This document shows positions 1 to 34,834 of a stretch of 34,834 nt of DNA, piece by piece. How positions within the stretch are numbered: the stretch's first letter is position 1; each line of letters opens with the position of its first letter. Both the position numbers and the translations under genes were made by a program. Below the pieces are notes generated by a model. That model saw only the letters and a list, made by a program, of their open reading frames with translations. It did no database searches and was not told the origin of the DNA. Origin of the DNA: Succinatimonas hippei YIT 12066 (GTDB taxonomy: Bacteria > Pseudomonadota > Gammaproteobacteria > Enterobacterales > Succinivibrionaceae); assembly GCF_000188195.1 (NCBI RefSeq), contig NZ_GL830964.1, forward strand, positions 1 to 34,834. The letters run 5' to 3'.

Positions 1-33
1 CGAATTGCCGGATCCTTTTCTATGAAAGATCCA
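1..33. repeat. 33-bp terminal inverted repeat, left copy
   Basis: The first 33 bases are identical to the reverse complement of bases 34801-34833. The match starts at the very first base and stops at base 34, where the two copies diverge (g here, t in the other copy). This copy lies inside the reading frame of the truncated acetyltransferase. It also contains an imperfect internal dyad (GGATC at 10-14 and GATCC at 28-32). Confidence 0.9.
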
Positions 34-497
34 GTCCCGATTAAATAATAACCCATATCGTCATACCAAGAATTAAGTTTGTCATTGCTGATAATTACAT
101 CAAGACGCACGCAAATCTTCTTTTTTTGCAGTGCTAAAAACTCGATTCTACGTAAAAGCTCCTTGCCGGCTCCCTTTACACTTAATAAAGACGCAAAATT
201 GTGAACATATAAGGAGGGCTTTTGCGGATCATTTTGCTGCCAACGCAGATCCGATTCAAGTAAAACGGCTCCGGCTATAATCCTGGAGTCGTTATCTCTT
301 AAAACATACATGTGTCCCAAATCGGCTTCACGCTTAAAATAAGCAAAAGAGTAGCGTTGTTTATAGCCAAAAAGGTTCCACTGCTTGATGCCGTTTTGTT
401 CCATCCACTCTATGCGTTTGTCTATAAGAGAAACAAAATCACTTACATCAGTCTCTGCAGCTTTAGCAAAAATGCAGTCGGCAAAATTTATGAACAT
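1..497 (-). CDS. GNAT-family N-acetyltransferase, 3' end cut by window edge
   Basis: About 165 residues are readable on the minus strand before the left edge, so the C-terminus is missing. The N-terminus (MFINFADCIFAKAAETD, then an RIEWMEQNGIKQWN segment near residues 28-41) follows the pattern of small GNAT acetyltransferases, where an acidic loop is followed by an R-x-x-WM-x-x-x-G-I-x-QW element. The segment VKGAGKELLRRIE lies where the acetyl-CoA pyrophosphate-binding motif A is expected. It resembles the canonical Q/R-x-x-G-x-G/A pattern but is not a perfect match. The start at the ATG read from 497 is preceded by a weak GAG; the frame is open upstream to a stop near 561 without a better start. 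It would transfer an acetyl group from acetyl-CoA to an amine; the substrate cannot be inferred. The last codons lie inside a 33-bp sequence that recurs, inverted, at the other end of the window. Confidence 0.72.
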   Translation of the reverse strand, partial: MFINFADCIFAKAAETDVSDFVSLIDKRIEWMEQNGIKQWNLFGYKQRYSFAYFKREADLGHMYVLRDNDSRIIAGAVLLESDLRWQQNDPQKPSLYVHNFASLLSVKGAGKELLRRIEFLALQKKKICVRLDVIISNDKLNSWYDDMGYYLIGTGSFIEKDPAI

Positions 498-584
498 AAA
501 AACTCGATCACAATAAAAACAGATACGGCTTTGCAAAATAACGCAAAACCGATAAAAATTCTACGTTTGATTTAATTGTAAATT

Positions 585-1466
585 TTAATTAAAAATTTTT
601 GCGCTGATGCGATAAGTCAGTGCGTGGCTTTCCTGCGGTTTTAACACCGTAAGACCTACTTTTGAGTTAAATGCGTTGGCAGGACATGACATCGGTTCAA
701 CGGCAAGGCCTTTACGCAAAAGTTTTTCAGCGGTAAAAAGCTGCACGTATGGAGCTTTAGTAGTTACGCTTACTTCCATCTTGTCTGACTTTAACGTAAG
801 GACAAGAGGATCTTTATCATTTTTAAAAGCATGATCAATCTTAACGCCGTTAAGGCTTCGTTCCTTATCAAAATCCAAATTTAATTGTGAAGCCCTAATC
901 AACTTTGTAGGACACATTTTTTCATCCACATCCCATACTTGAGAGCACGGAAAATGCAGGGTACAGTTATCAAGAACTTCTTTATTGCAAGTGATGTAAG
1001 GATGCTGGCCTACGCCGTATGGCGCAAACTTTTTCCCGATGTTTTTGGTAATAAGCGTTACGCTCAATCCGTCATCATCAACTTTATAGTAAGCTTTACT
1101 TTCAAGTAAAAACGGATATCCGACAGTCGGAATTACATAGGCTTTAAGAATAAGAGAATCCTCGCAGACCTCTTCAATCTGCCATTCTTTCCAGGCTAAA
1201 AAGCCGTGACTTGCAGATCCGGTTCGAGCCTCGGTTACAGCTAGAGAATATGTATTACCTTCAAATTCATAAGAAGCATTTTTAATACGATTAGGCCAGG
1301 GGATTAAAACTTTGCCTATATGAGCTAAAGGAACCTCATCAGGATCATGCGGCAAAGAAATATAACGATCTTTGTATTTAACCGAGCACATTCCTGCACC
1401 GACCGTAACAATCAAAGCCTCATAATCACCGTGTTTTAATAAAATACTTTGTCCGCCGGCTAACAT
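585..1466 (-). CDS. Aldose 1-epimerase (galactose mutarotase-like) family protein
   Basis: A 293-residue cytoplasmic protein of the galactose-mutarotase fold, which interconverts alpha and beta anomers of sugars. Visible family marks are PWPNRI (substrate-binding Arg region), SASHGF with the conserved HG, GVGQHPY carrying the catalytic-type His, DHAF, and AVEPMSCPANAFN with the catalytic-type Glu near the C-terminus. Length is normal for this family. I chose the ATG at 1466 because AAGGAG lies five bases upstream (1472-1477). A GTG at 1472 overlaps that ribosome binding site and is unlikely to be the start. It is divergent from the EamA transporter across about 165 bases. The substrate is unknown: it may be a hexose, or a phosphorylated sugar as in YeaD-type relatives. 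No sugar-catabolic genes lie beside it. Confidence 0.85.
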   Translation of the reverse strand: MLAGGQSILLKHGDYEALIVTVGAGMCSVKYKDRYISLPHDPDEVPLAHIGKVLIPWPNRIKNASYEFEGNTYSLAVTEARTGSASHGFLAWKEWQIEEVCEDSLILKAYVIPTVGYPFLLESKAYYKVDDDGLSVTLITKNIGKKFAPYGVGQHPYITCNKEVLDNCTLHFPCSQVWDVDEKMCPTKLIRASQLNLDFDKERSLNGVKIDHAFKNDKDPLVLTLKSDKMEVSVTTKAPYVQLFTAEKLLRKGLAVEPMSCPANAFNSKVGLTVLKPQESHALTYRISAKIFN

Positions 1467-1632
1467 GATCACTCCTTAAACTTGAATTAAACAGCCATAA
1501 TTTAGCAAATATTTAAAATTAAAGATGAGAGCAAAGCCCTCTTCTTAAAAGCATTACAATGATTTTATTTTGTTTCCGAAACGCTTTAGTGCTAGCATGA
1601 GCATCTAAAAAAACTTAAAAATAAGGACGTAT

Positions 1633-2583
1633 ATGCTCCGTGAAAGTCTTGCAGGTCATCTTTTAACTTGTTTTACCATAACCGTATGGGGCGCAACTTT
1701 TATCTCTTCAAAAATCCTGCTTAGAGACTTCATTCCGATCGAAATCTTATTTGATCGCTTTTTACTGGGCTTTATAGCCATGTGGATAATTTTTCCGCAT
1801 ATTATGCGCGTTAAGTCCCTTCGTCATGAAATTATCATGGCAATAGCTGGCTTGTTTGGAATAACTCTTTATTTTTTATGTGAAAATATTGCTCTTGTCT
1901 ATTCAAAAGCCGCCAATGTCGGCGTAATTATCGCCTCGGTTCCTTTTTTTACAGGTCTTGTGGATCGTCTTTTAGGCACCAAAAGAAAATTACCTAAAGG
2001 GTTCTTTCTAGGTTTTATTATCGCGATGACCGGAATTTGCCTTTTAACTTTTTCCTCTCTTGACGAACTTAGCTTTAATCCAATAGGTGACGGACTGGCT
2101 GTTCTTGCATCCGTCATGTGGGCGTTTTATTGCCTCTTTATCAATAAAGCCTTAAGTTTTGGCTATAAACCGCTGCAGGTTACAAGGCACGTTTTTGCCT
2201 ATGGTCTTATTTTTATGCTTATTCCAATGTATTTTATGGAATATGAATTTAAATTTGAGGCCCTTGCAAAGCCTGTCAACTATTTAAATCTTCTCTTTTT
2301 AGGATTGTGTGCATCAGCTTTATGCTACGTTACTTGGTCATTATCGGTAAAACTGATAGGAACGGTAAAAGCAAGTGCATGGCTTTACATTTCACCTGCG
2401 GTAACCGTAATAATGGCAGTATTAATTCTTGATGAAACAGTCTCCGGCCTCGGCATTTGCGGTATGTTGCTGACATTCCTCGGGCTTATCATTTCACAAA
2501 ACGGGATAAAAGGAATTATCCGTCTTATCATTAAAAGGCATGAAGTTTTAAAAGTGCCGCAAAAGACCATCTTACGGCACTAA
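1633..2583 (+). CDS. DMT-superfamily transporter, two EamA domains
   Basis: A 316-residue inner-membrane protein with about ten hydrophobic segments in two repeated halves, the usual EamA (RhaT-like) arrangement. The first half begins LLTCFTITVWGATFISSKILL and contains the typical helix followed by an R-rich loop. The second half starts near residue 150 (GDGLAVLASVMWAFYCLFI) and ends with a Y-x-x-P-x-x-x-x-L-x-x-x-x-x-x-E motif (YISPAVTVIMAVLILDE), which is characteristic of the family. AAGGA precedes the ATG at good spacing. Members export amino acids, metabolites or nucleotides; nothing next to it reveals the substrate. The 3' end of the gene contains a hairpin that probably ends the convergent alcohol dehydrogenase transcript. 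Confidence 0.88.
   Translation: MLRESLAGHLLTCFTITVWGATFISSKILLRDFIPIEILFDRFLLGFIAMWIIFPHIMRVKSLRHEIIMAIAGLFGITLYFLCENIALVYSKAANVGVIIASVPFFTGLVDRLLGTKRKLPKGFFLGFIIAMTGICLLTFSSLDELSFNPIGDGLAVLASVMWAFYCLFINKALSFGYKPLQVTRHVFAYGLIFMLIPMYFMEYEFKFEALAKPVNYLNLLFLGLCASALCYVTWSLSVKLIGTVKASAWLYISPAVTVIMAVLILDETVSGLGICGMLLTFLGLIISQNGIKGIIRLIIKRHEVLKVPQKTILRH
2553..2581 (-). terminator. Rho-independent terminator of the first alcohol dehydrogenase
   Basis: AGTGCCG (2553-2559) pairs with CGGCACT (2575-2581) around a 15-base loop. Read on the minus strand, the stem is followed by a short T run, just after the stop of the alcohol dehydrogenase at 2598. It overlaps the last codons of the convergent EamA gene. 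The A run on the other side could let it work weakly in the plus direction too. Confidence 0.55.
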
Positions 2584-2597
2584 AAAATAATGGAAGA

Positions 2598-3773
2598 TTA
2601 AAGCATCAGTCTATAAATTGCTTTTACGTCATCTTCATTTAAGGTTACGAATCCTCCGGTTGTTCCGGTATTTACATCGCCGTAACAGCATTTGTGCGCA
2701 AGCTCGTCAATATCTTCTTCTTTAGCGCCGAGCTCGGCAAAATTACCGGGCATGCCGATTGATTTTAAAAAGCGCCTTAATGCGTTAATACCCTCAAGCG
2801 CAGTAACTTCAGGATGTTCAAAATCCATCTCAACGCCCCACACTCTGACAGCTACCTTGGCAAAGCGCATAACGTCATGCTTTAAGTTATAAGTAAATAC
2901 CGCAGGCATCACGACGGCAAGTCCTGCTCCGTGCGCACAATCATATAAAGCTGAAAGTTCATGCTCAATATTATGACTGGTCCAATCTTGAGAACGACCC
3001 ACACCGCAAGAGTTATTATGCGCCATCATTCCCGCCCACATGATATTTGCTCTTGATTGATAATCATTGCTATCAGCTACGGCAATAGGGCCTTCTTTAA
3101 TCATGGTAAGCATCAAAGCTTCAATCATGCGATCAGTAACTTCAACATCTTTGGTATTGGTAAGGTAGCGCTCGTATAAATGCGCTAAGATATCCGTAAT
3201 ACCGCATGCAGTTTGATAGGCCGGCAATGTTTGAGTCAATGCAGGATCCAAAATTGAGAATTTAGGGCGCAGTGCTTCACCTGTAGTTGCACGTTTGAAC
3301 ATACCCTTTTCTTTAGTAATAACGGAATCACCGGATCCTTCGCTGCCGGCTGCCGAAATTGTAAGGACTGTTCCAATAGGCAAAGCTTTATCAACTGTTT
3401 TGCCTTCGTAGTAATCCCAAAAGTCACCGTCATAAACTGCACCTGCTGCAATAGCTTTAGCAGAATCAATAACGCTTCCGCCGCCTACGGCCAAAATAAA
3501 ATCAATATTTTCCTTCCTACAAAGGTTTATTCCCTCATAAACCAGGCTGTCACGAGGATTAGGTTTAACACCGCCTAATTCAACAAATCTAATTCCCTCG
3601 TTTTTAAGCGAACTGCGGATTTTATCTAAAAGACCGGATTTTTGAGCGGATCCTCCGCCAAAATGAATTAAAACTTTTGATCCGCCAAAGCGCTTAACAT
3701 AATGTCCTGCGTTAATTTCTTCATCTTTGCCGAAGACAAAATAAGTAGGGGAGTAAAAAGTAAAATTATCCAT
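2598..3773 (-). CDS. Iron-containing alcohol dehydrogenase (butanol-dehydrogenase type)
   Basis: A 391-residue group III, NAD(P)H-dependent alcohol dehydrogenase, interconverting aldehydes and alcohols in the cytoplasm. The N-terminus NFTFYSPTYFVFGKD is the classic family start. The nucleotide-binding GGGSVIDSAKAIAAG is present. Metal ligands are visible as D and H in GITDILAHLYERY and as two His residues in NIEHELSALYDCAHGAGLA. Length matches the family. The ATG at 3773 gives a start aligned with homologues; a GTG ten codons upstream (3803) is open but neither start has a convincing ribosome binding site. It is a paralogue of the enzyme at 20181-21353. It is divergent from the HAD phosphatase. 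The aldehyde substrate is not evident. Confidence 0.9.
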   Translation of the reverse strand: MDNFTFYSPTYFVFGKDEEINAGHYVKRFGGSKVLIHFGGGSAQKSGLLDKIRSSLKNEGIRFVELGGVKPNPRDSLVYEGINLCRKENIDFILAVGGGSVIDSAKAIAAGAVYDGDFWDYYEGKTVDKALPIGTVLTISAAGSEGSGDSVITKEKGMFKRATTGEALRPKFSILDPALTQTLPAYQTACGITDILAHLYERYLTNTKDVEVTDRMIEALMLTMIKEGPIAVADSNDYQSRANIMWAGMMAHNNSCGVGRSQDWTSHNIEHELSALYDCAHGAGLAVVMPAVFTYNLKHDVMRFAKVAVRVWGVEMDFEHPEVTALEGINALRRFLKSIGMPGNFAELGAKEEDIDELAHKCCYGDVNTGTTGGFVTLNEDDVKAIYRLML

Positions 3774-3979
3774 ATAAAAAAGCGAAAAATCGCCTGCCTC
3801 CACTGATACAAACTACTACATAAAGCTCATTTTAACTTACCTCTTTGTTTATAAGTAGAATCGGCAAAGCTGTTTCATTAAATTTATTTTTCTTTAATTT
3901 AATTAGCCTTAACTTTCTTTTCACTCAAAATTAATTATTGTCATTTAGAATTTATAAATCATTTATGGAGAGTCAGATA

Positions 3980-4645
3980 ATGTCCCGTGACCTTTATGTT
4001 TTTGATCTTGATTACACTTTAATCGATGCCGACAGCAGCACCTTATGGTGCCGATATATGGTAGAAAACCACATTGCAGAAGATCCTGACTTTTTAAATA
4101 AAGAAAAAAGACTAATGGATGCCTATGACCGCGGCGAACTCAACGTTCATGACTATATTGCTTTTTCCATGCCGCCAATCACCAAAATTCCCAAAGAAAA
4201 AGTCGACGCGATTGTAGATGATTTTGTAAAAAATACGTTTTCAAATTTAATTTTTAAAGAAGCAAAAGAGTTGCTTAATGAGCTTAAGAATCAAAATGAA
4301 TCGATACTACTCTTATCGGCAAGTGCCGACATGATCGTAAATGCCGTTGCCCGCTATTTAGGTATAAAAGAAGCAATCTCAGTAAACATAAAGGTAGAAA
4401 ACGGCTTTTATACCGATAAAATCGACGGTGTTCCTAGTTTTAAAGAAGGCAAAGTCATATGCCTTGAAAAATACCTGTTAGAGCATCCTGAAATTAACGG
4501 AAAAATCACTTTTTATACCGACTCTATAAACGATCTTCCTTTATGCCTTAGAGCAGATAGCGTTTATACCGTCAATCCTGGTATTTTATTAAGACAAAAG
4601 GCTTTGGAAAACAATTGGCCTATTCTTAATTGGAAGCGCGGCTGA
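3980..4645 (+). CDS. HAD-superfamily phosphatase, subfamily IB (SerB-like)
   Basis: A 221-residue cytoplasmic hydrolase. All four HAD motifs are visible: FDLDYT with the nucleophile Asp9 and acid/base Asp11, LLSASAD supplying the motif II Ser, the Lys in FKEGK as motif III, and YTDSINDLPL as motif IV. The helical cap between motifs I and II, and the overall length, fit subfamily IB, which includes phosphoserine phosphatase-like and CicA-like enzymes. I chose the ATG at 3980 because GGAG lies nine bases upstream (3967-3970); ATG codons further upstream (3965 and 3938) lack such a site. The substrate is an unidentified phosphomonoester; no serine pathway gene is nearby. Confidence 0.88.
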   Translation: MSRDLYVFDLDYTLIDADSSTLWCRYMVENHIAEDPDFLNKEKRLMDAYDRGELNVHDYIAFSMPPITKIPKEKVDAIVDDFVKNTFSNLIFKEAKELLNELKNQNESILLLSASADMIVNAVARYLGIKEAISVNIKVENGFYTDKIDGVPSFKEGKVICLEKYLLEHPEINGKITFYTDSINDLPLCLRADSVYTVNPGILLRQKALENNWPILNWKRG

Positions 4646-4666
4646 CTTTAAGACAAATCATCGATA

Positions 4667-5266
4667 TTAATAATCAGGCTTTTGACCGTCATGAGCAGGC
4701 CATATGCATTCTGACAGCTTAGGACAAGAAAATACGGCCCTAAATGAAGACGTTTCCGGGCTGCATGCATAAACGCCGAATGTAATCTCGTCAACAGCCG
4801 AAAACAAATGACACACTCGCATTTGCTTAAAGTTTATGCCGTCATATGAATTTTCAATTTTAAAATCATCTTCACGGCGGCTTAAGCGATACCACATCGT
4901 TTTATGTGCCGCGTTTATTTCGGTAGTCGACCAATCTGAATATCCGTGATTGGTAACCACACTGCCTAAATGAGCAAATTCTTCATTTTCATATTCAATT
5001 GAAGCTTTAATCCAATTGTCACTATCAAGATAGACAGCAATACCGCATTGATCAAAACGATGGGTATATTCAAAATCGCATTTTACGGTAAAGGTAAAAA
5101 ACTTCTCTTTGCTCTTATATTGCAGCAAAGGAGCATTATCATTGCAAAAATGATAATAAGTTCTTTGCCACAAATCCGTATGCGGATCGGTAATAATCTC
5201 AACTCTATCAGCAAAAACCGAGAATTTAGAGGGGTTATGCGTCCATTTAAAATCTAAAAAATTCAT
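4667..5266 (-). CDS. DUF1349 domain-containing protein
   Basis: A 199-residue protein without a signal peptide. Its sequence follows the DUF1349 pattern of a concanavalin-like beta sandwich: an opening PSKFSVFADRVEIITDPHTDLWQRTYYHF, then a DFEYTHRFDQCGIAVYLDSDNWIKASIEYEN core, a strongly conserved VVTNHGYSDWST loop, and the WYRLSRREDDFKIENSYDG strand pair. Known members are described only loosely (fungal 'regulation of enolase' relatives); a carbohydrate-binding role is plausible from the fold but unproven. It stands alone, convergent with the HAD gene and divergent from the unrecognised gene at 5368. No strong ribosome binding site precedes the ATG. Confidence 0.8.
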   Translation of the reverse strand: MNFLDFKWTHNPSKFSVFADRVEIITDPHTDLWQRTYYHFCNDNAPLLQYKSKEKFFTFTVKCDFEYTHRFDQCGIAVYLDSDNWIKASIEYENEEFAHLGSVVTNHGYSDWSTTEINAAHKTMWYRLSRREDDFKIENSYDGINFKQMRVCHLFSAVDEITFGVYACSPETSSFRAVFSCPKLSECIWPAHDGQKPDY

Positions 5267-5367
5267 CGGGAAAAACTTAAAAAACCATATTGAGAAAAAT
5301 AATTTCGCGCTAAGTATTCTTTATTATTATACTTTCTATGTGTTAATAAAATCTCAAGGATAAGACA

Positions 5368-6537
5368 GTGTCTCTCATTAAAAAAAGCGGAATTTTTACT
5401 AAAAAACACAAGCAGCATGAATTTAAGAAAAACATTGAAGATGCTTTGATTTATAAATTAAATGAATACACGATAGAAGCCGGGAAAAATGATGAAAACA
5501 ACGCTTATTACGTTGAAGTTCCAATCGATCCGAATAAACAATCTCAACTAAATGAAGTTGCGGAAAACATTAAAGAAGAAGCGCAAAGCATCATCAAAAA
5601 AGGTAAAAATTATGCAATTATCATCGAAGAGAATATTTCACCTAAAATCATTACCGAAGCCAAAGAAATTCTTTTAAAGGGCAGCGTATTTTCAGGTGAA
5701 GGCAGAGTACAGAAAATTCTTGCTTTAAAAGATTTGTGCAAAAACGCCTTAAGTCCGATGATGGCGCTTGATTTAGCATTGCTTATCATGGGCAACAGCA
5801 TCGGAGATGATGTAATAGGCTCTCAGCTAAATAGGATCGAAGGATTACTTACTAAAGATTTACATGAAAAAGCAATTGCTAAAAAAGTAGAGTATGAAGA
5901 TACGGCCGATCGCTTGCGTTTTTACTTAAACACTGATTCATCAAGCTTTACACTTCAAGATAAAAATCATCTTGAAGAGCTCTCTTCTTTCCTGCATCGG
6001 GAAGTTCTTACCTGCGCACATTTAATTCAGGAAGTAAATATTCCGCAAATAAAAGAGAAAAAGCGTTCATTAAATGAAGCAAAAACAGCTTCTTCTATGA
6101 TTAATCACGAAACATACGCGCTTATTGACAGGTCAATTACGGTACTGTTTTTATTTGTTCTGTGCGAACTTACCAAAAAGCACGCAGGATCTACGCAAAG
6201 TTATGATAAATCATGGTCTCTTGAGGAAATTTTACTTAAGCCTCTTTGCGAACTGATGGCAAAAATCTATTCAGAGCTTTTATTTCGCCTTAGACTGCTG
6301 CTAGACAGCGCAATTTACATAAATTTCATTGATAAAAATAAAATCAAGGAGATTCTCAACTTTCATGAATCCCTATTTTTCCCTCTTGATAAAAAATTAA
6401 AGGAATTTTTAAATTTTTATCATCTTGACAGCCGTACCATATGGAAAATAAAAGACAATACGCTGCAATGCTATGTAAAAACTGATAAAAATTGTCCTAA
6501 TGCAGTACAGCTTAAAAACATAAAAAGCTCTGATTAA
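5368..6537 (+). CDS. Hypothetical protein, helical, function not recognised
   Basis: A 389-residue protein that I do not recognise. It starts at a GTG (5368) with AAGGA seven bases upstream. It is rich in Lys, Glu and Leu, with long predicted helices throughout and a Lys-rich N-terminus. Two hydrophobic stretches stand out: near residues 130-145 (LSPMMALDLALLIMGNS) and near 255-270 (SITVLFLFVLCELT). They could be buried helices or weak membrane contacts. No signal peptide, Cys motif or nucleotide-binding loop is visible. It stands between two genes read on the other strand and has its own short promoter region, so context gives no clue. I assign no function. Confidence 0.7.
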   Translation: MSLIKKSGIFTKKHKQHEFKKNIEDALIYKLNEYTIEAGKNDENNAYYVEVPIDPNKQSQLNEVAENIKEEAQSIIKKGKNYAIIIEENISPKIITEAKEILLKGSVFSGEGRVQKILALKDLCKNALSPMMALDLALLIMGNSIGDDVIGSQLNRIEGLLTKDLHEKAIAKKVEYEDTADRLRFYLNTDSSSFTLQDKNHLEELSSFLHREVLTCAHLIQEVNIPQIKEKKRSLNEAKTASSMINHETYALIDRSITVLFLFVLCELTKKHAGSTQSYDKSWSLEEILLKPLCELMAKIYSELLFRLRLLLDSAIYINFIDKNKIKEILNFHESLFFPLDKKLKEFLNFYHLDSRTIWKIKDNTLQCYVKTDKNCPNAVQLKNIKSSD

Positions 6538-6570
6538 TCCTTATTACTAGCTTTTCACATCAATCCTGAC

Positions 6571-7671
6571 TTAGGCTTTTTTTAAAGTAAAAATCGTTAT
6601 TTCTGGCGGAACTAAAAATCTGCAGGAAAAACCCGACCAAATTCCTGTACCGTTACTTACATACATTACCCGATTTTCAAGTTCGTATCTGCCTGAAACG
6701 AATCCGTCATTGTAATCGGCAACCAAAGGGCCAGCAAAAAGCATCGTACCGCCATGAGTATGACCTGTAAGAATTAAATCAGCATCTACTGCTTTCACTC
6801 CATCTTTTGGCTTGTGCGCAAGAAAAACTCGGGTGTGCTTACCTGCATCTGCAAACACTTTATCCAGTTCATTCCCGTAACTTCGTCCGTCATTAATACC
6901 GCCTACAGTTAACGTACCGTTTCCTTTATGCAAATTAACGTGCTCATTTTGTAAAAAACGCACATTAAAATTCTCTAATGCTTTTATCCACGCAAAAGAA
7001 CCTGAATAATACTCATGATTTCCCGTAACGGCTAAAACACCGTACGGAGATTTAATATCTTTAAGCGATCTGAATTCATTAATTAACTTTTCTACCCTGC
7101 CATCAACCAAATCACCGGTTATAACCGTTAAATCAACTTCTTCGTTATTTACCGCGGCAACGACTTTTTGCATGAATTCATGCTTTAGTAACGGCCCCAC
7201 ATGTAAATCACTTAGCTGAGCTATTTTAAAACCGTCAAAATCCTTATCTAAATTTTTAATTTCTATAGTTTCATGATTAATGTGAGGAGTGAAAAACTGC
7301 ATGCACGTGCCGTAAAACCCGAATATAAGAGCAAAGATTATTACACAAACATTAAGTTTAAAAAGCTTTGGCTTTAACTTTATCAGGCTGCATTTGCGCA
7401 AGATAAATAAAAGAACAAACAACAGATCTTTTATAAGACAAATGAAAGAGCCGATAATAAGTGAGCCAAAGGCGGCCTCCATTATCACAATAAGCCACGA
7501 CGGCAAATCCGGCGACAAAATACCGCCCATACGAGCATAAAAATGATATTTAAGCGCGCATAAAAAAATTATGCCCACTCCTAAAATTTTATAAAAAAGC
7601 CTGATTTTAAGCGGCAGTATTAGCGACAAAGAGGCGTAACTCGCCATAATAAGCGCCGGAGTTTGCAGCAT
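6571..7671 (-). CDS. Membrane-anchored metallophosphoesterase (YaeI/YkuE type)
   Basis: A 366-residue protein with four hydrophobic segments in the first 125 residues followed by a calcineurin-like phosphoesterase domain. The metal-binding motifs appear in order: QLSDLHVGPLL, TGDLVDG, GNHEYY, LAHKP and the closing LTGHTHGGTM. This arrangement is typical of the YaeI/YkuE group, where a two-metal site hydrolyses phosphoester bonds, in some members of lipid precursors such as UDP-diacylglucosamine. The catalytic domain begins near residue 145 (NLDKDFDGFKIAQLSDLH), the usual start of that domain. It is transcribed after the DUF362 gene on the same strand, but a terminator-like hairpin separates the two. 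Confidence 0.88.
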   Translation of the reverse strand: MLQTPALIMASYASLSLILPLKIRLFYKILGVGIIFLCALKYHFYARMGGILSPDLPSWLIVIMEAAFGSLIIGSFICLIKDLLFVLLFILRKCSLIKLKPKLFKLNVCVIIFALIFGFYGTCMQFFTPHINHETIEIKNLDKDFDGFKIAQLSDLHVGPLLKHEFMQKVVAAVNNEEVDLTVITGDLVDGRVEKLINEFRSLKDIKSPYGVLAVTGNHEYYSGSFAWIKALENFNVRFLQNEHVNLHKGNGTLTVGGINDGRSYGNELDKVFADAGKHTRVFLAHKPKDGVKAVDADLILTGHTHGGTMLFAGPLVADYNDGFVSGRYELENRVMYVSNGTGIWSGFSCRFLVPPEITIFTLKKA

Positions 7672-7704
7672 AATTTAAAAGTTCTAAATAAAATTGGGTA
7701 TTAA

Positions 7705-7731
7705 ATTGCGCCTAATAAGATAAGGCGCAAT
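7705..7731 (-). terminator. Hairpin terminator after the cytoplasmic DUF362 gene
   Basis: ATTGCGCC (7705-7712) pairs perfectly with GGCGCAAT (7724-7731) around an 11-base loop, ten bases after the DUF362 stop on the minus strand. The following T run is short, so it may be leaky and allow some read-through into the phosphoesterase. Confidence 0.55.
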
Positions 7732-7740
7732 CATGGCTTT

Positions 7741-8742
7741 CTATTCTTTAAACGGAACTACATCTCGTACCGCATCTGACAAAGATATTTCTTTATCGTC
7801 ATTATCTATATCAAGAAGCTTATATTTATCATTGCCCATATGAAGCTCTTTCATATAGCTTAACTGACGCAATCCGTGACGGCTTTCAATACGTTCAACC
7901 AAGGCATGGCGATCTTGCTCCTTCATTGCGTAAACCAAATCAACGCATGCCTGATCGACTGCTAAAATATCTGTTGAAGCGACAATACCGACGTTAGGAG
8001 TAACTACCGGAGCCGCGGCAAGACCTTCACAGTCACATGACACTGACATATTGCGCATCACGTTAACAAAACAGATATTATTTCCAAAATGGTCTACAAC
8101 GGCTTTTGCAGATTCCATCATGCGTTCCATAAACTCTTCCTTTTTAATATCCCATTGATCGGAAGATCCCGGAGTTGTATGGATCTGTGCTTTGCCGATT
8201 CTGCCGTCGGCACATCCTATGCCTATGTTTTTAGCCGAACCGCCAAAACCGCCTTGCGTATGACCTTTAAAATGAGTTAAGACAAACAGCGAATCATAAT
8301 TAAGTAAATTTTTACCCATATGAACGCCTTTAAACCATTTTCCTCCTCTAACCGGAAATTCAGCAGTTCCGTTATCATCTAATATATCCACCGGGCAGAA
8401 TGTCCAACCGTTAACTTTTAAAGTTTCGCGATGCTTATCGGTAGTATAGCGATCACCGTCATAGTAAGTATTTGTTTCTACAATTACGGCATCAGGCAAA
8501 TCTTCTTTAATCAAAGCTTCAACCCATGAACGAGGAATAATATTAGGTCCGTGCTTTTCCCCGGTATGAAGCTTTATACCGATTTTTCCCGAAAGTCTTC
8601 CCGATACCTTACCAAATATTTTTCTCAAGCCTAAAGCCGATAAATCCTTAGTAAAATATACAATTGATTCATCTCCGCTGCGCTTATCATAAGAAACGTA
8701 GTGCTCTCCGCCCGTTCCCGGAACCACTTTAATCTTATTCAT
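7741..8742 (-). CDS. DUF362 protein, cytoplasmic paralogue (candidate LarA-like enzyme)
   Basis: A 333-residue protein without a signal peptide, of the DUF362 family, which has no settled function. It opens with a strand/Lys-rich segment, then GKIGIKLHTGEKHGPN (52-67), then DKHRETLKVNG carrying His104. A THFKGHTQGGFGG segment follows with His157 and His161, then Lys171 and, 17 residues later, His188. His161-x9-Lys171 and the downstream His match the pattern of LarA catalytic and nickel residues (see findings). A CDC motif (VSCDCEG) is shared with the second DUF362 protein at 24158-25180. GAGG lies nine bases before the ATG. Unlike its paralogue it stays in the cytoplasm and stands alone, with its own promoter region and terminator. 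Assignment to DUF362 is firm; enzymatic role is inference. Confidence 0.85.
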   Translation of the reverse strand: MNKIKVVPGTGGEHYVSYDKRSGDESIVYFTKDLSALGLRKIFGKVSGRLSGKIGIKLHTGEKHGPNIIPRSWVEALIKEDLPDAVIVETNTYYDGDRYTTDKHRETLKVNGWTFCPVDILDDNGTAEFPVRGGKWFKGVHMGKNLLNYDSLFVLTHFKGHTQGGFGGSAKNIGIGCADGRIGKAQIHTTPGSSDQWDIKKEEFMERMMESAKAVVDHFGNNICFVNVMRNMSVSCDCEGLAAAPVVTPNVGIVASTDILAVDQACVDLVYAMKEQDRHALVERIESRHGLRQLSYMKELHMGNDKYKLLDIDNDDKEISLSDAVRDVVPFKE

Positions 8743-8841
8743 GGTGCAATACCTCTTTTTACGTATCTTTTATTCTTTTCTACAAGAAATATTAATACTT
8801 TTTAAATGCCTAACTTAGACAATATAAATATTTTTAATTAT

Positions 8842-11319
8842 TTAAATAAACCTGCCGGTTATGCTGCAAGGATTGTGTTTTACTTTATAAGGCGTCCCGC
8901 ATGCGACTATCCTGCCGCCTTCGGTACCGCCTCCAGGTCCCATATCAATAATATAGTCGGCGCTGCGAATCACATCTAAATCATGCTCAATAACAATAAC
9001 CGTAGCACCTTTTTTAATAAGACTGTTAAAGACCTGCATGAGCACTTTAATATCCAGCGGGTGCAGTCCTATAGTAGGCTCGTCAAATACGAATACGCTG
9101 TCGCTTTGACCCTTGCCCATTTCGCTTGCAAGCTTTAATCTTTGAGCCTCGCCGCCTGAAAGGCTTGGCGTCTCTTCACCTAATGTAAGATAACCAAGAC
9201 CTAAATCCATTAGTACTTTAAGCCGCTGAGCAATGATTTTATATTCTTTACAATATTCATATGCATGAGCAACATCCATTGCCATTAAATCAGCAAGCGA
9301 AAATTCCTTGTCTTTAGAATTTTTGATTTTGACAAAAGAGATCTCTTTTGCATAGCGCGTTCCGCGGCAGGTGGGACATTCAATATTAACGTCAGGAAGA
9401 AACTGTACATCAAGAGCAATCGTTCCCGTACCGTCACAATTAATGCAGCGCAAGTTACCCGTATTGTAGGAAAAATCACCTGCTTTATAACCAAGACGCT
9501 TGGCGTCAGCGCTTTTGGCAAATAATTTCCTTAACTCATCATGAATATCAGCGTAAGTTGCAACTGTTGACCGGACGTTAATACCGATTGGCGTGGCGTC
9601 TATAAGCTTTATCTGACTAATACCATCTGCTTTTATATCCTTTATATGAGAAGGAAATGTCGTATGCTTAATAAAAGCTTCAAGTGCCGGAATAAGACTT
9701 TCTAAAATAAGCGTTGTTTTGCCGGAACCGGAGACTCCTGTCACCACGGTTAACTTACCTTTAGGGATCTTTACTGTAAGCGGTTTAACCGTATGAATTG
9801 ACGATGTTTCAAGATAAATTGCGCCATTTGAAAAAACGTGTTTGTCATCTATTTCCCTTTTTACGGCCACACCGCTTTCTCCGGATAAAAAAGGACCGAT
9901 TTTAGACTCTAAATTTGATTTAATATCATCAACGCTTCCTTTAGCAATAACTTGTCCGCCATCAATGCCGGCACTAGGTCCCATTTCAATTATCCAATCT
10001 GAATATGACAAAATCTGCGTATCATGATCGACTAAAACAACTGAATTACCGTCAGCTACCAAATCATCCATAACGTTTTTTAATCCTGCAATATTCAGCG
10101 GATGAAGACCGATTGACGGTTCATCAAGAACATACAGCACGCCGGTGGTACGGTTTCTTACGGCACGCGACAATTGCATGCGCTGCCTTTCACCGGTTGA
10201 AAGGGTTGAAGACGCTCTGTCTAAAGTCAAATAACCAAGGCCCAAATCCGTTAAGCGTTTGGCAGTATTTTTAAATGATTCACAAATGCTAAGTGCCATC
10301 GGTCTTAAAGGCTCACTTAAAGATGACGGTACCTTGTCAACCCATTTAATTGCCTCGGTTAAAGTCATCTTGCAAACCGTATCAAGCGAAACACCCATTA
10401 TTTTAGGAGCCCTTGCCGCCTCGGATAGTCTTGAGCCGCCGCAGTCAGGACAAATTTCCTCCTTTAAAAATTTTTCAACCCTCTTCATTCCTTTTTCGTC
10501 TTTAACTTTAGCTAGTGCGTTTTCAACGGTATAAACAGCGTTAAAGTACGTAAAATCAAGTTCTCCTGCCTGATTTGAAGACTTTGCTTTATAAAAAATA
10601 TGTTTTTTAACAGCAGGTCCGTTAAATACGATATCTTTTTCTTTATCAGTCAAATTCTTAAACGGAACATCGGTTCGTACTCCCATCGCCCTGCAGACAT
10701 CAACCATCAGCGACCACATAAGTGAATTCCAAGGAGCAACCGCGCCTTCCTCAATTGTTAAAGAATCATCAGGAATTAAGGTTGTTCTATCAACCGTGCG
10801 CACGATTCCGGTACCGCCGCAGGTCCTGCACGCGCCTTGACTGTTAAACGCTAACTCTTCTGCCGACGGAGCGAAAAATCGTGATTTACAGACCGGACAA
10901 AGCAATTCCTTTTCCGCCGCGACATCAAGAGTCGGTTCCAAATAATGATCGTTTGGACAGCGGTGAGATGCAAGACGGGAAAACATAAGGCGCAGACTGT
11001 TTAAAAGCTCTGTTCCGGTACCGAACGTACTGCGTATTCCCGGAACTGACGGTCTTTGATGCAAAGCAAGCGCGGCTGGAACATATAAAATTTCATCCAC
11101 TTGAGCTTTTGCCGCCTGTGTCATGCGTCTTCTTGTGTAAGTGGATAAAGCTTCAAGATAGCGTCTTGATCCTTCTGAATACAAAACACCTAATGCAAGC
11201 GATGATTTGCCGGAGCCTGAAACTCCGGCAATACCGACAATCTGATTTAGAGGAATATCTACATTGATATTTTTTAAATTATGAACGCGCGCTCCGCGGA
11301 TTTTAATTGCCTTATCCAT
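8842..11319 (-). CDS. UvrA-like ABC ATPase lacking the UvrB-binding domain (class II UvrA)
   Basis: An 825-residue tandem ATPase of the UvrA family, about 115 residues shorter than E. coli UvrA. The first half has Walker A GVSGSGKSS (32-40), signature LSTGERQRMQLSRA and Walker B LYVLDEPSIGLHP. The second half has GVSGSGKTT, LSGGEAQRLKLASEM and VFVFDEPTIGLHP. The C-terminal zinc finger CINC...CPTC is intact. Zinc module 1 reads CPND...CPVC with only about 20 residues between the pairs. E. coli UvrA carries roughly 110-130 residues there, including the UvrB-binding domain, so that domain is missing. Such proteins (UvrA2, DrrC-like) act in tolerance to DNA-binding compounds or in unclear repair roles rather than standard excision repair. 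It stands alone, with its own promoter region. Confidence 0.9.
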   Translation of the reverse strand: MDKAIKIRGARVHNLKNINVDIPLNQIVGIAGVSGSGKSSLALGVLYSEGSRRYLEALSTYTRRRMTQAAKAQVDEILYVPAALALHQRPSVPGIRSTFGTGTELLNSLRLMFSRLASHRCPNDHYLEPTLDVAAEKELLCPVCKSRFFAPSAEELAFNSQGACRTCGGTGIVRTVDRTTLIPDDSLTIEEGAVAPWNSLMWSLMVDVCRAMGVRTDVPFKNLTDKEKDIVFNGPAVKKHIFYKAKSSNQAGELDFTYFNAVYTVENALAKVKDEKGMKRVEKFLKEEICPDCGGSRLSEAARAPKIMGVSLDTVCKMTLTEAIKWVDKVPSSLSEPLRPMALSICESFKNTAKRLTDLGLGYLTLDRASSTLSTGERQRMQLSRAVRNRTTGVLYVLDEPSIGLHPLNIAGLKNVMDDLVADGNSVVLVDHDTQILSYSDWIIEMGPSAGIDGGQVIAKGSVDDIKSNLESKIGPFLSGESGVAVKREIDDKHVFSNGAIYLETSSIHTVKPLTVKIPKGKLTVVTGVSGSGKTTLILESLIPALEAFIKHTTFPSHIKDIKADGISQIKLIDATPIGINVRSTVATYADIHDELRKLFAKSADAKRLGYKAGDFSYNTGNLRCINCDGTGTIALDVQFLPDVNIECPTCRGTRYAKEISFVKIKNSKDKEFSLADLMAMDVAHAYEYCKEYKIIAQRLKVLMDLGLGYLTLGEETPSLSGGEAQRLKLASEMGKGQSDSVFVFDEPTIGLHPLDIKVLMQVFNSLIKKGATVIVIEHDLDVIRSADYIIDMGPGGGTEGGRIVACGTPYKVKHNPCSITGRFI

Positions 11320-11439
11320 GTCCTAACCGCCTTTGTCTTCCTATATCACATAGTATTGCGTTTAAGACATTATTTAAATACTTAAAGTGTAATTCTCGTT
11401 AAAGGCACTCTAAACGGTTAATTTTGAGTACCTGAATAA

Positions 11440-12312
11440 CTAAGAATTTGCCGGATTGAAAGTTTTGTCATAATCAAGCAAGAATTTTGCAAGCTTAGGA
11501 TCGGTAAAATCAGCTGCCAAAGGCTTGCCCGTGTCCAAGGCATCGAGCCTTTTAAGATCCTCTTTATCAAGATTGAAATCAAAAATATCTAAATTCTCAA
11601 TCATTCTTTCTTTATGGACCGTTTTAGGAATTGAAACGATGGACTTTTGAGCCAAAAACTTCAAAGCTATCTGGGCGTTGGTTTTGCCGTATTTGCTGCC
11701 GATTGCTTTTAATGTTTTATCCGTGAATAAATTATTTTTACCTTCGGCAAGCGGACTCCAGGCCATAAGCTTGGTTTTATATTGCGCCATAAGTTCCGTC
11801 ATTTTCCTTTGCTGCGTGAAGACATGGGTTTCAAGCTGGACGACGGCTGGTTTTATTTCCATGTTTTCGCATAAATCAATAAATCTTGCATCATAGAAAT
11901 TGCTAAGACCAATTGCTCTTACCTTCCCTTGCTTATATGCTTTCAGCATCGCACGATATGTTCCGTAATAATCACCAAAAGGCTGATGAATAAGAAGCAG
12001 ATCGATATAATCGGTTTTAAGCTTGCGCAAAGACTCGTCAATACTCTTTAAAGCCTTGTCATCACCAGCATTTGATATCCAGACTTTGGTAGTAATAAAC
12101 AGTTTATCGCGAGGCACTCCTGAATTTACAACAGCGCTACCTACACCTTCTTCGTTGTAATATGCCTGAGCAGTATCGATTAGACGGTAACCGACATTAA
12201 TAGCCTCTTTTACCGCTTTTTCACACTCATTTGCCTTAATCTGATATACACCAAAACCTACAAGCGGCATCTTGACGCCGTTATTTAAAGTAATGTACTG
12301 CATTTTAATCAT
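11440..12312 (-). CDS. Aldo/keto reductase (2,5-diketo-D-gluconate reductase-like), second of pair
   Basis: A 290-residue NAD(P)H-dependent carbonyl reductase of the AKR superfamily. The catalytic tetrad is visible: Asp and Tyr in IDTAQAYYNEE, Lys in FITTKVW, His in LLLIHQPFGDYYG. The NADP-binding end is typical (SIPKTVHKERMIEN). Length fits AKR5-type reductases of small aldehydes, methylglyoxal or keto-sugars. Its start overlaps the stop of the upstream aldo/keto reductase by eight bases, so the two are one transcription unit and probably translationally coupled. The ATG at 12312 is close to an AGGA; an in-frame ATG at 12303 is an alternative. Divergent AraC-type regulator at 13282 is the likely controller. 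Confidence 0.92.
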   Translation of the reverse strand: MIKMQYITLNNGVKMPLVGFGVYQIKANECEKAVKEAINVGYRLIDTAQAYYNEEGVGSAVVNSGVPRDKLFITTKVWISNAGDDKALKSIDESLRKLKTDYIDLLLIHQPFGDYYGTYRAMLKAYKQGKVRAIGLSNFYDARFIDLCENMEIKPAVVQLETHVFTQQRKMTELMAQYKTKLMAWSPLAEGKNNLFTDKTLKAIGSKYGKTNAQIALKFLAQKSIVSIPKTVHKERMIENLDIFDFNLDKEDLKRLDALDTGKPLAADFTDPKLAKFLLDYDKTFNPANS

Positions 12313-13153
12313 GGATCCTATGTGAAGAAATAAACCTTACCGTCGGCAAATCCATATCATCATAAATAGGACTGCTGCCGGTATTTAGCGCCGCAATCGC
12401 CTGCATCTCATCATCTGAAAGGGTAAAATCAAAAATATTGAAGTTTTCAATCATCCGTTCTTTTCTAACGGTCTTGGGAATAACTACGATATTACGCTGA
12501 TTTAACCAGCGTAAAATTACACTGCCGACACTTTTATGATGATTTTCAGCAATTCGTTTTAATACTTCATTATTAAAAATATCATTTTTCCCCTCGGCAA
12601 ACGGAGCCCATGCTTCATGCGCAATGCCTTCACTTTTTAAAAAAGCATTAGCGCTATGCTGCTGAAAGAAAGGATTAGTCTCTATTTGATTTAATGCAGG
12701 CTTTACTTCATTATGAAGGCACAAATCAAGAAGGCGCTCATTTGAAAAACTGGTAATGCCGATAGCACGAATCAATCCCTCTTTATATAGTTTTTCCAAT
12801 GCGCGCCAAGCGGCATAATAATTTCCGTAAGGCTTATGCAGAAGGTAAAGATCTATGTAATCAAGACCTAATTTATGTAAAGACAAATCAAAGGCCTTTA
12901 AAGCATCCTCATACTCATAATCCTGAACCCATAATTTAGTCGTAATAAATAATTCTTCACGCTTAATGGCGCTTGAAGCTATAGCTTTACCGACTTGTTC
13001 TTCGTTAAAGTAGGCTGAAGCGGTATCAAACATCCTATATCCCACCTCAAGCGCTTTATTGACAATTTCTTCAGTTTCATCCACCGGAATTTGATACACA
13101 CCAAAACCTACTGCGGGCATCATCACACCGTTATTCAATCGTACGTCTTTCAT
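12305..13153 (-). CDS. Aldo/keto reductase, first of pair
   Basis: A 282-residue paralogue of the following gene, sharing the same opening (LNNGVMMPAVGFGVYQI), catalytic Asp and Tyr in FDTASAYFNEE, Lys in FITTKLWVQD and His in LYLLHKPYGNYY. The cofactor-binding end VVIPKTVRKERMIENFNIFDF is almost the same in both. The pair looks like a tandem duplication that has since diverged in the substrate loops and the C-terminal tail. Expected to reduce aldehydes or ketones in the cytoplasm; the exact substrate is not readable. It is divergent from the AraC-type regulator across 128 bases that contain an inverted repeat. Confidence 0.92.
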   Translation of the reverse strand: MKDVRLNNGVMMPAVGFGVYQIPVDETEEIVNKALEVGYRMFDTASAYFNEEQVGKAIASSAIKREELFITTKLWVQDYEYEDALKAFDLSLHKLGLDYIDLYLLHKPYGNYYAAWRALEKLYKEGLIRAIGITSFSNERLLDLCLHNEVKPALNQIETNPFFQQHSANAFLKSEGIAHEAWAPFAEGKNDIFNNEVLKRIAENHHKSVGSVILRWLNQRNIVVIPKTVRKERMIENFNIFDFTLSDDEMQAIAALNTGSSPIYDDMDLPTVRFISSHRIHD

Positions 13154-13222
13154 TGATATTACCTGCCAAACTGATAATCAAGGATTAATTGAATAGTAGT
13201 GTTTTATAGCCTAAAATTCTTT

Positions 13223-13244
13223 ACATAAATCTTTGCATTTATGT
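13223..13244. promoter_or_regulatory. Inverted repeat between the reductase pair and the AraC gene
   Basis: ACATAAA (13223-13229) and TTTATGT (13238-13244) form a perfect 7-base inverted repeat around eight bases. It lies in the shared promoter region of the divergent units, about 70 bases before the first reductase and 38 before the regulator. Its placement suits an operator, but AraC proteins often bind direct repeats, so the assignment is only a candidate. Confidence 0.35.
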
Positions 13245-13281
13245 CACTTTTCGTGGTTTTTAAAATCAATTAAGGCATAGT

Positions 13282-14106
13282 ATGAATATGGCAAGTAAAG
13301 GAATAACCTTTATTGAAAGTCCGGATAAATTAGATCCAGTCCTAAACGTCGGCAGTATTCTGCATATCCTTTGTTTGCAAGGCAGCTTGAGCTTTTTGTT
13401 TTTTAACACTCATTACAATACCGCAAAATTCGATTACGTAATATTGCCTGACGCATCATTAGTTTCCCAAATCACGGCATCAAGTGATTTTAAAGGCATA
13501 ATCATGCTTCTTGACCAAAAGTTCGTGTCGTCAATTGCCATCCGCAGCAATTACGGCATCATCGGACATCTGTCATTGCTGCAAAACCCGGTTATGCGTC
13601 TTGATGAACATGATTTTAAAAACTGCAGAACAGATCTTTTACGTCTTAAAGAGAAAACTTATAAGCACGATCATTTGTTTTATACGGAGATGTTAAGCTC
13701 GCTTTTGTGCGCGCACATCCTTGACCTTTACGATATTCATGCCAAAAGCCGCAAAATAAGCGCTCTTTCAGAACGAAAAGCGGTTATCTTGAAAAAATTC
13801 ATCGATCTGCTTTATGCAGGATCCTTTATCAATCACCGTAATCTTTCTTTTTATGCGCAAAAACTTTTTATAAGCGAGCATTATCTTTCGGAAATTTGCA
13901 AAGAAATAAGCTGTAAACCTGCTTCCTACTGGATTGATCTTTTTACCGTTAAAGAAATCGTCCGATATTTATGCCAAAAACACCTTACTCTAAGTCAGAT
14001 TGCAGAAAAGCTTAATTTCTCATCCCTATCTTATTTTTGCCGCTACTTTCGCGCTAAAACCGGATTAAGTCCCAACGCTTACCGCAGCAGCATTTATCTT
14101 CTTTAA
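13282..14106 (+). CDS. AraC/XylS-family transcriptional regulator
   Basis: A 274-residue DNA-binding protein. The C-terminal 100 residues hold the two helix-turn-helix units: LSFYAQKLFISEHYLSEICK, then LTLSQIAEKLNFSSLSYFCR, followed by the family signature F-R-x-x-x-G-x-S-P-x-x-Y-R (FRAKTGLSPNAYR). The N-terminal half is a sensing region without a clearly readable cupin motif. It is divergent from the aldo/keto reductase pair, the usual layout for a local activator, so it likely controls them in response to a carbonyl or sugar ligand. It converges on the binding-protein gene at 14138. Confidence 0.9.
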   Translation: MNMASKGITFIESPDKLDPVLNVGSILHILCLQGSLSFLFFNTHYNTAKFDYVILPDASLVSQITASSDFKGIIMLLDQKFVSSIAIRSNYGIIGHLSLLQNPVMRLDEHDFKNCRTDLLRLKEKTYKHDHLFYTEMLSSLLCAHILDLYDIHAKSRKISALSERKAVILKKFIDLLYAGSFINHRNLSFYAQKLFISEHYLSEICKEISCKPASYWIDLFTVKEIVRYLCQKHLTLSQIAEKLNFSSLSYFCRYFRAKTGLSPNAYRSSIYLL

Positions 14107-14137
14107 ATTTTGTTTAACGTATATAGAGCTTAAAACA

Positions 14138-15289
14138 CTATTTTTTTATCCGATCAAAAACCAAATCCACCCCGATTAAAAGGTCAAAACTCGGCTTAAA
14201 ATCAATGAGGCGGGCAGTTTCCAAATTAAGACACAAATTTAAAGGCGCATAATAGTACTGTGAAATCATTTCAGGTTTTTCGCCTTTAACGATTCGTTCA
14301 ATAACTCTGGCCTCAAATTCTCCCGACGCCTGCAAATCAGCGTTGGATAAGGCCATTAAAGCGCCCATTTGAACTTCATTTTCCCCGGTTTGAGAAAAAA
14401 TCGGCAGCTTTCTATCAATTAGAGGCTTTATCTGATAGTAAAAGTTATCTGGTGACGCTCCGTTTCCCATGGGAATATATACGGCATCCACGGCATCATT
14501 GGCAGCCAGATTCAAAGCGCACGTACTAAAAGCACTTTGTGTCTTGGCATGATTATCGCCTACAACAGGACCTTTACATTCGATGAGATTAAATTTAAGT
14601 TCCTGAGAAAGTTTTCTTATAATCGGTACGGCCTGGCCTGGCTGATTTATCGGATTATCATCGATAATAACGCCCAGGTTTTTAAACTTAAAAGTATTAT
14701 AAAAAAGCCTTAGTTCCGACTCGTAGCGATTCATTTCCTTTTGCACGTGAATGTTCTTTTTATTTGAAAACTCACCAGGTCCTATTATTCCCGAACTTTC
14801 AGGATCGGTAGGAGTCATGACTAAAACCGGAACGTTTAAGGAACTGTCAGTAAGCATCTGACCTGCAACGGTTCCCAGTGCCCATACCATGGAAATGTCA
14901 CTTGAAGACTTTATGCGATTTTTTAAAGTATCGGCAAGCTCTTTGGCTTTATCATGATCCCAATATCCGTCATAAAATCCGTCTTCAACAAACTCAATGC
15001 AGCCGCCTTGCGTCTTTTGCGCCATTTCCTGAAAACTATTGTTCTTATCTAAAAGAAAGTTACGATCAATAAGCTCACCGTTTATAAATCCGTTTCTTTG
15101 CAAGGCAAGAGTTGTTTGTCTGAATACTTTTTGAAAATCCGTATAGCTTCCGGCCTGAAAAACTGCCACCTTATACGCTTTTCCCAGCGAACATTGCGTA
15201 CTTTGCGCTGAAAAAGCGGCAAAACTTAATAAAACTTGCCCCAAAATAAACGCTTTAAAGCTGCGTTTAAAAAAATTATGTAAAAACAT
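14138..15289 (-). CDS. Periplasmic substrate-binding protein, ABC_sub_bind (PF04392) type
   Basis: A 383-residue exported protein with a Sec signal peptide (FLHNFFKRSFKAFILGQVLL then an SFAAFSA cleavage region). The mature part shows the type I periplasmic binding fold of the TrpX-like PF04392 group: KVAVFQAGSYTDFQ at the start, VWALGTVAGQML, VPVLVMTPTDPESSGI, LGVIIDDNP and AVYIPMGNGASPDNF. Those proteins normally deliver a small ligand to an ABC permease. No ABC permease or ATPase lies nearby; the divergent neighbour is an MFS transporter with sensor-like periplasmic regions. I chose the ATG at 15289, which follows AGAGGA; a TTG further out (15316) is possible. The ligand is unknown. Confidence 0.78.
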   Translation of the reverse strand: MFLHNFFKRSFKAFILGQVLLSFAAFSAQSTQCSLGKAYKVAVFQAGSYTDFQKVFRQTTLALQRNGFINGELIDRNFLLDKNNSFQEMAQKTQGGCIEFVEDGFYDGYWDHDKAKELADTLKNRIKSSSDISMVWALGTVAGQMLTDSSLNVPVLVMTPTDPESSGIIGPGEFSNKKNIHVQKEMNRYESELRLFYNTFKFKNLGVIIDDNPINQPGQAVPIIRKLSQELKFNLIECKGPVVGDNHAKTQSAFSTCALNLAANDAVDAVYIPMGNGASPDNFYYQIKPLIDRKLPIFSQTGENEVQMGALMALSNADLQASGEFEARVIERIVKGEKPEMISQYYYAPLNLCLNLETARLIDFKPSFDLLIGVDLVFDRIKK

Positions 15290-15371
15290 GATCCTCTTAC
15301 ATCCGTACAGGTGCAATACTGTCCTTAACTATCTATAATAAACGCAAAACCACGGTCTTTTGAGTAAATTA

Positions 15372-17675
15372 ATGAAAAATATCCTTAAAGCTGTTTTCAA
15401 TCTGCGCTTATTTGCCGTTTTAGTGGTATTTTTCATATCCCAATTCTTTTTTGTCTCACTTGTCGTCTCTTCTTATAACGATTACCGCGTTCAAACTGCG
15501 CAGGATCTGCTGCAATTTAATATAAATAATACCGCAATGCGTATTAACAACATCACGGCAATGGGACGCAACATTCAAAACTATCAAAGAGCGATGCAGG
15601 ATCTTTACGATCTGAAAATGATAAGTAAAGCCGCGGACGTTTTTATCGCGGATAAAGACGGACGGATTGTTGTCGGTAAATCAACCGTCGGATTAAATAC
15701 CCTAGATATTAAAAAACTTACCGGGCAGAACATCTTACTTTCCGGCAATATTTATTTATACGCACCCTTTTTTGATATTACAGGACATAATGCGGGTTTT
15801 GTTCTTGCAACGCTTGGAAACAATCAAAAGCAAAGTTTAAGTGAAGAAGAAACAAAAGAGCTTTATGCAAGCGTAGGACTAGGCCTTGTTATCTCCACTT
15901 TGTGCTTTATCGTCTTTTTTATTCTGATTAACCTAAAAAGACAAAGTGCAAACCATGTTTTATCGGTAAGAACTTTACTTATACCTTTTTTTATTGCGCA
16001 AATGATTATAATTGCCTGCATGACGCCAAGCGTGATAAAGGCAATTGATAATCATGCCGACTCATTGCAGACGGCAGCTTTCGGGTCAGTAAGCAAAGAC
16101 TTCTCCGCCGTCACGAGACTTAACATCAGCCTTCATGAAGTAAGCGGCTTTAACGATTACTTTATAAAATTAAAAGAAAATGTTCCTTTTATCGATAAAA
16201 TTTCACTTACCGATGAAAATGGCAATGTGATTGCCGGCGACAATCTTAAAATCGATCAATACTTTCCTATCATCAGTCATAATGAAGTTATCGGCTCGCT
16301 AAGCCTTACCACAAAGATTGAATACACAAAATTTGTTGATTTGGGGCTTAACTTACTGACATTATTTTTTATTTCAGCGCTTTTAGCCTATGAATTGACC
16401 TCGCTGTTACGTCACGAAATGGCAAGAATGCTGCGTCCACAAAAGAAAATCCCTTTTGAACCTTCGCTTATCCGTCCGCTTGGTTTTTTGATTATTTTCG
16501 GCGCTTTCCTACCTGTCAGCATCGTTCCTGTCTTTATGGGTCAATATGCCGATGATTTAGGCTTTTTATCTTCAGATCTTGTTAAAAGTCTTGCCGTTTC
16601 AACCGACATGACAGGTGTTGCAATAAGCTCTCTTTTGATTTTGTTTTGCGACAAAGCATTAAGCGATTGGAAAAAAGTATTGCCTATAAGCACTTTCCTC
16701 CTTATTTTCAGCACCGCGCTATGTTTTCTGTCTTTTAACGCCTATTCATTTTTACTTGGCAGACTGTTATACGGCATTGCCTACGGCGGCATTATCGTAA
16801 GCTGCCAATTATGCGTTATGGACGCAACCGACGATACCTCTCGGGCAAAAGGCATGTCTGCAGCATTTGCCGGACTTTTCTCGGGAGTTTTATGCGGAGT
16901 AGCCGCAGGCGGAATAATCGCCGATAAATTTAATATGCGCTTGGTGTTTGCAATTTCCTGTGCCTTTGCCGTATTTAATTTCCTGCTGTTACTTTATATT
17001 ATGAAGCACCGTACAGCGCTTAGCGCTAACGCTTCTACACATAAAAACGATTTTAAGAGCGCTTTACTTCCTTTATCAAAAGTAACTGCCTTTATTAAAG
17101 ATCCTAAATCCTTGTCTCTCATGCTCCTGCAGGTAATCCCTTACAGCGCTATCGGCATCGGATTTTTTAATTTCTTCCTGCCCGTTACCGTACAGGAAAA
17201 CGGAATGGGAGCCTCAACCGTCGGACAGCTTAATTTCTTATATTCGTTCCTGGTTATCATCCTTGCTCCGATCATGGGCAAAGTTATAGATAAAATTGAC
17301 CGAAAATATGTGATTTTGTCTCTGGCACTTTTATTCTCAGCGCTGGTTCCGCTTGCATTTAAACTGCCAAGCCTTATCGGCGCTTCAATACTTGCCATGA
17401 TTTTATTAGGCATATCCGCATCGATTAACGAAGGCGGTCAACCGGCCGTAATGGCAAGTTATGAGGTTTCTAAAAAAATCGGACCGTCAATATCAATTAA
17501 AGTCCTGGATTCATTTTTAAGGTTGGGTCAAATAGCAGGGCCTCTCATAATTGCCGTAATAATGAGCGCTTTCGGCACCGCCGGCTTTTCATTCATGGCA
17601 ATAACAGTCGCAGTATGCGCAATGCTGTTTTTTATAATTCAGCACTTTTTGAACACAAGGAAAACATCGTGTTAA
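15372..17675 (+). CDS. MFS transporter fused to N-terminal double extracytoplasmic sensor region
   Basis: A 767-residue membrane protein of unusual architecture. TM1 lies near residues 12-34, then an extracytoplasmic region of about 125 residues with a Cache/PAS-like stretch (ADVFIADKDGRIVVGKSTVG). TM2 and TM3 follow, then a second extracytoplasmic region of about 100 residues with a matching stretch (IDKISLTDENGNVIAGD), then TM4. From about residue 365 there is a complete 12-segment MFS domain, with GRLLYGIAYGGIIVSCQ and an A-loop-like GKVIDKIDRKYV between halves. The MFS part resembles drug/metabolite exporters. Start is either this ATG or a TTG at 15360; both lack a strong ribosome binding site. 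It overlaps the next gene by seven bases and is divergent from the binding protein. Confidence 0.82.
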   Translation: MKNILKAVFNLRLFAVLVVFFISQFFFVSLVVSSYNDYRVQTAQDLLQFNINNTAMRINNITAMGRNIQNYQRAMQDLYDLKMISKAADVFIADKDGRIVVGKSTVGLNTLDIKKLTGQNILLSGNIYLYAPFFDITGHNAGFVLATLGNNQKQSLSEEETKELYASVGLGLVISTLCFIVFFILINLKRQSANHVLSVRTLLIPFFIAQMIIIACMTPSVIKAIDNHADSLQTAAFGSVSKDFSAVTRLNISLHEVSGFNDYFIKLKENVPFIDKISLTDENGNVIAGDNLKIDQYFPIISHNEVIGSLSLTTKIEYTKFVDLGLNLLTLFFISALLAYELTSLLRHEMARMLRPQKKIPFEPSLIRPLGFLIIFGAFLPVSIVPVFMGQYADDLGFLSSDLVKSLAVSTDMTGVAISSLLILFCDKALSDWKKVLPISTFLLIFSTALCFLSFNAYSFLLGRLLYGIAYGGIIVSCQLCVMDATDDTSRAKGMSAAFAGLFSGVLCGVAAGGIIADKFNMRLVFAISCAFAVFNFLLLLYIMKHRTALSANASTHKNDFKSALLPLSKVTAFIKDPKSLSLMLLQVIPYSAIGIGFFNFFLPVTVQENGMGASTVGQLNFLYSFLVIILAPIMGKVIDKIDRKYVILSLALLFSALVPLAFKLPSLIGASILAMILLGISASINEGGQPAVMASYEVSKKIGPSISIKVLDSFLRLGQIAGPLIIAVIMSAFGTAGFSFMAITVAVCAMLFFIIQHFLNTRKTSC

Positions 17676-19108
17676 CTGATTTTCTAAAACCGCATCTTAA
17701 AAGTTTCTGCGATAAATTTTCCGACATGAGTTTAAAAGACTACCATGGACTGCTTTTTACCAAGGGTACCGTACCGTCTGACACTTTTATAAATGCCGTT
17801 ATAAGCAACATAAAACTAAATTACGGCGATATTGATGAAGAAAACGTACGCTTGGCGTTAAAGCATCCGCAGTGCGTTTATTGCGCCAATCACGGCGGAA
17901 TTGAAAATCATCCTGAACTTATAGCATCAAGTCTTATGAGTTCATACTTTGCTCCGCTTTTTAAAAAGCAGGCTTTAATAATTCTTGCCTGTACCTCCAT
18001 TGGCCCTAAAAACCCTACCGTTCCCGGCGGTTTCCTTTTAGGAAAGCGCCTTGAAGAAAACCACTACAAGCGCAAAAGAATAAGCTTCATCCCCAGAAAA
18101 TACGATCTTAAATATCTTTGTTCCTTAAGAGCGCTAAAAAGTGATGATATAAAGCGCAAGCTAAACACGGTATCTGCTTTAGCATCATCATATGAACTCT
18201 CAGCCATAGAAGCTTTTACTCCTGAAAATTTCGGAGAAAATTCTTTTTTAAGCCAATGCTTTAAGACAAACTCATTTTATATAAAGAGTTTTTTAACTAA
18301 GGTTCCCCATTGCCCCTGCTACTTTGTAGATGACAGCGTCCTAATAAGCGATCTTTTGAAAATATCGCTTGAAAATGAAAATTCATTTATTTTCAAAATT
18401 TTTAACTCTCCTCATCTTTTATATACGCTTTGTAAAAATCTTAAAGGCAGAGCTAACCTTTGGTCTGATGAAAGGGTAACGGACAATTGGAAAGACGATT
18501 TTACCGGCAGAGGATCGGTACTTTTTTATAGAAAAAAAGACTCAGGAACTATTGAACAATTATCTTTGGTCAAAGATAAAAACGACGTCTATCTTCGATC
18601 GGCTGACTATACATTAAAAGTAACGCCGCAGAACATCATTGAAGCTTTAAATAAAAACGCGTTAATTGCCGATCTGTATTTAGGCTATATCTGCTTGACA
18701 TTAGACTATAACGTATCTTTAATCGGCGGCATCTTTTTTAACTACTATATAAAAGATATGCTGGAAATTACCGCAAAAACTTTAAATCTGCCAAAACCTA
18801 CAGAGCCTATATACAGCACTGAATTTATTCAATCTTTTTTAACACCGTTTAAAGTCATCAGCCCTGATGCAGATCCTTTTTCTCTTAATAAGTCCCGTCC
18901 GCTGCTGCAGCTTGATTTACATCATCTTGAGCCTATAGATGAGACACAAGCTTCTTCCTTACTAACTGCAACGGTAAAAGAAGCTTTACCTCTATCAATT
19001 GCGGATATGCTTTTGGATTTTGATTTGTCCGATACGCAAATTACCGATCTAAGACAGGAATTAGTAAAAAATCTAAATGCCAAATCACCGATAGAGTTTT
19101 ATCTATAG
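17669..19108 (+). CDS. Hypothetical protein coupled to the sensor-MFS transporter
   Basis: A 479-residue protein of unrecognised family, soluble by appearance. I chose the GTG at 17669, which has AAGGA seven bases upstream and overlaps the transporter stop by seven bases; this implies translational coupling. An upstream ATG at 17615 lies deep in the transporter gene and is less likely. Distinct elements are CVYCANHGGIENHPE (in the first 90 residues), the following LACTSIGPKNPTVPGGFLLGKRLEE, and DNWKDDFTGRGSVLFY in the middle. The HGG and IGPKNPTVPGG elements look like active-site loops, but I cannot name an enzyme class. Context suggests it makes, modifies or degrades the transported compound. 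Confidence 0.75.
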   Translation: MLTDFLKPHLKSFCDKFSDMSLKDYHGLLFTKGTVPSDTFINAVISNIKLNYGDIDEENVRLALKHPQCVYCANHGGIENHPELIASSLMSSYFAPLFKKQALIILACTSIGPKNPTVPGGFLLGKRLEENHYKRKRISFIPRKYDLKYLCSLRALKSDDIKRKLNTVSALASSYELSAIEAFTPENFGENSFLSQCFKTNSFYIKSFLTKVPHCPCYFVDDSVLISDLLKISLENENSFIFKIFNSPHLLYTLCKNLKGRANLWSDERVTDNWKDDFTGRGSVLFYRKKDSGTIEQLSLVKDKNDVYLRSADYTLKVTPQNIIEALNKNALIADLYLGYICLTLDYNVSLIGGIFFNYYIKDMLEITAKTLNLPKPTEPIYSTEFIQSFLTPFKVISPDADPFSLNKSRPLLQLDLHHLEPIDETQASSLLTATVKEALPLSIADMLLDFDLSDTQITDLRQELVKNLNAKSPIEFYL

Positions 19109-19163
19109 ATTTTTACACAAGAAAAAATTAATTTAATTTTTAGCCTAAATAAGCAACTAATAA

Positions 19164-19169
19164 TATAAT
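19164..19169 (+). promoter_or_regulatory. -10 box of the DUF486 gene
   Basis: A perfect TATAAT lies about 50 bases before the DUF486 start, in an AT-rich gap of 112 bases. The -35 position has only a weak match, so the call rests on the -10 hexamer and position. Confidence 0.4.
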
Positions 19170-19220
19170 ACGCACCGTAAAAATAAGCGTTTAACTTTAC
19201 TTAAAGGACAAAGGTCGGAT

Positions 19221-19595
19221 ATGCTGACTCAAGGAATGTATTCTATAGGCTTACTCGTATGTTCTAACATTTTCATGACCTTGGCATGGTACGGTCATTT
19301 GAAGATGAAAGAGGAATTTTCATGGTTTGCCGCATTACCTCTTCTTGGCGTAATCATTTTCAGCTGGTGCCTTGCCTTTTTTGAATACTGCCTGCAAGTT
19401 CCAGCAAATCGCATCGGATTTAAGGATAACGGCGGTCCTTTTGATATTATGCAGTTAAAAGTTATTCAGGAAGTAATAACGCTTACCGTTTTTACCGTGT
19501 TTTCCATCATAGCTTTCCATATGGAGCTTAAATGGAACCATTTATGGGCGGCTTTATGCTTAATCGCCGCAGTTTATTTTGCTTTCAGACCGTAA
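19221..19595 (+). CDS. DUF486 (DMT-like) small membrane protein
   Basis: A 124-residue protein with four hydrophobic segments. The pattern TLAWYGHLK early on, SWCLAFFEYCLQVPANRIG in the middle and LKVIQEVITLTVFTVFSI after it is the hallmark of DUF486, a small family related to the drug/metabolite transporter fold. A function has not been established for the family. AAGGA precedes the ATG, although at long spacing. It has its own promoter-like -10 box and is followed by a hairpin terminator shared with the convergent MerR gene. Confidence 0.9.
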   Translation: MLTQGMYSIGLLVCSNIFMTLAWYGHLKMKEEFSWFAALPLLGVIIFSWCLAFFEYCLQVPANRIGFKDNGGPFDIMQLKVIQEVITLTVFTVFSIIAFHMELKWNHLWAALCLIAAVYFAFRP

Positions 19596-19605
19596 AATTT
19601 TTTAG

Positions 19606-19634
19606 CGCCGTCTTGTCAAAAATGCAAGACGGTG
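19606..19634. terminator. Bidirectional hairpin between DUF486 and MerR genes
   Basis: CCGTCTTG (19608-19615) pairs with CAAGACGG (19625-19632) over a 9-base loop, with one further C-G and one G-T pair outward. It lies between the two convergent stops. T-rich flanks are modest on both sides, so termination could act in either direction. Confidence 0.65.
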
Positions 19635-19635
19635 T

Positions 19636-20085
19636 TTAAGCGGCTTTTTTACTGCGATGAGCAAACTTTAAAAATTCAGAAGGTATATCCTTTTCATCAA
19701 GATTTAAAACCGCATCCGTACTGCCGAGCTTTTTTGCCATATCATAAAACCAGCATTTATACTTAAGAAAATCCAAAGTTTCCTGCAGTAAAGCAATTTG
19801 CGACATGACCTCTTCTTTTCTTGCATAAAAAAGCGCACGCCGTTTTTCTATTGAGGAATCACCTTGGGCGCACCAGATAAGAAATTCTTTAATATCTTTA
19901 ATGGAAAGACCGCTGTGCTTTAAACAGTCAATTACATTTAAAACCTCAAGCTCTTTATCTGAAAATACGCGAATACCGCCTTCGGTGCGCTTTAAATCCT
20001 TAAAAAAACCTTCTTTATCGTAAAATCTCAAAGTTGAAACGGAAATTCCCGTCAGCTTTGCCACATCACCGATTGAATATTTCAC
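19636..20085 (-). CDS. MerR-family regulator, AdhR/NmlR-like aldehyde sensor
   Basis: A 149-residue regulator. The winged HTH occupies residues 1-70 (KYSIGDVAKLTGISVSTLRFYDKEGFF, then the RTEGGIRVFSD wing), followed by a dimerisation helix and a short tail. A Cys sits at position 54 (VIDCLKHSG), the place where AdhR and NmlR proteins have the single Cys used to sense aldehydes or other carbonyl electrophiles, as I recall from that family. A second Cys is at LIWCAQGD and a third at YKCWFYD. GAGGTG precedes the ATG. It is divergent from an iron alcohol dehydrogenase whose promoter carries a perfect MerR-type operator, so aldehyde-induced expression of that enzyme is the natural reading. Confidence 0.88.
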   Translation of the reverse strand: MKYSIGDVAKLTGISVSTLRFYDKEGFFKDLKRTEGGIRVFSDKELEVLNVIDCLKHSGLSIKDIKEFLIWCAQGDSSIEKRRALFYARKEEVMSQIALLQETLDFLKYKCWFYDMAKKLGSTDAVLNLDEKDIPSEFLKFAHRSKKAA

Positions 20086-20104
20086 TTTTCACCTCAAAAA
20101 ACTC

Positions 20105-20135
20105 TTGACCTAAAGTTAACTTTAGGTCTTATGAT
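20105..20135 (+). promoter_or_regulatory. MerR-type promoter with palindromic operator, for the second alcohol dehydrogenase
   Basis: The -35 box TTGACC (20105-20110) and -10 box TATGAT (20130-20135) are 19 bases apart, the overlong spacing that MerR activators correct by DNA distortion. The spacer region carries a perfect 22-base palindrome at 20107-20128 (half site GACCTAAAGTT and its complement AACTTTAGGTC). The divergent MerR gene is the obvious binder. A ribosome binding site AAGGA and the enzyme start follow 45 bases later. Confidence 0.9.
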
Positions 20136-20180
20136 TTTATCAGCTTAAATATTTTTTGGCTAACATCTAAGGAAATTTAT

Positions 20181-21353
20181 ATGAAAGACTGCGCTAATGA
20201 TTTTGATTTTTGCACCCCGACCAGAGTTTTATTCGGCAAGGATAAGATTAATGAGTTACCAAAAGTTTTAGGTGCTTTCGGTAAAAAAGTACTGCTGGTT
20301 TACGGCGGCGGCAGTATTAAAAAGAACGGGATTTACACCAAGATTCAAGAACTGTTAAAAGACTTTGATTTGTTTGAACTTTCAGGAGTAGAGCCTAATC
20401 CGCGCGTATCTTCAGTCAGAGCAGGAGCCAAGATCTGCAAAGAACAAAATATTGATGTGGTTCTCGCCGTGGGTGGCGGCAGTGTTCTAGACTGTTCCAA
20501 AATCATCTGCGACGCTGCCTTCTATGACGGAGATGCTTGGGATCTGGTAATTGACGGCAGCAAAATCACTAAAGCTCTGCCTTTGGTTTCAATATTGACT
20601 TTAGCTGCAACCGGCAGTGAATTTGATTGTGCTGCGGTTATCTCCAATCCTGATACCAACGAGAAAATCGGAATTTTAAATCCGCTAAATTTCCCCAAAG
20701 TATCAATTTTAGATCCTTCATACACCTTGACCGTTAATAAAAAACATACTGCAGCAGGCTGTGCCGATATTATGTCCCATATCTTCGAGCAGTATATGGT
20801 TGACGGTACTAATATGGTTTCAGAAGGTCTTTGCGAAAGCATTCTGCGTACCGTAATTAAATTCGGGAAAATAGCTTATGACAACGGCAGCGATTATACC
20901 GCCCGTGCCAATTTAATGTGGGCAAGCTCCCTTGCCTGCAACGGAATTTGCGCTTTAGGCAGCGATATGGCAGCTTGGGTCTGCCACGCTATTGAACATG
21001 AATTAAGCGCATTCTACGACATTACTCACGGCGAAGGCCTTGCAATTCTTACCCCACAGGTAATGCGTTATACCTTAAGCGCTAAGACTCAAGCCCGTTA
21101 TGCAGCTTTTGCCCGCCGCGTCATGAACGTAAATATCGAAGATGATAATAAAGCAGCTCTTGCCGGTATTGAAGCACTTGAAAAATTCTTTGCCTCAATC
21201 GGCCTGCCTAAAACCTTAAAGGAAGTCGGTATCACTGACGAACTTCACTTTAAAGAAATGGCAGAGCATGCCTGCAAATGCTTCCCTCTGCATTTGGCCT
21301 TTGCACCGCTTGCACCTTCTGATGTTGAAGAAATTTTACGCATGTGTAAATAA
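20181..21353 (+). CDS. Iron-containing alcohol dehydrogenase under MerR control
   Basis: A 390-residue group III alcohol dehydrogenase. The start DFDFCTPTRVLFGKDK is typical, the nucleotide loop is GGGSVLDCSKIICDAA, and metal ligands appear as Asp and His in CADIMSHIFEQYM and two His in CHAIEHELSAFYDITHGEGLA. It is a clear paralogue of the enzyme at 2598-3773 over its full length. It would reduce aldehydes to alcohols with NAD(P)H in the cytoplasm. Its MerR-type promoter and the Cys54 regulator suggest a detoxification role against reactive aldehydes rather than a purely fermentative one. It ends at a strong terminator and is a single-gene unit. Confidence 0.92.
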   Translation: MKDCANDFDFCTPTRVLFGKDKINELPKVLGAFGKKVLLVYGGGSIKKNGIYTKIQELLKDFDLFELSGVEPNPRVSSVRAGAKICKEQNIDVVLAVGGGSVLDCSKIICDAAFYDGDAWDLVIDGSKITKALPLVSILTLAATGSEFDCAAVISNPDTNEKIGILNPLNFPKVSILDPSYTLTVNKKHTAAGCADIMSHIFEQYMVDGTNMVSEGLCESILRTVIKFGKIAYDNGSDYTARANLMWASSLACNGICALGSDMAAWVCHAIEHELSAFYDITHGEGLAILTPQVMRYTLSAKTQARYAAFARRVMNVNIEDDNKAALAGIEALEKFFASIGLPKTLKEVGITDELHFKEMAEHACKCFPLHLAFAPLAPSDVEEILRMCK

Positions 21354-21356
21354 CTC

Positions 21357-21386
21357 TTAAAAGGGACGCAGACGCGTCCCTTTTAA
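21357..21386 (+). terminator. Strong terminator after the second alcohol dehydrogenase
   Basis: A perfect 13-base stem (core GGGACGC and GCGTCCC, flanked by TTAAAA and TTTTAA) with a four-base loop AGAC sits just after the stop. The T run on the descending arm makes it a good Rho-independent terminator. Confidence 0.85.
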
Positions 21387-21405
21387 ATTAATGTCATAAA
21401 AAAAC

Positions 21406-21777
21406 ATGAGAACTTTGTCGGTTAAATTATGTCTGCTTGCTGTTACGGCGCTTATCTCTTTCAATGCTTTAGCAATTGATGCAAACGAAGACAAAAGAGT
21501 GGAGGCGCTGCTTAATTCTTTGGCACGGCATCACGAGCTTATCTTTGTCAGAAACGGAGATGAATATAAAGTAGAAGCTGCCGTTGACCATTTAAAAATG
21601 AAATACGATTATGCCAAGGACGATTTAAACACTGCTGAAGATTTTATTAAATACTGCGCCAGCCGATCTTCATTTAGCGGTAAAGAATACCTTGTGCTTC
21701 ATCCTGACGGAAAACAAGAGACGTCATCTATATTTCTAACCCGTTTATTGCAAGATATTGATGCTAAAACCAAATGA
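21406..21777 (+). CDS. DUF5329 family exported protein
   Basis: A 123-residue protein with a Sec signal peptide (RTLSVKLCLLAVTALISF, cleavage probably after NALA). The mature part follows the DUF5329 pattern: an early IFVRNGDEYKVEAAVDHLKMKY segment, then TAEDFIKYCASRSSFSGKEY, then a short HPDGKQETSSIFLTRLL end. No function is known for the family. Its stop overlaps the start of the metallo-beta-lactamase-fold lipoprotein by four bases (ATGA), so the two are translationally coupled and likely work together in the cell envelope. It follows a strong terminator and must have its own promoter. Confidence 0.85.
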   Translation: MRTLSVKLCLLAVTALISFNALAIDANEDKRVEALLNSLARHHELIFVRNGDEYKVEAAVDHLKMKYDYAKDDLNTAEDFIKYCASRSSFSGKEYLVLHPDGKQETSSIFLTRLLQDIDAKTK

Positions 21778-22895
21778 AAAAACATTCCGTTAAACATATA
21801 TCTTACTTTTTACTTCCGGCAGCCATTATGTCTTTAATTCTATCTTCATGCACCACCCAATTTGGCAGCTTACCTGAAGGTGAATATATCTCTGTTTTAG
21901 AGAAATCACCCAACTATCACAACGGCGAATTTAAAAATATTGAAGAAACACCGATGATGTCGGGAGATAAAGGGAAATTTGAGGCTTGGTGGGATTTTGT
22001 GTTCGCATCATATCCGGATATTGCGCCCCAAACAGAGATCCCTCATGTTAAAACCGATCTTAAAAAACTTAATTTACAAGATGATCTGTTAATTTGGTTC
22101 GGACATTCTTCCTCTTTATTGCAGATAAGCGGTAAAAGGATCTTAATTGATCCCGTAATAAAAAATTACGCATCCCCTGTTTCTTTTTTAAATAAAGCTT
22201 TTTTAGGTACAACTTTGTATACAACTGAAGATTTACCCGATATTGATTATCTGGTTATCTCACACGATCACTGGGATCATCTTGAATATTCAACCGTAAG
22301 CTACCTAAAAGATAAAGTAAAAAAAGTAATTTGTCCTTTAGGCATCAGAAGCCATCTTGAATACTGGGGATTTACACCGGATAAGATCCTTGAAGGAGAC
22401 TGGAACAGCCATATCAATGTTGATGAAGCTTTAAGCGTAGATATTCTGCCGGCACGCCACTTCTCAGGACGCTTTTTAAGTTCCAATAAAACATTATGGG
22501 CCGGATTTTTATTTACTACTAAAAATCACCGTATTTTCTACAGCGGCGACAGCGGCTACGGCAAGCATTTTGCGCAAATCGGATCAACATATCCTAATAT
22601 CGACTTGGCGCTGCTTGAAAACGGTCAATATAACGAAAACTGGAAATTCATTCATATGTTTCCTGAAGAAGTTGCACAAGCTGCCGTAGATATAAAAGCC
22701 AAGAAAGTGATCCCAATGCATTCAGGCAGATTTGCTTTAAGTACCCACAAATGGGCAGACCCTTTCATCCGTCTTGATAAAGCAAGTATTGGCAAAAGCT
22801 TTCAGCTTTTGACTCCGATGATAGGTGAGATTGTTGATCTTAATAATAACAAGCAGATTTTCACTAAATGGTGGGAGACAGTACCAAGCAAATAA
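21774..22895 (+). CDS. Metallo-beta-lactamase-fold lipoprotein, NAPE-PLD/UlaG-like
   Basis: A 373-residue lipoprotein: signal peptide with lipobox LSSC (Cys26). The hydrolase domain has FGHSSSLLQISGKRILIDPV, the metal motif SHDHWDHL (H-x-H-x-D-H), RHFSGR, FYSGDSGYG with the bridging Asp, and MHSGRFALS supplying the last His region. This pattern matches the NAPE-PLD/RomA-like branch, which hydrolyses phosphodiesters of N-acyl phosphatidylethanolamine in some members; the bacterial substrate here is unknown. The lipid anchor puts it in the envelope, fitting a lipid or cell-wall substrate. It is coupled by a 4-base overlap to the DUF5329 gene. Confidence 0.9.
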   Translation: MKKHSVKHISYFLLPAAIMSLILSSCTTQFGSLPEGEYISVLEKSPNYHNGEFKNIEETPMMSGDKGKFEAWWDFVFASYPDIAPQTEIPHVKTDLKKLNLQDDLLIWFGHSSSLLQISGKRILIDPVIKNYASPVSFLNKAFLGTTLYTTEDLPDIDYLVISHDHWDHLEYSTVSYLKDKVKKVICPLGIRSHLEYWGFTPDKILEGDWNSHINVDEALSVDILPARHFSGRFLSSNKTLWAGFLFTTKNHRIFYSGDSGYGKHFAQIGSTYPNIDLALLENGQYNENWKFIHMFPEEVAQAAVDIKAKKVIPMHSGRFALSTHKWADPFIRLDKASIGKSFQLLTPMIGEIVDLNNNKQIFTKWWETVPSK

Positions 22896-22926
22896 AAAAG
22901 AAAATTAAACCAGACGAGAAACACGC

Positions 22927-22995
22927 CTATACGTAAAAAGTATAGAAACATATAAAAACAAAGTATTTTTGTACAAAGTTTAAACTTTCTATACT
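22927..22995 (+). promoter_or_regulatory. Candidate promoter and operators of the nickel/NPN gene run
   Basis: The 144-base gap before the Fe-S reductase holds several ordered elements. CTATAC (22927-22932) and GTATAG (22940-22945) form an inverted repeat with a 7-base spacer. A perfect 14-base palindrome AAAGTTTAAACTTT lies at 22975-22988. It is followed directly by a -10 box TATACT (22990-22995), itself part of a third CTATAC (22989-22994). A -35 candidate is TTTTTG (22966-22971), 18 bases away, with a poor TTGTAC alternative. A nickel- or metabolite-responsive repressor could bind here; the regulator is not encoded next to it. Confidence 0.5.
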
Positions 22996-23039
22996 CAATA
23001 CAATTGGAGAAAAGTCAATAAAAAGACAAAGGAGCACAT

Positions 23040-24128
23040 ATGCGCTATAGAGTATTGCCTCGCGGCGGAGAAAAAATCGGTGAAATAGGCTTAGGACTTG
23101 GAGCCGTGACTCCTAATAGTGATATGTTTAAAATCCTTTCATATGCTTTAGAAAAAGATATCAATTTTTTTGATTTATGCGGTGCTTATGATTTTATTTA
23201 CCCGCATATAAAGACTACTTTAGCTAAAAACCGTTCTAAAGTTTTTACGCAAATGCATTTAGGAGCGATATATAAAAACGGGGCTTATGCTTTTTCCCGC
23301 AATCTTAATACCGTAAAAGATACCTTCCTGCGTATTCTTGATACTACAGGGCTTGAATATACCGATTTTGGTTTTTTACATTGCATCGACGAAGAAAAAG
23401 ATCTTAATTACGTATTAGAAAAAGGCATTTTTAATTTAGCAGAAGATTTAAAGCGACAAGGGATCATTAGACATCTGGGTTTTTCCACCCATACTCCAGT
23501 CATTGCTGAAAAACTTATAAATTTAGGCATGTTTGATTTATTTATGTTCAGCATCAATGCCGCATTTGACTTTAAAAAAGGTGACTATGCTATAGGAGAT
23601 TACGCCCAGCGCGAAAATTTATATCGCCTTGCTCAAAGCAAAGAAGTTGCAATTTCCGCCATGAAGCCTTTTGCCGGAGGACAGCTTTTAAACGCTAAAT
23701 TATCGCCTATAGGCATTGCTCTAACTCCGCTGCAATGCATTTCTTACGTTCTTGAGCGCCCTGCTGTTATTACTTTAGTGGCCGGTGCCACCAAAGTATC
23801 CGATATTGATGATTATATGCGCTATTTCACGGCATCTCCCAATGAACTTGATTACTCGGTATTAGGTACGGCAATATCTCAAGACGCCAAGGGACGCTGC
23901 CTTTACTGCAATCACTGCTCTCCGTGTCCGAAAAAAATCAACGTCGGGCTTGTCAATAAATATTACGACCTAAGCATACTTGGAGATCCGCTTGCCAAGG
24001 AACATTACTTAAATCTTGAGCATCATGCCGGAGAGTGCAATAACTGCGGACACTGCGACAAACGCTGCCCCTTTAAGGTAGAGCAAATAAAGAAAATGCA
24101 TGAAATTTCCGAATATTTCGGAGTATGA
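23040..24128 (+). CDS. Aldo/keto reductase with C-terminal ferredoxin-like Fe-S domain
   Basis: A 362-residue protein with an AKR barrel (residues 1-270) and a C-terminal Cys-rich part (280-350). The last part has CLYCNHCSPCPKKI and, about 40 residues on, CNNCGHCDKRCPF, two sets of four Cys that suit two [4Fe-4S] clusters. This is the Fe-S aldo/keto reductase family (COG1453 type). In the barrel, Asp and Tyr are in FFDLCGAYDF and His in FGFLHCID. The strand that usually ends in the catalytic Lys (V-F-I-x-T-K) reads VFTQMHLG, so Lys appears replaced by His. AAGGAG precedes the ATG. It opens the plus-strand run that ends in larE and lies 29 bases before the exported DUF362 gene. Confidence 0.88.
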   Translation: MRYRVLPRGGEKIGEIGLGLGAVTPNSDMFKILSYALEKDINFFDLCGAYDFIYPHIKTTLAKNRSKVFTQMHLGAIYKNGAYAFSRNLNTVKDTFLRILDTTGLEYTDFGFLHCIDEEKDLNYVLEKGIFNLAEDLKRQGIIRHLGFSTHTPVIAEKLINLGMFDLFMFSINAAFDFKKGDYAIGDYAQRENLYRLAQSKEVAISAMKPFAGGQLLNAKLSPIGIALTPLQCISYVLERPAVITLVAGATKVSDIDDYMRYFTASPNELDYSVLGTAISQDAKGRCLYCNHCSPCPKKINVGLVNKYYDLSILGDPLAKEHYLNLEHHAGECNNCGHCDKRCPFKVEQIKKMHEISEYFGV

Positions 24129-24157
24129 CTATTTTTTAAACTAAGGAGATGTTGACT

Positions 24158-25180
24158 ATGAAATTTAGGTTTAAAAGTACATCATTGTTTGCTGCAGCGC
24201 TTTTGACTTCGCTGTCAGCCTTTGCCGCCGATATTGATACTGCAGCTTTAAAGCATCGCGTTGATGATAAAGATGCGCCTATCGTATATATGACAACAGA
24301 TATCAGCCCTGCAGGACTAATGAAAGCCTATGAAGCCTTAGGACGGGTTCCTACAGGTAAAGTTGCGGTAAAGCTCTCGACCGGAGAGGCCGGAAATAAT
24401 CATTACCTTCAGCCTTCATTAATTAAAGAATTAGTACAAAAATTCAACGCCGACATCGTTGAGTGCAATACAGCCTACGGCGGATCACGTGCTTCTACTG
24501 CTATGCATCGCCAAACTATTAAAGATCACGGTTTTGATCAAATCGCCAAAGTAAATATCATGGACGAAAACGGCGGTATGGAAATTCCGGTAACCGGAGG
24601 AAAACACTTAAAATCCGACTTGGTAGGTAAAAATCTTGCCGACTATGACTTTATGATGGTTTTATCTCATTTTAAAGGCCACGCCATGGGCGGTTTCGGC
24701 GGAGCGCTGAAAAATATTTCAATAGGCGTAGCATCTGCCAATGGAAAAAACCGTATCCATACTGCCGGAATGTCCGATGAAATCGGAACTTTCGCCACTA
24801 TAGCAAACGGTGCTTTCATGTCAAACAGCTCAGATGAGCACAACGCTTTTATTGAATCAATGGCAGAAGCAGCCTCTGCAGTTTCCGACTATATGGGCAA
24901 AGGCGAGAAAATGCTTTATATCTCGGTCATGAATAATCTTTCCGTAGATTGCGACTGTGACGGAGATCCGAGCAAACCCGATATGCATGATATCGGTATC
25001 TTGTCCTCTCTTGATCCTGTAGCCCTTGACCAAGCTTGTGTTGATTTAGTTTACGCCGCTCCCGACGGGGCTTCCTTAATTAAACGCATGGAAAGCCGCA
25101 ACGGTCCCATGATCCTTGATCACGCCGAAGAAATGGGGCTTGGACATAAAAATTACCGCTTAGTATCTTTAGATAAATAA
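24158..25180 (+). CDS. Exported DUF362 protein (candidate nickel-pincer enzyme)
   Basis: A 340-residue DUF362 protein with a Sec signal peptide (FRFKST, hydrophobic stretch, cleavage after SAFA at about residue 23). I chose the ATG at 24158, nine bases after AAGGAG; the ATG at 24149 directly abuts that site. Order of elements: KVAVKLSTGEAGNN (68-81), MHRQTIKDHG with His117, LSHFKGHAMGGFGGALK with His171, His175 and Lys185, then RIHT with His201, then VDCDCDG. His117, His175-x9-Lys185 and His201 match in order and spacing the LarA residues that hold the nickel-pincer cofactor and do catalysis, as I recall them. The mature protein would act in the periplasm, perhaps racemising or oxidising a hydroxy acid. 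A nickel importer and larBCE follow. Family assignment firm; enzymatic role inferred. Confidence 0.88.
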   Translation: MKFRFKSTSLFAAALLTSLSAFAADIDTAALKHRVDDKDAPIVYMTTDISPAGLMKAYEALGRVPTGKVAVKLSTGEAGNNHYLQPSLIKELVQKFNADIVECNTAYGGSRASTAMHRQTIKDHGFDQIAKVNIMDENGGMEIPVTGGKHLKSDLVGKNLADYDFMMVLSHFKGHAMGGFGGALKNISIGVASANGKNRIHTAGMSDEIGTFATIANGAFMSNSSDEHNAFIESMAEAASAVSDYMGKGEKMLYISVMNNLSVDCDCDGDPSKPDMHDIGILSSLDPVALDQACVDLVYAAPDGASLIKRMESRNGPMILDHAEEMGLGHKNYRLVSLDK

Positions 25181-25194
25181 AAAATCCTATGTTT

Positions 25195-25216
25195 ACCGCG
25201 GCGTTAAAACCGCGGT
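25195..25216 (+). terminator. Intercistronic hairpin between DUF362 and permease genes
   Basis: ACCGCGG (25195-25201) pairs with CCGCGGT (25210-25216) around an 8-base loop. There is no real T run after it (CTTAGCAGC), so it may be an mRNA-stabilising or attenuating hairpin rather than a full terminator. It would let the exported enzyme be expressed more strongly than the downstream genes. Confidence 0.5.
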
Positions 25217-25231
25217 CTTAGCAGCAAATTT

Positions 25232-26155
25232 ATGTACGACTTTATCGAAAGAGAAATAATCTATCTTTGGTACTACCTTGATATTTTGTGCCGGCAAATC
25301 GTACCTTTTTATATCATAGGTACTTTATTAGGATCGGCAATCTCAGTTTTTGTCAAAGATAAAATTCATGCTCTGCTTGTTCGCAGCAAACTTAAAAAAT
25401 TCGGTTTCTTAGGATATATTCCCGCTGCACTTTTAGGCTTTGCCTCGCCTATCTGCATGTACGGCACTATTCCTTTGGTCGTAGCTTTTTATCAAAAAGG
25501 AGTAAGACAGGACTTTTTAGCCTGTTTCATGGTTGCATCCATTCTTTTAAACCCCCAGCTTATAGCTTATTCGGCAGCTTTAGGGCCTCTTGTTTTCTTT
25601 CTGCGGATTTTAACCTGCTTTCTCATGGCATTAAGCGCAGGACTTTTAATCCGTTTTTGCTTTAAGAATAAGGAATTTTTCATCTTTACCTCATTCGGTG
25701 TAGGACATAATCATGATACCGATCCTAATCTTTTTATACGCTATTTAAAAAATGTCGGACGTAATCTAAAAGCTACTTTGCCTTATTTTGCAGCAGGTAT
25801 TTTACTTGCGGCTCTTTTTACCATTCACGTACCGCAAGATGCATTCTCTGAGCTCTTCGGTAAAAATAACGGGATAGGCGTTTTATTATCGGCAACTTTG
25901 GGTGTTCCTTTATATTTATGCGGTGGTGGAACAGTACCGATTTTAATCTCCTGTCTATCCTCAGGTATGTCCTGCGGAGCTGCAGTAGCGTTCATGCTTT
26001 CAGGCCCTGCAACCAAACTTACCAATATAACGGCGTTAAAATCTATCTTAGGCCTTAAACATTTTATTTATTACATTGCATTCGTAATGATCTTTGCGGC
26101 AGTCTCAGGTTTATTAACCGATGCCTGTTTATTTATTGTAAATAGCGGAGCATAA
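25232..26155 (+). CDS. YraQ/ArsP-type permease (PF03773, UPF0718)
   Basis: A 307-residue inner-membrane protein with about eight to nine hydrophobic segments. Two internal repeats carry the family marks: GFASPICMYGTIPLVVAF in the first half and GVPLYLCGGGTVPI with GMSCGAAVAFMLSGPATKLTN in the second. This is the YraQ/ArsP_1 family, whose few studied members export organoarsenicals; most are unassigned. A short cytoplasmic-type loop has GHNHDTD, with two His. It lies between the exported DUF362 gene and the methyltransferase gene (1 base gap), inside the nickel/NPN run. An export role for a cofactor or metal-ligand complex is possible but speculative. The ribosome binding site is weak. Confidence 0.82.
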   Translation: MYDFIEREIIYLWYYLDILCRQIVPFYIIGTLLGSAISVFVKDKIHALLVRSKLKKFGFLGYIPAALLGFASPICMYGTIPLVVAFYQKGVRQDFLACFMVASILLNPQLIAYSAALGPLVFFLRILTCFLMALSAGLLIRFCFKNKEFFIFTSFGVGHNHDTDPNLFIRYLKNVGRNLKATLPYFAAGILLAALFTIHVPQDAFSELFGKNNGIGVLLSATLGVPLYLCGGGTVPILISCLSSGMSCGAAVAFMLSGPATKLTNITALKSILGLKHFIYYIAFVMIFAAVSGLLTDACLFIVNSGA

Positions 26156-26156
26156 A

Positions 26157-26882
26157 ATGAAAGAAGATCTAAAAGCTATTGCCGACTACTGGTCATTACG
26201 GGCACAAGGCTATGCTCTTGATACGCAAAATGAACTTTGCGATAAAGAACATTCTTTTTACGCACAGAATCTATTTAATCAATTAATCGAGCATCGCTTT
26301 TGCAATACGCCTGCAGCACTTGATATAGGATGCGGTCCAGGTTTCTTTTCCATTCTTTTGGCTAAATCTGGATTTAAAGTAACAGGCATAGATCTAAGCA
26401 TTACCATGCTCACAAAAGCCTCCGAACTTGCCGCCTATCATAAAGTCAACCTCAAGCTTATTAAAGGAGATATACAAAATCCGCCTTTCGCCCCTGCAAG
26501 TTTTGATTTAATCGTATCGCGCAATGTTTTTTGGAACTTACCTGACTTGCGTATTGCCTATACAAAAGCTTTAGAGCTTTTAAAGCCTCACGGCCTTATG
26601 CTGATTTTTGACGGAAATCATTATTATCAATATAAAGATCCTGATTATCAAAAGTACGATCCGCATAAAACCCATCGGCATCTTGAAGATATTGATGTAT
26701 CAATTATCGACAAGATTGCAAAAAAACTGCCGGCATCTTATAAACTGCGTCCTGACTTTGACTTAACTATCTTAAAAGATATAAATAAATGCCAAGCACA
26801 ATCTGAAATTTTAAAGTCGCATATTAAAAACGGAAAAAACATTATTGATGCTTTTGTCATTAAGGCAATAAAGGATGCTTAA
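26157..26882 (+). CDS. Class I SAM-dependent methyltransferase
   Basis: A 241-residue cytoplasmic methyltransferase. Motif I is LDIGCGPGFFSILLAK (near residues 55-70), followed by the acidic VTGIDLS that binds the SAM ribose, GDIQNPPFAPASFDLIVSRN as motifs II-III and LKPHGLMLIFDGNHYY after. The N-terminal YWSLRAQGYALDTQNEL is typical of small-molecule methyltransferases. It abuts the nickel permease gene directly (stop followed by ATG). Methyltransferases of this kind are often found beside nickel-type importers; they could modify a metal-binding ligand or the NPN pathway product. The acceptor is not readable from the sequence. Confidence 0.9.
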   Translation: MKEDLKAIADYWSLRAQGYALDTQNELCDKEHSFYAQNLFNQLIEHRFCNTPAALDIGCGPGFFSILLAKSGFKVTGIDLSITMLTKASELAAYHKVNLKLIKGDIQNPPFAPASFDLIVSRNVFWNLPDLRIAYTKALELLKPHGLMLIFDGNHYYQYKDPDYQKYDPHKTHRHLEDIDVSIIDKIAKKLPASYKLRPDFDLTILKDINKCQAQSEILKSHIKNGKNIIDAFVIKAIKDA

Positions 26883-27836
26883 ATGAGTAAAAAGCTGCGG
26901 TATTTGAAAATAACAGTAAAAAATACGTTAGCTTTTATCGTAACTTTACTGTTTATTGCCTCATTAAGCTTTTTTATCATTGTATCCTTACCGGGAGATG
27001 CGGCATTAAACGCCATGCTGCCAATGGGTATTACCGATACCCATGTAATTAATGAGCTGCGACAAAGCTTGGGAATTGATTTGTCATTGCCGCTGCGTTT
27101 TTTTAATTGGTTAAAAGCCGCAATCTGCTTTGATTTCGGGCAATCCTTTTATTATGCAAGTCCGGTAAGCGCTGTTTTAGCCAAAGCTGCTCTCATCACC
27201 TTGAAAATATGTTTTATTGCAGCAATTTTAATCGTAATAATTTCCCTGCCCTTAGGTCTTTATTGCGCTCTTTACCCTAATTCTTTACTGGATAAGCTCT
27301 TACATGTACTGGCGATTTTATGCTTAAGCCTCCCTACTTTTATTCTCGGTCTTATATGCTTAAGCATAATGGGGGCCAAACTTAAACTTATAGGAACTCT
27401 TCCTGCAATAACATTTAAGGAACTTTTGATCCCGGCAGGTACGCTTGCACTGCCTATGATTGCTTACTATATACGACAAATCCGTACCGCGGTGTTAAAA
27501 GAAATCGCACAAAGCTATATCCAAGCTTTAATCGTGCGCGGAATTTCCTTAAACGTAATTCTGCTAAAGCATGTACTGCCGCGAGCTCTTATCGCACTTT
27601 TACCGCTTGCCGGCATCAGCTGTGCCCGTCTTTTGTGCGGGTCTGTCATCGTAGAAACCGTTTTTTCCATTAACGGACTTGGTACTGTTGCATTAAAAGC
27701 CGTCACCATGCGCGATATTAACCTTATCGAAGCCTACGTTATTTATTGCTCAATAATCTTCATTATTTTAAACAAAAGCGTAGATCTGCTGTGCCGCCGC
27801 TTATCCAGAAAAGCTCGAGGTGACGTAAATGAGTAA
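26883..27836 (+). CDS. nikB: ABC importer permease, NikB/OppB type
   Basis: A 317-residue inner-membrane permease with about six hydrophobic segments. The start is typical (ASLSFFIIVSLPGDAAL), then a G-I-D-x-x-x-P-x-R-F-x-x-W loop. The conserved EAA coupling loop is visible as YIQALIVRGISLNVILLKHV, and the closing GSVIVETVFSINGLG is the family signature. It forms the membrane channel with NikC. It begins directly after the methyltransferase stop and overlaps the next gene by eight bases. I name it for the nickel subfamily because of the larBCE genes that follow and the SBP sequence; the peptide subfamily cannot be excluded from the permease alone. Confidence 0.85.
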   Translation: MSKKLRYLKITVKNTLAFIVTLLFIASLSFFIIVSLPGDAALNAMLPMGITDTHVINELRQSLGIDLSLPLRFFNWLKAAICFDFGQSFYYASPVSAVLAKAALITLKICFIAAILIVIISLPLGLYCALYPNSLLDKLLHVLAILCLSLPTFILGLICLSIMGAKLKLIGTLPAITFKELLIPAGTLALPMIAYYIRQIRTAVLKEIAQSYIQALIVRGISLNVILLKHVLPRALIALLPLAGISCARLLCGSVIVETVFSINGLGTVALKAVTMRDINLIEAYVIYCSIIFIILNKSVDLLCRRLSRKARGDVNE

Positions 27837-28644
27837 AAGATTAGTCTTTTATCTTATAAGTTTGATTTGCGTCATCTGGTGCGGTTTTTTATTTTTGGGA
27901 GCTTTTTTTATTCCTTGTGATCCGTATACAACCTCCCCCGAGCTTTCTCTTGCCGCTCCGTCGTCATCCCATATTTTAGGCTGCGATCGTCTGGGAAGAG
28001 ACCTATTGTCAAGACTGCTTTCTGCCTCTTTTCCCTCATTTCTGACTGCGATAGCCGTTATCGCCGTTTCTCTTGCTATAGGGGTAATATTGGGCCTTAT
28101 ACAAGCTTTTTGTAACAACTTTTTAGGATCTATCAGTAAAATATTAACAGATCTGCTGCTCTCTTTTCCTCAAAGTATTGCCGTTATCTTCATCGCTGGT
28201 ACTTTAAGCGCCGGTATTTTCGGTTCAAGTTTTGCCATTGCTCTTTTCTTATGGCCGCATTTTGCGCGTATCACTTACACAATCTCCGGTGATGCTATGC
28301 AAAACGACTATATGAAACAAGCAAGACTTTCAGGTGAAAATACTTTTAGAATCATCAGATACTATCTTTTTTACGAGTTAAAAGATCAACTTTTAATTAC
28401 TGCTCTTTTAGATTTAAGCGCCGTAATTTTAGCTATGGCGACACTGTCTTTTTTAGGTTTGTCTTCCCAGCCGCCGCTGCCTGAATGGGGATCTATGCTC
28501 TTTGAAAACCGCAACTATTTAGACAGTGCTCCGCATCTGCTTATTTTCCCCGCATTATTTATTTTTATAAGCTCACTTTTATTTAATCTTTTAGGACAAA
28601 GCTATGCTAAAAGATTTGAAATAAGCAGGATAAATTTATGCTGA
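27829..28644 (+). CDS. nikC: ABC importer permease, NikC/OppC type
   Basis: A 271-residue permease with about five to six hydrophobic segments. It shows the OppC/NikC landmarks HILGCDRLGRDLLSRLL near residue 50, the coupling loop YMKQARLSGENTFRIIRYYL, and LSFLGLSSQPPLPEWGSML close to the C-terminus. It pairs with NikB as the second half of the channel. It overlaps its upstream neighbour by eight bases and the binding-protein gene by seven, so the set is translationally coupled. The subfamily name follows the operon, not this sequence alone. Confidence 0.85.
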   Translation: MSKRLVFYLISLICVIWCGFLFLGAFFIPCDPYTTSPELSLAAPSSSHILGCDRLGRDLLSRLLSASFPSFLTAIAVIAVSLAIGVILGLIQAFCNNFLGSISKILTDLLLSFPQSIAVIFIAGTLSAGIFGSSFAIALFLWPHFARITYTISGDAMQNDYMKQARLSGENTFRIIRYYLFYELKDQLLITALLDLSAVILAMATLSFLGLSSQPPLPEWGSMLFENRNYLDSAPHLLIFPALFIFISSLLFNLLGQSYAKRFEISRINLC

Positions 28645-30227
28645 AAATAAAAAATCAAATAAAAAAATTACTGTCTGTTTTTTTCTTAGTATTTATCCTG
28701 CCTCTTGCGATTGTTTCCTGCGGCAAAAGCGATAATATGACCGCAGGCACATCAGCAAACAACGAAAAGTCTTTAAAGGTAGGATTATTCTTTTTAAATT
28801 ATTCGCTTGATCCTAAGGACTATTTTAACGGATGGATCCTGGTACGGGTCGGAGCCGGAGAAACATTGCTGCGTCTTGACGACAAAGGCAGCCTTATCCC
28901 GGCGCTTGCAGAACAATTTAAAGTTATCAATAAAACTACTTATGAGCTGACGTTAAAGCAGGGTATTAAATTCTCCGATGCAAGTGAACTTAACGCCGAC
29001 ATGGTAAAGCGCAATTTAGAAAGAATTTTTGCCTATAGCCCTCGAGCCAAACAATATTTTGAGCCTTTAAAAATCAGTGCCGACAATACTAAACGTACCA
29101 TAACGATTTACACCAAAAAACCGTGTCCCGAGCTTTTTTACAATCTATGCGAACCGCTTTTTGCCGTCATAAAACTCCCTGAGTCCAATCAAGACTTAAC
29201 TGTAAGCCTTCCCGTTACAACGGGTCCTTATCAAATAAGTTCGTTTACCCCCAATGAGCACATTCAGGTCACTCCGAATCCTTATTTTAGAGACGGCAAA
29301 GCACCGCTTTCATCCATTGATTTTTATTACATACCGGATGCACAAAGCAGACTTATATCCTTAAAGGCAGGAGATCTTGATATCATTACTACGGTAGATT
29401 ATCCTGATTTCAAACTGCTGCAAAATGACAGTGCCTTCAATACGCAAAGTACTCCCGGACCGCGCACTGATGTCGTTTATCTAAATCATAATAATGAATT
29501 TTTAAAGCAAAAAATCATCAGAAAAGCCATCAGTTTAGCAATAAACCGCAATGAAATAGCACAACTTACCGGCAGTGAGCCCGCTTCCGGAGTTATTTCT
29601 CCGCATTTTGATTTCGGACGTGAAATTACCACTACAGATTACAATCCATCTCTTGCTGCAAGTCTGCTTGATACAGCTAAGATCATCGACTTAAATCATG
29701 ATGGAATAAGAGAATTTAACGGTCAAAACATTGAACTAAACTATCGCTTAAAATCAGATCACGGATCTGCAGACAGCCTTATTATCGCCCAATGCATTAA
29801 AGAAGATTTGGCAGCACTGGGCATTAAAGTAAATCTTATTCAGACGGAAAATTTAAGCGCCGCTATAAGTGCAGCCGACTTTGATTTATGTTCAGCCAAC
29901 GACAGCGCTCTGCCCACCGGAGACAGCGGATACTTTTTAAAATCACGCTACCATAGCAAAGGTGACGCCAACTTCGGGCATTATGCCAATCAAGATCTTG
30001 ACGCTTTACTTTCAAAACTTGAAGAAAGCTTTGAAAGAAACAAACGTGTAAAGCTTACCGTACAGATTGCCAATCTATTAAATGAAGATGTAGCAGCTTT
30101 ATACATAAGTTATCCCAAGCTTAATATCGTAAGCTCCAATAGGGTTAAAGATCTGCATCTTTATACTTTTGATTACTACTTAATCGACTCTAAGGTAAAC
30201 GTAGATGCCGGAACTTTTACAAATTAA
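28638..30227 (+). CDS. nikA: Nickel-type ABC substrate-binding lipoprotein (SBP_bac_5)
   Basis: A 529-residue lipoprotein with lipobox IVSC (Cys28) and a family 5 solute-binding domain. The early stretch NGWILVRVGAGETLLRLDD is the arrangement seen in nickel and metal-metallophore binders (NikA/NikZ/CntA); peptide binders differ there. Further landmarks are LTLKQGIKFSDASELNADMVKRNLE, TGPYQISSFTPNE and KAISLAINRNEIAQL. It captures the ligand at the outer face of the inner membrane and hands it to NikBC. AGGA precedes the ATG at seven bases. The ligand may be Ni(II) chelated by His or another small molecule; the binding residues cannot be read safely by eye. Confidence 0.82.
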   Translation: MLKIKNQIKKLLSVFFLVFILPLAIVSCGKSDNMTAGTSANNEKSLKVGLFFLNYSLDPKDYFNGWILVRVGAGETLLRLDDKGSLIPALAEQFKVINKTTYELTLKQGIKFSDASELNADMVKRNLERIFAYSPRAKQYFEPLKISADNTKRTITIYTKKPCPELFYNLCEPLFAVIKLPESNQDLTVSLPVTTGPYQISSFTPNEHIQVTPNPYFRDGKAPLSSIDFYYIPDAQSRLISLKAGDLDIITTVDYPDFKLLQNDSAFNTQSTPGPRTDVVYLNHNNEFLKQKIIRKAISLAINRNEIAQLTGSEPASGVISPHFDFGREITTTDYNPSLAASLLDTAKIIDLNHDGIREFNGQNIELNYRLKSDHGSADSLIIAQCIKEDLAALGIKVNLIQTENLSAAISAADFDLCSANDSALPTGDSGYFLKSRYHSKGDANFGHYANQDLDALLSKLEESFERNKRVKLTVQIANLLNEDVAALYISYPKLNIVSSNRVKDLHLYTFDYYLIDSKVNVDAGTFTN

Positions 30228-30930
30228 CAATCTGTCAATTACAAATGGCGACAGAATTTTTGTGAAAAACGCCAATCTTGTTTTAAAACAAGGTGATTGC
30301 ACCGCCTTAACCGGCCCTTCCGGTGTCGGTAAAAGTACATTATTTAAAGCTGTTTGTCATTTATTGCCATGTGACTTTTCCGTAAGCGGAGATATTTATT
30401 TTGACTCGCAAAATATCAGTATGCTTAATTTAAAACAATTAAGATCCTATTTCGGTTCAGGCTTTACCCTCATTTTGCAAAATCCTCAGGAAAATTTTGA
30501 CGATCGCAAAAACATCTTAAGTCACTTCGAAGAGGCTATGCGGGCTACAAGCAAAGAGGCAAAGCTTAAAGTTAAAGAGCTTGCCGTAAACCTTTTATAT
30601 AAAATGCAGCTTGCCTACCCGCAAAATCTGTTAAAACGCCGGGCTTTTGAGCTTTCTCAGGGAATGGCGCAGCGTGTAATTTTAGCTCTTGCCCTATTGC
30701 AGCAGCCGAAACTTATTCTTGCGGATGAATTTACCTGCTCGCTTGACGTTATAACCCGAATACAAATTTTACAGCTGATAAAAAATCTGCAGCGAGAAAT
30801 GGGATTTAGTCTATTTTTTATTACGCATAATGAAGACGAAGTAAAATTTTTAAACGCCGCCTGCTACCACCTTGAAAACGGCACACTTATCCGCAAAAGC
30901 ATAAATGAGGCAGACGCTGATGTTGCTTAA
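30205..30930 (+). CDS. nikD: ABC importer ATPase, NikD type
   Basis: A 241-residue ATPase. Walker A GPSGVGKST lies near residue 40, Q-loop at LILQNPQENFD, signature LSQGMAQRVILALALL (a variant of LSGGQ), Walker B LILADEF with the catalytic Glu, D-loop SLD and H-loop FFITHNED. The protein is short and lacks the C-terminal Cys-containing domain present in its partner. It begins inside the end of the binding-protein gene (23-base overlap). Together with the next ATPase it powers NikBC. The LSQGM signature is an accepted variant in NikD-like proteins. Confidence 0.87.
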   Translation: MPELLQINNLSITNGDRIFVKNANLVLKQGDCTALTGPSGVGKSTLFKAVCHLLPCDFSVSGDIYFDSQNISMLNLKQLRSYFGSGFTLILQNPQENFDDRKNILSHFEEAMRATSKEAKLKVKELAVNLLYKMQLAYPQNLLKRRAFELSQGMAQRVILALALLQQPKLILADEFTCSLDVITRIQILQLIKNLQREMGFSLFFITHNEDEVKFLNAACYHLENGTLIRKSINEADADVA

Positions 30931-31846
30931 ACTCACAGATCTTAAATTTAACTATGACGTTGAAAACCATAAGCAGGTTAAAGCTCTGCGCGGTCTTTCT
31001 TTATGTATAGATGAAGGACAGATGCTCTCACTTGTAGGTGAATCGGGCTGCGGCAAAACCACTTTATGCAATATTTTAAATTTGTGCTTAAAAAATTATA
31101 CGGGACATGCCGAATTTTGGGAGACAGAGTTAAATAAAATAACGGATAAAAAAGATTACTACACTAAAATTCAGTATATTTTTCAAGATCCTAAAAGCGC
31201 TGTAAGTCCTTATCAAAAACTCTCCTATTTTATGGCTGCTCCTTTAATTAATTTAAAAGGCTTAAACAAGTTTGACGCTTTTAAGCTTATATCAAGGCAA
31301 TTACCTAAAATCGGACTTCATACCGATATTTTAAATAAGCATTCAAACGAAGTAAGCCTTGGACAACTGCAAAGACTATGTCTGCTTAAAAGTCTTATCA
31401 TCAAACCTAAATTGTTATTATGTGATGAAATTACCGCATCTCTTGACCCTCTCTCTGCACGGGAATGCTTAAAACTTATAAAAGAATATCAAAATGAAGG
31501 CATGAGCGTTTTATTTATAACCCATGACTTCAATCTAGCCAAAAGTTTCTGCAAACGTCTTGCCATTATGTTTAAAGGCATGATTTTAGAAGACTTGCAG
31601 GACTGCTCTCCGCTGCACCCTTATACTAAAGAGCTTGAAAAGGCTTCGGATATTTTAAGTGGAAAGCAAGATCCGATTTTATTAAAACAAAACAATGCTC
31701 TGTCATGTCCCATAAGCATTGACAGCGGCTGTCCTTATTACAAACGTTGTGCAAAAAGAATACCGCAATGTTTAAACACAATGCCGGAACTTGTAAGCAT
31801 GCCGTCAGGTCACAGCGTGCGTTGCCTTAACATATTGGAGATATAA
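30920..31846 (+). CDS. nikE: ABC importer ATPase, NikE/OppF type with C-terminal Cys-rich tail
   Basis: A 308-residue ATPase. Walker A GESGCGKTT, Q-loop IFQDPKSAVSP, signature VSLGQLQRLCLLKSL (the Leu-Ser-Gly of LSGGQ replaced), Walker B LLLCDEITASLDP and H-loop FITHDF. The C-terminal tail is the oligopeptide/nickel type, with CPISIDSGCPYYKRC and a later Cys in IPQC. This resembles the [4Fe-4S]-binding Cys set known in some peptide and nickel importer ATPases. I chose the ATG at 30920, with GAGG at 30907-30910; an ATG at 30905 lacks a ribosome binding site. It overlaps the previous ATPase gene by 11 bases and is three bases before larB. Confidence 0.86.
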   Translation: MLLKLTDLKFNYDVENHKQVKALRGLSLCIDEGQMLSLVGESGCGKTTLCNILNLCLKNYTGHAEFWETELNKITDKKDYYTKIQYIFQDPKSAVSPYQKLSYFMAAPLINLKGLNKFDAFKLISRQLPKIGLHTDILNKHSNEVSLGQLQRLCLLKSLIIKPKLLLCDEITASLDPLSARECLKLIKEYQNEGMSVLFITHDFNLAKSFCKRLAIMFKGMILEDLQDCSPLHPYTKELEKASDILSGKQDPILLKQNNALSCPISIDSGCPYYKRCAKRIPQCLNTMPELVSMPSGHSVRCLNILEI

Positions 31847-31848
31847 AC

Positions 31849-32610
31849 ATGGCTATGGATTTAGATGAACTTTTAAACGGGGTAAAAAACGGCACCATTT
31901 CAATTGAGTCTGCAAAAGCAAAAATTAAAGCTGCGCCTTTTATCGATCTTGATTATGCCAAGCTGGATATGCATCGCCGCTTGCGTACCGGTATGTCAGA
32001 GGTAGTATTCTGCCAAGGAAAAGCTGATGATTTCTTAGTTAAAATCGTAAGCAAGTTCTTAGAGGTGGACGGCGAAGTTTTCGGTACGCGCTGCAGCAAG
32101 GCTCAGGCTGAAATGCTGCAAAAACTTATGCCGCAACTTCAATATGATCCGATAAGCCAAATAATTTCCTATCATAAAGAAAAAGAACTTAAAGGCTCCA
32201 TTGCCGTAGTCACCGCAGGAACATCCGATATAAAGGTAGCCGAAGAGGCTGCCCGCACTTGCGAATATTTCGGCGGCAAAGTAAGTCGTATCTATGATGC
32301 CGGAGTAAGCGGACTTCATCGCATTCTGGCAAATTTAACGCCGATCCAAAACGCCAACTGCACTATTGTTATTGCCGGCATGGAGGGAGCCTTGGCTTCG
32401 GTTATCGGAGGCTTGGTCGCCAATCCCGTTATCGCAGTGCCGACTTCCGTAGGCTACGGTGCGAATTTTCACGGTTTGTCCGCCCTGCTTACCATGATCA
32501 ATACCTGTGCTAACGGTGTCGCTACCGTCAATATCGATAACGGATTCGGAGCCGGCTTTATCGCCACGCAAATCAACCGCCTTGCAGTTAAAGCCAATAC
32601 CGATAAATAA
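31849..32610 (+). CDS. larB: LarB, nickel-pincer cofactor biosynthesis (carboxylase/hydrolase)
   Basis: A 253-residue cytoplasmic enzyme. LarB carboxylates the pyridinium ring of nicotinic acid adenine dinucleotide and releases AMP, giving pyridinium-3,5-biscarboxylic acid mononucleotide, the first step to NPN. The C-terminal half is the AIR-carboxylase-like domain: VTAGTSDIKVAEEAA, SRIYDAGVSGLHRI, VIAGMEGALASVIGGL and PVIAVPTSVGYG with FHGLSALLTMINTCANGV. The N-terminal part has the FIDLDYAKLDMHRRLRTGMSEVV start region typical of LarB. GGAG lies eight bases before the ATG. It follows nikE and is followed by larC after 14 bases. Confidence 0.95.
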   Translation: MAMDLDELLNGVKNGTISIESAKAKIKAAPFIDLDYAKLDMHRRLRTGMSEVVFCQGKADDFLVKIVSKFLEVDGEVFGTRCSKAQAEMLQKLMPQLQYDPISQIISYHKEKELKGSIAVVTAGTSDIKVAEEAARTCEYFGGKVSRIYDAGVSGLHRILANLTPIQNANCTIVIAGMEGALASVIGGLVANPVIAVPTSVGYGANFHGLSALLTMINTCANGVATVNIDNGFGAGFIATQINRLAVKANTDK

Positions 32611-32624
32611 AAAGGATACATTAT

Positions 32625-33974
32625 ATGAACTCTCTTTATCTTGATTTAAAAAGCGGCATAAGCGGAGATATGTTTGTAGCCGCCATGCTAGATTTAGGCG
32701 CAGATCAAAAACTTGTTGAATCAGTATTAAGCAGCATTAATCTTGAAGGCTTTTCCGTTGCCGTTTCACGAGTAACTAAAGCCAATCTTGATATGTGCGA
32801 CTTTAAAGTAAAACTTACCGTCGACAACCATGACAGTGACATGGATTATTTGTTTCCACAAGCACACCGTCATTTAGATCATGAACATCATGATGAAGAA
32901 CACAGCCATCTCCATGAGCATGAGCATGAGCATGAACATGAACATGCACACGGACACGAACACTCCCATGAGCATCATCATGATCACCGCAATCTTAAGG
33001 ATGTGATTGCCATTATTAATAAAAGCACAGCCTCGGTAAACGCTAAACGTCTTGCAGAAAAAATCTTCACCATAATCGCTAAAGCCGAAGCTAAAGCGCA
33101 CGGCAAGGCGATTGAAGACGTACATTTTCATGAAGTGGGAGCACTTGACTCCATCGCCGATATTCTAGCGGCAGCTGTCTGCATAGACTCACTTAATATA
33201 GATAAAGTATATTGCTCAGCACTTGCCGAAGGTTACGGTGAAATCAACTGCTGCCACGGAGTTCTGTCGATTCCGGTTCCTGCCGTCTGCAATATTCTTG
33301 CCGACAATAAAATTCCGATGCGTCAAACAGATACTTTCGGCGAGCTCATCACCCCTACCGGGGCCGCTATCGTCGCAGCGTTAAACCCTACCTTTGCTCC
33401 TTTACCACAATGCGTTATGCTAAAAACAGGATACGGAGCAGGCAAGCGAGCTTACGTCAAACCAAGCTTCGTAAGAGCAATTTTATTTAAAGCAGATAAT
33501 AAAGAAGAATCAGCTTTATATTCTAATGATGAAATAATTAAAATAGAATGCAATATTGATGACAGCAGCGGCGAACTTTTAGGTTATCTTGCTGAAAAAC
33601 TGCAGCAAGCCGGAGCTTTTGACGTCAGCTACACCGGCGTTTTCATGAAGAAAAACCGCCCCGCCTACGAGCTTAAAGTAATTTGTGCACCCGATAAACT
33701 TTTATCCCTAAGCAAAATCATACTTAACGAGTCAACGTCGATAGGACTTCGTTATATTCCCATGAAGCGCATCATCTTAAAACGTGAAATTTTTGATTAC
33801 GAATCAAAGCTTGGCCAGATAAAAGTAAAGCGCTGTACCTTGCCTGATGAATTGGGCGGAAACGTCTTTACCTATCCTGAATATGAAAGCTTAAAAGCAC
33901 TTGCTGAAAATAGACATCTCACTTTAAAAGAAACCGATGCCATTATACGGGGAGAACTTTATGCCAAGCGCTGA
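32625..33974 (+). CDS. larC: LarC, nickel insertion protein with long His-rich loop, single ORF
   Basis: A 449-residue nickel chelatase that inserts Ni into the bisthiocarboxylic intermediate, using CTP, to finish NPN. The start LYLDLKSGISGDMFVAAMLDLG is diagnostic, followed by the HFHEVGALDSIADI, EGYGEINCCHG and TPTGAAIVAAL segments, and the C-terminal IECNIDDSSGELLGY part. Between them lies a His-rich stretch (residues 81-121) with 21 His in 41 residues. The gene is one continuous frame, whereas in Lactiplantibacillus plantarum larC is split as larC1 and larC2 and joined by programmed frameshift. AAGGA precedes the ATG. It overlaps larE by 14 bases. The His-rich region includes CATGAG/CATGAA hexamer repeats. 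Confidence 0.95.
   Translation: MNSLYLDLKSGISGDMFVAAMLDLGADQKLVESVLSSINLEGFSVAVSRVTKANLDMCDFKVKLTVDNHDSDMDYLFPQAHRHLDHEHHDEEHSHLHEHEHEHEHEHAHGHEHSHEHHHDHRNLKDVIAIINKSTASVNAKRLAEKIFTIIAKAEAKAHGKAIEDVHFHEVGALDSIADILAAAVCIDSLNIDKVYCSALAEGYGEINCCHGVLSIPVPAVCNILADNKIPMRQTDTFGELITPTGAAIVAALNPTFAPLPQCVMLKTGYGAGKRAYVKPSFVRAILFKADNKEESALYSNDEIIKIECNIDDSSGELLGYLAEKLQQAGAFDVSYTGVFMKKNRPAYELKVICAPDKLLSLSKIILNESTSIGLRYIPMKRIILKREIFDYESKLGQIKVKRCTLPDELGGNVFTYPEYESLKALAENRHLTLKETDAIIRGELYAKR
32913..32948 (+). repeat. Hexamer repeat CATGAG/CATGAA in larC
   Basis: Three CATGAG units (32913-32930), two CATGAA (32931-32942) and a CATGCA (32943-32948) lie in tandem, coding for alternating His-Glu. Units of six bases keep the frame, so copy-number change would alter the length of the nickel-binding loop without truncating the protein. 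Confidence 0.9.
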
Positions 33975-34773
33975 GGAAAAGCTTATAAGTTACTTAACGC
34001 CGTACGCCAAAAAGCGTACGGCGCTTGCCTTCTCAGGCGGTGCCGATAGCACTCTTTTATTATTTGAGCTGTCTAAACTGTGCCGTAAAGAAGGCGGGAG
34101 CGTATATGCTTTTTACGCAAGTACAGCATTAAATCCGCGCCTTGAAGCTAAAGAAGCCCTCAATATATGTCAAAGCTTTAACGTATCTCTTGAAATCATT
34201 GAAATATCCGTACTTGAATATATTAAAAATAATCCGATAAATCGCTGTTATTTATGTAAAAAGCATATTTTCAGTGCAATTGCGAATAAAGCACGGCAAC
34301 GTAAATGCGATGTAATTTTTGACGGAACCAACAGTGACGATCTAAAAGAGTATAGACCCGGCATTAAAGCCCTTCATGAACTTGATATCTTAAGTCCTCT
34401 TGCTTTAATGAATATCAATAAAACCGAAGTACGCCATATTTTAAAAAATCATGATATCAAGACAGCAGCAAAGCCATCAGCACCGTGTTTAGCTACTCGC
34501 TTCCCTTACGGAACATGCTTAACCCAAGAGAAACTTGATGCTGTAGGAAATGCCGAAAGCAAAATAAAGGCTTTAGGCTTTTATAATGTAAGAGTAAGAG
34601 CGCATGACAATATCGCTAGAATTGAGCTTGATGAAAATGAATTTTCTAAAGCATTAGCGCAAAAAAACATGCTTCTCGGCATAATTAAACAAGCAGGTTT
34701 TGATTACGTAACCTTGGATCTTGAGGGATTTAAATCAGGAAGTATGGATAAAAAACTACTTAAAAATAACTAA
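33961..34773 (+). CDS. larE: LarE, sulfur-transfer ATPase of the three-cysteine type
   Basis: A 270-residue PP-loop enzyme that adenylates the carboxylates of the LarB product and converts them to thiocarboxylates. The PP-loop is SGGADST (25-31). Further landmarks are FDGTNSDD and RPGIKALHELDILSPLA. Cys96 and Cys99 (RCYLCKKH) plus Cys176 (PCLATRFPYG) form the three-Cys set found in LarE proteins reported to carry a [4Fe-4S] cluster and to work catalytically. LarE of L. plantarum instead uses the single sacrificial Cys176. I chose the ATG at 33961 with GGGGAG just upstream; the ATG at 33937 lies further back in larC. It is the last gene of the run and overlaps larC by 14 bases. Confidence 0.93.
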   Translation: MPSAEEKLISYLTPYAKKRTALAFSGGADSTLLLFELSKLCRKEGGSVYAFYASTALNPRLEAKEALNICQSFNVSLEIIEISVLEYIKNNPINRCYLCKKHIFSAIANKARQRKCDVIFDGTNSDDLKEYRPGIKALHELDILSPLALMNINKTEVRHILKNHDIKTAAKPSAPCLATRFPYGTCLTQEKLDAVGNAESKIKALGFYNVRVRAHDNIARIELDENEFSKALAQKNMLLGIIKQAGFDYVTLDLEGFKSGSMDKKLLKNN

Positions 34774-34800
34774 AATTAGACATTAATCAATACTTATAAA

Positions 34801-34833
34801 TGGATCTTTCATAGAAAAGGATCCGGCAATTCG
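34801..34833. repeat. 33-bp terminal inverted repeat, right copy
   Basis: Identical to the reverse complement of bases 1-33; one extra base follows at the end. It lies 27 bases after the larE stop in otherwise non-coding sequence. Read on the plus strand it has the same sense as the coding strand of the left-end acetyltransferase. Confidence 0.9.
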
Positions 34834-34834
34834 C

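Follow-up and report, generated by a model that had tools for sequence, protein, structure and literature searches.

Closest described systems

Sensor domains of the Cache type are known ahead of kinases, cyclases, phosphatases and chemoreceptors. In the LuxP-LuxQ pair an SBP (substrate-binding protein) is combined with a PAS/Cache receptor, LuxQ, whose output is a kinase. TRAP transporters are secondary transporters with their own SBPs, which contact the transporter, and drug/H+ antiporters of the DHA type carry a motif C with GP in TM5. BshC is the cysteine ligase of bacillithiol synthesis, its substrate being GlcN-malate, to which cysteine is added.

The locus described here was found in a window of 34,834 nucleotides from Succinatimonas hippei YIT 12066 and consists of an MFS transporter gene with sensor-like regions (sensor-MFS), a divergent SBP gene and a coupled third gene. 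It resembles LuxP-LuxQ in that a periplasmic binding protein is encoded beside a membrane protein that has two predicted PAS/Cache-like outer domains, whereas the output is a transporter rather than a kinase and the SBP is of the PF04392 (TrpX-like) type rather than LuxP. A secondary transporter with its own SBP is shared with TRAP systems, but the sensor-MFS has an MFS fold and sensor-like domains. DHA-type antiporters (NorA and SotB, and likewise VMAT) are alike in PF07690 and in overall fold (Z 34-38), although the sensor-MFS differs from them by two extracytoplasmic sensor-like regions in front, a dedicated SBP and a replaced proline in motif C, and the fold scores of importers are almost as high. 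The likeness of the third gene product to BshC lies in the predicted fold, over 349/479 residues, whereas a match to PF10079, the BshC family model, is missing and the gene overlaps the transporter gene. A search of open-licence literature, mainly of titles and abstract beginnings, found no description of such a system, and the sensor-MFS and SBP set appears to be a well-conserved new variant.

The three genes and their products

The initial annotation had described an MFS gene, a divergent PF04392 SBP gene and a coupled gene of 479 codons, and all three were located where it had placed them (Table 1). The sensor-MFS frame is opened by TTG 15360 (771 aa) and closed by TAA 17673-17675, and the likely start is ATG 15372. 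For the SBP, an ATG at codon 10 (15289) is a likelier start than the listed TTG, and its secretion signal was judged by inspection only. The GTG start of the third gene (17669) results in a 7-nt overlap with the MFS stop.

Table 1. Features of the sensor-MFS locus, in positions of the window
Feature	Position	Strand	Remarks
PF04392-type periplasmic substrate-binding protein, divergent from MFS gene	14138..15316	-	listed ORF 392 aa (TTG)
Sensor-MFS, two TM-framed extracytoplasmic regions, then MFS domain	15372..17675	+	767 aa
Extracytoplasmic region 1 (residues 33-167 from ATG), Cache-like predicted topology	15468..15872	+	ADKDGRIV hairpin
Extracytoplasmic region 2 (residues 216-321 from ATG)	16017..16334	+	second hairpin TDENGNV
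MFS domain	16461..17669	+	nearest solved folds include VMAT2, SotB, NorA
BshC-like predicted fold protein, predicted ligase	17669..19108	+	479 aa, GTG start

Four hydrophobic segments (18-36, 172-190, 200-218 and 325-343 of the 771-aa frame) are located ahead of the MFS helices. K+R made up 18-23% of the N-terminus, the loop between the two pairs and the linker to the MFS domain as opposed to 8.5-9.6% of the two extracytoplasmic regions, and the topology therefore obeys the positive-inside rule. Both results agree with the earlier description, in which two extracytoplasmic regions, each framed by a TM pair, precede an MFS domain.

The signature D-x-D/E/N-G-x-I/V, a form of the stretch that had been noted as Cache-like, was present once in each region (ADKDGRIVVGKS in region 1 and TDENGNVIAGD in region 2), as compared with about 0.02 per 366 aa overall (23 occurrences in the 372,064 aa of all collected ORFs, a set that includes both window copies and contains some loci twice). 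In the AlphaFold2 model each stretch forms part of a strand-turn-strand hairpin within a unit of a long helix and five or four strands, an arrangement similar to that of Cache/PAS-like sensors, and the predicted order of elements (long helix, antiparallel sheet and signature hairpin between two TMs) agrees with Cache. No Cache match was given by Pfam in the window protein, while among relatives dCache_1 matched 2/23 N-terminal regions (best E 0.011). An hhalign comparison of the outer region with a true dCache_2 domain was weak and covered the hairpin only (E 0.029, probability 1.7%), and HAMP matched a single sensor-MFS member, below its cut-off. The predicted topology and the short signature suggest that the outer regions may be Cache-like sensors. 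A common origin with the SpoIIE sensor was also considered and dropped, as the hhalign profile comparison gave no support (E 0.18).

The MFS domain was matched by PF07690 (MFS_1; E 2.3e-28, 99.5 bits against a cut-off of 33.4), with the best stretch beginning at residue 376 of the 771-aa frame. Among solved folds compared by VIA-align with residues 362-771 of the predicted model only, VMAT2 (Z 37.7, 382 residues), SotB (35.7) and NorA (35.1) were near, and PepTSt, a peptide importer, lay in the same range (35.3). All NCBIfam matches were below their own cut-offs, the best being a multidrug MFS superfamily model (57.9 of 131 bits) and the second-best an aromatic acid/H+ symporter family. The motif C stretch, GLFSGVLCGVAAGG, has kept its glycines while the proline is replaced. 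Transport by the sensor-MFS may be outward.

The window SBP was matched by PF04392 (E 2.2e-10, 40.7 bits against a cut-off of 25.9). It had been described as lacking a nearby ABC permease, and none was found by Pfam in the twelve other window proteins scanned between 7.7 and 26.9 kb, a scan that excludes the 123-aa ORF at 21406, positions 8842-11319 and the sequence left of 7.7 kb. At 26.9-31.8 kb the window encodes an ABC system of the nickel type together with a binding protein of its own, and six BPD_transp_2 permeases are encoded on other contigs of the genome.

The predicted model of the third gene product was matched to BshC by Foldseek (E 7.5e-5, probability 1.00, with modest TM-scores of 0.40/0.36), the next match having an E of 0.6, and to BshC 4wbd by VIA-align (Z 13.1, 349 of 479 residues, rmsd 4.5); class I LysRS also reached Z 9.7. 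The pLDDT of the model was below 50 at residues 110-152. PF10079 had no match at E<=1 in nine third-gene members and none at E<=10 across the window genome, whereas control genomes were found, and the third-gene profile gave nothing at E<=10 against PDB sequences. The product was thus matched to BshC by predicted fold and to no family by sequence. An A-x-H-x-G stretch is among the residues that its members share without exception. We infer from the predicted fold that the product may be an active ligase. The earlier suggestion that this protein acts on the transported compound gains from an enzyme-like fold and is refined in one respect, in that the enzyme is more likely a maker than a degrader, given the ATP-grasp or D-Ala-D-Ala-ligase-like genes beside the MFS gene in other lineages.

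Distribution and gene neighbourhood

A sensor-MFS profile matched 31/394 genomes of the order (E<=1e-20). In the class the count was 10/369 (1e-30), which takes in the window genome and two plain MFS proteins of short length, and in the phylum it was 12/398 (1e-60), of which four were the window genome and genomes that the order search had already returned. Relatives occurred in several classes of the phylum. Forty-nine loci were compared after L158, L179 and L198 (no MFS frame above 440 aa by ORF picking) and L186 and L187 (plain MFS of 454-460 aa) had been dropped. Three genomes are included twice (G377, G220 and G128), one of the 31 order genomes (G314) lies outside the locus set, and some lengths are too long as ORF picking takes the first ATG/GTG/TTG. 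The matches on an Azospirillum plasmid, L157 and L158, the latter giving no MFS frame, were left out of the count; in L157 the genes around the MFS carry annotations for Feo iron transport and a hydrolase, and an SBP is absent from the annotation.

A PF04392-type SBP was encoded within 3 kb of the sensor-MFS in 42/49 loci, twenty-four of which had a 4-nt overlap with the MFS gene. The SBP profile used for this count was built partly from the SBPs then found, while the Pfam checks are independent: all nine SBPs of distant loci given to Pfam were above the PF04392 cut-off (9/9), as were those of L060, L138 (two) and L147. The SBP was located 5.7 kb from the MFS gene in L053 and about 21 kb away in L058, and the genome of L057 had no SBP match in the profile search. 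The SBP thus belongs with the sensor-MFS, and a survey of relatives did not find it paired with an ABC transporter throughout, in flanks that were partly scanned for ABC genes.

The architecture of two sensor-like regions was conserved among relatives. In split members (L145, L156, L180, L191 and L195-L197) a small gene of its own, immediately upstream, encodes the first sensor region. In L138 and L139 the MFS has lost both outer regions, and its neighbours include genes for a dCache_2 histidine kinase and two PF04392 SBPs. A DapF-like gene is located beside the MFS gene in these two loci, which recalls an opine-metallophore reading; staphylopine-type metallophore operons carry CntK and CntE, and the likeness consists of the MFS gene beside a DapF-like gene. 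In L147 and L148 the DapF-profile matches, at distances of 2.9 and 4.8 kb to the MFS gene, may be ordinary dapF.

Ligase-like neighbours, putative enzymes of a peptide-bond-forming type, varied with lineage. The BshC-like gene was present in 10/394 genomes of the order, all among the 31 with a sensor-MFS (hypergeometric p 2e-12, with shared ancestry ignored). An ATP-grasp or D-Ala-D-Ala-ligase-like gene was beside the MFS gene in 14/49 loci (Pfam-checked in L060, L147, L149 and L192). A ligase-like gene of any kind was adjacent in 24/49 loci and absent in 25/49, some of which have short flanks. T6SS genes surrounded 20/49 loci; the ATP-grasp and T6SS labels derive from single-sequence profiles taken from G025 and its neighbours, except for those checked by Pfam.

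Several loci of Succinivibrionaceae are located beside T3SS or partner-switch genes. This recurrent T6SS/T3SS link is absent from the initial annotation. T3SS genes of the window genome are on contigs C28 and C55, and T3SS profiles matched nothing on the window contig, the whole of which is the window. A T3SS-specific regulator, suggested by L054 and L055, was weakened as a candidate by the occurrence of the sensor-MFS and SBP in T6SS loci, in loci free of either system and in G006.

Candidate functions

We tentatively favor, at a little under an even chance, a proteobacteria-wide module in which the product of a ligase is exported by the MFS and its release is gated by the SBP and the sensors. 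The BshC-like ligase would link an amino acid with a second small molecule and the MFS would export the product, which, or a competing outside cue, would be captured by the SBP in the periplasm. The SBP would then dock on the sensor domains and thereby gate transport, and sensor helices running into the membrane would act on the MFS in such a way that release follows the concentration outside. The initial reading of a ligand-gated transporter, in which the binding protein delivers ligand to a sensor part that controls the pump, is thus retained in part: the SBP pairing, the two-region architecture and the enzyme-like coupled gene speak for it, while the Cache assignment is not recognised by Pfam.

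An SBP-assisted importer, in which the SBP passes a nutrient or signal through the outer domains for uptake by the MFS and the BshC-like enzyme uses the compound inside, is unlikely. Uptake systems typically show such close SBP pairing, 6hni, a related protein of solved structure, bears the name of a solute-binding protein of ABC transport, TRAP is a precedent for an SBP serving a secondary transporter, and both the PepTSt fold score and the symporter family among the NCBIfam matches point in the same direction. However, the top folds are monoamine and drug antiporters, if by small margins, the SBP of TRAP contacts the transporter and not sensor-like domains, and the ligase-like genes adjoining nearly half of the loci are better suited to a product than to food.

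It is rather improbable that the set is a transceptor, comparable to the MFS receptor UhpC, in which the SBP, sensors and MFS sense a compound and signal to a partner switch of STAS, HATPase and a SpoIIE-type phosphatase, a possible controller of the T3SS. The set is near SpoIIE/HATPase and T3SS genes in L054, L055, L057 and L097, a T3SS ATPase was above cut-off in 8/9 sensor-MFS genomes relative to 5/16 others of the family (p 0.011), and SBP paralogues are beside SctN or SpoIIE genes in L081, L082, L086 and L087, whose genomes are free of the sensor-MFS. Against this, no cytoplasmic signalling domain was recognised on the sensor-MFS, the comparison of the two sensor profiles was unsupportive, and G006 carries the complete set but neither a T3SS ATPase above cut-off nor a SpoIIE match at E<=1e-10. 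At annotated loci outside Succinivibrionaceae, SpoIIE labels on neighbours were confined to the HK cross-hits of L138/L139. An ordinary multidrug MFS pump, with anchored outer domains that aid assembly or cell-wall contact and with separate jobs for the SBP and the third gene, would fit the best NCBIfam match and the absence of a Pfam Cache match and is very improbable given the retention of the SBP close by and a third gene found only in sensor-MFS genomes.

The favored export module could be extended to chemical signalling, which is possible though doubtful: an amino-acid conjugate would be made by the ligase, released by the sensor-gated MFS and reported back by the PF04392 protein, with repeated installations, interchangeable ligases and coupling to T6SS/T3SS. 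The ligases named as interchangeable are the BshC-like, ATP-grasp and D-Ala-D-Ala-ligase-like types. If this were true, protein weapons would be coupled to a self-made small molecule. A rumen study (PMC5549432) reported that T3SS gene and transcript abundance correlates positively with sheep methane yield and that several of the genes are affiliated with Succinivibrio.

The only part downstream of the outer sensor regions is a transporter, and the SBP accompanies it across proteobacterial classes. Secondary transport would be controlled directly from the outside, without transcription, if the sensors gate the pump. The recurrent siting of the set within T6SS loci, and next to T3SS genes in Succinivibrionaceae of gut and rumen, offers a testable link between a small molecule and protein secretion.

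Architecture of the sensor-MFS locus

The arrangement described in the initial annotation, a transporter with two outer regions, a divergent binding protein and a coupled gene, was confirmed in the window with all three genes present. Its interpretation, a ligand-gated transporter whose sensor part receives ligand from the binding protein and whose coupled 479-residue protein may act on the compound, was supported in part and is extended here.

Features of the window and of the compared loci (L-numbers)
Feature	Location	Strand	Detail
Divergent gene pair and one coupled gene	14138-19108
PF04392 substrate-binding protein (SBP)		minus	divergent from MFS gene; Pfam E 2.2e-10
Sensor-MFS, 767 aa	ATG 15372 to TAA 17675	plus	MFS_1 domain from about residue 372
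Third gene	GTG 17669 to 19108	plus	7-nt overlap with MFS gene
NikA/B/C/D/E-like nickel-type ABC transporter genes, directly followed by LarB, LarC, LarE (nickel-pincer cofactor)	26883-34773		ABC genes below equivalog cut-offs, Lar genes above cut-offs; ArsP-like permease gene and methyltransferase gene ahead of ABC genes
Separate membrane sensor gene, 270-277 aa	L145:6306-7118, L156:7337-8170		just upstream of MFS with one outer region
Operon	L138:721-10551, L139:1290-11093		DapF-like, MFS, BshC-like, SBP, SBP, dCache_2 hybrid kinase, regulator gene
Second small binding-protein-like gene	L060:3450-4181		after PF04392 gene; SBP_bac_3, under cut-off
Long proteins, about 600-800 aa, one similarity cluster	L054:11135-15805 (L098:11135-17137), L061:5641-7428, L062:5741-8167		between SBP and T3SS ATPase gene (Succinivibrionaceae)

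The two extracytoplasmic regions (about 135 and 105 residues) are framed by four hydrophobic segments ahead of the MFS helices, and the charge pattern is consistent with an N-terminus in the cytoplasm. The D-x-D/E/N-G-x-I/V stretch noted in the initial annotation occurs once per outer region, where the background rate predicts about 0.02 per 366 residues. In an AlphaFold2 model built with eight sequences (pLDDT 81.5, pTM 0.73) each outer region had a long helix that was contiguous with a TM helix, followed by five or four strands, and the signature stretch formed part of a hairpin; single Cache domains have the same order of elements, a long helix and then strands. Pfam gave no Cache match in the window protein, dCache_1 was reached by just 2 of 23 N-terminal regions (best E 0.011), and the hhalign match to a recognised dCache_2 domain was weak (E 0.029, probability 1.7%) and covered just 20 columns, those at the hairpin. 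A HAMP match slightly under the cut-off was located directly ahead of the MFS domain in the relative L146 and none was found in the nine other N-terminal regions scanned alongside it. The outer regions are taken here to be Cache-like, short of proven Cache domains. The first sensor region is a separate gene in some members. VgrG-, Hcp- and TssB-like genes adjoin the split version in L145 and L156, which have the same layout; L156 is a Vibrio plasmid.

Distribution and genomic neighbourhood

Nine of 41 genomes (the window's own and 40 relatives), all Succinivibrionaceae, had the sensor-MFS (E 1e-79 or lower), and the same nine had the third gene; the SBP was found in eight of these and in six other genomes. 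Of 394 genomes of the order, 31 matched the sensor-MFS profile, and the 10 that matched the third-gene profile were all among them (hypergeometric p 2e-12, ancestry ignored). Other parts of the class and phylum hold members too, as does a Vibrio plasmid. A literature search of open-licence papers found no earlier description of this conserved module.

Forty-nine sensor-MFS loci were annotated with a purpose-built profile library. An SBP was located within 3 kb of the transporter in 42 of these (6/10 Succinivibrionaceae, 26/26 others of the order or Vibrio plasmid, 10/13 class and phylum loci), and nine of nine SBPs from distant loci exceeded the PF04392 cut-off in Pfam; the SBP therefore goes with this transporter family. 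Of the remaining loci, four (L097, L182, L194 and L195) had only short flanks on one or both sides of the MFS gene, L057 ended near the expected SBP position and a search of its genome found none, and in L053 and L058 an SBP lay on the same contig at distances of 5.7 and about 21 kb, respectively. The SBP may in addition serve an ABC permease encoded elsewhere in the genome.

By similarity, relatives of the second binding-protein-like gene of L060 were present in the T6SS clusters L130-L137, L140-L144, L146 and L153-L155, there too placed after the PF04392 gene. In genomes without the sensor-MFS, relatives of the PF04392-type SBP were located beside SctN in L081 and L082 and, in L086 and L087, in divergent orientation to a SpoIIE-like gene, which suggests an SBP sensing pair independent of the MFS.

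At least three T6SS gene matches were present in 20 of the 49 loci, spread over three separate parts of the MFS tree, and the Succinivibrionaceae loci L053-L055, L057, L058 and L097 had T3SS genes or a SpoIIE/HATPase/STAS partner switch close by. A T3SS ATPase over the cut-off was found in 13/41 genomes and 0/14 control genomes, with weaker matches to related ATPases in all. Within the 25 Succinivibrionaceae it was found in eight of nine genomes with the sensor-MFS versus five of sixteen without (Fisher p 0.011, shared ancestry ignored). T3SS genes of the window genome were on contigs other than the window's, and one genome with the set (G006) had no T3SS ATPase over the cut-off and no SpoIIE match. 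The long proteins encoded near the T3SS ATPase gene are possibly secreted substrates or accessory parts; a Pfam scan of the two from L054 gave no match.

The third gene and other neighbouring enzymes

At E<=1 neither Pfam nor NCBIfam matched the third gene. An AlphaFold2 model of its protein from six sequences (pLDDT 77.0, pTM 0.82) matched Bacillus subtilis BshC in a Foldseek search of the PDB (E 7.5e-5, probability 1.00, TM-scores 0.40/0.36; next match E 0.6), and VIA-align also gave BshC (Z 13.1, rmsd 4.5, 349 residues), with class I LysRS next (Z 9.7). A nucleotide-binding Rossmann-type core is common to class I synthetases and BshC. The A-x-H-x-G at residues 73-77 was invariant across nine aligned sequences. 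The BshC family model PF10079 did not match, so the term BshC-like refers to the predicted fold of the protein and not to demonstrated membership of the BshC family.

Enzyme labels came from the profile library, with part of the loci checked with Pfam. Genes adjoining the sensor-MFS encoded an ATP-grasp protein in 12 of 49 loci (L060, L130-L137, L149, L192, L193), a D-Ala-D-Ala-ligase-like protein in two (L147, L148) and a BshC-like protein in ten (eight Succinivibrionaceae loci, L138 and L139). The SBP gene sits between the sensor-MFS and BshC-like genes in L056, and the distance to the BshC-like gene is about 23 kb in the genome of L058. Both outer regions have been lost from the MFS of L138 and L139, with the hydrophobic N-terminal segments kept. 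In the MFS tree the ATP-grasp loci fell in one clade (support 0.83) with three ligase-free loci and one short-flank locus, and the BshC-type loci in another (support 0.79) that includes L182, its flank cut. Since ATP-grasp and BshC-type enzymes both form amide bonds, the neighbouring enzyme may be the maker of the transported compound.

Transport direction and predicted gating

The predicted model of the MFS part was nearest in fold to VMAT2 (Z 37.7); SotB scored 35.7 and NorA 35.1, against 35.3 for the importer PepTSt and 36.5 for SLC37A4. A multidrug model was the best NCBIfam match and an aromatic acid/H+ symport model the second, both under their own cut-offs. We therefore infer transport direction mostly from the neighbouring ligase genes.

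The sensor parts occupy the position of a receptor's sensor, with the MFS as the sole downstream part. As an SBP almost always accompanies the MFS, the simplest interpretation is a predicted gating in which the SBP or ligand would bind outside and the TM helices would pass the signal on to the pump. LuxP-LuxQ is a precedent for this pairing of SBP and sensor, although the output there is a kinase and here would be the MFS.
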